Assembly (NCBI GenBank): GCA_921293015.1
Contig: OV121093.1
Coordinates: 27,352,622 to 27,416,621 of the forward strand
Source: Phorcus lineatus
Taxonomy: Eukaryota; Mollusca; Gastropoda; Trochida; Trochidae
Direction: 5' to 3'
Length of the DNA: 64,000 nucleotides
Of the stretch, positions 1-64,000 are shown piece after piece (the first letter of the stretch is position 1; each line of letters begins with the position of its first letter). The position numbers and the translations under genes were made by a program. A model generated the notes under the pieces. That model had not been told where the DNA came from and searched no databases. It was given only the letters and a program-made list of their open reading frames with translations.

Positions 1-3000
1 TAAGAAAATAGCAATTTCATCTGATTAGTGGATAGGGTTAGGAAAAAATGAGGGTTAGGGTTACAACATAAGTTCTGTTGTCAAAACAGTTATTTAGAAT
101 TTATGAAAGCATGAATATTATATATGCGGATATAGTTAATGTGTAAAGATTGATTTAGACTTCATTATTTAGAATATTATATCTTTTAAGAAAGTAGCAA
201 TTTTATCTGATGAGTGGATGGGGTTAGGCAAAAATGAGGGTTAGGGTTAAACCATAAGTTCTGTTATCAAAACAGTAAAGTAGAGTTTCTGTGAGCATTG
301 ATATTTATATGCAGGTTTAGTTAATGTGTGAATGTTGATTTAGACTTCATTTATTTAGAATATTATATCTTTTAAGAAAGTAGTAATGTCATCTGATTGG
401 TGGATAGGGTTAGCAAAAAATGAGGGTTAGGGTTACAACATAAGTTCTGTTGTCAAAACAGCAAAGTAGAGTTTTTGTAAGAATTAATATTGTCTATGCA
501 GGTTTAGTTAATGTGTGAATTTCGATTTAGACTTCATTTATTTAGAATATTATGCCTTTTAAGAAAATAGCAATGTCATCTGATTAGTGGATAGGGTTAG
601 GAAAAAATGAGGGTTAGGGTTAAACCATAAGTTCTGTTGTCGAAACAGAAAAGTAGAGTTTCTGTGAGAATGAATATTGTCTATGCAGGTTTAGTTAATG
701 TGTGAAAGTTGATTTAGACTTCAATATTTAGAGTATTATATCTTTTAAGAAAGTGGCAATTTCATCTGATTAGTGGATAGGGTTAGGCAAAAATGAGGGC
801 TAGGGTTACACCAATGAGTTCTGTTGTCAAAACTGTAAAATAGAGTTTATGTAAGCATGAATATTATATATGTGGATATAGTTAATGTGTGAATGTTGAT
901 TTAGACTTCATTTATTTAGAATACTATGCCTTTAAGAAAATAACAATTTCATCTGATTAGTGGATAGGGTTAGGGGAAAATGAGGGTTAGGGTTACACCA
1001 ATGAGTTCTGTTGTCAAAACAGTGAAATAGAGTTTATGTAAGCATGAATATTATATATGCAGATATAGTTAATGTGTGAAGATTGATTTAGACTTCATTT
1101 ATTTAGAATATTAAGCCTTTAAGAAAATAGCAATTTCATCTGATTAGTGGATTGGGTTAGGCAAAAATGAGGGTTAGGGTTACACCAATGAGTTTTGTTG
1201 TCAAAACAGTAAAATAGAGTTTATGTAAGCATGAATATTATATATGCGGATATAGTAAATGTGTGAAAGTTGATTTAGACTTCAATATTTAGAATATTAT
1301 ATCTTTTAAGAAAATAGCAATTTTACTGATTAGTGGATAGAGTTAGGCAAAAATGAGGGTTAGGGTTACACCAATGTGTTTTGTTGTCAAAACAGTAAAA
1401 TAGAGTTTATGTAAGCATGAATATTATATATGCGGATATAGTTAATGTGTGAATGTTGATTTAGACATCATTTATTTAGAATATTATGCCTTTAAGAAAA
1501 TAGCAATTTCATCTGATTAGTGGATAGGGTTAGGCAAAAATGAGGGTTAGGGTTACACCAATGAGTTCTGTTGTCAAAACAGTGAAATAGAGTTTATGTA
1601 AGCATGAATATTATATATGCGGATATAGTTAATGTTTGAATGTTGATTTAGACTTCATTTATTTAGAATATTATGCCTTTTAAGAAAATAGCAATGTCAT
1701 CTGATTAGTGGATAGGGTTGGGCAAAAATGAGGGTTAGGGTTACAATATAAGTCCTTTGTCAAAACAGTAAAGTAGAGTTTCTGTAAGAATGAATATTGT
1801 CTATGCAGGTTTAGTTAATGTGTGAATGTTGATTTAGACTTCATTTATTTAGAATATTATGCCTTTTAAGAAAATAGCAATGTCATCCGATTAGTGGATA
1901 GGGATAGGCAAAAATGAGGGTTAGGGTTACAACATAAGCTCTGTTATCCAAACAGTAAAGTAGAGTTTCTGTGAGCATGGGTTTTTATATGCAGGTTTAG
2001 TTAATGTGTGAATGTTGATTTAGACTTCATTTATTTAGAATATTATGCCTTTTAAGAAAATAGCAATGTCATCTGATTAGTGGATAGGGTTGGGCAAAAA
2101 TGAGGGTTAGGGTTACAACATAAGTCCTTTGTCAAAACAGAAAAGTAGAGTTTCTGTAAGAATGAATATTGTCTATGCAGGTTTAGTTAATGTGTGAATG
2201 TTGATTTAGACTTCATTTATTTAGAATATTATGCCTTTTAAGAAAATAGCAATGTCATCCGATTAGTGGATAGGGATAGGCAAAAATGAGGGTTAGGGTT
2301 ACAACATAAGTTCTGTTATCCAAACAGTAAAGTAGAGTTTCTGTAAGAATGAATATTGTCTATGCAGGTTTAGTTAATGTGTGAATGTTGATTTAGACTT
2401 CATTTATTTAGAATATTATGCCTTTTAAGAAAATAGCAATGTCATCTGATTAGTGGATAGGGTTAGGCAAAAATGAGGGTTAGGGTTACAACATAAGTTC
2501 TGTTGTCGAAACAGAAAAGTAGAGTTTCTGTAAGAAAGAATATTGTCTATGCAGGTTTAGTTAATGTGTGAATGTTGATTTAAACTTCAATATTTAGAAT
2601 ATTATGCCTTTTAAGAAAGTAGTAATTTCATCTGATTAGTGGATGGGGTTATGCAAAAATGAGGGTTAGGGTTACAACATAAGTTCTGTTGTCAAAACAG
2701 CAAAGTAGAGTTTCTGTAAGAATGAATATTGTCTATGCAGGTTTAGTTAATGTGTGAATTTCGATTTAGACTTCATTTATTTAGAATATTATGCCTTTTA
2801 AGAAAATAGCAATGTCATCTGATTAGTGGATAGGGTTAGGAAAAAATGAGGGTTAGGGTTAAACCATAAGTTCTGTTGTCGAAACAGAAAAGTAAAGTTT
2901 CTGTGAGAATGAATATTGTTTATGCAGGTTTAGTTAATGTGTGAATGTTGATTTAGACTTCAATATTTATAATCTAATGCATTTTAAGAAAGTAGCAATT

Positions 3001-6000
3001 TCATCTGATTAGTGGATGGGGTTAGGCAAAAACGAGGGTTAGGGTTACACCAATGAGTTCTGTTGTCAAAACAGTGAAATAGAGTTTATGTAAGCATGAA
3101 TATTTATATGCAGGTTTAGTTAATGTGTGAATGTTGATTTAGACTTCATTATTCAGAATATTATGCCTTTTAAGAAAATAGCAATGTCATATAATTAGTG
3201 GATAGGGTTAGATAAAAACGAGGGTTAGGGTTACACCAATAAGTTCTGTTATCAAAACAGTAAATAAGAATTTATGAAAGCATGAATATTGTCTATGTAG
3301 GTTTAGTTAATGTTTGAATGTTGATTTAGACTTTAATATTTAGAATATTATGTCTTTTAAGAAAGTAGCAATTTCATCTGATTAGTGGATAGGGTTAGGC
3401 AAAAACGAGGGTTAGGGTTACACCAATAAGTTCTGTTATCAAAACAGTAAAGTAGAGTTTATGAAAGCATGAATATTGTCTATGCAGGTTTAGTTGATGT
3501 TTGAAAGTTGATTTAGACTTCAATATTTAGAGTATTATATCTTTTAAGAAAGTGGCAATTTCATCTGATTAGTGGATAGGGTTAGGCAAAAATGAGGGCT
3601 AGGGTTACACCAATGAGTTCTGTTGTCAAAACTGTAAAATAGAGTTTATGTAAGCATGGATATTGTCTATGCAGGTTTAGTTAATGTGTGAATGTTGATT
3701 TAGACTTCAATATTTATAATCTTATGCATTTTAAGAAAGTAGCAATTTCATCTGATTAGTGGATGGGGTTAGGCAAAAACGAGGGTTAGGGTTACACCAA
3801 TGAGTTCTGTTGTCAAAACAGTAAAATAGAGTTTATGTAAGCATGAATATTATATATGCGGATATAGTTAATGTGTGAATGTTGATTTAGACTTCATTTA
3901 TTTAGAATATTATGCCTTTAAGAAAATAGCAATTTCATCTGATTAGTGGATAGGGTTAGGGAAAAATGAGGGTTAGGGTTACACCAATGAGTTCTGTTGT
4001 CAAAACAGTGAAATAGAGTTTATGTAAGCATGAATATTTATATGCAGGTTTAGTTAATGTGTGAATGTTGATTTAGACTTCATTATTTAGAATATTATGC
4101 CTTTTAAGAAAATAGCAATGTCATCTGATTAGTGGATAGGGTTAGATAAAAACGAGGGTTAGGGTTACACCAATAAGTTCTGTTATCAAAACAGTAAATA
4201 AGAATTTATGAAAGCATGAATATTGTCTATGTAGGTTTAGTTAATGTTTGAATGTTGATTTAGACTTTAATATTTAGAATATTATGTCTTTTAAGAAAGT
4301 AGCAATTTCATCTGATTAGTGGATAGGGTTAGGCAAAAACGAGGGTTAGGGTTACACCAATAAGTTCTGTTATCAAAACAGTAAAGTAGAGTTTATGAAA
4401 GCATGAATATTGTCTATGCAGGTTTAGTTGATGTTTGAAAGTTGATTTAGACTTCAATATTTAGAGTATTATATCTTTTAAGAAAGTGGCAATTTCATCT
4501 GATTAGTGGATAGGGTTAGGCAAAAATGAGGGCTAGGGTTACACCAATGAGTTCTGTTGTCAAAACTGTAAAATAGAGTTTATGTAAGCATGGATATTGT
4601 CTATGCAGGTTTAGTTAATGTGTGAATGTTGATTTAGACTTCAATATTTATAATCTTATGCATTTTAAGAAAGTAGCAATTTCATCTGATTAGTGGATGG
4701 GGTTAGGCAAAAACGAGGGTTAGGGTTACACCAATGAGTTCTGTTGTCAAAACTGTAAAATAGAGTTTATGTAAGCATGAATATTATATATGCGGATATA
4801 GTTAATGTGTGAATGTTGATTTAGACTTCATTTATTTAGAATATTATGCCTTTAAGAAAATAGCAATTTCATCTGATTAGTGGATAGGGTTAGGGAAAAA
4901 TGAGGGTTAGGGTTACACCAATGAGTTCTGTTGTCAAAACAGTGAAATAGAGTTTATGTAAGCATGAATATTTATATGCAGGTTTAGTTAATGTGTGAAT
5001 GTTGATTTAGACTTCATTATTTAGAATATTATGCCTTTTAAGAAAATAGCAATGTCATCTGATTAGTGGATAGGGTTAGATAAAAACGAGGGTTAGGGTT
5101 ACACCAATAAGTTCTGTTATCAAAACAGTAAAGTAGAGTTTATGAAAGCATGAATATTGTCTATGCAGGTTTAGTTCATGTTTGAAAGTTGATTTAGACT
5201 TCAATATTTAGAGTATTATATCTTTTAAGAAAGGTGCAATTTCATCTGATTAGTGGATAGGGTTAGGGAAAAATGAGGGCTAGGTTTACACCAATGAGTT
5301 CTGTTGTCAAAACTGTAAAATAGAGTTTATGAAAGCATGAATATTGTCTATGCAGGTTTAGTTGATGTTTGAAAGTTGATTTAGACTTCAATATTTAGAG
5401 TATTATATCTTTTAAGAAAGTGGCAATTTCATCTGATTAGTGGATAGGGTTAGGCAAAAATGAGGGCTAGGGTTACACCAATGAGTTCTGTTGTCAAAAC
5501 TGTAAAATAGAGTTTATGTAAGCATGGATATTGTCTATGCAGGTTTAGTTAATGTGTGAATGTTGATTTAGACTTCAATATTTATAATCTTATGCATTTT
5601 AAGAAAGTAGCAATTTCATCTGATTAGTGGATGGGGTTAGGCAAAAACGAGGGTTAGGGTTACACCAATGAGTTCTGTTGTCAAAACTGTAAAATAGAGT
5701 TTATGTAAGCATGAATATTATATATGCGGATATAGTTAATGTGTGAATGTTGATTTAGACTTCATTTATTTAGAATATTATGCCTTTAGGAAAATAGCAA
5801 TTTCATCTGATTAGTGGATAGGGTTAGGGAAAAATGAGGGTTAGGGTTACACCAATGAGTTCTGTTGTCAAAACAGTGAAATAGAGTTTATGTAAGCATG
5901 AATATTTATATGCAGGTTTAGTTAATGTGTGAATGTTGATTTAGACTTCATTATTTAGAATATTATGCCTTTTAAGAAAATAGCAATGTCATCTGATTAG

Positions 6001-9000
6001 TGGATAGGGTTAGATAAAAACGAGGGTTAGGGTTACACCAATAAGTTCTGTTATCAAAACAGTAAAGTAGAGTTTATGAAAGCATGAATATTGTCTATGC
6101 AGGTTTAGTTCATGTTTGAAAGTTGATTTAGACTTCAATATTTAGAGTATTATATCTTTTAAGAAAGTGGCAATTTCATCTGATTAGTGGATAGGGTTAG
6201 GGAAAAATGAGGGCTAGGTTTACACCAATGAGTTCTGTTGTCAAAACTGTAAAATAGAGTTTATGAAAGCATGAATATTGTCTATGCAGGTTTAGTTCAT
6301 GTTTGAAAGTTGATTTAGACTTCAATATTTAGAGTATTATATCTTTTAAGAAAGTGGCAATTTCATCTGATTAGTGGATAGGGTTAGGGAAAAATGAGGG
6401 CTAGGTTTACACCAATGAGTTCTGTTATCAAAACAGTAAAATAGAGTTTATGTAAGCATGGATATTGTCTATGCAGGTTTAGTTAATGTGTGAAAGTTGA
6501 TTTAGACTTCAATATTTATAATCTTATGCATTTTAAGAAAGTAGCAATTTCATCTGATTAGTGGATGGGGTTAGGCAAAAACGAGGGTTAGGGTTACACC
6601 AATGAGTTCTGTTGTCAAAACAGTAAAATAGAGTTTATGTAAGCATGAATATTATATATGCGGATATAGTTAATGTGTGAATGTTGATTTAGACTTCATT
6701 TATTTAGAATATTATGCCTTTAAGAAAATAGCAATTTCATCTGATTAGTGGATAGGGTTAGGGAAAAATGAGGGTTAGGGTTACACCAATGAGTTCTGTT
6801 GTCAAAACTGTAAAATAGAGTTTATGTAAGCATGAATATTATATATGCGGATATAGTTAATGTGTGAATGTTGATTTAGACTTCATTTATTTAGAATATT
6901 ATGCCTTTAAGAAAATAGCAATTTCATCTGATTAGTGGATAGGGTTAGGGAAAAATGAGGGTTAGGGTTACACCAATGAGTTCTGTTGTCAAAACAGTGA
7001 AATAGAGTTTATGTAAGCATGAATATTTATATGCAGGTTTAGTTAATGTGTGAATGTTGATTTAGACTTCATTATTTAGAATATTATGCCTTTTAAGAAA
7101 ATAGCAATGTCATCTGATTAGTGGATAGGGTTAGATAAAAACGAGGGTTAGGGTTACACCAATAAGTTCTGTTATCAAAACAGTAAATAAGAATTTATGA
7201 AAGCATGAATATTGTCTATGTAGGTTTAGTTAATGTTTGAATGTTGATTTAGACTTTAATATTTAGAATATTATGTCTTTTAAGAAAGTAGCAATTTCAT
7301 CTGATTAGTGGATAGGGTTAGGCAAAAATGAGGGTTAGGGTTACACCAATAAGTTCTGTTATCAAAACAGTAAAGTAGAGTTTATGAAAGCATGAATATT
7401 GTCTATGCAGGTTTAGTTGATGTTTGAAAGTTGATTTAGACTTCAATATTTAGAGTATTATATCTTTTAAGAAAGTGGCAATTTCATCTGATTAGTGGAT
7501 AGGGTTAGGGAAAAATGAGGGCTAGGGTTACACCAATGAGTTCTGTTGTCAAAACTGTAAAATAGAGTTTATGTAAGCATGGATATTATATATGCGGATA
7601 TAGTTAATGTATGAAGATTGATTTAGATTTCATTTATTTAGAATATTATGTCTTTAAGAAAATAACAATTTCATCTGATTAGTGGATAGGGTTAGGCAAA
7701 AATGAGGAATAGGGTTAAACCATAAGTTCTGTTATCAAAACAGTAAAGTAGAGTTTCTGTGAGCATGGATTTTTATATCCAGGTTTAGTTAATGTGTGAA
7801 TGTTGATTTAGACTTCATTTATTTAGAATATTATGCCTTTTAAGAAAATAGCAATGTCATCTGATTAGTGGATAGGGCTAGGCAAAATGAGGGTTAGGGT
7901 TACAACATAAGTTCTGTTGTCAAAACTGTAAAATAGAGTTTATGTAAGCATGGATATTATATATGCGGATATAGTTAATGTATGAATGTTGATTTAGACT
8001 TCAATATTTAGAATCTTATACATTTTAAGAAAGTAGCAATTTCATCTGATTAGTGGATGGGGTTAGGCAAAAACGAGGGTTAGGGTTACACCAATGAGTT
8101 CTGTTGTCAAAACAGTAAAATAGAGTTTATGTAAGCATGAATTTTATATACGGATATAGTTAATGTGTGAATGTTGATTTAGACTTCATTTATTTAGAAT
8201 ATTATGCCTTTAAGAAAAACGCAATTTCATCTGATTAGTGGATAGGGTTAGGGAAAAATGAGGGCCAGGGTTACACCAATGAGTTCTGTTGTCAAAACAG
8301 TGAAATAGAGTTTATGTAAGCATGAATATTTAAATGCAGGTTAAGTTAATGTGTGAATGTTGATTTAGACTTCATTATTTAGAATATTATGCCTTTTAAG
8401 AAAATAGCAATTTCATCTGATTAGTGGATAGGGTTAGGCAAAAATGAGGGTTAGGGTTACACCAATGAGTTTTGTTGTCAAAACAGTAAAATAGAGCTTA
8501 TGTAAGCATGGATATTATAGATGCGGATATAGTTAATGTGTGAAGATTGATTTAGATTTCATTTATTTAGAATATTATGCCTTTAAGAAAATAACAATTG
8601 CATCTGATTAGTGGATAGGGTTAGGCAAAAACGTTGGTTAGGGTTAAACCATAAGTTCTGTTGTCGAAACAGAAAAGTAGAGTTTCTGTGAGAATGAATA
8701 TTGTCTATGCAGGTTTAGTTAATGTGTGAATGTTGATTTAGACTTCAATATTTATAATCTTATGCATTTTAAGAAAGTAGCAATTTCATCTGATTAGTGG
8801 ATGGGGTTAGGCAAAAACGAGGGTTAGAGTTACACCAATAAGTTCTGTTGTCAAAACAGTGAAATAGAGTTTCTGTAAGCATGAATATTTATATGCAGGT
8901 TTAGTTAATGTGTGAATGTTGATTTAGACTTCATTATTTAGAATATTATGCCTTTTAAGAAAATAGCAATTTCATCTGATTAGTGGATAGGGTTAGGCAA

Positions 9001-9254
9001 AAATGAAGGTTAGGGTTACAACATAAGTTCTGTTATCAAAACAGTAAAATAGAATATATGTAAGCATGCATATTTTCTATGGAGGTTTAGTTAATGTGTG
9101 AAATATGATTTAGACTTTGATTATTTAGAATATTATGTCTTTTGAGAAAAAAGCAATTTTTTCTGATTAGTGGATAGGGTTAGGCAAAAGTTAGGGTTAG
9201 GGTTACACCAATGAGTTCTGTTGTCAAAACAGTGAAATAGAGTTTATGTAAGAA
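1..9254 (+). repeat. ~185-bp satellite array with telomere-like motif
   Basis: About 50 head-to-tail monomers of roughly 183-187 bp fill the first 9.25 kb and run off the left edge. Each monomer carries a conserved GGGTTAGG, then an A-rich spacer, then GAGGGTTAGGGTTA, so two telomere-type TTAGGG words recur once per unit. The rest (for example TTCTGTTGTCAAAACAG, an imperfect dyad, and TGATTTAGACTTCA) is AT-rich. From about 3000 to 7000 the same ordered set of variant monomers recurs about every 930 bp (five monomers), for instance the variant with TTAGTTGATGTTTGAAAG at about 3490, 4420, 5350 and 7420. That is a higher-order repeat. No gene is present. A subtelomeric or pericentromeric location is plausible but inferred. 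Confidence 0.95.
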
Positions 9255-9266
9255 TGAATATTTTGG

Positions 9267-10080
9267 AAAGACAAAAGATTGTAAATAAATGAAGTCTAAA
9301 TCAACTTTCACAAATCAACTGTATCCACAAATATAACATTCATGCTAACATAAATTCTTTTTAACTGTTTTGACAACAGAACTCATGGTGTAACCATAAC
9401 ACTCGTTTTTGCCTAGTCCTATCCACTAATAAGATGAAATTACGATTTTTTGAAAGACAAAAGATTCTAACTATTTGAAGTCAAAATAAACTTTCACAGA
9501 CAAACCATACCCACATATAAAATATTTATGCTTACATAAACTCTTTCTAACTTTTTTGAAAACATTCACACATTAATTATATCCGCATATATAATATTCA
9601 TGCTTACATAAACTCTATTTTAGAGTTTTGACAACAGAACTCATTGGTGTAACCCTAGCCCTCATTTTTGCCTAACCATATCCACTAATCAGATGAAATT
9701 GCCACTTTCTTAAAAGATATAATACTCTAAATATTGAAGTCTAAATCAACTTTCAAACATCAACTAAACCTGCATAGACAATATTCATGCTTTCATAAAC
9801 TCTACTTTACTGTTTTGATAACAGAACTTATTGGTGCAACCCTAACCCTCGTTTTTGCCTAACCCTATCCACTAATCAGATGAAATTGCTATTTTCTTAA
9901 AGGCATAATATTCTAAAATTACCATTTTTAAAGGACAAAAGATTCTAAATATATGAAGTCTTAATCGACTTTAAAAAATCAACTGTACCAACAAATATAA
10001 TATTCATGTCTAAACAATATCTATTAAACTTTTAGAAAACATGGTGTAACCCTAACCCTCGATTTTGCCTAACCCTAACC
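9267..10080 (-). repeat. Inverted, decayed block of the same satellite
   Basis: After 9254 the orientation flips. The plus strand now shows reverse-complement monomer pieces such as GTAACCCTAACCCTC and CCTATCCACTAATCAGATG. About four diverged, partly deleted monomers are present, the last ending near 10080. The junction lacks a spacer of any size. Confidence 0.9.
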
Positions 10081-10247
10081 AGATGAAATAATTTTTTAAA
10101 ATAGTCTTTTTTAACTCTAAAAAAATGTACTGCACATGGATATATAACGTTTATGAACAATATTTTCTTGTTTCTCTATTTACCTTCATTTCCTATCCAC
10201 TTATCCAAAGCATTTTTGTTTTGTAAAGAATACATATTTTAGATATG

Positions 10248-10442
10248 TGAGGTGAGCATCGGCTGGAACTAGCTAACCATGGGTGGTACTGCGTTGAAAT
10301 TCAGTGTAGCATTGCATCCAAACCTGACTGCGTGTAGAACAGTTCTTTACTGCAGACAAAGTTGCCGAGCCCCTGGCGGGATTCGAACCAAGGACCTCCT
10401 GATCCGAAGCCGAACGCGCTAACCACTGCGCTATCCCGCCCC
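10248..10442 (-). repeat. tRNA-derived SINE, nearly intact head
   Basis: Read on the minus strand, the element opens with a tRNA-like head at about 10442. It has a box A-like TAGCGCAGTGGTTAGCGCG, an anticodon arm resembling tRNA-Arg(TCG) (CTTCGGATCAG) and a box B GGTTCGAATCC. A non-tRNA body common to the other copies follows (TGCAGTAAAGAACTGTTCTA, then ATTTCAGCGCAGTA-like). The middle of the body is deleted, so the 3' end TCACCTCAC is fused early. It is a SINE rather than a functional tRNA gene, because the acceptor stem does not close and the body is repeated elsewhere in the window. Confidence 0.85.
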
Positions 10443-13400
10443 TTTTAGATATGTAAAGTCTAATACAACACTTTGCAATCAAATTCTTAAACACTTTATC
10501 ATCGTTTTAAGAAGAACTAATGGATTTCCTTTACCCTAGTTGTTTGGATACATTACGTCCCATTCAACTAAATATAGCGTATTCTAAATTTACTGTGAAT
10601 TCCAATATAATCTATATAAACAGTACATAGTCGTTTTTAAAACGGATTTCATGATGTAATCACAACCTTCATATTTACTTTACTGCTACGGCTGAGCTGA
10701 ATTTACAATATTTTGGGATAGCAACCCCGCCATCTATGCGTTATTCACACCACAGTTTCGAACAACCACTAGCACTGGATATTTTAGCATCGACTTCGAC
10801 TTCATTATAACTTTTTTGCACTTCTGATCAACAATGGCACAATGGAGAATTTCCGATCCATTGATATGGCATATCGCTATCGCTCAGGAAATACTTGTAA
10901 TACGGCACTCGTGTCGTATCCATACTATATTCTGAATACTCATATGAGAACCTCGAAGAACAGTTACTGGAGGCATGCGGCTAAGTATCACACGATCACA
11001 AATTAATAACGATAAAGAACATTTCACAATCATTTAAACAAATATAAATTTAAGTAGGCTTTATGCTTTTTGATATATTACGTTTGGATGTAAGTGCCGT
11101 TCTTTTCTGACGAGTTTTAATATTTCAATGTCAATATACCACCGGGCAAGCACATTCTTAACTGTAAGTGCGTAAAGAAAATAACTCGTGTTAATATTTC
11201 ACCCTTAAGAATTATATTCAAAACCTCGAATATACAATATCTAATCAAGTAATGTGGCTGTTATAACACAAAGCATTGTACTTGAAAAGTACTTTTAAGT
11301 TGGCTTACCTATAAGTATATAAAATAATACATTCGCAATGGTGTTCCCTGAAGCATTTGTCAATGCTGATCAATTCTCCCTACTGTCAAATTTGCAAATA
11401 ACCAATGTGATAAATATTTCTATAGATTGCATACGTTTCTTATAGTACCTACGAGGGCAATCATATCGGGGTTAATATTTTTGGTACGATGCCCTTGGGC
11501 AAAATATAGACTTATGAAGTTGTGATCCAAGTACACATATGCCTTTACTTGGGTGTTGATTTTGATTATTTTTTTATTTCTCGAGTAAGGGAATTAACAG
11601 ACTATCATATTCATGTCCATTAAGGTCTCGCTCGGGAAATACTAGTTCATAGTATGTCGTACTTTCCTCAGTATACTTTGATAAACACCGTAGGAGCATT
11701 TTGTTACTGCAACATTAGATACGTTTAAGTTTTTCGTTTCCACTTAGAAGTGAGTGGGTTCTGCATCTGCATTTCTAAATTTGAAACTTTGAAGTTCGAT
11801 GTTTTAAATCTAATAATGAATTATACAATTTACACACATACTACTAGAATAATGGTATGCAAACTCGCGGATTACCTTGCAAACGATTCTACATATATAA
11901 AATCAGACGGAACATAATTTTATACTTCATTTTCCTATATGCACTCAATATTAATGAGAAATGATGGCGAACAAATCTAATATTTACGAATCCGTAAATT
12001 TTTTCAAAATAGCAACTTCAGGATGTATTGTTTTGACAAAGTAAGAATATTTAGAGAGTTATCCGTCCAGGTAAATACAATGATTTTATCGACGAAAAAA
12101 AGCCTTTTTATAACCTCTTTATGCATTATTGTATGTATGTTTTATTTCGTAAAGGGGCCACAGGCCCATGATACTTATATTGTATAGAAGCTTCTTGCAG
12201 TGCAGAGAGTTATAAAATGACAAAAATATTTCAAGTGTTGGCAAACTTACATTATAAATATCATACATAGTCATCGTAATGGGATATCTTTGAAGTAATT
12301 ATGTCTTTACTTTGTAGCTAGGAATAATGATTTGCAAAGATGTCTTAAGATTATGCCTTTTGACAAGAATATGATTATTAGCAGACTGACTCAGGACAAT
12401 TAAGATACAACTATACGATGTACTCAGGTGGTTAAGAGAACGATTTCAGGAATATAAATATAACAGGGGATCACCGAAAGTTTTTCAACAGTTCATTTTC
12501 TGAAATACCTACTTAAATGTAAAAACCCGACGTCAAGGCAGTTGTTTTATCAGTTTCAACTTTGATGGCAGACCTTGTACCGTGTATTGATTCCAAAACT
12601 ATCAAACTGCAGCAAAGAAGAACATATATTAAAGGGAAACATTTTAATGTTTTTAATTCAGATAGGTATGTAAAATAGAAAAAAAAAGACATAAGAACAT
12701 ATTTACCACAACCGCAGCATTTAAATCTAATTTAAAAACACACATGTTTTCCTCTGTTAACCAGTGACTCTATTACACATTCACATGTACAAGTGTGTGG
12801 ACGAAGGCGCAATATATATGCCCAATATCATTATTATCATTATTAAATATATGTGACGTTCATGTTATGCGGCGTGTAGGAAAGTGATTGTTTAAAAGGG
12901 GTCGCGATATATTTAAGCGATTTTATGACATTGTACGGATAAATCTTTACTGTAACAATTGTAATTTTGAGACCGCTTCAAAACTATGAAACGGGGTAGC
13001 ATAATGTTACTTAGCGAGTTCGATTTCTGGGTCCATTCTCACCTTATTTTGTGGAAACGAAATTCAAGGGGCATCCGTAACCATCACAACCAAGTTGAAA
13101 CATGGTATTGAGGGTAACACTTTTGTTGATTTAGATTTGACGACCAAATAAAAGAATGAGAAATTAAGGCATTTTTCGGCGCTACGCATGTTAAAACCTT
13201 ACTTCGTCATTGCATGACATTGTAGATTAATCTTATAAATTTATTTTCATGCTGTTGTGAAACTAGTAGAAGTACAGTGCCTTATTTCATGTCATTTCAA
13301 ATGAAGATGGCGGACCGGATGCCGATAGGCCTGTGCCTCCTTTCACAAACCCTAAGGTGATCGGAAGTCTCTAAAGTTATATTAGTGCAATGTTAAAGAA

Positions 13401-13652
13401 TGGGAGTTCAGGTTAAACTTATAAAGGTTGCCTTGTGATAGAAGACCCAGGTCTTAAAGAAATGAGATAACGAGATAGTTATGACATTTAGGATTGTTGT
13501 CAGTTTTCTATGATAAAGTCAGGTCTAGTCCATCATGTTATTATAAACACATGTAAACTTATGACAGTAATACAGACATGTAGTACGGAAGACGTCTTCG
13601 AATAGGAATTGCACGCTGAATTCTCTACTGAGTCTGCCAGTTCTACTTTCTC
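10443..13652. other. Intergenic, no gene recognised
   Basis: AT-rich sequence with stops in all frames and no convincing exon. Two short pieces resemble the core of the CTCG palindromes described elsewhere (GGTCTCGCTCGGGAAATAC near 11625 and CGCTATCGCTCAGGAAATAC near 10875). These may be decayed half elements. Nothing else is supported. Confidence 0.5.
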
Positions 13653-13655
13653 TAA

Positions 13656-15268
13656 TGCCTTTTTTACATGCACACTTTTACTCCTGTAAGTATATTTACT
13701 CCTAGGAAAAACCTAGGAGTAAATATACTTACAGGTAGTAAACATTCCATGTAAATGGTCTCTTGCAATTTACTTACAGGAGTATATTTGCTCTTAAGAG
13801 TAAAATACTCCACCCCTAGAGGTAAAGTAAAAGTAAATTTGCTTTTGCTCCTGTAAGTAACAATGTCATGGAAACAGGTTTTGTGTTTACTCCTGTAAGC
13901 AAACTGAATGCAGCATCCAAAAACTAGACATAATATTGTATCATTTCTTTAAACAACAAACGGTCACAATCTGTACATGTCAATTTGAAGTGATTTTATG
14001 TGAAGACAATCTTTTTGCTGTGATAGAACAGTTATCCAAATGAGCCAATGGGTTCACAAGATAGAAGAGGAACTTTCTACTCTTTCCAATGTTCCGCCCA
14101 TATTGAAAACTCGAGAGAAGATAAATAGTTGTGTTTTTAAAATTTCCGGAATTCGCTGTTATTCAACACCTGCCTTTTAAGTTTAAAATTGTACAGTAAG
14201 CTTTAATTTGCGGGTGTTGAATAACAAGGAATCACAGAAATTTTAGAAACACAACTATTTGTCGATATTGTAGTATAGCATAAGAGCAAGTCTTCTTTTT
14301 GCTATCAACTTTTGATTGGAAAGGACTTTATGACTGTTCAGTTTTTGTGAATTATATAGGATAGTCATAATAAAAGGGAATTCCCAACTTAATATACTCT
14401 TCAAATTAACGTTAGTGTAATACCAAACAATTGCTTTCATAATTGAGTCTTACAATATTCACTATGTCATTTTTGACCAAGATTAAGATTTCTACTCAGC
14501 TATTTATCAATTGATTATAGTATATCAGAAAATTTGTGTTTTTGGTTAAAGATAACGTCACTAAAAAAAACTTCCAAATTTATCACAATTATTAATATTG
14601 TACTAAAAAGCTGAGAAATTTACCTTGACATTGTGTATATCTAAACTACTTCTATAAATATATTGGTGGTAAATGGAAAACTAAAGAATTGAGACTTCAG
14701 ATTTTCATTTGAATGAAAAAACCCCCATAAACATAAGTTGAAAATTGTTTTCATTGTTCATAATCATAAGCTGGAATGTCCCCACAACAGTTAGACATTC
14801 ATGTTTAAATTTAGGTAACTTGAGTCCATATTGTTTTTTATACATTAACTTGGAAAAAGTGTGGATCCTGACCCATTGTCAGAATCTCTTTTCACTACCT
14901 TTTATTCTGTGAGTAGCGCCACCACAGACTTGTATATACCTTCAAAAAAGGTACTTGGATTTGAATATTTCAGCTGTGACATATAGACAGAAATATATGG
15001 TACCCATGATTTACCCACATTGATTAGTCTTTATGACATCATTTCATTGGAAAAACATTCGAAAGAAAGAAGATGTTCAGCTATAGCAATACACAGAAAA
15101 TTTGGGAATTTGACCAAAATGATGTTTTAACCGTAAGCAAACCATATATACTTAAGGGTCCTTAATTTTCAATGGAACGTAAAGTAAATATACTTTTACT
15201 CCTAGGAGTAAATTTGCTCCTAGGAGTAAATAGACTCCTGGGAGTAAAGAGTGCATGTAAAAAGGGCA
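13656..15268. mobile_element. Non-autonomous PIF/Harbinger-like DNA transposon
   Basis: A 1.6-kb element is bounded by imperfect terminal inverted repeats. The left end starts TGCCTTTTTTACATGCAC and the right end, reverse complemented, starts TGCCCTTTTTACATGCAC. Both continue into several copies of the dyad TTTACTCCTAGGAGTAAA. The termini are flanked by TAA on both sides (13653-13655 and 15269-15271), matching the 3-bp TWA target duplication known for PIF/Harbinger and ISL2EU elements. No transposase reading frame is present. The subterminal dyads at 13680-13870 and 15180-15245 could be transposase-binding sites. A 140-bp inverted repeat of a different family (14124-14262) lies inside. Confidence 0.7.
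14122..14262. repeat. Foldback repeat inside the Harbinger-like element
   Basis: Arms of about 50 bp pair imperfectly. The left arm carries AAATAGTTGTGTTTTTAAAA and ends TTCAACACCTGC, and the right arm carries GCGGGTGTTGAATAACAA and ends AACACAACTATTTGTC. A single related arm occurs at 28750-28800 (GCGGGTGTTGAATGGCAATG), so this is a dispersed family. Confidence 0.7.
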
Positions 15269-15271
15269 TAA

Positions 15272-16119
15272 GCTTCGGCAATTCTCGGAAACTCCGTACA
15301 CAAGAATCAGCTTCCAAATTCAAACATCAGAATAAACGCTTTTCAATGCTCTGATGATAAACCTATTTTACAATACTGAATAATGACGCGGAAAAATACA
15401 TATCTATTTTCATATAATTCTTAGTAAAGGAACTTCAAAACGCTTTTAAATAGTAAATCCAAGCCAAAATTTCGAATGCTTTGATATCGTCAAGTCACTG
15501 TGACGTCACAACCTAAACTGTTTATGCCATCATTTCCATGGTGACATCGTTGTTTAGAAGCCAGGCCCACGTGAAGCTGTATAAAGTTAATATTATTCAG
15601 TTCTTTGTTATAAAACAAAATAAGGTTATCTTTATCTTCTCAAACTCTTACACACTTAATATAACACCATCTTGTACTGAGAAATAAGAAAACATTATGA
15701 AAATTCAGGTATAATCGCGTGTCGAGCTGAACGAGACATCTTCTTTTTGAATTATGTAAAAAGGGCTGAGACGTCTATGCTTATTTTAGTGATTTTAAAT
15801 TTGTATTGAATTTGATAAAGCCTGCATATAATAACCAGAGAACGTCATATGTGTGTATTAGGATCGTGTATATTGAACTAGAAGATGTATTTGAAGCTTC
15901 CATGACATCTTCACGTTCATTGCAAATGACAAAATGTACACATATGAAGTTGTAGTTGTAACTTCATGTAAACCCCTTTGTTGGCAGAGAATACAGTCTT
16001 TGGAATGGACATTATAAACAGACCGGTAATAACCATCGTTAATGTAAGTACTCTTATAAAATAGGTGAAGCAAATTAAAAAAATATATACTGTTATTTGG
16101 AAATTGAACATCTGGGTAT
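15272..16119. other. Intergenic / 3' flank of the transferrin gene
   Basis: This follows the transferrin stop codon on the minus strand and should contain its 3' UTR. No clear AATAAA could be assigned with confidence, and no other gene is visible. Confidence 0.4.
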
Positions 16120-19100
16120 TCACTGGAAAAATCCCCGCAGAGGGAAGAGACTTACAAGAAGACATAACGTAATCATATAAAGGGAGATAACTCTTGTTGT
16201 CCCGGCGCTGACACAAGGCTTCTTGTCGAGCGCTTCCATCGCACTGATATAGGCGGAACCAAGCCATTTGCGGAAATCCTGTCGATCGTCCAAAATATCC
16301 GTCAAGGACGTCGTGCTGTCGTCAAACATGTCATCTTGTCCCTCGCTGTAGAACATATCAAATCCATCTGTGCCTTTCCCATAACGGAGTTGACCTTTCT
16401 TCAAAATTGTCGCATAATGGCGGCGATCTGTCTTCGATTTGTCGCTTTTTGTAATCACAGCATGCGATGGTACCTGTGCAAGGTTGCAAGACTGCCAAGA
16501 AGTGATTGGAGCGCGTTTACCGTCGGGACAAAGCAGTTCAAAGTCGGACGACTTTAGATTTCGAGCCCACTCGTCGGTATTCTTACCGTCGGTATTATCC
16601 ACTACAGTGGAATGTTTTACGAAGGCAACATCTCCGCCAGCTTCAACTAGACAACGGAATGCACCTGTATACCCATAATATGTGTTAGAGTTGTCTCTCT
16701 TGCAGGATTTCTTGCCACCGCAGAGTTCGCAAAGGTTTTCGGGGTTTTCTCCAGTAGGGTCGTATTTCGGGTCCAAAGCCCCAGGCACACAACTCGCGGA
16801 GAAGAACTTTCCGACGTTCTTTACGGTGTCACATTGAGTGTCACCTCCGCTTATTAGCCCCATCTCAATCAGGGTACCTATTGGTATATTCCATCCCGAT
16901 GTCTTCCGGATCCCCGTATGGCAAGACTTTTTGCCTGGAAAATAGACAGGTATGCTTTGATTGATAAATATTTATGGATTTGACGTCCATAGGAACCTGC
17001 ATGACGATCATCAGCACGATATAATGGTTGTTCTACAATTTGTATCCCAATATTCTACAGTTTATGAGAGAAGAATACATAGGACATAGCAAATTTGAGA
17101 GACGGTGAAATTGCAGAAAAAATATCAGAAATATCATATATTTTCTGTTTTTCTAATCACTAATTTCTTAAATCTTAAACAAAATAAAAAACCTATTTTA
17201 GTTTTTATAGATTTTTTTTCCAAACAAATTAAGTTAACAATATAGGGATGTTGTCTCTTATGGCGATACATCGATGTATCGTGGACCCTCAAACAATCCT
17301 GAAATATTATCCTGATATATTGTCTTAATGTGTTTTGAATCGACGCACTCGTGTCGCGTACCTGACGATTCAAATATCGACACTATCGATGAATCGTCAC
17401 ACCACTGGTCAATAACATATTAAACTCTGTCGACCACAACCTTCTTCATATGTATTCTAAAAAGATTTTCAGAATTATGTTCGAGAAATTCACTTGCGCT
17501 TGCCGAGATAGATTATCTGCTTTTCGATTAAAGGTGAAGACTTTACTGAACCAATTAATGATAACGATGATTCTTAATGATAACCGACATGATGATGTTC
17601 AGCAACAGTAAGATCTTTTCGATGACGTACATTTATCTCAACAAATTACAGAGTGTCACACCGGGACGAAGGGACCGTACGATTTCCTCCAATAATAAGG
17701 TAATTCGGAGTTCTAATGCGCATATCCTACTGTCAGAGAAAACTTGATCTGGATGACGTCATCTAATGATATTCAATACTCTCCCACACGTGCATATGTG
17801 CTTCCTTGTGCGTTTAACACTTTAAAATGACTGGTCACTCTCATTCAGGGGAGGTAAGTCCCTTCGTGTTCGACAGACATATGGTATATGCAGATAAGGG
17901 TCAACTAGTATAGAGGTGGGGCTAAGCTCTTGTCCAAAGCAATAAAGTCCGTTTCCCCTACGAATTTGAGGAAAACAGTTAGCTGTCTTCTGATGAGTTG
18001 TTTTTTGATCAGGAAAGAGTAAAAGAATTAGGTTTCTATGGTTTTCTGTTTTTGATCCGAACTGCCTACAATAATCTTGTTAAATGTTCAATGTTTCTTT
18101 TGTCCAAAATCAAGGAACGACCCAAAGGCAAGCAACTGCAGTAAACATTGAAACATATATGTGTAGGGCCTTTTACTAATTTAGTTGAATGGTACAAGCA
18201 ACCATTGAATCCTTCCGAAAAGCGACCGGAACTTTAAAGGTAAGATACAAGGGAAAAGTTTGGAACCGATTTCAATGAAGTTGATGCGAAGAGACTTTGG
18301 AAATTCTAGTTAACATGCGTTGTGCTTCAATCAAAATGAGACTTGCATACCTATCAAGTGATTGGCGTACATCCCTGTTTCAAAATGGATTCAACTATAT
18401 ACCAACTCAATTTATGTATTTCTCGACTTTCAGAATGCTCTTGCTATCCAAGAGAGTAGCCCGCAACAACAAACATATATGCATTCAATGAAACCTTCGA
18501 GTATCGACGGAAGGTCACGTGCACGAACCATATTTGTCAAAGTTATCTTGCAATGTGCAAACACTTTATGGATTCCAGCCATACCTCCAATGAGTAACAG
18601 TGTTGTTTTGCTTTGGTTTCGTCTGTGACTTTTAATACCACTATATTAAAGTTTCACGATATGTCCATTTAATTCAAGTTTAACTGAAAGTGCAACAATA
18701 ATCGCTAGGTCGTGAAACAAAATTAATGTCTTTGACATTTACTCGTTCTCGCTCGGGTAATACAAAAACTAACAATCGTTTCGTAAAAATCATTTAGAAC
18801 ACAGCCTCGAGTTTTAATCTCTGTATACCCTCCTCACCTTTCAAGGTTTTCAAATTGAAGCCTGTGTTGGACTTCTTGACCACTGCAACTGCCCAGTAGC
18901 TTGTACTTCCCGACGGACCGTAACTCTCGGACATGATGGGCACCAGGTCGTGGTATCTGTGACATAATGAGTAAATAAAATGAGGATCCAGTGAGGTGAT
19001 TTGGGGTTTAACGCCTCCAAGAGTATTTTACTTATACTACGGCAATAGTATTATTGCTGGGAGAAATCACGCACATCATTGTGGCAATGCATTGCGATGA

Positions 19101-22100
19101 AACCTGCGAGCATCGGCTGCAACTAGCGAGTGTGGCATTGCACCCAAATCCTTCTGCTTGTAAAACAGATTTCTATCGCGGATAAACTTGCCGGACTACT
19201 AGTGCGGGAAGATCTGATGCAATTTTCAGAAATGTACGTTTTTAATGGAAACATAATTATTCCCGTTAGCGGAATTATACAAGAATAGCGTGTCTGCGGA
19301 AACAATATTGATAAAATGGCGAATTGACAACTTTCTAATCAGGACTTTTCGTGTTTCAATTGATTTCTTTGACTTATGTTTTACATAGGTTTGTGGTCAA
19401 TAAAATTTGATTCAAGGTCATCCTGATGATAATGAAAAATATAGTCGCAAGCGACGACAACAGGATTCAGCGCTGTAAAAGCACATTCAGTACAAACATA
19501 GTCATGTTAGCAATCAACCCTGAAAGATTCATGAAGATTGGCTCACGCATTAGTCCACAGCAGCATGTTTAATGTGACCAAGTCTCCTACCCAAACTGCG
19601 ATTATTGCAAAGAAGTTGATAATGCGAAAAAAACATGACACTTACGAAATCGTCATGATTTACTTTTTGTTTGTTGTGTTATAACGCTTCTTTCAAAACA
19701 TGTTGCAAGTCTTTAAGTACATTTTGGAAAAATTAGCCCATGTTAATTTTGAAAAAGGTATTTTCCCCGATTTTGATGGTTTATTATGAACGAAAATGAC
19801 TGTTCGCAAAAAATGTTTTAATAGATTTGTAAACTGTCGAAAAATTGGTGTATCTATGTTCTAACTTTTTGAGTTATCGCCCCTTGAACATGGTTACCCG
19901 AGCTACGTTGCCCGACTTTGAAGGGTTGCTGACAAAAAAGTATTAAAGTTACAGCAAAAATTTCATTAACTTTTGTTTCTCAATGCTTCAGCTACAACAT
20001 TTGTAACTTTCAGCTCTGAGATGCAAGTATCTTCAGAGGAGAAGATTCTCAAAGGTGCATAGGGTCAGAAAATTTACAAAAGTAAAAAAAACAATATGGC
20101 GGCGAAACTATGCATGCTACGAGTTTGCTCCAAATGAAATTGCCTATCGTTTAAAAATGTTGCAAGTCTCTAAAAGCATTTTGAAAAAAATTCCCATGTT
20201 AAATTTAGAAAATTTGAGTGGTATTGTGCCTTTAACGCTTAATCCGATTTGGCCCAAAAGCTTATTGGAGCGTCTTCTTATGTTCTTCTTCAATCAATCT
20301 GCCAAGTTTGGCTGTGATAGCTTTTCCCGTTTTTGCTAAATCGTGTCCACGAAATAAAACACGCCAATAACAATAAGGATTCAGCAAAATTGCTGAATCC
20401 TTAATTAACCATATCCACACTCAAACTACTTACTTGCCGCCCGTGTAAATATCGCCGCCATCGGCAGTCACTAGGTCAGCATCACCTTTTTCAATCTTTT
20501 CCATACATTCCTTGTGAGACTGCGCGCGCACACAAGTCATCCGGTTGGTGATTCGTGCCGCTGCGAAGGCTGCGCTCATCTGCATGCATTTGTCCATTTC
20601 AGTGTCTGACACGACACACCACCGCTCGGTGACGTTGCACGTGTTGTAGCGAATCATCGTGTTCATGTAACCTTGGTCTGTAATGTACAAACTCCTTACA
20701 GCAATCAAAAACAAAAAACAGACAAAATTTAGAAAAACAAAAAAAACTAATTGATCTTTGCTCTCATTAAAAGCACTATAAAAGCATTATCGCGCTCTAA
20801 TCGGCTCTTTAATGATGATGATGATGATGATGATGATGATCAGGTTGGAGAATTTACTAGCGCTTGCAGCACAGCTGATTTAGCACTTGGGTCTGTTCGA
20901 ACCGAAAAAAGTAGATTTTGGAGCAAATGATGATAAAATGACTCACTTTAGGTTTCTATCTATGCAACTGACCTACAATGATTAATAAAACACTTAAGCT
21001 GGCGGGAGGCAGTAAGGGATTCCAGTAATCAAAAGTAAGATGATCCCAATGTGGAAAAAAAATCATTTAATCTCGAAAACGGTTAAACTAGGAAGTAGTG
21101 CTGCTTTCAAATATATCTTAACTGCCATTCAATACCTCATATGTGGAACAACTTGTCCTGAATGTAACCGTGTGTTGTCCTGTTCTTTAGATCACCTCGT
21201 GGAGGCGGAGGTTTGATAACGTGTATAAATCTCGGCTTTGATTCCTCCTCCCCTTATATTACGCGTCTGTCAACTCACCAAGATAGGGGTCAGTCTTGCT
21301 GCTCGTAACCCCCCGTAGCTGCTGCATCCCACCCTGACATTACGCGTCTGTCAACTCACCAAGATAGGGAGTCAGTCCTGCTGCTCGTAACCCCCGTAGC
21401 TGCTGCATCCCGCCCTGATATTACGCCTCTGTCAACTCACCAAGATAGGGGTCAGTCTTGCTGCTCGTAACCCCCGTAGCTGCTGCATCCCGCCCTGATA
21501 TTACGCCTCTGTCAACTCACCAAGATAGGGGTCAGTCTTGCTGCTCGTAACCCCCGTAGCTGCTGCATCCCGCCCTGATATTACGCCTCTGTCAACGCAC
21601 CAAGATAGGGAGTCAGTCTTGCTGCTCGTAACCCCCCGTAGCTGCTGCATCCCGCCCTGATATTACGCCTCTTTCAACTCACCAAGATAGGGGTCAGTCT
21701 TGATGCTCGTAACCCCCGTAGCTGCTACATCCCGCCCTGATATTACGCCTATGTCAACTCACCAAGATAGGGGTCAGTCCTGCTGCTCGTAACCCCCCGT
21801 AGCTGCTTCATCCCATCAGTGAACAATATGTTAGCGTCGTGCCCATAGCTACTTGAGTCGAACATATTGAAGGAAGCCCCATCTTTTCCGAACAGAGTAG
21901 AGCCATTGATGAACAGCGACCGAATAATGGATATGGCCTGCTTCGTTTTACTAGGTGATGTGACAATGACGTCAGTAGGTCGGGTTGCCCAGTAACAGTC
22001 GTGCCACTCGTCAACGTGTTTCTTGTTGCCATCAGGGCAGAGAAGGAGGTAGCTTTCCTTGTTGATCGTCTTGTTGTTAGATATGAGGCTGTTGATGGTG

Positions 22101-22268
22101 GAGTGTTTGGCGAAGGCAACGTCGCCAACGCCATCAAGCAGACATTGGACGGCGCCACTATAGCCGGCATACTCGTCCGAGGACGGGCACCTGTTGTCCT
22201 TGCATAACTGACACACGTTTGCTGGGTTGTCTCCTGCAAAGGGAAGTCGGAATCAGAAGAATAGGCTA

Positions 22269-22343
<75 letters not shown>

Positions 22344-25300
22344 AACTATATTTCCTTTTGTCACCTTAAGCATTTATCAAAGAGGACTTTTGCACATACC
22401 GTTGACGTCGTTACTGGCATCATAGGCTCCCGGCGCACAGCTCTTGGTGAAGAAGTTAGCTACGTTACGCACAGTGTTGTCGCAATCAAGTACGGTAATA
22501 ACTCCCCGGGCCTGAAGATTAGAAACAGGGACTGTCCATCCCACTGTCCGCCCCACACCTGTGTGACACGACTTCTTCTTGTAAAGGTCGTCAAGGGAGC
22601 TAACACTCAAATTAGCTCTGAAGATGATCACAGCCTTGTAAAGGTAACCCTCGTCATCTGGGCCTGTCGTAAACAAATTATATCAGTTGCTACAAATTAT
22701 AGGTTTTTGGTTGTTATATTCATATATCAATAGAATAAGTTGACAGAGTTCCTGTAGCATTAGTGCAATAATGAAGAATTCACATGGCATAACGTATGGA
22801 TAGGATGCCCTACTAGCGCCAATGACAGCTTGGCCCAGACGAGGGGTCATTCCGATAGTGCTTTAAGCAACCACTGACTGGATGGGTAAGTGCGGCTCTA
22901 TGAAAACATTTCATTTTGATTACCGGGTCATGGTTCCTGCCAGAGCAGGAGAACTCCGAAACCGCCCATCAAATATTTCTGAAACTTTGAATGTGCATTA
23001 CCCAACTACAGCTGCATACCGAAAGTTTGTTCACATACCACTGAATCGTAGTTCAAATATCATGTAATTTGGTTTTCGTTTCAACGTCAAAAGAACTACT
23101 TCAGCAAGACTGACAATGGATCACCCACTGTAGCCAATAGCCATTCTTTAACTTTTTGGTATTGTCTGGTCACTCGTGCAAAAAATCGAATTTTGGCATT
23201 TTGATGTAGATAGAAGGGGTCATATTTTCGAAATTTCGATTTCGTTTAATGTCGAATAAAATATTCCATATCGACTCTCTGAGATTAAAGCCAACATAAT
23301 CATATTGACTTTGTACTAAGGAACAAACGTGATTAATGTTTCAAGAAGTTGATAATTTATAAAGGAATTTATGGATAAAAATAAAAATAAGTGTTTTCGG
23401 AATTTTGACCCCTGATCACTTATGGGATACGAAAAACCTTTGTCTTAAAGTAGAAAGGATCTGCATATGTGTATTGAAAATTCAATATTATACGTTTCTT
23501 TTTCGTAAAGCTACTACATGTATACCCCAAGGGCATCTCAAATTACATGATATTTGCGCTAGTATATTCAGGTGAGTGAACAAACGTTTGGTATGCAGCT
23601 GTATAGAAGTGGTACAATTTGATATTTTGTGAGTTTCTGTAATTTTTTATTTTGTTCATGAACATCAGCTGAATATCGACTCTATACAAGGATTGGTTCA
23701 TTTCCGGAGCAGAACTCCAAACCGCTTATCAAAGCTATGTGAAACTTAACCCCTTTTAATACGATACCTCTTGATATGTTCAGGTTCCTGAAAAAACGCT
23801 CCTCACTAATTACTATTGGAAAAAGTTGAAGTTGAGCTCTGTACACGACTAGCTTCAAGAGCTCAACTCTCCACAACCTTCTATAAATATGTTACCTGCC
23901 TATAAAGTGGTGTCTTTTGGTATTTTAGATTTAGCGTTTTTCTGTTCTTGTGGAAAAACTAGAAATTAGACTCCAAAGCAGTGGTAATTATATATTTATA
24001 CATTTTACAATAACAAATATATATGCCACAAATTTAGGAGGCCGGACGGGATATATCATCTTCTGATGACTCTTGATAAACTTAACACCACTCACCTATC
24101 GTCTTTACTTCCTTCAGGATTGGAATCAAGCCGTAAACTTTGTCAGCTGCGAATAGATTCGTGGCGTCGATTTTCAAAATGTCGGCTTTCCCCGCCTTAA
24201 CTTGTGACATGCATGCGAACTTGCTCTTCTCCTGTATTGTAATATAACCATCACTAGGATTACATTTATATTTGAAGAGACAACACATAAAGCATAAAAC
24301 ATTTGTGTCCATTTAATCAAAGATTTTTTTAACTAACAGCCATCGTGTTAGCATAAGATTGCGTAACTAACGAAGACGAAAATATCGATGAAAAAACAAC
24401 CGATCAGCGATAATTACAATCGAGCGATATTCCTTTACTATGAGATCCCTCAAGGAGAATTTATCCCGAGCGGATTATACCCATGGCTTACCATTCGAGT
24501 TCTGAGTGTTACGCCATTGTAAGAAAAAGTAACAATACTCAAACGATCTCTCATTGGACTGTCGCAATTCGTCGCAGCAGCATTTGCGTCATTGGGGCTG
24601 ACGTAAGAATCGGCCATGCGTGGGAGGATGGATCACCCCAGTATACGGTCTATTCTTTCTCTTAACTTTACTCAATTCAACGAATGCGTTGCAAGCGCAA
24701 AACTGCTTACTATAGGTTTTCTTTTACTCGTGCGACCATATTTTATAAAATGGTTCTAAGCAAAGCTCAGCTGACCGCATTCGGTGAAGTTCAGCAATAT
24801 TAGCCGCGGCTCCCGGGATTGATGGGTAAACCTTGTGAAGGCTGGATTACCTAAGATTTATAAGGGTGGTTCTCTGCCCCACTCTGAGACACGGTTAAAG
24901 AAACTTGGGCAAGAGACTTTATTTAAATGTGCCTTTCTTCAACTGGGAAATTGGTACCACACGAAAGGGTTAGTTGTACCGCACGATAAATTCGTAAGGT
25001 GAGGTTAGACCAGGGTAATAATATTTTTTACAGCGCCTTGTGCTACCTCTAAGTGGATGGATAAGCGTTCTCTATAAGTGGTCATTATTGTTATTAGTTT
25101 GGATGGAATTTAGTTTTCTGAATATTTTGTTTCTTGAATCTTTATCTTCAGAGGCGTGAATATATCACCATTCAATCCAAAACCAATAGTCATAGAAAAC
25201 GTTGTCATGTTTATAGGTAAAACTTCAGTCTGCCATTTTAGTGTAAACACAATAATCACTCGATTTAAATAAATGGATTCGCGTAGTTTATTTAACTCAA

Positions 25301-28300
25301 CCTTGCAGAATTCATTTTATTGATAATTATTATCATTATTGTATTTCAATTGGTTACATTTTCCTCTTAGTGACATCTTTGTTTACTTTTTAAAATATGT
25401 TTATGCTCTCCTTACAGACACAACCCAAGTCATATCTTTCACATAATTGTGAATAATGAATATTGACAAGTTCAATAATATTTTATTCGATATATTCAAA
25501 ATGTTAAACAATATTGAAATTGATCGCTTATTTTCGGTCATCATTTATACTATTAAGGTTTTAATCAAACCTTTGTAACGACCTTTTTACCTGAATACAC
25601 GTGACTTCACGTAGGTTTACACCTTTAAATGCGTCTGCCATAGCTTCACATTTTGTCTTGGCGGGGTCCGACCACACACAGAAGCGAACTGAAATAGACA
25701 CAGAAACCTGTCAGACAACTTGTTGAATTACATTACAATGGACAAGATCATGCGACACGACTCGCACAAATTTAGTACGTTTAACGTTACAGAAATAGAA
25801 TTATTTCACATCAGGCAGCGATGGTAGATATTACCTGTTTTGACGCAATAAGCACACAAACTCTCTATCAGCATCCCCAAAATTTTCTCACAAATATCTT
25901 CTAATAACTCACCCTTGTTAAACCTGTTAAACATATTAGCCTTTGGCTGTGTAGCTCAATATGATTTCTAACGTCTGAAGTCGATTACCCCCACCCATGC
26001 TTGATCAAAAAGTAGTTGCTGCTTCTGAAAATTAGCATCCTATACTTATCATCATAGTGACAATAAACGGGTTATAGTCGATCAGTGATCGAAAACCGGA
26101 CAATGACGCGCGCGAAGTAGGTCATTAAACTAATGGGCACGTAAATAAAACGCAGAGTTTCAACTTTCAACATTCATATGGCTGATTTCCTATTTCAAAT
26201 GAAGATAATAAAACATCATAAGTGATAAAATGTAACTTTAGAAAGGCGATTTGAACATATTTGAGGGCAAATGGAATATTGCCACATACAACATTCTCCA
26301 CTTGCATATGAATAAGCCTACAAAACAGCAAACGACAAGGAATAACGATGATTGACAGAACTACCGCCCATGAAAGGGTCAAATACATGGAATACTGATG
26401 TTGACAAAGATTAGACAAAATAAACAATTCATAATTTATGAATGTACTGCAAGGGTCACTGCAGCCAAACTGAAGCTCTCGAGGACCGAACGTTACAAAC
26501 GCCGCACGTACAGCCTTGTTCTCACGTATGACAAAATTTATTGTTCATAGCGTAATATGTAGAGAAACTAAGAGACACCTTGGGTGGCTTTCAACAAAGC
26601 AGTTGTAAATTCACAACCAGTTGTTATTTCATAACATTCATAAAAAAACGATTTTAGCATTACCATCAATGTTCTGTGGAACGTGCCCATGTTTGTTAAC
26701 ATTTTTTATGTTATGTTTCCCGATTATGACGTTAAAGTGGTATAGGCGTTTCACAATACAACTTTACTCTAAGGTAAACCTTAGGGCCATTCTTTATGAC
26801 TGCACTGAGGCCACCTAAGTGATTTGAATTTACTTTTATGCTTTTGGCATAAGATACTCTTGCGATTAATGACGCAACATTGCCAATCTTTAAAACAGTT
26901 ACATCTTCAATGGGCATATGAAACACAGGCCTTCGGATCATTAAAAAAAAATATTTTAAAAAATGTAATTTTTTTTTGGGAACACCCCCTGAATAGAGTT
27001 GTTCCTCTGTTGATAGTATATCGAACAATTCTATTCAGGGGGTGTTCTCAAAACATTTTTTAAAAATTATATAATTTTTTTAATGATCCGAGGGCCTGTG
27101 ATATGAAACACAAAATAGATCTATATTTCATCTTCTTTATGTTTATGTTTGATGGAAAAGGTTTAACAGGAAAATGTGTATAATATTACAAAAGAGAAAC
27201 ACAATATGCACTGTAAATATTAGGCTAATTTGATTGATTAACTATGAAGGGATTACTTAATAAATTCAGTATGATGTCGAAGCATTAAAGTTAATTTAGG
27301 TAGGGAAAAGCATGCGACACGTCCATAAATGTATTGAACAATCAAATTATCGCGAGTCAAACCGTAGCAAGTTAACAATGTCTTTAGTCTAGATTGGTTT
27401 CTCGCTATGTTCGTCACATGCAATATATCACAACGTCTATTTAGTCAAATTTCAACTCAAAGAGAAAATGAGATTTTTTTAAAGCTGTAAAGTATTTATT
27501 TAAATTGTATTCATACCCATGCAAATTAACAAAAAATATTTCCTTCGATTGATTTTTTTCATATTTATATTTCAAAACGAGGAAAGTTTTAAAATAATCA
27601 AGTTCAAATAATAACATTTCAGTATCAGTTTAAATCTACATAGCTGTAAAACTAAAGTAATGATATTTATCTTCGTTACCAAACAATTAGAAAACCTCTA
27701 CGACTACAAACAGGAAGGTGACAATAGAGACATTGTTTGCACACGGCCTTATAGTGTAATACGAGGTCTGTGCGTGTTGGGCAATTGGTGAAACCGATTA
27801 CGATTACAAATGCAAGTTATTGTTTACATGTTAAAATGATATAAAGTGTTGGTTTTAGTCTATTCTATTTTTGTTTGAAAGATACAAGAAGGATATTTTG
27901 CAGATCAATGAACTGATGTTCCATTAAAAGAAATCCTGCAAATGACAATTGACTGTAAGATGGAATTTCTGCCAAAAATCGTACTACTGCCTCATTTCTG
28001 TTTACATGAAAACAAATATACCTCGCCAATTCATATGCTGAATCCTAAAAGAGGAATGCCAGCAAATAACATGACTGACTAACAATCCTTTATTCCAAAG
28101 AAATAACTAAGGATATATTTTGAAACAACGACAATCAGCAGTTTCTGATATTTTATAGTCAATACTGCCGAAATTGTCCTATCTTCGACGACATTGAAAT
28201 TGCCTTGTTTAGTTTTCCCTTCCTCCCTTCTTCCAAATTCATATGGATTATTTTCTCTCAGTCTCTCGGAAATTTTGTTTAGGTTATGATCCAACCAAGG

Positions 28301-31300
28301 TTGCAAGAAATCTCCCGAATACCAATATATTTTCCAGCTAGAGTTGATATTTAAACACTTTTATTCCTCGGAACACTGTCGATTTTTATCAGACTTCAGT
28401 TCTCTTGCAATTCACAGTCGCAATTTTCAGTGGTCACAGAAGAAGGTCTTGAGGTGTATTTCAACATGTAAAACATATTTGTAACATGACTTCGTTATAT
28501 TCTCGATTCTGATTGGCTGAATAAAAAAAATATCCGTTTTTTGGAATGGCAATGAATACCCGCATGTAATCTAAGACGAATCACCACGAACTGATACATC
28601 GTATTTTCTAGATTCGGCCGGATTCAAGATTTTATTTCCGTCTTTATTGAAAAAAACCCGTGCTGTACTCCAATTTGACTGTGATTTATTTTTGAAGAAC
28701 GAAAACATTCTCAACTGGCTGGCTAACGCCGTCGGTTTTTAACTAAATATGCGGGTGTTGAATGGCAATGAATCTCAGAAATTTTACAAACGCAACTATT
28801 CATCCTTTAAAAGTTCAACTCGTAAATGTTTTCTACATTTTGCATATAATACCTTCAAAGTTTTGATAATGCAAAAACATTTTTTCTTGCAATTTCTGCT
28901 ATGATTTAGTTTTTAGTGTGTGTGTGGCAGAGTCAGTAATTTGAATTGTATATGATTTTATTAATAAACATGTAAAGTGTACATAATTGTTTGTGATCTT
29001 TTGATGAGAAATACTTTCTCATTACATAGAGTAAATCTAACCATTTTAAATCATTGTTTTACATTAAACATTTTATAATATGCCATAGCTCTCTAAACAA
29101 CAATTTAATCTTAGTGTAACCTTAAGTTCAGCTCTACTAACTTGCACTGCATGCTTTTCACATTGCAATCTATTCCCAAGCTGCCCCTTGCTCAGTTTCT
29201 TCATGTAAGTTCTATTGTTTGGAGTTCAGCCAAGCGTAGCATAGTCTTTATAAGGTTCATGTAAATTATATTTCATTGGCAATATTAGAAGTTGTATGAG
29301 TCAGTCACTTTGACCATGTGAGGATCATCTTGTTATTCATAATTAAAATACAGCAGTGACGTCATTGTATTGTTTCAATCATACATTATCCTACAAGAAT
29401 CTACTGCTTCTATGTGGACAATTGAGCAATAATAATTTTGAGATGGTCCCCGGAAGGGAACTGGTTTCATTATTTGATAACACAACATCATCCTCTGAAG
29501 AAATGTCTTCGAAGTGTGGATACTCGGCCATGTCTTCCCACTCAACAACAAAATTGCCATACATAATGTCTAAGTTGAATTAAGACCACCTTCCTTTTAT
29601 ACCAAATCCCAAGCTGATTGCGGTTTCAAACGTCTTGCACGTGAATTAAGCTGGTAACGTTGCACGTGCATTAAGAATGTACTAGCTAGATGGTTACATT
29701 GCACGTGCATTAAGAATGTACTGGCGAAATGGTAACGTTGCACGTGCATTAAGAATGTACCGGCAAGATGGTTACGTTGCACGTGCATTAAGAATGACCG
29801 GTGAACCAGTTGGGACCATCTCAAATTTTGTTAAAGGATTTTGTTTTATTGAAAAACGTTTTTTGTGTTATAATTATGCAATGAAATACGAATGTTATTA
29901 TCATAAACCAAAGCAGGTCATACAAAAAACACTTTAAACTAGGCTGTATTTTAAGTCAGATAACATACTCGTAACCGTACATTCGTGAAAACAATGTCCT
30001 CGCCGCTTCGCGGCTCGTACATTCTTTTTCACGAATGTACGGTTACTTGTATGTTATCCTTAACGGATCGAGACCATGGTGGTCTGGAAGTGTTTTTCAT
30101 ATTGAAAAGGTTAGTTATCTCTAGTCTTGTGTATATATTTGGTGTTGTATTAATATGTATTTCATAGTTGGTTATCATATCGGCTATAGTTAAATTATGT
30201 TCATTATTCATTATTGCTCATGTGTAAATAGTGTGTGTTGATAACTCACAGTACAGTGAGTTATGATAGTTTTATATATTAAGTTACTAGCTCGCAGTTG
30301 TGAGTTATTTAGATAATTATAGAGTTGTAATTTATATTATATATATTTCATAGAGTAAGTTATCAATTTATCTTAAGTTAAAGGTATTAATTAACTTCTA
30401 GAGATCGTACTCACAGTACAGTGAGTTCTATTTACTTTATGCTTATCGTCAAAGATTGATCTCACAGTACAGTGAGTTCTGTGGGTGTCCTATCCCTATT
30501 ACATTATATTATGATAGTTATTTTAGGTACATTTAATATTTGAGTATAATACAAAGCAGTAAGTTTACTTTCTATATAATTAACATATCAAGAAGTATCA
30601 TTACCAGTATCATTATCATAATCATTATCATAAGTGAATGTGTGAGTGAATGTGGTAAGTGTGATTGGTTATATAAGTGGTTGTGCAGTACTTTTACCGT
30701 AGTTACTTTTAATCATTTGTATATATCAACATCTGCATAAGGTATTTATTCATCCTGCAGATGACGTAGGCTACGGCGGTGGCATCACAGGTGTATGCAA
30801 GAGCACGGGTTAGACCCACCTGGTACGTTATGTTCGATGTCATTGTCACTTATCAAGTTGTATTACCTTATGTATATCTATCATGTCTTACGTCATGATT
30901 TAATGAAGTATATGCATGTGTATCATTGTAACTAATGCTGTACCGAATGTTATTATTATTATCTATTTGTAGCTATTATCATTAACATTAACGTTAGATA
31001 TGGATATGTGTATTTATTCCTTTTGTCATTTACTTAAGATAAGCCACTTGAGTATTTACTGTGTCGATGGTTTATGTATACATTTACCATATTGCATATT
31101 TAATAATTGCGAGTTTGATTTAAAGTATCAATGTGTTTAACATGTCATGTATATTATATATTGAATGGAGACTTATATTGTTATTTTAACATGTTTCAGG
31201 CTTAAAATATTGCATACCGATGTAATAAAGTCTCATGATCGAACAACCCCAGTGGTTTTGTGGTTACTCTTTAGAACCCATCCTAACGCTGCTACATGTG

Positions 31301-33183
31301 TAGAATAGCTTTCATGAACAAAAGAAATAGCGTCGATTAAACAAATCATATTTAGTGTTGTAAACAGTCGCAAGGAAGATAGCTTTGATGAGAGGTTCAT
31401 ATTAACTTCTGCCTTGTTTCAATAAGTGTGAGTTAACAAAGGCATTTGAAAGCATCTTTTTTGTTATATCATTCTCACAAAAAGTTAACGTATGATGGTT
31501 GCATAAAATGACAAAATATTATTTTCTATATATTCAACACGTTTAGATAATTTTCAAGTTAAGAGTTTTCTTTCCTTACAAACAGTTTTGGTAAGTATTG
31601 GACAAATGGTTTTGACTCAAGTACCGTGAATATTATTCGTCACGCGACTTATTGTGCTATGTTTAGTTATTGACGCCTACACACTACATGTATATAAATC
31701 CATTCTCAAATCAAGAATTGATAGCTAAAAACTCATCTCAGCAAACGGATTATCATCGAGACGCTAATTTAAACCGCGCATGGCCTTCCGAATGAAGCAG
31801 AACTCCATGCACCGCGAAAAGGCTACAACAATGTTTTGAGTCCCAAGAAGGCTCATGGGTGTCTTGAGAAAAGAAAACTACCAAAACCTGTACAAATACC
31901 AATAAGAGGTTCCTTGATTATTATACATTAGTCATATGCGACGTACATATGCTAATGAGATTCACCCTTGTTTCGTCAAAGACTAAGATTTTATACATGT
32001 AAGTTATTTTGCTGGATTGTCATTCATTTAAAGGACATATGCAAAGAACTTCAATTTGTTCTATGTAAAACGTAAAAATTATATCAGGATCAACATCAGA
32101 TTTTTATGTTATTGCAGGCCACGAAGAGACGCGCTTTATGATTGCTTTAAGTTATCTGCAGCAAGCCAATGAGATTTAGAGTCAAATTGAGGAAAACAGT
32201 CTTGTGAGACATAATATCTGCGTAACGTAGTATAGCAATATTGATTTTTTTTAATGAGATTGCTGGCAGTCATTTGAACGAGATAGATACACAATCGTCT
32301 TTCGGGGGATTTGCAGAAATGATAGTAAAGATTTTGTTTGTTTCATAAGTGGTGATCTATCAGTCAATCATCAGTACATATGTTGATACAAAATTGTAAA
32401 TAATATCATATTATGTAAGCGTAGCGATCATCCACGAAGGCGAGGTGGTTCTGAAGGCGTTCAAGTGAGAAGAGAAGGGGGCATCTCAAAACTTCTTTTT
32501 ATTTAACAGCAGGAAGTAGGGGGTTACGACCCCAAGCCCTGTGGATGTAGGTGATGGTTAGGCTGTGAATACCTTTCGTAGATATACTGTTATCTAAAAT
32601 TTTTTTTTAATATCATATTGTTTCATTAGATAGAATTTTTATATAAAAGCTTTTCCCTTAACATAATATAAAAATATATTTTAGTCGAATTGTGGGAGCG
32701 CACCTGCACCTGGTTGTTTACGACCTGATGCATAGTGAGCTGTTCACAGTAAAAGAAGGAAAAGAGCTGTGAAGACCTTGTTAATGACAAACAACACGAC
32801 ATTGAGGTGTCAGTAAACATATATACTTAAACGCATATAAACTGTTCAAACGCAATTTTTGCCCTTGAACTCCAACCAAGACTTCTATATATACAACAGA
32901 CTGACTCAAAACGAAATATGATGGAGTTTTAAACTAACCTTTCCCCCAAACGAATGAGATTAAATATGTTTCTGCTATCCTAAGCCCCATATATCGAATA
33001 TATAAACGACTGGAGCGTATCACCCTGCCATTTGATCATTGACTACATATCCTGCCTAATAGACATGCTTACTGACCTTGGGCATATTTCTTTTCTGCTC
33101 CCGGATCTTTTAATGGTATTCTGAATTTAACTACGCAATAACGTTGCCTAGTTGTCATTCAAACTATGTGCTATTTATGTATA

Positions 33184-33260
<77 letters not shown>

Positions 33261-33593
33261 TATAAACATATTAAAATGTCCTGTGGCATCAGCAATTTTA
33301 GCTTTATTTCTCAAACAAAACAATGTAATAATGTCAACACTTTTCATTTTTAATAATTATAACGCCCCAAACTTTAACCTGACTTCCCGCCAAATTTCTG
33401 AATCATGTGCACATCTATTGTGTACACTATGTGCATTGGGCAGTTCCTAAAACACTCCATGATTTTTTTTCTGAAACCAAAACATATTCAACTAAAACAA
33501 TGCGAGTGACCTGTTCAACTGACCTTTTTCTTGACATGCCGCCAGGTGACACAAAAAGAAGCCGACGTAGAAGAGAGCACTGTAGAACTTCAT
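16120..33593 (-). CDS. Melanotransferrin-like, GPI-type two-lobe transferrin (8 exons)
   Basis: Iron-binding transferrin, complete. Coding exons in order: 33593-33524, 25688-25591, 24231-24096, 22663-22400, 22233-21763, 20677-20434, 18956-18838, 16934-16120. All junctions are GT-AG with compatible phases, giving 738 codons plus stop. Residues 1 to about 19 form a signal peptide. The N-lobe starts at VRFCVWSD and the C-lobe at RWCVVSD. The C-terminus (about 718-738) is hydrophobic, as for GPI attachment; human melanotransferrin is also 738 aa. C-lobe iron ligands D419, Y448, Y556 and H625 are all present, with T474 at the carbonate site, but the usual arginine is K478. The N-lobe has D78, Y110, Y214, T136 and R140, but the histidine ligand is aspartate (D277). 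Extracellular, membrane-anchored iron binding is inferred from family. Start chosen because the ATG directly precedes the signal peptide. Confidence 0.93.
16935..18837 (-). other. Transferrin intron 7
   Basis: Intron between coding exons 7 and 8. It is AT-rich with no exon-like segment. A half copy of the CTCG-type palindrome core lies at 18748-18765 (CTCG, TTCTCG, CTCGGGTAATAC). It resembles the core at 43789-43802 with its other arm lost. Confidence 0.6.
18991..19215 (-). repeat. SINE copy, 35 bp from a transferrin splice acceptor
   Basis: Shares the 3' body of the SINE family (plus strand GTGAGGTGATTTGGGGTTTA at the left end, then GAAACCTGCGAGCATCGGCT). The tRNA head is badly decayed. Its 3' end lies only about 35 bp upstream, in transcript sense, of the acceptor of transferrin exon 7 at 18956. 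It therefore forms the branch-point side of that intron. Confidence 0.8.
19216..20433 (-). other. Rest of transferrin intron 6
   Basis: Non-coding. Contains a diverged direct repeat: about 57 bp at 19698-19755 (CATGTTGCAAGTCTTTAAG...) is repeated at 20156-20213 (AATGTTGCAAGTCTCTAAA...). Nothing else recognised. Confidence 0.5.
20811..20840. repeat. (GAT)n microsatellite
   Basis: About ten uninterrupted GAT/ATG triplets in transferrin intron 5. Confidence 0.95.
21253..21815. repeat. 80-82-bp minisatellite derived from the end of transferrin exon 5
   Basis: Seven tandem copies, with the motif CAACTCACCAAGATAGG starting at 21271, 21352, 21433, 21513, 21593 (as CAACGCACC), 21675 and 21755. Each unit contains, on the minus strand, about 50 bp of the exon-5 coding end (residues GVTSSRTDPYL) followed by its GTGAGT splice donor and about 30 bp of intron. 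The rightmost copy is the true exon end (21763); the other six lie downstream in intron 5. Reading past the proximal donor meets an in-frame TAG after about five codons, so only the proximal donor gives a full-length product. Confidence 0.92.
22271..22339. repeat. (AT)n microsatellite
   Basis: About 34 AT units in the short intron 4 of the transferrin gene. The reading frame across it (poly Ile-Tyr) is not a gene. Confidence 0.97.
23009..23601. mobile_element. Tc1/mariner-type MITE, copy A
   Basis: 593-bp element with terminal inverted repeats. The left end reads CAGCTGCATACCGAAAGTTT and the right end, reverse complemented, CAGCTGCATACCAAACGTTT. It is flanked by TA dinucleotides, as expected for Tc1/mariner. 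A second copy is at 60573-61198. No transposase frame. A diverged direct repeat (22927-23000 and 23683-23753, containing GAACTCCRAAACCGC-like sequence) flanks it within transferrin intron 3. Confidence 0.85.
24232..25590 (-). other. Transferrin intron 2
   Basis: Non-coding apart from a repeat fragment at 24548-24645 (CTCATTGGACTGTCGCAATT, CATTGGGGCTG, GGCCATGCGTGGG). That fragment recurs, with a ~47-bp insertion, at 51689-51838 inside the P450 gene. The remainder shows nothing I can name. Confidence 0.55.
25689..29429 (-). other. Transferrin intron 1, proximal part
   Basis: Part of the 7.8-kb first intron. AT-rich and without exon-like segments. It contains the hairpin listed at 26915-27105 and one arm of a foldback family at 28742-28800. 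Confidence 0.5.
26915..27105. repeat. Foldback hairpin element
   Basis: A ~190-bp inverted repeat. The left arm contains GAAACACAGGCCTTCGGATC, a poly-A/T stretch, and GGAACACCCCCTGAATAGAG. The right arm is the reverse complement (TTCTATTCAGGGGGTGTTCT, ATGATCCGAGGGCCTGTGAT). The central spacer is about 25 bp. No coding content; probably a MITE. Confidence 0.8.
29430..29836. mobile_element. Foldback element carrying a 39-bp minisatellite
   Basis: Outer inverted repeats (left TTTTGAGATGGTCCC at about 29437, right GGGACCATCTCAAAATTT-like at 29812-29832) enclose four tandem 39-bp units. The units share TTGCACGTGCATTAAGAATG, starting at about 29660, 29699, 29738 and 29777. Each unit contains a CACGTG E-box palindrome. 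Located in transferrin intron 1. Confidence 0.75.
29959..30058. repeat. CTCG-punctuated palindrome P1
   Basis: 100-bp near-perfect palindrome. Arms contain ATAACATAC, GTAACCGTACATTCGTGAAA and AATGT. The core is CTCGCCGC, loop TTC, GCGGCTCG. CTCG occupies 29999-30002 and 30014-30017 in the same orientation although the surrounding arms are inverted. The outer mirrored pair is CTCG (29968-29971) and CTTG (30046-30049), again same-sense. Confidence 0.9.
30239..31296 (+). mobile_element. Solo LTR of an LTR retrotransposon
   Basis: A 1058-bp sequence begins TG (TGATAACTCAC) and ends CA (CTAACGCTGCTACA). It is flanked by the 5-bp direct repeat TGTGT (30234-30238 and 31297-31301). It has a TATA-like TATATAA near 30670 and a polyadenylation signal AATAAA at 31224-31229 about 70 bp before the end, the order expected of U3-R-U5. 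No internal coding region or second LTR is in the window. The TSD falls in a GT-rich stretch, so its evidential value is moderate. The plus orientation is inferred from the TATA and AATAAA order. Confidence 0.65.
30241..30480. promoter_or_regulatory. Three-fold dyad ACTCAC-AGTACA-GTGAGT in the LTR U3
   Basis: The dyad (C)TCACAGTACAGTGAGTT occurs at about 30243-30262, 30409-30427 and 30461-30479, always with the same AGTACA spacer. The first copy extends to ATAACTCAC/GTGAGTTAT at the LTR start. The spacing and exact conservation suggest binding sites; function is not known. Confidence 0.55.
31302..33523 (-). other. Transferrin intron 1, distal part
   Basis: No gene seen. Contains the (AT)n tract at 33187-33256. 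The intron ends at the donor of the signal-peptide exon (33523, GTCAGT on the minus strand). Confidence 0.5.
33187..33256. repeat. (AT)n microsatellite
   Basis: About 35 AT units in transferrin intron 1; the Tyr-Ile frames across it are artefacts. Confidence 0.97.
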
Positions 33594-35035
33594 GCTGAAG
33601 TGCTGTGCAAAGCGCACTGTTCCCTTCGCTTGTCGGAGGCGTTGCTGCAGTTAAACTAGACTTGGTCTTTGTCGCCTCTTGCTATTGTCAGAGTGAAAGC
33701 AATAGGACAAAGAAAACAACCGAGGTGCGTCCCAACTCATCTTGCGTGCCTATTGATAGCATTAAAATGAAAAACGATCTGTTTACCTGATTGCATTTAT
33801 TTTGTTTCTTAAAGGAAAAGAGCACAGAGCTGTCCTGTTAAACGCCATTTAATGGCGCAGTTTTAACCCTTTGGTTACCTCGCTCGTCTTTTAATATTCT
33901 GAAATGCGGATATATTTTGACAGTCAGACATCTCTTTGTGTTAGTGTAAATACTTAATCATAATGATACTCTGTTAATTGTTCCAGTAACAGCCATTCTG
34001 GCATTGTTCTTACCACATTTCCTGACAAGGTTATGAAAATCATGATCTCTTTAGGATGTCCTTTCCTTAAATTTAAAGTATTGAACTTTTTGTCAAACTT
34101 GTTTTTTTCGAAAGTGTAGTGTATTTTCTTGAAATATCAACCCCCAAAAATGGGGATAGTGTGGTTTTTTTTCGAGATATATTAAGACAAAGATCCCTAT
34201 GTCAGTCAGAGATTTAACATGGGTGTCAATGGGGAAATAATAACCTTTTTTGAGAAATCTTAAATTTAAATTAGTTCCTGTATTAAATTTTTTTTATTAT
34301 GAAAACATGTTTGAGTTAACATAATTTTCTTCCAGAAAAAAAGTATAAAATATATAAGATACTGTGGGTTTTTAGCCGCTACGGCGCAACATGTATTCAA
34401 ACATTTCAATTAAATTAACAACATTTAAGCGATTTTTGTACTAAAAACATGCTTTCTCCCACTCATTATCTAAAAATATACCTTAACGCATACATACAAA
34501 TCATGTTCTTTCAACAACATCTACTTTCTAAGAAAAACAGATGATAGAATTTGCTCAAATGCTAGTTACAATTAAAATTGCTGAGTCAGCAAAATTGTGA
34601 ATTGTTTCAAAATGAAGATACTACGTTTCTTAATTTTGATGAATATTTAATCAGAACTCATCAAAATTCAGAAATCACCGCTTCTTTTTAAATTTTTTTT
34701 TTTTATATAAGAACATTATGATTTAAGGTTATTAAAGTTTTGTCACTGTGACTGAGGAGCGAACATCCTGAAAGGAAATATTCTTTTACACGCTATTTTA
34801 TTCTTTTAGAGATTGATATCATAACATTTGAGGCATAATATCCTATCCAGTATGAAGTAATGAATACAAATGTTCAAGAATCTCATGCTTTAGTTGTTTA
34901 TGGAAATCATATGTAAAAATGTTAAATTGTAGAGTTTATATCTTGGTTCATTTAGATATCAAAGAAAGATTACACGATGTACCGACCAACTGCTTTAAAG
35001 GAGCAGTAACACGTTTTTTAGAAATACAAAACTGA
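33594..35035. other. Transferrin 5' flank and intergenic DNA
   Basis: The first ~110 bp upstream of the transferrin ATG are relatively GC-rich and free of upstream ATGs near the start, consistent with a 5' UTR. No TATA box could be assigned. The rest is AT-rich with homopolymer runs and no gene. Confidence 0.4.
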
Positions 35036-35505
35036 TCTCACGAAAAAAATATACATTTATCATCCAAAAGTGGGTTCCATAGGAGATATCGCTTGTTCGA
35101 GATCAATCGATATCTCCTGGACAGTAGATTTTTAACTGTGCCAATCTGCCGTCAAGTACATGACATCACTACTGTTTAACATACACAATAATGACGTCAC
35201 AGTGCTATGATATCACCAGCATGACGACGTCACAATTTTAAGAAATCCCCGCACTATGGGGGTTAAGGTAGTGCAGTGTTAAGAAATGCACATCTTTATG
35301 GAAATGTTATGAAATATGATTTAGGATGATAAATAGAATCTCATTCTTGTGTCTCCTGATATCAAATATATCAACACTCGTTGAAAAAAGTTAAAATAAC
35401 ATCTGGAAGTCTCAGATACGTGTCACTTTTATCAACTCGTGTTGATATATTTGATATCAGAAGACACTTGGGTGATATTCTCTATTTATTACTCGCCCGT
35501 TGAAT
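35036..35505. mobile_element. CRE/palindrome element, copy A1
   Basis: About 470 bp, homologous over its length to 45640-46108. Order: TTTATCATCCAAAA; a hairpin AGGAGATATCGCTTG / CAATCGATATCTCCT (35081-35118); several TGACGTCA or TGACATCA motifs (35120-35240); ATGATAAATAGAATCTCA; then a 148-bp palindrome (35335-35482) with arms GATATCAAATATATCAACA. Mirrored CTCG tetramers in this palindrome are same-sense, and the inner core is decayed. It ends ACTCGCC. No coding capacity; a non-autonomous mobile element of unknown class. Confidence 0.75.
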
Positions 35506-35689
35506 AAATCTACAATGTTTTTACAAATTATGTCATAAGATCGCGTGCTGGTTGACGTCACGTGACGTCACCAACGTTAACACGTTAAATACATTTAAAT
35601 ATATTTTATTACTCGCCTTTGAAGTTACTTATTTAGGAATGGTAAAGACAGTTCAAATAACATCAAATGTAAATTGGCAATTAAACAGA

Positions 35690-36020
35690 CACAAATACAA
35701 GTAATACATTAAATATATAATAAAGGCACACATGTGCATACCCTTATACTGACAAGCATACCCACGTATAATAATAGCAACATACTATCCATTTGAAACA
35801 ATCAAACATGCGATCATACATAACTACATGCTGACATACGTAAAGACATAAGTAAATATGTATGTACAAACACAAGTTCACATACACGTTCATATATACA
35901 TGTTAATATATGTAAATAGTACTAAATACACATACCTACATACATACGCACGTACATACATCGCACTTGCATACATACGTAATGGCATACAAACATACTT
36001 ACATATATATGTCAACACAA
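35690..36020. repeat. ACATAC-rich degenerate simple repeat
   Basis: Imperfect ACATACGT/ACATACAT-type repeats, with frames that would read as poly-Tyr/His/Ile. Not a gene. Confidence 0.7.
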
Positions 36021-39000
36021 ACACACACAATTTTGATATTATTATTGATTGTCATCAAACATTATCGCATAGCAATCTAAAATTATAATTTCAATTTCTC
36101 ATTTTCTACAGCCATAATGTATTAATCCATTCTCATATCAAAATGTAATGATATTTTCTTGATTGATAGATTTGGCAGTAATATCTGAAAAGATAACAAT
36201 GTTTTTAGAAAAGAATTCTCTGAACTCAGTATTTCCGATTCTTGCTTCTTAGAGGTAAATAAAGGTATACAATCACTACTTGACTTACGGCGTACCCTTT
36301 TTATCTTACGGGGTGAGATTTACATAGTATTCGTCATCGACAGATATTAGTGATGACATGATGTGTCCCACGCAAATACGCTTTTTAGTGAAAATCCTTC
36401 TGACTACCGTTGACCGAAAGCCTATTATTCAACATGTGGTACACATTTACCATCTGAACTCTACGTTGATTACAACAGTGCGTACGAGTCAAGTAAGATG
36501 AGATGAATTTATTTACAATGGAGACCTTTAGAAAGGCTATTTCAGGGTTTTAGCGTTGACAGTGAACTGTAACGCAGAGCGATGGAGAGTTTAAGTAGCG
36601 TTCATGGGTTCTATATACACTACAACTGCGTGTCATGTCAAAGGTCAAATAACATGACAGGTCAAAGGTTATCTCAAGGTCGTAACACGGTTCAAGGCTG
36701 GAATGAGGATGTTGAAGATTTAAAAAAAAATGTTTTGCAATGTTGAAGTGAAGGTCATTGTTGGTAACTCAATATTGATGACGTCATAACCCGTATTTGG
36801 TTAATTTTTTTTCAACAATGTAGACGTGCTGATTACTACTTGACTGTTTACAGGGTTTCAAAAAAATATGTTTTATTTTAGTTTACTTGGTCAGGTTTTG
36901 ATAACATTTTAACATCGTGAATAATCACAAGGGCTTGAACACCAGGTGATGATGCGTTCATACTATATGAACATTTTTTATTCTATTTGTTTTTAATGTT
37001 TGGTTGTCTATACCAAACATTAAAAACATATATATATGTAAAAGGTGACTAAGGTCGCACGTGAAGTAAATGTATATTTGAAAATAAAATACTTCAGACG
37101 ACACTAGCTGTAGTCATCATTTTATTGATGACTGGATGCGTCGCATTTCGACTTGTAAACAAGGTTGAAAAGACTTGTAAACAAGGTTGAAAAGACTTGT
37201 TTGCAAGTCGAAATGAGATGAAAGTGATATCTACACAGCAAGTGTCGTCTGAAGTATTTTATTTTCAAATTTAAAATTGAGGCGAGTGGGGTTTTGAAAG
37301 GGGTCAGAGTGGTTGAGCACTAACAGGTGAGGGGAATTTGGGATAAGAAATGTAATTTCTGTTATTAAACACGTGGATGACAAGCATCCAAAAGAGAGTG
37401 GATAGATTAGGGATAAAGGGATCGAAAGGATGGGGGAAAAGACGGAAAGAAAGGCATAGTGAGAGATAGACAACAGGTTTTAGAAGGACTCAAATTTGGT
37501 CTGGCTTCTACCCGTCGACCTGTCCAGCTTGGGTGTCCCTATCAGGAGCATGGTAGATCCAGCTGGCATAGCTCTCAGGGTCTTTGAAGCATGCAAACCA
37601 CCACACCACGTTAAGGTATTGAGTCCAGTGGTGGGAAAATGACTATTTCATGCTTCGTGTAACAAAGAATTATACCACTCTTGACAGTGAGGGAGACTTC
37701 CGACACGGTTTTTATTTTAATTTTAACTTTTTCAATAAAACACAATACGCAAGGCACATCTTAAGATAAAAATACCAAATACAAGCGAGAAATTGTACTG
37801 CGTTTAAGCAGGTCGAGCAAAACGCCGATTGTTTATGACATTTCAGATTTCTCCGACCGGGAAAACAGCCAATGAGAAGTTAGCGGTAACAAAGGGGAAT
37901 TCCCCTTAAATTTCCAGTCAAGCATGTATTCACATAAACATGTCATAGAGTTTCTTGTTTTGAAGGTAAATTCTTATCTGAAATAAGGTGTTTTGTCACG
38001 AAATATCGGAATTCTAGTAATTGCAGTGCCGATACTAATGACATCCGCCTTCTTCATTGAGTTTTTAAAATATTTTGTTCTTTCTGTCTTTGAAAAAGGT
38101 TTTTTCACGTGTTCCTGAATCCCGAAAAAAGTTGCAAACGGCAAGGGAATGATTTTGCTGTGAGTGATGAAGTATTAATCTGGCGTGCATTACAACTATT
38201 TGACTTGCAAAAACGAGCCTAAGACTTTAAATCATCAACCTGTCACGTGATGAATTCACAAGTGATTGACGTCAGACGCATACTGTTTTATTTAATTAAA
38301 TATGAGAAAATGTAATCATCTAGTATTGCTATACTGAAAAGGTTTTCCTGAGGGGAATTTTAATAAAAAGGTCAAACTCGAGGTTTATATCATTATGAAT
38401 ATTAAAATAGAAAAATGCCACCAAAAGATGTATTACTCTTGCGAATAACGACGTAATTGCTTGTAAGGTAATTTATCTCTATTTAATAGCAAAATGCGCG
38501 ATGACCTTCTCACTTGCCACTTCAGCAAGGAGGAATTACGTCTAACTAGAGCTTTGCGAATGTGTTCGTACAACACAATATAATGGCTTTAAAAAACACA
38601 AGAACGAACTCTCCTTTGTTTTTAAATCTATGAAGAAATATTGGGGGCTTGCACAGGTACAACCTGATTTTGTTGAAAAACGTTTCACTCGAGTCAGTCA
38701 AAATGGTTTGGCGACAAGAAGCCGAACGTGTTGTAAACTGTTGTCAATTGCAGTGATCTCATAATCATAACGTGTTGTCGGCAAATAACAATGCTTGCAC
38801 GTGAAAAGCGTGAAAAACAATCCACGCTGTTTTTAAGATATTTGGGTGACAGGAAACCAATCCGGCTGTTGACCAACGGTGTTACTATTAGCAAGCAACA
38901 TCCGGGTGCCTCAAAACTAGACCGTGCAGGTGCCCGTACAGGTTGTCAATTTCAATCAAAGTCTGAAGAGTTGCAAGAGACGATCTGTCAAATCGTTAGG

Positions 39001-40549
39001 CATGACAGCCTATTGCATTCTCTATGTAAATAGCATTTCAAAATTAACGGCCAAAAATACCGAAACTTTCGAACTTGAGAAAGGGTATCTAAAGGGTATT
39101 CGTACTCATCAACCAATGAAGACACACAAACATTGTAAGGTAAAATTGACCTTTTCATAGCAAAGACAACAAGGATGCTCTTAGGTGGTGTGACTTGGGG
39201 TTTAACGCCGTTAGACTGTTTAAAATTTTTAAGACGCCGGTCTCGAACAGATGACAATTTATTTGAAACTAACCTTAAGTACTTTAGCGATTTTTAAAAA
39301 CAAAAATAAATGTCAATATGTTATTACAAGATCACAATCACAAAACCCGAAAATCAGGGAGTTTGTATTGATCGCAGTTATGAAAATGTTCACTCCTTTT
39401 TATTGTTAGAGAAGCCGGCTCGACTTGACAGCAGAGATGCGTGCTGACTCTTGAGACTTCGACGAAATACGGGAGCCCTTTTCCAGACGGTCAATTTGGT
39501 AATACATAACACCAAGGGAATTGTTCTATATAGTAAACATCTTTATTTTCTCAATAGTTGATACTGATAAACATACTCTTTTTTAGTCATATCGTTTTCG
39601 TTAACCTCTTTATAGGAAGTAGTTACTGGAAATAGGTATAAAAGACAAGAAATATGTATCTCACATTACTGCAATAATGGATGAAAAAGCTCCCTAAACG
39701 TACTTTTGTAAGCATCAAAGTGTAAGTAGTCAACATAAGCGTTATATAAGAAACGCTTATTTAACTAAAAAACTAAACAATGTACAACAAAGGAAAAGGT
39801 TTATAACAAACAACTTTTATCGAAGACATACAATTTTCTTGAATTATTCCAGAAAGCGCCGACAAAAACGAAATTAATATTAAGCATACACTGTTACATG
39901 TGTACCACATATATTGAAAACAGTTCAACGCCCCAGTATTAAAAATATGTAATGCTCTGGGAAATGTACGATACTTTGACTGAAATTATATAATTATCAC
40001 TCTTGATATGATTTTTTTCAAGGATAGATTAAGCATGTGGACATTCTAAGAAAGAAAGACTGAAGTGGTAATGGTACTAAATGATACCATGTACCATATA
40101 ACACTGACCAGATTTTGTTATATATTAGGCCTCTTTAATTGAATTTATTTTTTGAATTAGCGATTTTGAAGTTTACTAGTTACTTTTAACATATATGGCA
40201 ACTACCAAAATTCATTTTCATTTCTTGAAATAATGTAGCATGGTTTAGGACACCAAATGAATTTTCTTTTGGAAAATGCAAATATCAAAACGAATCGAAA
40301 CGTTTTCTGAATGAAATTTTCTTTCCTAAACGGATAGGTTCTATCATTTCATCAGATTACTTTTATTAACACATTTTCTTATCAAACAACCTTCATTTTA
40401 GAAAAAATGTGTGGGTGCATTATTCTTCACCTGGGTACATATAAAGTTGTGTAGAAACATCGAAATATGAACAATTAGAAATATCCTAATACAAAGGCAC
40501 CTAATGAATAAACTCAAAGAGGAAATTATTAGGATTTCGCGTTTCTCTA
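36021..40549. other. Intergenic repeats between transferrin and P450 genes
   Basis: No exon could be supported. Holds an inverted repeat (GAAAATAAAATACTTCAGAC near 37079 and its complement near 37250), a tandem GACTTGTAAACAAGGTTGAA near 37160-37200, the repeat at 37364-37620 and a short SINE 3' fragment at 39183-39212. The open frame at 38791-39033 resembles no family I know and has no splice context. Confidence 0.5.
37364..37620. repeat. Dispersed repeat family B, copy 1
   Basis: Shares AAGCATCCAAAAGAGAGTGG, GGAAAGAAAGGCATAGTGAG and CTACCCGTCGACCTGTCCAG with 40755-40980. A shorter, more diverged copy is at 46803-46930. Type unknown. Confidence 0.7.
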
Positions 40550-43500
40550 TCAAAATGCTTGACTATGAGATTGAAGTCGTAAGGTGATTTGACGGTCCGG
40601 AACCATCAGTATCCGAAATGTTGGTTTGATATCCTCGTCACCGTCGGGTTGGAACTCAAATTTTGTACAGAACTGAAAATAGAGTACCGACTGTATGAAA
40701 AAGGAGTGAGAGAGTTTGTGTTTAAGGTGTTTTGATCAATATTTTAGTTTATTTAAACATGTGGATGAAGAGCATCCAAAAGAGATTGGACCTTTGGATG
40801 GAAAGGAAGAGGGTTAGCACGGAAAGAAAGGCACAGTGAGAGATATAGACAACGGGTTTAGAACTACACGTTTGTGTTCTACCCGTCGACCTGTCGAGTA
40901 AATGGAACATCTAAGCTCCGGTTGGCAACGCTCTCGAGGTCTCTGAAGCTTCCGATCCACCACATCCAGGTAAGGAATTAAGAAACGTGGTTGAAATAAT
41001 TTCAAGACCATTTGACGAACTAATGTTACTTTTGGTTGTCTCGTCTGCATTAACAAGGCAGTTAAACATCTATATTCAAACATATTAAAGCTTAATGATA
41101 TACCTACATGTATATCTTGATAACAAAACGTCCCCACCTTGTAAATAAACAGCATGATCACGAGCTCAGCGACTTTTCTCCCTGCAACAGGTAAATAAGG
41201 TATGGCAAATATTATCATCATAATCGCACTTCGAACCAGTACCAGTACGAGGTGTTTGAGAGTGGATCAGTTTCACCAATTATACCTTCCCAAGGTTCGC
41301 CTCATTCTCTATTTTACGTGTATCAAAGCCATTGTAACATCTTGACATGGCATACCTTGCAGTTTTAAAGGCGGTCAAAACGCAGAAAAAGTAAAATCAT
41401 TAAAAAATATCTAAAATGTCAAACATTTTTTGCACGTTGCTTTGTATATTGTTATTGCATGGATGTTCAGGTGTTATGTATAGTCCTTGTTTGTTTGCTA
41501 AACTTTATTAGAAGAAGACCTAAGACCGAATGCATGGTCATATTCTCAACAAAGGCAAAAGCCAAAAATAATTTTGAAGGACAGTGTTATTGCAAACAGT
41601 CAGTTTGTTATGGGAGAAAACTCAAGTAGCCAGAATTTCTTAGATAGAACTCGGCCGCAGTATTGTCATTGCTCCAAACAGAGGTAGCTCCGCCATAAAT
41701 CTTTTACAACCTCTGTCCTTTTTCATAATATAAGATTTCTAGGTCCAGAAATGTAGAAACCTGATTTGATGCTATCAAAGTTAGATGTGCCATCAGCGAC
41801 GTCATTTCAAAATTATCATTCAAACCAACGTAGTTCTTTCTGTAAGCTTTCCATAAGATAAACTTCATTCGAATATGCACCTTGCACTTTGAGTCTTCTT
41901 TACAGAGCACAAACGCCTCATTTAGCGTCTGCATCATTGCATAGGCCTGTGTGACGACAAATATGTTGTTCATGCATTCAGTATTTATTGGCTGAAATAT
42001 CGTAAGGTAGTTGCGCTATTGTGCCGCTAGGAGAAAATCCCGGAAGCTCGAGAACAGCTCTTATTGTAATAGAGGTTGCATAGGTATTAAATGACGGAGC
42101 TACCTCTGTGGGGAGAAAATGCAGTATTTTACGTAACTTTCGATAAGATTTTCAACACAGAATGACGGCTGTTTTATCTGATCTTGAACATAAGAGAGAG
42201 GTGAGGTAATTGGGGTTTAACGCCGATTGTAACTTCTATCACGGCTGCTAATAATATTGCAGGGAGTGAGCCCGCAACATCATGTGGCTATGCATTACGA
42301 TGAAACCTGCGAGCATTGACTAGAACTAGCGAACCACGGTACGTACTTGGCAACATTTAGATAGACCATTTTTACTGATTTTCAGAAACAATATTCTCAC
42401 CGACACACATCCTTTTGCCGAAACCGAAGGGAACGTTCCCGAAGAAGCTGTCGAGGTCGGCCGTGCGCGTCATCCATCTTTCCGGCTCAAACACTTCCGG
42501 TGTGTCAAACCTGTCGGGATCTCGTCCCGCCGTGTACATAGAACAGGCTAGCTCTACCTGCAACATAGGAAAAGACGATTCACAATTGTTATATGCCAGT
42601 CCATAGTGAGAAATCAATTCAATGATGGCCATAAAAATTTAGGGTTCTTAATTCTTCATTTCGCTGATTACTATAACTCATACCTGCAATAACATTAATT
42701 CTTCTGTATTGCTATTCATCACGTCCACCTACCCCAGTTTTGATGTTGTAACCACGTACACTGGTTATTGACTGGGTCACTCTACTCGCGAAGAATCCGA
42801 CTGGGTGAAGTCTGGAGAAAAGAATGAAGTACATTTTTCATAAGAAGATGTTCTTTGAAGAACAAAAACGAAAGGAAAATTATACGGAATATTTTGAATT
42901 GGAGTGTATACGTAATACGTAAAAGTAATACAAGCTTGTGTTTATGTTCCACAACGCCGTGTACGATCACAAAAGAGAAATTGTTATCCAAAACATTTTT
43001 CCTGATTTGTTTATATAAACAAATAAAAAATAGTAATACAAAACAATGTTTTTTACAATTCAATCAAAAGGGTTTCCTATTTGTATTCAAAGCTGAACTG
43101 ACAAATGCATTTCCAAACTGAAACAGAGCCAATGGCCTCTCAGACAGCTCAGCACCTTGTTCAGGAACGGGGGGATATAATTTCCCAACAGTTTGTGCCT
43201 AACAGGGTTACACAAGACAAGACAACGTTTTTTGTATTCGAAGTCTCATAAATTTATAAAGGCGAAATACATTTTATGTTAATATGTGGTACGGTCCGTT
43301 TCCGGGCCATATCTCAAACACCGTTCAATATTTTTTTACCAAATTTAGTTTGTGGTTAGGTCTAGTGGTGGAGTGGTGCCCATTGCTATTTTGGTTATTC
43401 TGAATTTATTTTTTTCCGGTTTCCATACAAACAATCTGATCAGACAATTAATATTTGATGACTGTGAGTATCAAATGTCACATTCCGTACAATAAAGAAG

Positions 43501-46500
43501 TTGACAAATATATAAAACTCTTCCTTATGCACCACTAAACTTGTATATTTCACGAGTCATTACTATGTCAAGTTCATTGATGCTAATATATTAACATTTT
43601 TATTATATGTTTAGTATGTATTGTTTCTAGTATAAGTGGCAATAAGATGATTAGGTTGGATTAAAAGTTTGGAAGGGGGACATCGCTGTGCATCACATGC
43701 ATATATCTCTAGTTCATACATAGAGATTACTACACTCGCAAGTGTGTCATATGATATGTACGAAACGAATGTCAAAAGTTGTATTACCCGAGCGAGAGCG
43801 AGGGTAATACAACATTTTGACACGAGTTTCGTATATATCATATGACACACTTGCGAGTGTAATAATTCCTTTATTATCCATTAAGTGTTGTTAGAATTCC
43901 CCCGAAAACGATGAATTTAGCATACGAAACGCATGAAGTAGAAACTAGGTCATTGCGCACTGATACTTTACGGCGAGGTCAGTGACAGGAAATATAGTGC
44001 ACAGTTAAATCTCTAGCTTCGTCTAATAGAGAGAAACATACTGGGAAAATAACGGAAAATTATGACCATTTACTTTACTCGTTTACGTTATGTAAGTAAT
44101 ATATCGACACTGCTTTCACAAATAGCGAAACTGTTACATCGCTGTGGAAAGATAAAAGTTATCATAGTAGTGACGCGGCCATTTTAACGTGTTGATCGAC
44201 GTTGACGCAAGACCGGTAGAATGAGTTATTCAGGTGAAGATAAATGACAGAAAGAGTTGAAATTCAACTTAACATGTTTAATAACTTTTGAATATTAACA
44301 TGGCATCAGCGAGGAAACGTTAGTGTTTACGTTGGAAGGTTTTATTCGTCATCTGACGAGAGGTCGAGGGGACGTTAGATAGATTCTCCGTTATTTGGCT
44401 TGAGGCGATGTAGGCGACATGCACTCAGTCACACCGGCGCCCGACCAGATAGTGATGTTGAGTAAAAATCTCAAACGATAACGAGGAATTTGTTAGATTG
44501 TACCTGCTTCCTTACGAATCACAAACACATCAAAACTTCCAAGTGGCTGAATTATGTCAACAATCTTAACAACAATCTATATTTTACAAGAGAGTTGACA
44601 GGTGAAAACGTCGCCATATTGTCGGCTAGCTGCAACGTAAATGTGTGAAAATTTTACAACCAAATTTTGCTGGAAAACTGGAAAATAACGTATACAAAGT
44701 TAATATTTGTTGACGTTGGTTTATTTAGTGACAATTTATAAATAAAGAAAGCGTTTATTGTTTTTATGATTCCCGACTTGTAATCTCGTCTCATCGTGAT
44801 TGAAAACCGTGAATGAAGTTTACGCTACGTAGTAAAAACTTATGAATGAAGAAAGTAGTCCCTCGTCTCGTTCACAGAGGTCAAGGTCATATTTCAACCA
44901 ATCAGATACGCTAAAAGTGATATGTGCACATGTGCTCGTATCGAAAATATTAACTCGCTTATCGTCAACCATATGGATAATAATAGTTTTAATCACATAA
45001 TACGCAATCCAAACTAGTATGAAATAGATCTATAGATAGTATAGTATAGATAGTATCTTTTGATGTCACAATTGATATAAATGCTGGCGATGGTGGTTTT
45101 GATAATAGATTTTCTGAAATAATTTTATTCGTATTATCTTCATAACATGGACAGACAAATGTGAGGTGAACTCCATCCCTAATTTCAGAACTACACAATT
45201 GGCATATACGTTCGCTTTTAATAATGGACATTTTCTTCCTTTGTTCATAACTATATCTATCAAGCCTAGGCTGCAACGTGTGAATATGATTAAGAATAAT
45301 CTAGTAGTTTTACATTTACGAAGGTTAAATGGCACTCTGGTTGCATGCAGTGATGTCTTGAACGATTTATACAGGTCATATTCATGGTAAAACAAGTTTA
45401 CTGACCGTTCACGTAATTCCATTAAAACATTTTCTATATCACCAACACCCTGTTGTACCCCAAAAAACCCATAACCATGAGAATAGAAACATTTGTAATA
45501 TTTGATGCCCAAGATTCCTTATCCATATTGTCGAGATGGGTCATTATATGATATGCAATTTTAGGAAGACGTCTTTCGTGCATTTTGAGTATTTCAAGCC
45601 AATACTTCAAAAATCTAATTTGTGAATTTATATATAAAGGATATATATTTATCATCCAAAACTCTGTTCCACAGGAGATATCGCTTGTGGAAGATCAAGC
45701 GATATCTCCTAGGAGATATCTTTTTGGCAGTAGATTTTGAACAATGCCCCTCTGACGTGAAGTATATGACATCACAGTTGTTTTACACCATCAAGTAATG
45801 ACATCACAATGCTATGACGTCATAAACACTACGACGTCACAATGCTATGACATCACCGCAATTGGAGTCTTAGGGCAGCAGGGTGTACAGTAATGTTAAT
45901 TTATCAATCAAATGTAATGAAAAATGATTTTGGATGATAAATAGAATCTCACCCTCGTGTCTTCTGATATCAAATATATCAACACTCGTTGATAAAAGTA
46001 AAATATCCTCGGCAAGCCTCGGATATTTGTACCTTTTATCAACTCGTGTTGATATATTTGATATCAGAAGATACTTGGGTGAGATTCTCTATATCTCCCA
46101 CACTCGCCATAAACCATACAAATTGGTGTAGTTGTTGCTACACCTAAGAACTTTTTACATACTAACTACATACTTTCCTTCATGCTTTTCGTGTCTACAG
46201 AATACAGTAAAGTCAGTAAAGAGCATTGACCTCAGCTAAAAGAACACTGCACTAAAACATTTCGATTTGGCTTTTTTTCAAAGGTTATTCTGAGACATGT
46301 TTTAAAGCATATTCTAGCACTTGACTGCAGAGTATGTTGTTTTGGAAACACAAACATAGTTTTTTCGTCCACAGTTATTCAAAATCAGGTATTGACTTAC
46401 TTTTTTTCCATATTTATATTTTCTCTCAATTCACAATATAAACATCCATTAAAACCATAAACGATGACAGTTCTTATATAGGAAATGATTATGTTTGTAA

Positions 46501-49500
46501 AGTCCTTTTTTAAAACATTCTCATGAAACTATTATTTTTCTATAATTACCGCAGTGTTTCCTTGATAACAGCACGTAGATAGAGGCATTGTTGAAAAGTC
46601 GAATACGAAACTTGGTCCTCGTAAACGTCAATGTCTTGTAGTTCACTGCGCAGACGCGATTGTACTTCCGGGTTAACCGAGAGTTCATGGAGCACCCAAA
46701 GGAGGGTGCTAGTGGTCTGGTATATGTACAAAGGATAAAAATGGTGAATAGGCGATTGAATGATAGGATGTAATGTGCTATCAGCAATATGTCCGATGAT
46801 TACCATGTGGATGTTGCCATCCAAAAGATATTGGTAGATCGAAAATAGATCGAAAGGATGAGGGAACAGACAGACAGGCATAGTCAGACATAGAGAGAAG
46901 GTTTAAGAACGATTGATATTTAGTCTTGTGTCTGGAAAAGACTAAAGCGAAATTTTTGCCATGGAAACATAACACATGTCATAACACATTGCTTAATAAT
47001 ATATATGTATTTCAAAGCAATCATGAATTCATCATATCATATAACTCGTATCCATATTAAGTAATATCTTCACGCTGCATTATATCACATCATAGTATCA
47101 AGCATTATCTCTCGAGAATCTAGCTATACAACATCACAAGGAGGAATAATATTTCAAATCACACCTTTTTATATCACAGCGCAAATAATATGAAGTCATG
47201 TTCTTTATCTTTTGTTTTTAGTAAATTACGATGTCGTGGAATGAATTATAACCCTAATATCTACATCTTTAGCGACACAATTTACTCTTTAAACATAATC
47301 TGTTCGTGCAGAAAGGAATATATATATATATACATCAAAAGATTATGTATTATATTGATAATCATTCGGTGGCAAAGGATAAAATTTAATCAAATAAGGT
47401 TATTTAAAATATTATCGATGTAGATAGTTTTAATATGATGTAGGTACACAGGGCATACGAGCAAAAGATTATATGTGTCTTCCTATTTAAGCGACAAAGA
47501 TTACATATTTCTCTTCATTGACAATTTTAACCCTAATATTTACATCTTTAGCGACACAATTTACTCTTTAAACATAATCTGTCCGTGCAGAAAGGAATAT
47601 ATATATGTACATAAAAAGATAAAGGATAAAAGTTCATCAGAGGAACATCTAAAACGTGAAAGCGTAATTCGGAATTTTTCAACAGTAAAATTTGATGAAT
47701 AATTCGCCATGATTATTTCAGATATAATTTATAATAGAAACACTTGTTTGTGTCATCCTAGTCTGAAAATATTTATCTTTCAATCTCTCTGTCAATGAAA
47801 GAATAAAGGTCGATTTTGAGTACACATTATAGCTGTTCCAGATATGGCCAAAACCACTCTTGAAGATTAATTCTCTGATATCGGTCACTAAATTTCATCT
47901 GCCATTATCATAATATCATCATATTGTAAACCTTTTTAAGTAACCTGTATCAGGACATGTCAATAAGTCTCAACCAATATTTAATACCTTGTACATTTGA
48001 ATGTACATGAAGAGGAAATCTTCCGGATTCTCAATACACCATAGGACTAGATGCGTTTATCTTAATGCGTTAATCTGCGAGCATCGGCTTGAACTTGAAC
48101 ATGGTGGTACTGTGCAGAAATTCTGTGTAGCATTGCACCTACGGACCTCGTGATCGGAGGCCAAACGCGCTACACCAGGGCTTCCCTCTGTTATTGGATA
48201 ACCAAAGTTAATCCATGATGATGACGTCACTCTATTGTGTGAACAGTGGATTATTTCAAAGAATCCACTGCACATGGACTTGTCCAGTCTGGAGGGGTGT
48301 CAGGCATTTCACACAAACCTATTCCGCATATCTTATCAGTAATGGAAAATGCATGAGGAGCAGTGGATTCTTTAAAATAATCAACGAGCCCCGAGTATCT
48401 TATCACTGTGCCATTAAAAAACAAAACAAGTGAAGCATTATTTCAATTTATTTGACATTCAGACTGATAGTGATATTCAGACCATCTGATGATCTGGAGG
48501 CTTTTTCGCAAGGTTGCGTCTCGGAGCAGTTGATGACGTTGCTGACTCGTTTTCTCATCGTCTCATCGGTTCTTTTGTAATCTCTGACAGCCTCACTTTT
48601 ATGCCCTGTCACCTCACACACAAGTTGTTCATCCACCCCTGCCCGATACAGTCTGGTAGCTGCAGTTGCCCGTAGAGAATGGTTTGTTCTGTGGCCCTGG
48701 AGTCCAGCCTCTGCACATAGTTTAGTGACGGTACTGCGAAGTTGGTTGATCCCAATCGGCGCCGATGAGAACCAAATATCTCCTTTCGGTTTCCCTAAAG
48801 GACGGAGGTAAAAAGCTATGGCCGACTTTTCATCTGGACTGAAATATAAAAATAAACATTAGAAGTGTAGGCAGACTGAAAGCAACATTTTAGTTTGTAG
48901 AATAGAGCAAGGTTTAACTGTAAAGAATTTACGATAATATATATTTTGATAAAAGCCAGATATATAGGATGTAGACTAGACGATTTAAACTATTTTGACC
49001 AAAGCATATATTACTTCAACCACTATCAAAATTGTTAATATACCAGATACCAATTATCATAAGACATGTTTAGTATATGTTCAATATACATTCTGCTTAT
49101 ATAGTTTCGATAATCCAGAGATTATTCATGGTACGTTTAGAATACGTGTCATAGTATTACCTACCAGTGTTGCACATACAACTTAAAGATCCTGATGAGA
49201 CATCGCTCTGGTTTCACTTTATTGGGAAAGGCGTAGACAACTTTCTGTTCGATTTTCCTACTCTTTAGGCCACCCTGGTTTGTTTTGGAAACATCTCTAT
49301 ATCTCAAAATCTCTGTGCCATCTTCAGATTGTACTAGTGTTAACTGAGGATTATTCCAGCGAAGATTCCTGTGTTCCTGCCCAGCTCGAAAGGCGAAGTT
49401 TAAGCCAACCAAATAGACAAGAGAATCAAGCAGTTTCCTTGGCGTGTCCACACCGAGTACACCCTTCTCCCAAAGCATGTTCTCCTCCGATTCCGTGATA

Positions 49501-52500
49501 ATGAGCGCCTTGCGTTTTTCTGTTCCAATACCAGAAGAGGATCTCTCCTTCATGACATGGTCAAGGGTATTTCTGACTTGCATGAATTCGTCATCACTTA
49601 AGAACTTGAAGTACTTGCCCCTTTGTTCAAAGAATAGCTGCAGCTGAATGACTATCTCATAGAGGGTCTGCGCAGGATACTCCTCCCCGTTTACCTTCTT
49701 CATTTCGCAGATTAACCGGGATATACAGAAATTCAATTCATCCGTCGTCATATAGTTTAGTTCCGAGTCGATGATGCTGATGCTGGGATCGGTACGAGCA
49801 ATCTTGTTTCTTTCGGCCTTCCAGGTTTCGAAAATGTTCACTGCCCACTTTATTTTCTTCTCCGTGTTTTGAGCTAAACTGAAAAACAAATTTAATCAAT
49901 TTTTAATTCTAGGGGGACAATAATTACGCATTTTATAAATACGATAATATACAGTTTTCTCACAAATTGATAATTATTATTGCACTTTTGAATTTTTAAT
50001 TACGACGGTTTACAATGGTTCAAAAGGTTTTTAATTTTGATGCATTTTTCTAAGTGTGGAACTAAAATTGATAACCAAAAGCCATTTCAAATAGTTGCTA
50101 CGAATATATAAAACTATCATTTTTTTCATAATATATCGACATGCATGGGACAGTATTAAGAAATGAAAAGCGAGATTAAATACCTTCTTACACTCTTCTT
50201 AGCGATTTCCTCATCCCCACAGATTTGCAGTCGGGTTGTTTGGGATTTTTCAAAGGTCTCCAAACTCTTGATGAGTAATAGGTCGTCTTCCGAACTCTGT
50301 ACGTCAGATTCGAGTTGAACATCTCCTGCGTCTGAAATGCACAATTTAAAATTATAATGTATGATTCTTTTTACATCAACCAGCGTCTCAAATAAAGACT
50401 AAAATTAATCCTTACAATAAACATATCTGTTGTCTACTCCACCAGTCTTGAAACAAAATGTGAATCAAACAATCATATTAACCTTTCAGATTTTTACTTT
50501 CTCTTGGATAAATAAACACAAAATCATAAACTGTTTTCACTTACCCTTTAGTGGTATCAGGTTGTCTTCCTCTCCGCTGCTTTCCTCGCGGAAAGTAGAT
50601 TGTGTGCATGCAATATCGTCTAAATCCATTGCCGTCGTTTCAACCCAGCCATCACAGTTGAAATGAAATGATCAAGTTTTTATACACGTGGTATCAAACT
50701 GATCGGATTCTGCAAGCAATTCTCGAGGCGCACGTGCATGGAAGAATCCATTTGATAAGGCGGTAGCGTCATGTCCGATCTCCGATGAGTGGGCACCGAA
50801 ATGTGCGCTAATTAAACATCGAGCGCCAAGTAATGTATGATATATATAAGAAAATAATTAACTGATAGATAATTATAATTTCGTGACGTCATACATGGAT
50901 TAAGATGGAGAATGCATTCGGAGCAGTGGATTCTTTAAAATAATCAACTCGCCCCTTCGGGGCTCGTTGATTATTTTAAAGAATCCACTGCTCCTCATGC
51001 ATTCTCCATTACACAATAGATTCGTGCACAAATTCTTATCCATATGTTTGAACCTACCGTGTCAACACTGGCGAGGATCAGATCGGTGATGTTTATGTGG
51101 ACCTCGGCCAAGGTCAAGGTCTGCAGCTGTAACAGATGACCCAGTACGCATGCGCTATCCAGACTTCCGTCCAGGCACTTCTCGATGTAACGTTTGGCTA
51201 AAGCACAAGTAGAGTAGAAATAACAATATGACCTTTGGAATGATAATCGTAACTAAGTTGTCAAATATGACAAAAGTATCAGATAACTCATAAATGGTGA
51301 GCGCGAAAGGAACGTGGTATCACTTCTACATTTATTTATTGATTATGAGTTTGTGGGTAAAACGTGAGTATTTACTTATGATAAATGTTTATTAATCTAA
51401 TTAAGTGATATGATATTTGCGAAATAAGTTTATTTAATATTCATCAAGGGGTAGTGAGAGTTACATATACCAATACATTTGCACATTTGTTAGATATAAA
51501 TAATTTGACAGAACTACAAGTGTCATAATGAGTCTCTTTTGTTACATGATAAACATGTTTCACTCTGCACGGTTTTAAATTGCACCAGTCTCTATCACTG
51601 GCTAATTTAAACCTTGCTGCCACAAACTCAAAATTCGTGTTTTGGGTGCAGCGCCCTCTTCGGCGAAACGCTTTAATTTTTATATGATTTCTCATTGGAC
51701 TATCGCGATACGTCGCTGCAGCCTGGACGACAAACAAAGAAAAGATGGGGGAAATGCGGCAAGGCCTATCTTAGCAAGTCATTGGGGCTGGCAAAAGTAT
51801 AGGCCATGCGCGGGCAGATGACACTGAAGTATAGGTATATAAAAAAAATTTCACGTGAATCTTGAGCAGATCCAAAGAAAAATTGGCACGTGCATCACGT
51901 GAAGTTTCTAAGGTTCTGTGGCAATTGGGAAAATCACGTGCATTTCGTGAATATTCGTGTAGGTTTAAATTTAAGTAACTCGCACGTGCAGCTTATGCAT
52001 TATGCGGCATTGTGGTGCTTAATTGGACGTTCGATAATATAATAAGGCAGTGTACACTCTCGAAGTTTCAGAGTGATAGTTTACGCAGTCTTTATAAGGA
52101 CAATAAATTAGTAAAAAGAATTAAAGTTATCAAGAAAATATAAGGACTCACTTATGGAAAGTAACCTATCCCATCGTGCACTGTGTCTCCACCAAGCCGG
52201 AAGTACCCCCCAAAGACACGTTGGCAATGATAGAAGAACTTTCGCATCTTTGAAATTCTCTCTGAAAAGTTTCAAACCAGTAACATAACTGTTTAAGGGG
52301 CTATATTTAGGTAAGGTTTGAGAGAAGTCAACGCTAATTGATTACCATCTTCCTGGCTTTTACGATAACAACTTATTCGTCCATGATTGGAAGTGCTGTG
52401 ATTACAACAATTCAACATCACCACATGTTCCGTGTATATTTGAAGTTCGTTTTTAACAAACAAACCGATATAATTTTGAATTCAAGATGGTTAATGTGAT

Positions 52501-55249
52501 CTCATTACGACATATAAATTTAATATATTCAGTTGGGTTTCGCAAGCAAAAATAAATATGATATCGCCTAATGGATTGCCTCGGTAATGGAATGACAGGC
52601 CATGGTGGCGATAAAATTACGTCTGCGCAGAAAATAGAAACCTTTCAATCTACTTGAAGGCTAGTCCGAATTCCACATCTACTGTTTTCGCAAGTTTTAT
52701 TTAATGAATATCAACAATGGCTTTTGGGCTTTTGTCGACACTTAATTCAACTAGCCGCTGTGATTCAGGTGAAATTTGTTGAACATTAGAATGATCTATT
52801 CTCACCTTGATATGTCAGCAATCTGACGGATGTCCCGCCATGTACTGTCATCCTCCTCAGAGGAGAACCCGAGGATTATCCGGGACATTGCTGAGGATGG
52901 AAGGACGAAACGAGATGTTGAAACTTGTGTAACTCAGTGAGCTTGCGAGCTTTTCACGTGAATTATTGTTTAAGAGTACCATCTGGGACATTATAGAGGA
53001 TGAGGGGTGAAACGAGATGAAAAAGCATGTTTGAGCTTTTAACGTGGATGTTTATGTTTTAGGAATATTATGGACATTTCTGGGGATGGAAGGATAAAAT
53101 GAGATATTAAAACATAAAAGGATAAAGGTGCGCTTGCGAGCTTTTCACGTAGATAACCTTTAAATGGGTTTTACAAGGGATGTAATTGAGAAAGCAGATA
53201 ACGAATAGTTACACTGATCAGTTGCTTTGAAATACACACACAGAATACCCTGACGCTTTTTAAAATAAACTAGACGGTTCAACTCAGTTCACTTACCTTT
53301 GATGACGTACGTGCTTGCCACATCATCCATGACGCAAACATGCGTGTTTATTTTATGGAGACCGTCAACCGTGGAATCAACAATCTTCAAAAGAAATTAA
53401 TGATTAAAAAAATAAGTTACCTTAATAGAAATTCTCAAAATGCCCTTTGAGAGGAAATCCTGGTGTACGATTATTATGGATTATTCCTACTTTTTTTGGT
53501 TCTGAAAAAATGTCAGGCTTCTTAAAATTATAAAAGGTGGGAAACTAAACCAGATGTTTTAGATAGTCAACTGCCTTATTTCAACAAATGTGGCGTTTTG
53601 TTTTTTTCGTTTTGATATGCCATGACAGCCTTTTCGGCTTTTACTCAGATAAGTAAAGACGTTTATACTATTTGTTTTGCATTACAACGTGATACTTAAC
53701 CTGCATCAAGCCGAGGGTATATTTGGCAAGCTGTGATGTTCTGGTCAAGGAGCCATCCACGCTCCTACGTTGTTTGGACCAATCACCGTCGCGACTGCCA
53801 TATGAATAAACAAGATTATATATATACTATCTGCATATGTGTAATAGGTTATTCCAAAGATGCGTACACTTAACTCTTAGGTCAATTAACCAAGCGTTAA
53901 TTCATTCCCTCCACTACTTGACTCAATACCTTATTGTTGGTGTATTGGTTTGCGTGCTTCAGTGACCCCGAGAACTATGCCAACAGGGGGGGGGTGGGGG
54001 GGTGGGGGGGGGGGGGGGGGGGGGGGGTTTGTAATGTTAATATTTTCATTGTTTGATTGTTGTATTGAAATTTTTATTTCGCGGGTGTTCGAGCTAGGCT
54101 CTGCAAATAGGCTCCAATGGCTGACCGGTGAATATTTGTGGCTTTCGAAAATCGTGGAAGGAAAGGTAACAGATTGACATTATCGATTTATTGTCTAATT
54201 TGAAGGGTAGATGTTGGGTTTGATCTGAATCATTGTATAAAAGGCTTGTGTGACGATAGAATTTCGAAAATAATTTTGAAGGAGACTCGGGGTTTTCACT
54301 TCGGTTCATTCCTTTACTTTTTTTTTAGTACTAGGTGCTTGACCTCAACTCCAGTTGGTTCAAAGACTATGTTTTCATCAACGTATGAAACAAACTATTC
54401 ATCTGTCTTAGCCTATAGGAGACGTAAGTATATTTTATCAGCTGCACTTAGTTAAAGATCACGGGTTGTATTTTCTGTTTATTATCTTTACATGAAATAA
54501 ACTTTTCACCGGTATGCAGTTTTTATTTTTTGGATGATCATGGCTGGAGTTTTGGAGTCTGGGTATATGGGAGACACCCCGTTCTCAAATGAAAAGAAAT
54601 ACATTCGACAAACGCATATGTGTATTAAGTTAAATATTATCAGGAATGCGAACATTTAAACTTAAAACTGAAACTCTCTCCCCCCGCTAACAATATCAAC
54701 CTGTTGCGCCAGCTCCTAGAAGCAACATTACCACTAACATTTCTAGTGAACGATTCGCAGCTTCACCTAGAAGAAGCATTGGTTAGAGCACAACAAGATA
54801 CATCTCACCTAACTAGAGTTAAGGCCTTAATCATGTTCTACCTAGAGGCAGCATGCGTTATATTTATCAGAAAACACTGACCTGACCAGAAGCCCCATCG
54901 GAAGATCATTCTTTCTGCGGTAGAGGCGTAGATGTTTGAAGTCGAAATGTTCAGGATATCTTCCTTCGTTCTTCTTCACGGCCAGAAAGTCTTCCAGGCT
55001 AAATAAGTACACCATTTGTCGACCCAAAGCACTGAAGGAGTAGACGGGTCCGAATTCGGTGTGTCTTTTCGCCAGCCATTCATGCGCCTCGGTTCCAAAC
55101 ACCCTCATAAACTCTGTGACATGGCCGATACCCGGAAGACGTGATTTTGGCGACGGTATCGTCCTTTCATCGTCGTTCGCCGTTTCGATTTTATCAGTGT
55201 GTGGAGTTATGGGATTGAACCCTATCAATGACAATATAAATTTCAACAT
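40550..55249 (-). CDS. Cytochrome P450, mitochondrial-clan type (11 exons)
   Basis: Haem-thiolate monooxygenase, complete at 484 aa. Exons: 55249-54882, 53794-53701, 53384-53297, 52890-52806, 52261-52152, 51197-51058, 46716-46550, 42811-42733, 42557-42401, 41181-41138, 40672-40550. All are GT-AG with matching phases. Landmarks: proline-rich hinge and GIGH near residues 35-45, RDGDW near 124-129, I-helix ASVDTT near 291-296, K-helix ETLR (348-351), FEPERW, and the haem loop FGFGKRMCVG with Cys428. The second I-helix residue is Ser where Gly/Ala is usual. The RDGDWxxxR helix C and GRKVAEL after the haem loop fit the CYP10/CYP24/CYP27 mitochondrial clan. The N-terminus is only weakly presequence-like, so location is inferred. 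Intron 6 hosts a recombinase gene. Substrate unknown. Confidence 0.93.
40755..40980. repeat. Dispersed repeat family B, copy 2
   Basis: Related to 37364-37620 over about 230 bp (AGCATCCAAAAGAGATTGG, GGAAAGAAAGGCACAGTGAG, CTACCCGTCGACCTGTCGAG). Located in P450 intron 10. Confidence 0.7.
41679..42108. mobile_element. MITE with CAGAGGTAGCTCCG termini
   Basis: 430-bp element with 18-bp inverted ends (left CAGAGGTAGCTCCGCCAT, right its complement with one mismatch) in P450 intron 9. The internal 89-codon frame (41704-41973, minus) has no recognisable domain and is probably chance. Confidence 0.75.
42199..42350 (-). repeat. SINE 3' fragment
   Basis: GTGAGGTAATTGGGGTTTAA, CCCGCAACATCATGTGGC and GAAACCTGCGAGCATTGAC match the SINE body; the tRNA head is absent. 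Lies about 50 bp from P450 exon 9. Confidence 0.8.
43727..43866. repeat. CTCG-punctuated palindrome P3
   Basis: 140-bp palindrome. Arms contain TACACTCGCAAGTGTGTCAT, ATGATATGTACGAAA and TTGTATTACC. The core, read on the plus strand, is CGAG CGAGAG CGAG (43789-43802), i.e. CTCG-CTCTCG-CTCG on the minus strand. The next mirrored pair outward is CGAA (left) and CGAG (right), again same-sense. The outermost CTCG/CGAG pair is conventionally inverted. Confidence 0.9.
44989..45655 (-). pseudogene. Decayed non-LTR retrotransposon 3' coding end
   Basis: Three overlapping minus-strand frames (45655-45434, 45512-45066, 45276-44989) read in succession like the post-reverse-transcriptase tail of a LINE. 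The motifs are FLKYWLEIL, RLPKIAY, then YGFGFFGVQQGVGD, then a Cys-rich ICQLC / VHLTFVCPCY end. At least two frameshifts separate them, and no RT core is present. A 5'-truncated, dead copy. Confidence 0.7.
45640..46108. mobile_element. CRE/palindrome element, copy A2
   Basis: Sister of 35036-35505. Contains the hairpin AGGAGATATCGCTTG / CAAGCGATATCTCCT (45673-45710), TGACATCA and TGACGTCA motifs (45760-45860), ATGATAAATAGAATCTCA, then the palindrome 45941-46090. Same-sense CTCG tetramers are at 45985-45988 with 46043-46046 and at 46008-46011 with 46018-46021, the inner pair enclosing GCAAGC. Ends ACTCGCC. Its left edge abuts the LINE remnant. Confidence 0.8.
46803..46930. repeat. Dispersed repeat family B, partial copy 3
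   Basis: ATGTGGATGTTGCCATCCAA and GACAGGCATAGTCAGACATA align with copies 1 and 2. Located in P450 intron 6, about 90 bp upstream of exon 7. Confidence 0.55.
47230..47615. repeat. ~100-bp direct repeat pair
   Basis: ACATCTTTAGCGACACAATT with flanks at about 47240-47340 recurs at 47525-47610, including AGAAAGGAATATATATAT. Copies differ at only a few positions. Non-coding. Confidence 0.8.
48072..48190 (-). repeat. SINE head fragment
   Basis: CTGCGAGCATCGGCTTGAAC, TGTGTAGCATTGCACC and CGGACCTCGTGATCGGAGGC match the SINE, with internal deletions. It ends about 40 bp left of the recombinase element. Confidence 0.75.
48448..50629 (-). CDS. Crypton/DUF3504-type tyrosine recombinase (4 exons)
   Basis: Predicted site-specific recombinase or a domesticated relative, 445 aa. 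Exons: 50629-50545, 50331-50184, 49878-49165, 48838-48448, GT-AG with matching phases. The N-terminus (about 1-75) is acidic and serine-rich. Residues about 78-190 resemble the helical DNA-binding part. Residues about 200-405 form the catalytic domain: R242 in FRAGQEHRNLRW, K276 in DVSKTNQGG, H369-x-x-R372 in HSLRATAATRLY, H395 in TGHK and Y403 in VRDYK. This is the R-K-HxxR-H-Y layout of tyrosine recombinases. The same domain, called DUF3504, is found in ZMYM2/ZMYM3/QRICH1 and Crypton transposons, here without zinc fingers. A TATA-like TGTATAAAAA lies about 50 bp upstream of the ATG. It is wholly nested in P450 intron 6 on the same strand. Activity is inferred. Confidence 0.85.
50676..50687 (-). 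promoter_or_regulatory. TATA-like box of the recombinase gene
   Basis: Minus strand GTGTATAAAAACT, about 50 bp upstream of the ATG at 50629. It would give the nested gene its own promoter, leaving a short 5' UTR. Confidence 0.45.
50905..51009. repeat. CTCG-punctuated palindrome P4, upstream of the recombinase
   Basis: 105-bp palindrome symmetric about 50957 without indels. Arms contain ATGGAGAATGCAT, GAGCAGTGGATTCTTTAAAA and TAATCAA. The core is CTCG (50948-50951), CCCC, TTC, GGGG, CTCG (50963-50966): the CTCGs are same-sense, the rest inverted. The only other arm mismatch reads TTCG on the left and CTCA on the right, each one step from a same-sense CTCG. A single arm recurs at 48339-48394. 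Confidence 0.93.
51198..52151 (-). other. P450 intron 5, with repeat fragment and E-box cluster
   Basis: Contains the repeat at 51689-51838 (shared with 24548-24645). It also has five CACGTG hexamers within 140 bp (51851, 51886, 51895, 51934, 51983), several as GCACGTGC. No exon seen between 51198 and 52151. Confidence 0.6.
53985..54027. repeat. Poly-G tract
   Basis: About 40 bases of almost pure G with two T interruptions, in P450 intron 1. Likely G-quadruplex forming and prone to assembly error. Confidence 0.95.
54028..54881 (-). other. Rest of P450 intron 1
   Basis: No exon-like segment or recognisable repeat seen. Confidence 0.5.
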
Positions 55250-55668
55250 CTAGATGTTCTGAGTCTAACAGTTGATGCAATTGTAAGCTTATGTTGAAAT
55301 GGAAATAGACAGCTATGACACACACAACCTAGAATCCCGCATAATGGTTGTACTGGATGTCATTTGAAATGAATACAAGCTAACATATGTTTGCGATTGA
55401 TAAAAAATAAACGTGCTTGGATGCGGGCGTATCTCCGTTATCTGCAATCCATGTGATCATACAAAAAAGTTTGAAAAAAATATTTTGTGACCAATACATA
55501 TAGTCCATTACAGGAATAAGGTCAACTTATTCTTGAAACTGATAAATTGATATTAACAGTAATGTTATTTCAGATGAAGTAAATGTGATAACCTTGAAAA
55601 TAAGAACAAATATTCTAACATGAGTTGATTTAGATGAGGCAAAGACGTATATATACATTTACGACCTT

Positions 55669-55966
55669 TGGTGAGGTGATTTTTTTGTTAAACGACGATT
55701 TCAAGAAAACTTCACTTATATCAAGGGTATTATTGCAGGGAGAAAGCCCTATTACAATTGTGGCTATGCACTTTGGTGAAACCTGCCAGCATTGGCTGGA
55801 ACAAACGAGCCATGGTTGGTACTTCGCTGAAAATTAGTATAGCATTGCACTCAAACCTTACTGCGTGTAGAACAGTTCTCTACTGCAGACAAATGTTGCC
55901 GAGCCACTGGCGAGATTCGAACCACGGACCTCTTGATCCTCTTGAACGCGCTACCTAACTTTACTA
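55669..55966 (-). repeat. Near full-length SINE copy
   Basis: Longest copy, about 300 bp. The plus strand left end has GTGAGGTGATTTTTTTGTTA, then AGGGAGAAAGCCCTATTACA, GAAACCTGCCAGCATTGGCT, ACTGCGTGTAGAACAGTTCT and a box B complement GATTCGAACCACGG. The tRNA head has lost several bases. Lies about 400 bp upstream of the P450 start. Confidence 0.85.
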
Positions 55967-56079
55967 ACGAGAGTTAAACAACGAGAACTATAGAAGTTGA
56001 TATTCCATTTGATTATGACAGTATATTTGGGAATATAGAAATTCATCGGGGTAACATAGCCACCTTAGAGTAAATAATA

Positions 56080-56450
56080 TTTTACTTTATTACTCGCCCG
56101 TGTAAGATACCGCAGTGTAATATTTATACGGCGATATTAAACTAGTGTAATACCGCTCCCCGTATGACGTCATAATATTGTGTGGTTGTGACGTCACAAT
56201 CTTAGCACCGTCGCCTCGATGGCGGCTTAGTCGCGGAAATGCTTCGTTCAGTACACTTTCGGTAAAAATGCTTGATTACTGAGGTCAAGTAATAAACAGA
56301 ATACTAAACTTCCTTCCATTTAATACTATTTTTATTAAACTCGTTAATGATTAGGTATCAAACTCGCTTTCGCTCGTTTTATACTTAATCATCAACTCGT
56401 TTAATAAAAATAGTATTAAATGGAAGGTCGTTTAGTATCCTCTATGACCT
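56080..56450. mobile_element. CRE/palindrome element C with palindrome P5
   Basis: Starts with ATTACTCGCCCGTG, has TATGACGTCATAAT and TGTGACGTCACAAT (56160-56200), then AATAAACAGAATACTAAAC and the palindrome 56301-56438. CTCG at 56340-56343 mirrors 56396-56399, and 56363-56366 mirrors 56373-56376, all same-sense. RC arms otherwise match at most positions (TTAATACTATTTTTATTAAA). It has the same order of parts as A1 and A2, but unrelated arm sequence. Confidence 0.8.
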
Positions 56451-56624
56451 ATACACTATTTAATCAAAGCCATCCTAACTGAATATGCTGCTCAGTTGGA
56501 ACATTTCGTCTGATGTCTGGTTGTAATGACGTTAACTGTCATAAAAGTTAATATCAAAATACAAGAAAATTTAAATTAAAAAACGTCAATTATACCATCA
56601 TCTTGTATAAATTTACGTACGAAA

Positions 56625-57545
56625 TACGTAATAGACCTCCCATGCGGTAAAATGTAATAGACATCATTTGCTGTACAATGTAATAGTCTTCACTTGCGGT
56701 AAAATGGAATAGACTTCATTTGCGGTAAAATGTAATAGTCTTCACTTGCTGTACAATGTAATAGTCTTCACTTGCGGTAAAATGTAATAGACTTCAATTG
56801 CGGTAAAATGTAATAGTCTTCACTTGCGGTAAAATGTAATAGTCTTCACTTGCGGTAAAATGTAATAGTCTTCACTTGCGGTAAAATGTAATAGTCTTCA
56901 CTTGCGGTAAAATGTAATAGACTTCACTTGCGGTAAAATGTAATAGACTTCAATTGCGGTAAAATGTAATAGACTTCAATTGCGGTAAAATGTAATAGAC
57001 TTCAATTGCGGTAAAATGTAATAGACTACACTTGCGGTAAAATATAATAGTCTTCATTTTCGGTAAAATTTAACAGAATTTACCTTCGGTAAAATTTAAC
57101 AGAATTTACCTTCGATAAAATGTAACACACTTCACTTGCGGTAAAATGTAATAGTCTTCACTTGCGGTAAAATGTAATAGTCTTCACTTGCGGTAAAATG
57201 TAATAGACTTCACTTGCGGTAAAATGTAATAGACTTCAATTGCGGTAAAATTTAATAGTTTTCACTTGCGGTACAATGAAATTGACTACACTTGCGGTAA
57301 AATGTAACGGACTTTACCTGCGGTAAAATGTAACAGACTTCACCTGCGGTAAAATATAATAGTCTTCACTTGCGGTACAATGTAATAGACTACACTTGCG
57401 GTAAAAATGTAATATTCTTCATTTGCAGTCAAATGTAACAGACTTTACCTGCGGTAAAATGTAACAGACTTCACCTGTGGTTTAATGTAATAGTCTTCGC
57501 TTGCGGTACAATGTAATAGTCTTTACTTGCGGTAAAATGTAATGT
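56625..57545. repeat. 26-bp minisatellite
   Basis: About 34 tandem units of CTTCACTTGCGGTAAAATGT plus AATAGT/AATAGA, with substitutions. Three further units are at 57755-57840 after a 200-bp gap. No frame or promoter sense is evident. Confidence 0.95.
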
Positions 57546-57840
57546 AAAATGTAAATGTTTTCACCTATTCCTAAGTTGTCACTTTTTTGAGAACATTGAT
57601 TTAAAAGAATTATGCTTTATTTATTACAACTTAAAACTTAATAAAAAAATTTATGGAGACTTTCATTTGATCATTTATAATCAAATGAACACCAAAATTG
57701 TAACGCCTCTTTCAATTGGAATGTCATAAACATTTATGTGCTCAGAAAAAAATTTATAAATAGTCTTCACTTGCAGTAAAATGAAATAGTCTTCACTTGC
57801 GGTAAAATGTAATAGACTTAACTTGCCGTAAAATGTAATA

Positions 57841-58369
57841 AATATATGTTTAAAATGAAATGGCCGAATTGAATTTTTTCCGAATTCGTATTCGTAAGGG
57901 ATTTATCTTTTTAAATTAAGAGTAATAAGATCAGAACACTTAGATTCGTTTACAATTCATGAAATTGTTCATCAGCATTGAACCGTAACATTTCAACATC
58001 AAAAACACGTAAATATAGAATAAAGAGAAAGATGGATGGAGAGACCGATTTGGATTCATTGGGTTGACAGTGAGGTTGATAATCAGATAGAGGTTTAGTT
58101 TGATAGATAGAGACAAATTGTTGGGGATACAAACAGACACACAATTTTATGAGGTAAACAATTTAATCCATCTCTCACATCTAACCATCAGACTCTCGCT
58201 GATTTTTGACAGATTGTAGGGTCGCTTCACGTATTCATAATAATGTCCATATACGATCAAGACTTTGAAGTGCATTTGGAGGTGATGTACATAAGAAAAA
58301 CAAGCTTTTTTGGATGATATGTTCTTTATTGTGAGATTCCTGTATATGTTTAATTTTTTAACAGGAAGT
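57841..58369. other. Intergenic, nothing recognised
   Basis: AT-rich DNA between the minisatellite and the next SINE fragment; no supported feature. Confidence 0.5.
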
Positions 58370-58545
58370 GAGGTGTTCTTGGGTTTAACGCCGCTTTCGG
58401 GAGTATTTTACTTGTATCGCTGCGGCTATTATTATTGCAGCATTGCTGGTGTTATTGTAGGGAGAAAGCCCGCAACACCATTCAGGTTATGTTGTGGTCA
58501 AACCTGCAAACCTCGACTGAAACTAGCAAACCATGGTCTTCATCA
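58370..58545 (-). repeat. SINE 3' fragment
   Basis: GTGAGGTGTTCTTGGGTTTA, GGGAGAAAGCCCGCAACACC and AACTAGCAAACCATGGTC match the family body; no head. Confidence 0.8.
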
Positions 58546-58559
58546 GGTAAAATTGGATT

Positions 58560-59770
58560 GATCAGACTCTTCGAATTATCTTCCGACGCGAGTGAGTGGA
58601 TGAATTGACGCGTGGATAGGTTGATTAGACTCCCCGGATTTGCTTCCGGCGGGAATGTTAATTAGATGAGTGACTCCCAAGCACATTTTAGGAAGATGCC
58701 TTGATCGACGGTAATCGTAGAATGTCCTCTTTCTACGTCTATGGCTTTTTGAAGTTCCATTTGAATTGTGGGTTGACACTACTTTGTTTGCTTCCTAGTT
58801 GATGCTGGTTCTTTAAGACGCCGTTCTTCGACAACATGTTGACTGATGCTTGAGTATCCTTTATCCTTGTATTGATTGGGCGAAGAGCAATTGTATTGTT
58901 GTCAATAGTGACAGGGGATTTTTTAGATGCATCCTTTTGGGTTCGGGCTTGCAGGGCTGACTCCTTTGCCTTCGGCTTTTAGAATCTGCTTGAGGTTCTT
59001 ACGACTGGAAAAGGTGACATAAATGCTGGCTTTGTTCTCGGGGCGGCGGTATATCTTGATGCTTATAGAGTTTTTTGACCCACGGGTGATGGTTCAGGTG
59101 GTCGAAATATATCGGCAAACCGAAAGTTGACTGGAAAAACTCTTTTATGTTTTCCCCGGACAACTAACTGAAAAGAATTATAAGGCCTAGCACTTTGAAA
59201 GGAAAAATCAACTTCTGGTGTTTACAATTCTTTCTACATTCTAGTTTTGCCTCCGCCTCTTTAATATTGACTTGGTCTGTCAGGTTTATATGACCACCGC
59301 CGGCAGCAACACAGCATCTACGCCTCATGAACGATATCAAGTAAGTAAAAAAGGCTTGTGGAATGTTATTCAAGTTTGCCTCAGGTCGTTTAAGAGCTGA
59401 CGTTGACGCCTTCTCAGTCTTTTCCCAACCAAACATGCACAGTTGGGTTGAGATCATGAGCAACGGTCGGCCATTGGAGAGATATGAAGAAGTCGTTCAC
59501 AACACGTGCATCATATTTCCTTGCATTAGTCTTTTGAACTAATTTGCCTGTTTAACGGTTATGGATACCAGGTTTATCCGATAGTTTTATCGTGCCGATA
59601 GCACCCTCCATTGCATAATAAGTGATGTTATCACATACGTGCATGTGAATAGAGATTTGGTATGTTCGATAGACCCGTCGACAATCACACTTATCAGCTC
59701 GCGGAGTAGGTAATATGGGATACATATCTGCAAATACTCTTGAAATCATTTCACCCTTCTTTAACTGTCA
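58560..59770 (-). other. Coding-like decayed region, unassigned
   Basis: More balanced base composition than its surroundings, with three short minus-strand frames (58779-58576, 59463-59164, 59749-59552) and a further stretch near 58990-59070 reading SIKIYRRPENKASIYV. This looks like remains of a retroelement or dead gene, but no domain could be named. Frames are broken. Confidence 0.3.
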
Positions 59771-60572
59771 GAAGTTCGTACTAAAGTAACATGATTGAGT
59801 TTGTCCAATGAGTTTAAACAATCTAGTCCCCACCCCCCCACCCCCCAATCATAAGTTTCAATTCAATTGTTCATGTACGGTTTTTTTCGTTATTTATTAC
59901 CCGGGTATAATAATAAGAACTGATAACATCCTGATGTTAACAAATATCACCCTTCAGTTATCCAACAGTTATCAGCTAGTCGCTTGTTATCATGCAACGT
60001 GACGTTTTTCTTGTCACATGAACATCTGATATCTCGTTCTTAGTCATTTAGTTTTCATCGTTACGACTGTTACAGACTTATGTAAGGTGATATATTTTTA
60101 GTTACCAACCTTATAACCTTCAAAATGTACTTAAAGCTGAGGTTTTAAATATTAACTTTTAACCAAGTCTTTGATATTTTGCTGATGTTTTACAGCCTCC
60201 TTGCTTTGTCTCTGTTTTGCTCATGCAATCATTTTCATTTCATTTAGTCTCACGGCGCTAATGACAAAAATATTGCCATAGCGGTCCTCAACTTTGAGTC
60301 AAATAAGCAATTTTTTAGGTGAGAGAGTGAACTTTAATAACAGTTATCTGATATTTTACTAAATGAATAATTACCTGAAAGGAATAAAAGTATTTGTATA
60401 AATCATTAAGTATCAATTTAAAAAAAACAATGCTAGGAAGCAAAATTTTTTAAATCATCATCTAAATAGGATAGAGACTAAGATGCGTATATACAAAATG
60501 TGTAATTCTCCACTCAATCAATATGTCATCACGTGTTATCAGTCATCATCACTATATATATATTTATATATA
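59771..60572. other. Intergenic, nothing recognised
   Basis: AT-rich, with a short run of C near 59830 and a TA-rich stretch near 60555. No gene. Confidence 0.5.
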
Positions 60573-61198
60573 CAGGTGCATATCAAAAGTTTGTTCACTT
60601 ATGACTGTATCTTAGTGCAAATATCATGTAATTTGGGTTTGGTTTGAACGTCAATAAAATAACTTCAGCAGAACTGAAAAGGATCTCCTATTGTCAATGT
60701 GTAAAATTGCCATTTTCCAATTTTTTTGTCTGATTGTCTCGTCTCTGGTGCAAAAATTCGAATTTTGGCATTATCAAATAGACAGAAGGGGTCACATTTT
60801 CGAAATTCCGATTTCCTAAAATTCAAATGAAATATTTAATTTCGACTCTCTGAGAACAAAATCAGCAAAATCATATTGACTTAATACAAACGAACAAACA
60901 TGACTTGTGTTTGAAGCTGTTGATCACTAATTGAGTTTTTTGTAGAAAGAAATAAAAATTACTGTTTTCAAAATTTTGACCCCTGGTCACTTCAGTGACC
61001 TGCCAAAAACTATTACGATTAACTGTTGTATACCGCATACGATTGCGTAAAGGTGAAATGGATATTCTCTTCTGTATTGAAATTTCAAAATAATCCGTTT
61101 CGTTTTCGCAATGCTACGTTGCCACAAAGACATGCCAAATTATATGATATTTGCACTACGTTACGCAGGTATGTGAACAAACTTTTGGTATGCAGCTG
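60573..61198. mobile_element. Tc1/mariner-type MITE, copy B
   Basis: 626 bp, homologous to 23009-23601 along its length, with termini CAGGTGCATATCAAAAGTTT and the complement of TTTTGGTATGCAGCTG, flanked by TA. Its right terminus is included in the tandem duplication that follows. Confidence 0.85.
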
Positions 61199-61204
61199 TA
61201 TATT

Positions 61205-61660
61205 TATAGAGTAGCCTTTGAGATGGTAAGTTGTCTTGACCTTTGAAAAGAGTAGTCCAAAGTACGGTATGTCGTCTTGACCCCCTAACAGAGTAGCCTT
61301 TGAGATGGTATGTTGTCACGACCTCTGAACAGAGTTGCTTTTGAGATGGTATGTTGTCTTAATTGACCTCTGATCAGAGTAGCCAATGGTGTGGTTTGAA
61401 ATCGTTACCTCTGAACAGAGTAGCCTATGAGATGGTATGTTGTCTTGACCTCTGAACATAGTAGCCTTTGAGATGATATGTTTTCTTGACTTCTGACCAG
61501 AGTACCCAATGGTCTGGTATAAAGTCGTGACCTCTGAACACAGTAGCCTATGAGATGGTATGTTGTCACGACCTCTAAACAGAGTAGCCTTTGAGATGAT
61601 TTGTTGTCTTGACCTCTGGACAGGATAGCAAATAGTGTTATATGAAGTCATGGCCTCTGA
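61205..61660. repeat. ~41-bp minisatellite, copy 1
   Basis: About ten units of GAGTAGCCTTTGAGATGGTA plus TGTTGTCTTGACCTCTGAACA with variants. Minus-strand frames through it are repetitive artefacts. Confidence 0.93.
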
Positions 61661-61831
61661 ACATACTATCCTATTGGATGTTTATATTACAGGCTTCGTT
61701 ATATCGTTATCATGCTGAACGCCCTGCATAGAGGATGATATCTAATCTTTAAAAATGATTTTAGATGATACCGGCGGAAATCGACGGTAAAACGGGAATG
61801 ACTATTCCTTTAAATTTTTGTTTTGTTTTTC

Positions 61832-62126
61832 ATGGACAGACCCTTGATGGCAACATCGAAAAAGATCAAAGAGGACCATCTGACCTGCAGTATTTGTTAC
61901 GAGCTGTTCCAGCGGCCAGTTACACTAACTTGTCAACATAACTTCTGCCATAACTGTTTGAAGCGTTATCTACAAGCAAAGGAGCAAGTTTTGATGAACA
62001 GGGCCATCCCCTGTCCCACGTGTAGACAAGAGACCCCAGTACCTCAACCTGACAGACCCGTGGAAGAGTGGGCGGGGCAGCTGAAACCAGGGCTGCTTCT
62101 AACTGGACTCATGGACTCGCTTCAAG
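61832..62126 (+). CDS. RING-finger (TRIM-type) first coding exon
   Basis: Likely an E3 ubiquitin ligase N-terminus. From the ATG at 61832 (or 61847, MATSKK, if the CAG at 61837-61839 is a splice acceptor) the exon encodes a C3HC4 RING: LTCSIC, then TCQHNFCHNC, then CPTC, all eight zinc ligands present. A linker ending LLTGLMDSLQ follows. The exon ends at a GT donor (62127, CAAG|GTAAAT). Typical TRIM proteins continue with B-boxes and a coiled coil; none is in the window to 64000, so the gene is partial here or broken. A weak candidate next exon with compatible phase is 63532-63583. The donor is duplicated at 62970/62971. Confidence 0.75.
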
Positions 62127-62194
62127 GTAAATACGAAGTAGTCTTACCTCAAACATCATGTGTTTTGTAATAAAGTACAGTTTTGAACTATCAT

Positions 62195-62380
62195 AAGCAC
62201 CCAGGTAGCACACCTACATCGGCCCGATGTCGGCTGAACAGCGGCACCGTCGGCACTTGTTTTACATCGGCAAACTGCGTCGGGCCGACATCGGGCTGAT
62301 GAGTAAACTTGGAGTTTATAGAATTCTTATATAGAATCCTTCTAGATAAATGATACGGCCCCTTTTTAGTGACGAAATGG
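62195..62380. repeat. ATCGGC-type inverted repeat block, copy 1
   Basis: CATCGGCCCGATGTCGGC and the complementary GGGCCGACATCGGGCTGATG lie about 60 bp apart, forming a foldback likely of MITE origin. It lies downstream of the RING exon and is included in the duplication (copy 2 at 63045-63222). Confidence 0.7.
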
Positions 62381-62387
62381 TATACGA

Positions 62388-62845
62388 CGGTATGCAGCTG
62401 TATATTTATAGAGTAGCCTTTGAGATGGTAAGTTGTCTTGACCTTTGAAAAGAGTAGTCCAAAGTACGGTATGTCGTCTTGACCTCTTAACAGAGTAGCC
62501 TTTGAGATGGTATGTTGTCACGACCTCTGAACAGAGTTGCTTTTGAGATGGTATGTTGTCTTGACCTCTGATCAGAGTAGCCAATGGTGTGGTTTGAAAT
62601 CGTTACCTCTGAACAGAGTAGCCTATGAGATGGTATGTTGTCTTGACCTCTGAACATAGTAGCCTTTGAGATGATATGTTTTCTTGACTTCTGACCAGAG
62701 TACCCAATGGTCTGGTATAAAGTCGTGACCTCTGAACACAGTAGCCTATGAGATGGTATGTTGTCACGACCTCTAAACAGAGTAGCCTTTGAGATGATTT
62801 GTTGTCTTGACCTCTGGACAGGATAGCAAATAGTGTTATATGAGA
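62388..62845. repeat. ~41-bp minisatellite, copy 2
   Basis: Almost base-for-base copy of 61190-61645, including the MITE terminus GGTATGCAGCTGTA at its left end. Confidence 0.93.
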
Positions 62846-62862
62846 CACATAAGAGAGACAAG

Positions 62863-62970
62863 AGACAAGACAAGAGACCCCAGTACCTCAACCTGACAGA
62901 CCCGTGGAAGAGTGGGCGGGGCAGCTGAAACCAGGGCTGCTTCTAACTGGACTCATGGACTCGCTTCAAG
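62863..62970 (+). pseudogene. Truncated duplicate of the RING exon
   Basis: Repeats only the last part of the RING exon (from GACAAGAGACCCCAGTACC through the GT donor), without the start codon or any zinc ligand. It is joined directly to the second minisatellite copy. Downstream sequence to 63222 matches copy 1 with a single visible difference. Confidence 0.85.
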
Positions 62971-63222
62971 GTAAATACGAAGTAGTCTTACCTCAAACAT
63001 CATGTGTTTTGTAATAAAGTACAGTTTTGAACTATCATAAACACCCAGGTAGCACACCTACATCGGCCCGATGTCGGCTGAACAGCGGCACCGTCGGCAC
63101 TTGTTTTACATCGGCAAACTGCGTCGGGCCGACATCGGGCTGATGAGTAAACTTGGAGTTTATAGAATTCTTATATAGAATCCTTCTAGATAAATGATAC
63201 GGCCCCTTTTTAGTGACGAAAT

Positions 63223-64000
63223 GAATAAAATGTAAACATAATTATTTAATTTCTTTAGGTATATAGCTGCTTTGGTTACATGAAATTTTTCAGGCATCTA
63301 TTTATTAATAAAAAAATATTTGAAATTAACTATTTTTTTAGCCATCTGTCTTTAGATATTTGACACCAAAATATTTCACATACAGTTAATATTTCTGGAA
63401 TTGACAATTAAGTCCTTTTGCTTTGAACATCTTTGTATTTTTATTATACATTCTCGTTTTCCGTATCGCAATCCCACTTTTATATAAATGTTTCGTTTTA
63501 AATCACTATGCAAGTTTTGAAGATAACCCAGTGTCGTCTGCTCCAGTTGATGTTACGCAAACTGCGCCTAAAGTTAAAAGCAAGTATTTTAAAAATTTAT
63601 AATCTTTTCATTGTCTGTGACGTTAAAACAGGATTGCCGTACAAAGATTACTCTTGATAATGTTTGCTGTTGATGAGTAGATGTTTGAGTAAAACCAAAT
63701 TGCTGTTGCAAAGTTACGGTAATGTTGACCTTCATCATGTTATTAGGATGGCCATGCCATGGTTGTGTCTTGGCTTGGTGCACACTGTTCGGCTATTATT
63801 GCATAAACAATGAATTAGTCAACTGAAGTCAAGGAGTTATGATAGATCAGAACCATTGATGTACGCTTTGAAGATAAAATATTTTAATTGCTGTATGGTC
63901 GGTAACTGAAGCAAACGGTGTGTCACTTTTATAGGTCAGTCAAATTGCTCGTCACTGAATCATGTTTTGATGGTTGAGTCACAAAGTTGAGTGATAACGA
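63223..64000. other. Right edge, no firm gene
   Basis: AT-rich. Contains only the weak candidate exon 63532-63583 (acceptor CCCAG, donor GTATTT, reading SSAPVDVTQTAPKVKS). Confidence 0.35.

Follow-up and report, generated by a model that had tools for sequence, protein, structure and literature searches.

The question raised by this locus is whether a tyrosine recombinase gene flanked by palindromic sequence in Phorcus lineatus belongs to a mobile element and, if so, where that element ends and how it inserts. We analysed the 64,000-nt stretch that contains it, hereafter the window, and refer to the element as E1. The gene lies on the minus strand, with the ATG at 50629 and the end of the stop codon at 48448, and its four exons (exon 1, 50545..50629; exon 2, 50184..50331; exon 3, 49165..49878; exon 4, 48448..48838), predicted from a spliced open frame with predicted splice sites, encode a DUF3504 tyrosine recombinase of 445 aa. 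Exon 3 matches DUF3504 (1.4e-20) and QRICH1 (3.2e-12), whereas exon 4 matches Phage_integrase (1.8e-10) and contains HSLR, TGH and DYKR. Judged by eye, the R, HxxR, H and Y catalytic motifs are all present. Among solved structures QRICH1 is the only significant relative (2.9e-13), and no integrase reaches significance (IntI4 at E 0.64).

We found 15 copies of E1 at different places in the genome, with pairwise identities of 99.2-100% and differing flanks. Their common ends, together with the empty sites, place the whole element at 48208..51012 (2,805 bp, minus strand as the gene, palindrome end on the right), in which the recombinase is the single gene and no other transposition gene occurs. 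For five of the 15 sites an empty counterpart exists within repeats, read directly for L070 and L071 and from equal match lengths for L067, L069 and L074, and the insertion corresponds to exactly the element without duplication. A copy of the repeat entered by L070 is present in the window (28956..29275, plus strand; 310/320 identical, ungapped), with AGT directly followed by GTAACC at the empty site. Since the near-identical copies are dispersed, the empty sites are exact and the full recombinase frame is kept in 9/15 copies, the data support E1 as an autonomous mobile element with a palindromic end, as the earlier note had proposed. L071, L072 and L075 are shortened by internal deletions, all three different; a non-autonomous form with common breakpoints was therefore rejected, and none of the three is shown to have moved in its deleted form. 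L067 carries a 3,020-bp insert with long inverted ends and the short direct repeat AGTCATT on both sides, which is unrelated to E1. A search of viral contigs returned no relative.

Upon examining the ends, we observed that they are asymmetric. The right end is a palindrome (50905..51009, 276 bp upstream of the ATG, close to the 280 bp first estimated) with arms of 51 nt that are 92% complementary, a loop of 3 nt and TC/TC mismatches at -16 and -47 from the crossover; its single-strand fold is highly stable (-51.3 kcal/mol, z -14.96; 0/200 shuffles equally stable). The left end is a different sequence, terminus B (TTAATCCATGATGATGACGTCAC, 48208..48230, plus strand), defined by the ends of the E1 copies and by the B tests, and an inverted copy of B is found at the inner base of the palindrome (50883..50903, minus strand; p = 1.1e-4). 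The single inverted arm described earlier is real (48339..48394, plus strand), lying 53 bp beyond the stop, in agreement with the estimate of about 50, and inside the B end; the pairing between 48330-48394 and 50957-51021 extends over 65 nt (92%). It does not form a terminus; instead of two inverted palindrome arms enclosing the gene, as had been suggested, the element has a palindrome on one side and B on the other. Neither does TCTATTGTGT mark the outer edges: its left occurrence (48231) is 23 bp inside E1, and only 2 bp of the right one (51011-51020) are in E1, whereas the remaining bases are flanking host DNA and are different in the other 14 copies. Allowing one mismatch, this 10-mer is no commoner in the window than expected by chance (6 found, 7.56 expected). 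The arm motif GTGGATTCTTTAAAATAATCAAC occurs four times in the 64-kb window at <=3 mismatches (mean of 100 shuffles, 0.00), and all four copies are in E1, two near each end; motif search identified the fourth as a short hairpin adjoining B (48245..48271, minus strand).

Next, we investigated the insertion target. The 15 target sites share the consensus RTTAY-N6-RTAAY, that is, two half-sites with a 6-bp spacer (p = 2e-4). The target's own spacer is retained at the non-palindrome end in 15/15 copies, and the element spacer CATTAC at the palindrome end (51007..51012, plus strand) is constant in 15/15. No direct repeats are found at the ends of E1, and the target is not duplicated.

The arrangement of E1, in which one terminus is a palindrome and the other is repeated, inverted, directly at the inner base of that palindrome, recurs in a second DUF3504 recombinase-encoding family (F-d) and in families 2, 3 and 4, making five families, of which the last three share their ends and do not count independently. 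Across the five, inner and terminal B agree with a combined p of 1.1e-12, a value from a final test in which, after a first result was known (family 4 p = 0.66, with the offset range too narrow and the B start one base late), the offset range was widened for all five families and the family 4 start was moved. The rule predicted two unseen ends that were then found. In family 3 (43720..44983, minus strand), with its palindrome at the left end (43726-43866), this was the right end; in family 4 (56086..56445, plus strand), with its palindrome at the right end (56301-56438), it was the left end at 56086/56087, for which the predicted sequence was correct and the predicted coordinate 5 bp off. A first B search had wrongly placed the latter at 54473, and 7/39 family 4 copies begin about 10 bp further out (query 127-128). 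Family 2 is represented by a gene-less element (45648..46092, plus strand) with the E1-like layout and the palindrome at its right end, and by a second window copy (35056..35485, plus strand) whose palindrome-side flank resembles family 4 B; among its 9 sites we found no left half-site at a 6-bp spacing, the best spacer being 1 (p 0.056). Families 2, 3 and 4 are high-copy, and they keep the palindrome at the terminus with no recombinase gene of their own within the window. The gene-less palindromes had been suggested to be non-autonomous partners of E1, but three other window palindromes searched genome-wide belong to families with their own ends. For the palindromes at 26974 and 29959 no B within 6 kb scored above the shuffled best, and for that at 14123 the score was barely above it (25 vs 24).

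The expectation that other DUF3504 loci carry the palindrome is borne out by F-d, whose recombinase is 41% identical in protein sequence to that of E1 and whose 5' end carries a palindrome of 103 bp. Its boundary falls at query 52 in 14/19 non-self full matches and within 45-52 in 19/19, and its 3' end is ...GTGTATG, to within 1 bp. A longer candidate 3' end, ...TGCGTATGACAAA, was rejected, as it overran the crossover; it had 25 exact matches, three of which are the inner copy adjoining F-d palindromes, compared with 17 exact matches of the reversed control. In a third DUF3504 family (F-b), the 741 bp examined, with exons and introns, contain no palindrome.

Because the palindrome is terminal and an inverted B lies at its inner base, joining the ends yields a single long hairpin in which the crossover forms a small bulge, and the predicted joined-end folds of all five families have this bulge. 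Each of the five families has a TC/TC mismatch, which lies at -50 from the crossover in F-d and at -47 in the other four; the -16 mismatch is absent from family 3 and F-d. The GA/GA strand is the more stable in 6/6 sequences, by a margin of only 0.2 kcal/mol in family 2 and 0.5 in E1, with a maximum of 6.2 in family 4. In two of the 15 E1 copies (L065, L070) mismatches have become perfect pairs, yet all five families keep them, which suggests selection for the mismatches. Pairing of B in the fold is matched by 15/300, 18/300 and 25/300 random pieces in families 2, 3 and 4, respectively, and in F-d it is no better than that of random pieces (119/300 as good).

From these patterns we infer a circle, folding and strand bias. 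The E1 recombinase would circularize the element by joining its ends; at the resulting junction (B'-A-loop-A'-crossover-B), one strand could then fold into a hairpin whose stem would rebuild the recombination core, with the small bulge at the crossover, and this single strand would be exchanged with the duplex target core, replication finishing the product. One-strand exchange would always put the target spacer at one end and the element spacer at the other, and the one-sided spacer in 15/15 copies fits it, as indirect evidence. We therefore read E1 as a recently active Crypton-type transposon whose attachment site acts as a folded hairpin and undergoes exchange with a strand bias, at a probability of roughly 0.5. 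More tentatively, animal Cryptons may in general recombine through an attachment site that is folded, as a single strand or a cruciform, that is made from the joined ends, read largely by shape and exchanged as one strand into duplex targets. This would be a eukaryotic counterpart of integron cassette recombination and the source of the palindrome-ended, gene-less repeats that this genome carries in high copy number; we hold this broader proposal to be possible, though somewhat doubtful.

Ordinary double-strand recombination is the foremost alternative, which we consider rather unlikely. In this view the recombinase or a host factor would bind duplex DNA at the palindrome arms, at the single arm and at the fourth motif copy, with CTCG as part of the bound motif, in analogy to the arm sites of lambda Int, and the one-sided spacer would result from biased heteroduplex repair or a non-textbook exchange. 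Palindromes are common binding sites, the same motif occurs four times in E1 with two copies near each end, and the target is a normal half-site, 6-bp spacer and half-site. However, the arm sequences differ among E1, F-d and families 2-4, whereas the pairing, the bulge and the -47 mismatch recur, and a strong repair bias would be required for 15/15 one-sided spacers. It is distinctly improbable that the palindrome is an inverted duplication of the end beside B, with a role in expression (promoter, terminator or insulator) or none, and that B and the spacer suffice for the recombinase. The position upstream of the ATG agrees with such a role, and L065 and L070 show arm-templated correction, which can maintain quasi-palindromes; the same correction should erase the recurring TC/TC mismatches, however, and families 2, 3 and 4 keep the terminal palindrome without a recombinase gene in the window.

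Telomere resolvases resembling tyrosine recombinases act on palindromes with a 6-bp stagger (described in part of PMC13236599), and near-perfect palindromes of about 100 bp would suit such a site, either in a linear closed-hairpin form or in amplification via a foldback intermediate. The crossover, however, is at the outer base of the palindrome and not at its centre, a complete palindrome is present at only one end, and insertion is exact and single-copy, so we regard this as very improbable. The match to QRICH1, both as a domain and as the only significant solved relative, could point to a fixed, domesticated DUF3504 host gene among repeats; the copy data already refute it, with 15 nearly identical copies scattered over the genome, and leave it practically no weight. 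The empty sites and the full set of catalytic motifs speak against it as well, and domesticated genes are described, in the sections consulted of PMC3212892, as having lost catalytic residues.

Over these alternatives we retain the folded-hairpin reading of E1. In animal Cryptons the definition of ends, the choice of target and the mode of multiplication have been unclear so far, because no terminal repeats were seen (as far as the relevant sections of PMC3212892 go). E1 supplies exact ends, an exact target and a young family with full-frame copies, along with a layout rule of predictive value. If the folded-site step is true, animals possess structure-recognised, strand-selective tyrosine recombination, and a likely origin emerges for a large class of palindrome-ended repeats; if it is false, the exact ends and target of E1 still make animal Crypton integration directly testable.

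When comparing E1 with known systems, a cut-and-paste transposon with terminal inverted repeats was rejected, as the termini read inward (TTAATCC and GTAATGG) do not match and the target is not duplicated. A Helitron was likewise rejected, as the only gene is a tyrosine recombinase and there is no Rep/helicase protein, although the missing duplication and the one-end hairpin resemble Helitrons. As in Cryptons, the sole gene of E1 encodes a tyrosine recombinase whose catalytic residues are complete, and there are many dispersed copies. Animal Cryptons (CryptonA; Kojima and Jurka 2011, PMC3212892), to which E1 may belong, given its DUF3504 match, are reported in the sections seen to share the DUF3504-type tyrosine recombinase as only gene, the lack of target duplication and of simple terminal repeats, and non-autonomous relatives; those sections do not describe a terminal palindrome with an inverted inner B or the RTTAY-N6-RTAAY target. 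Fungal and oomycete Cryptons are also tyrosine recombinase DNA transposons with a proposed circle, but have 4- to 6-bp terminal direct repeats according to the same sections (PMC3212892), whereas E1 has none. Starships are eukaryotic tyrosine recombinase transposons too, and the target of Hephaestus, TTAC(N7)A, recalls the ATTAC end of E1, but in the excerpt available (PMC12153272) they are giant fungal elements, 19/20 with 2-12 bp direct repeats. The strand-biased circularizing integrative (SE) elements, for which the consulted part of PMC9345347 mentions no terminal hairpin, likewise combine tyrosine recombinases with a 6-bp spacer, and form a circle from one strand, as proposed for E1; they are bacterial and take the spacer from their flanks, whereas CATTAC is constant in E1. 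Integron attC sites are bacterial, lie on cassettes without a recombinase and have been shown to fold, as we propose for E1, and in the portion of PMC2727003 consulted they are palindromic sites that fold from one strand, are recognised by a tyrosine recombinase through structure rather more than through sequence, and have a core in which the spacer and further bases stay unpaired. Overall, the shared layout may hint at an insertion route through folded DNA that was hitherto known from bacteria.

We found that E1, the element with the DUF3504 tyrosine recombinase gene, extends in the window from 48208 to 51012 and runs from TTAATCCATGATG to CTCCATTAC, as determined by genome searches with each end and by 15 fetched copies with their flanks. 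The palindrome, the inverted single arm and the gene described in the earlier note are all present there. A single assembly was searched (957.8 Mb, 74 contigs), and the 15 copies are a lower bound, since 40 candidates were scored per search. The copies are 99.21-100% identical (mean 99.60% over 105 pairs) and 11 of the 15 measure 2,771-2,808 bp; L067 is enlarged by an insert of 3,020 bp, and three copies, L071, L072 and L075, are each shortened by a different internal deletion. Among the matches listed, the palindrome end is matched by older relatives at 10 further places (77-83%) and B, the non-palindrome terminus, at 11 (78-88%). We also observe palindrome deletions at the apex or inner base in two young copies (L066, L069), as expected of unstable hairpins, a row of several degraded B ends about 37 bp apart, followed by one longer E1-like stretch, at about 1400-1560 of L055, and direct repeats TGATAAGATA on both sides of the single arm (48338-48404).

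Just internal to its palindrome, E1 carries the opposite terminus a second time, in inverted orientation, the inner sequence being CTCCAT-C-TTAATCCATG versus CTCCAT-TAC followed by TTAATCCATG at the joined ends. Two further DUF3504 families were read, F-d and F-b; in the latter, five DUF3504 genes are clustered at C13:26558804-26576761 (coordinates only), with same-strand neighbours about 3,783-3,803 bp apart. The F-b sequence read, 741 bp that cover exons and introns, showed no palindrome. F-d, which matches at 41% over residues 59-397, has a 103-bp palindrome that begins 5 bp in from the 5' end, and among the matches listed the 5' boundary falls on the same start base in 14 of 19 non-self full matches and within a range of at most 7 bp in all 19. 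Its 3' end is an inverted, slightly different version of the inner B (CATACACA versus CATACGCA), as read in two places, a tandem junction and a single copy.

The same comparison was made in the gene-less families 2, 3 and 4, whose sizes are candidate numbers rather than counts. Family 2 (45648-46092) has inner GAGATTCTATTTATCATCC versus GAGATTCTCTAT joined to TTTATCATCC, and its genome search gave 2,136 first-look candidates, of which the best 40 were scored. Among the matches listed, family 3 ends at its palindrome (match start at query 205-223 in 39/39), as does family 4 (match end exactly at 296 in 26/39, and at 296-323 in all). The far ends of both had been predicted in writing before they were located; among the matches listed, family 3 ends exactly at the predicted base in 21/39 and within 382-390 in 36/39, and family 4 starts at 137-138, the predicted sequence, in 25/39, with 14 earlier and none later. 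The agreement of inner and terminal B has p-values of 1.1e-4 (E1), 6.8e-3 (F-d), and 2.8e-4, 8.5e-5 and 5.6e-4 (families 2-4), combining to 1.1e-12 over the five families, of which families 2, 3 and 4 are not independent because all end in CTCTAT with a similar B; the ends of E1 and F-d differ from each other and from these. Head-to-tail neighbours were observed for family 2 with family 2 (L081), family 2 with a family-4-like B end (window 35485), and F-d with F-d (C29:24238635, L084; period 3,454 bp), an arrangement suggesting that B acts as a target half-site. E1, family 2 and family 4 all have palindromes of the TGACGTCA type close to their palindrome side (35220-35235, 45800-45860, 50883-50890, 56154-56190), a possible host-factor site.

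Next, we examined the empty sites. L070 lies within a repeat, the empty version of which is window 28956-29275, identical at 310 of 320 positions without a gap, with the junction between AGT and GTAACC. For L071, an 83% relative in the flank of this copy runs through the junction unshifted, with 7 gap positions elsewhere. For L067, L069 and L074, the joined flanks have genomic matches of 92-99% that span the junction, in most cases at exactly equal length (coordinates only). Insertion was thus without net change at no fewer than 5 of 15 sites, the 40 scored places of the two joined-flank searches all being filled by the repeats of L067, L069 and L074. The palindrome-side flank is RTAAY (A at +3 in 15/15, T at +2 in 11/15, A at +4 in 10/15), and the other flank has T at -9 in 11/15 and at -10 in 10/15. 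When the 15 flanks were scanned for a mirrored half-site at spacers of 0-23, spacer 6 scored +0.41 and every other -3.02 or lower (p = 2e-4, the lowest value that 5,000 shuffles can give); from this peak, the target is RTTAY-N6-RTAAY, a normal tyrosine-recombinase core. All 15 copies are inserted at the same spacer edge, with the target spacer at the B end and the fixed spacer CATTAC at the palindrome end, a one-sidedness given without an exact probability because the copies share descent. Two-strand exchange between unlike spacers is expected to yield both arrangements, as in Tn916.

The joined ends are predicted to fold as B'-A-loop-A'-B, that is, the palindrome arms A and A' flanked by inner and terminal B, leaving a small bulge where the crossover lies. 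When B was replaced by 300 random pieces, as many B bases were paired in 0 (E1), 15, 18 and 25 (families 2-4) and 119 (F-d). For F-d the fold therefore contributes nothing on this count. A TC/TC mismatch (GA/GA on the other strand) lies 47 nt before the crossover in E1 and in families 2 (both copies), 3 and 4, and 50 nt before it in F-d; another at -16 is present in E1, altered in families 2 and 4 and absent in family 3 and F-d, and one at -70 to -72 occurs in one of two family 2 copies, family 3 and family 4. The CTCG of the earlier note corresponds to these mismatches. L065 has both E1 mismatches turned into perfect pairs and L070 the one at -16; from these two copies arm-templated correction seems to occur, and the recurring mismatches therefore look selected.

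We read E1 as a Crypton whose attachment site would work as a folded hairpin. The following points count against this reading: the strand stability difference in E1 is only 0.5 kcal/mol; the left half-site at 6-bp spacing was not found in the 9 family 2 sites (best spacer 1, p = 0.056), where ATA is favoured next to the left element end; and a DUF3504 enzyme is only a putative mover of families 2-4. The E1 gene encodes 445 aa from four predicted exons, with matches to DUF3504 (1.4e-20), QRICH1 (3.2e-12) and Phage_integrase (1.8e-10), and we take R (FRAGQEH), HSLR, TGH and DYKR to be the putative catalytic residues. The full frame is kept in 9 of 15 copies, one of which has lost the HxxR arginine. 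Among solved structures QRICH1 was the sole significant match (2.9e-13); neither XerA (E 0.16) nor IntI4, an integron integrase (E 0.64), reached significance.

Elsewhere in the window there are a transferrin exon (1.8e-50) and, short of the Pfam cut-off, a weak match to cytochrome P450 (1.4e-4), which point to an animal genome. A tandem array of about 50 copies of a 187-bp unit (90% matches) occupies 1-9262, with a strong G over C skew of 0.43-0.46 over 1-8000, and arrays of 26-bp and 41-bp units lie at 56493-57494 and 61187-62884, the former starting about 50 bp from the family 4 end.

On its DUF3504 match alone, E1 is provisionally placed in CryptonA. PMC3212892 reports animal Cryptons without terminal repeats and fungal Cryptons with 4- to 6-bp direct repeats. 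Among the matches listed in the open-access literature on Cryptons (hairpins, palindromes, folded sites; bivalves, molluscs), no such layout was found, which is no proof of novelty. Of the systems compared, integron attC sites (PMC2727003) and SE elements (PMC9345347) are the nearest to E1 in mechanism.
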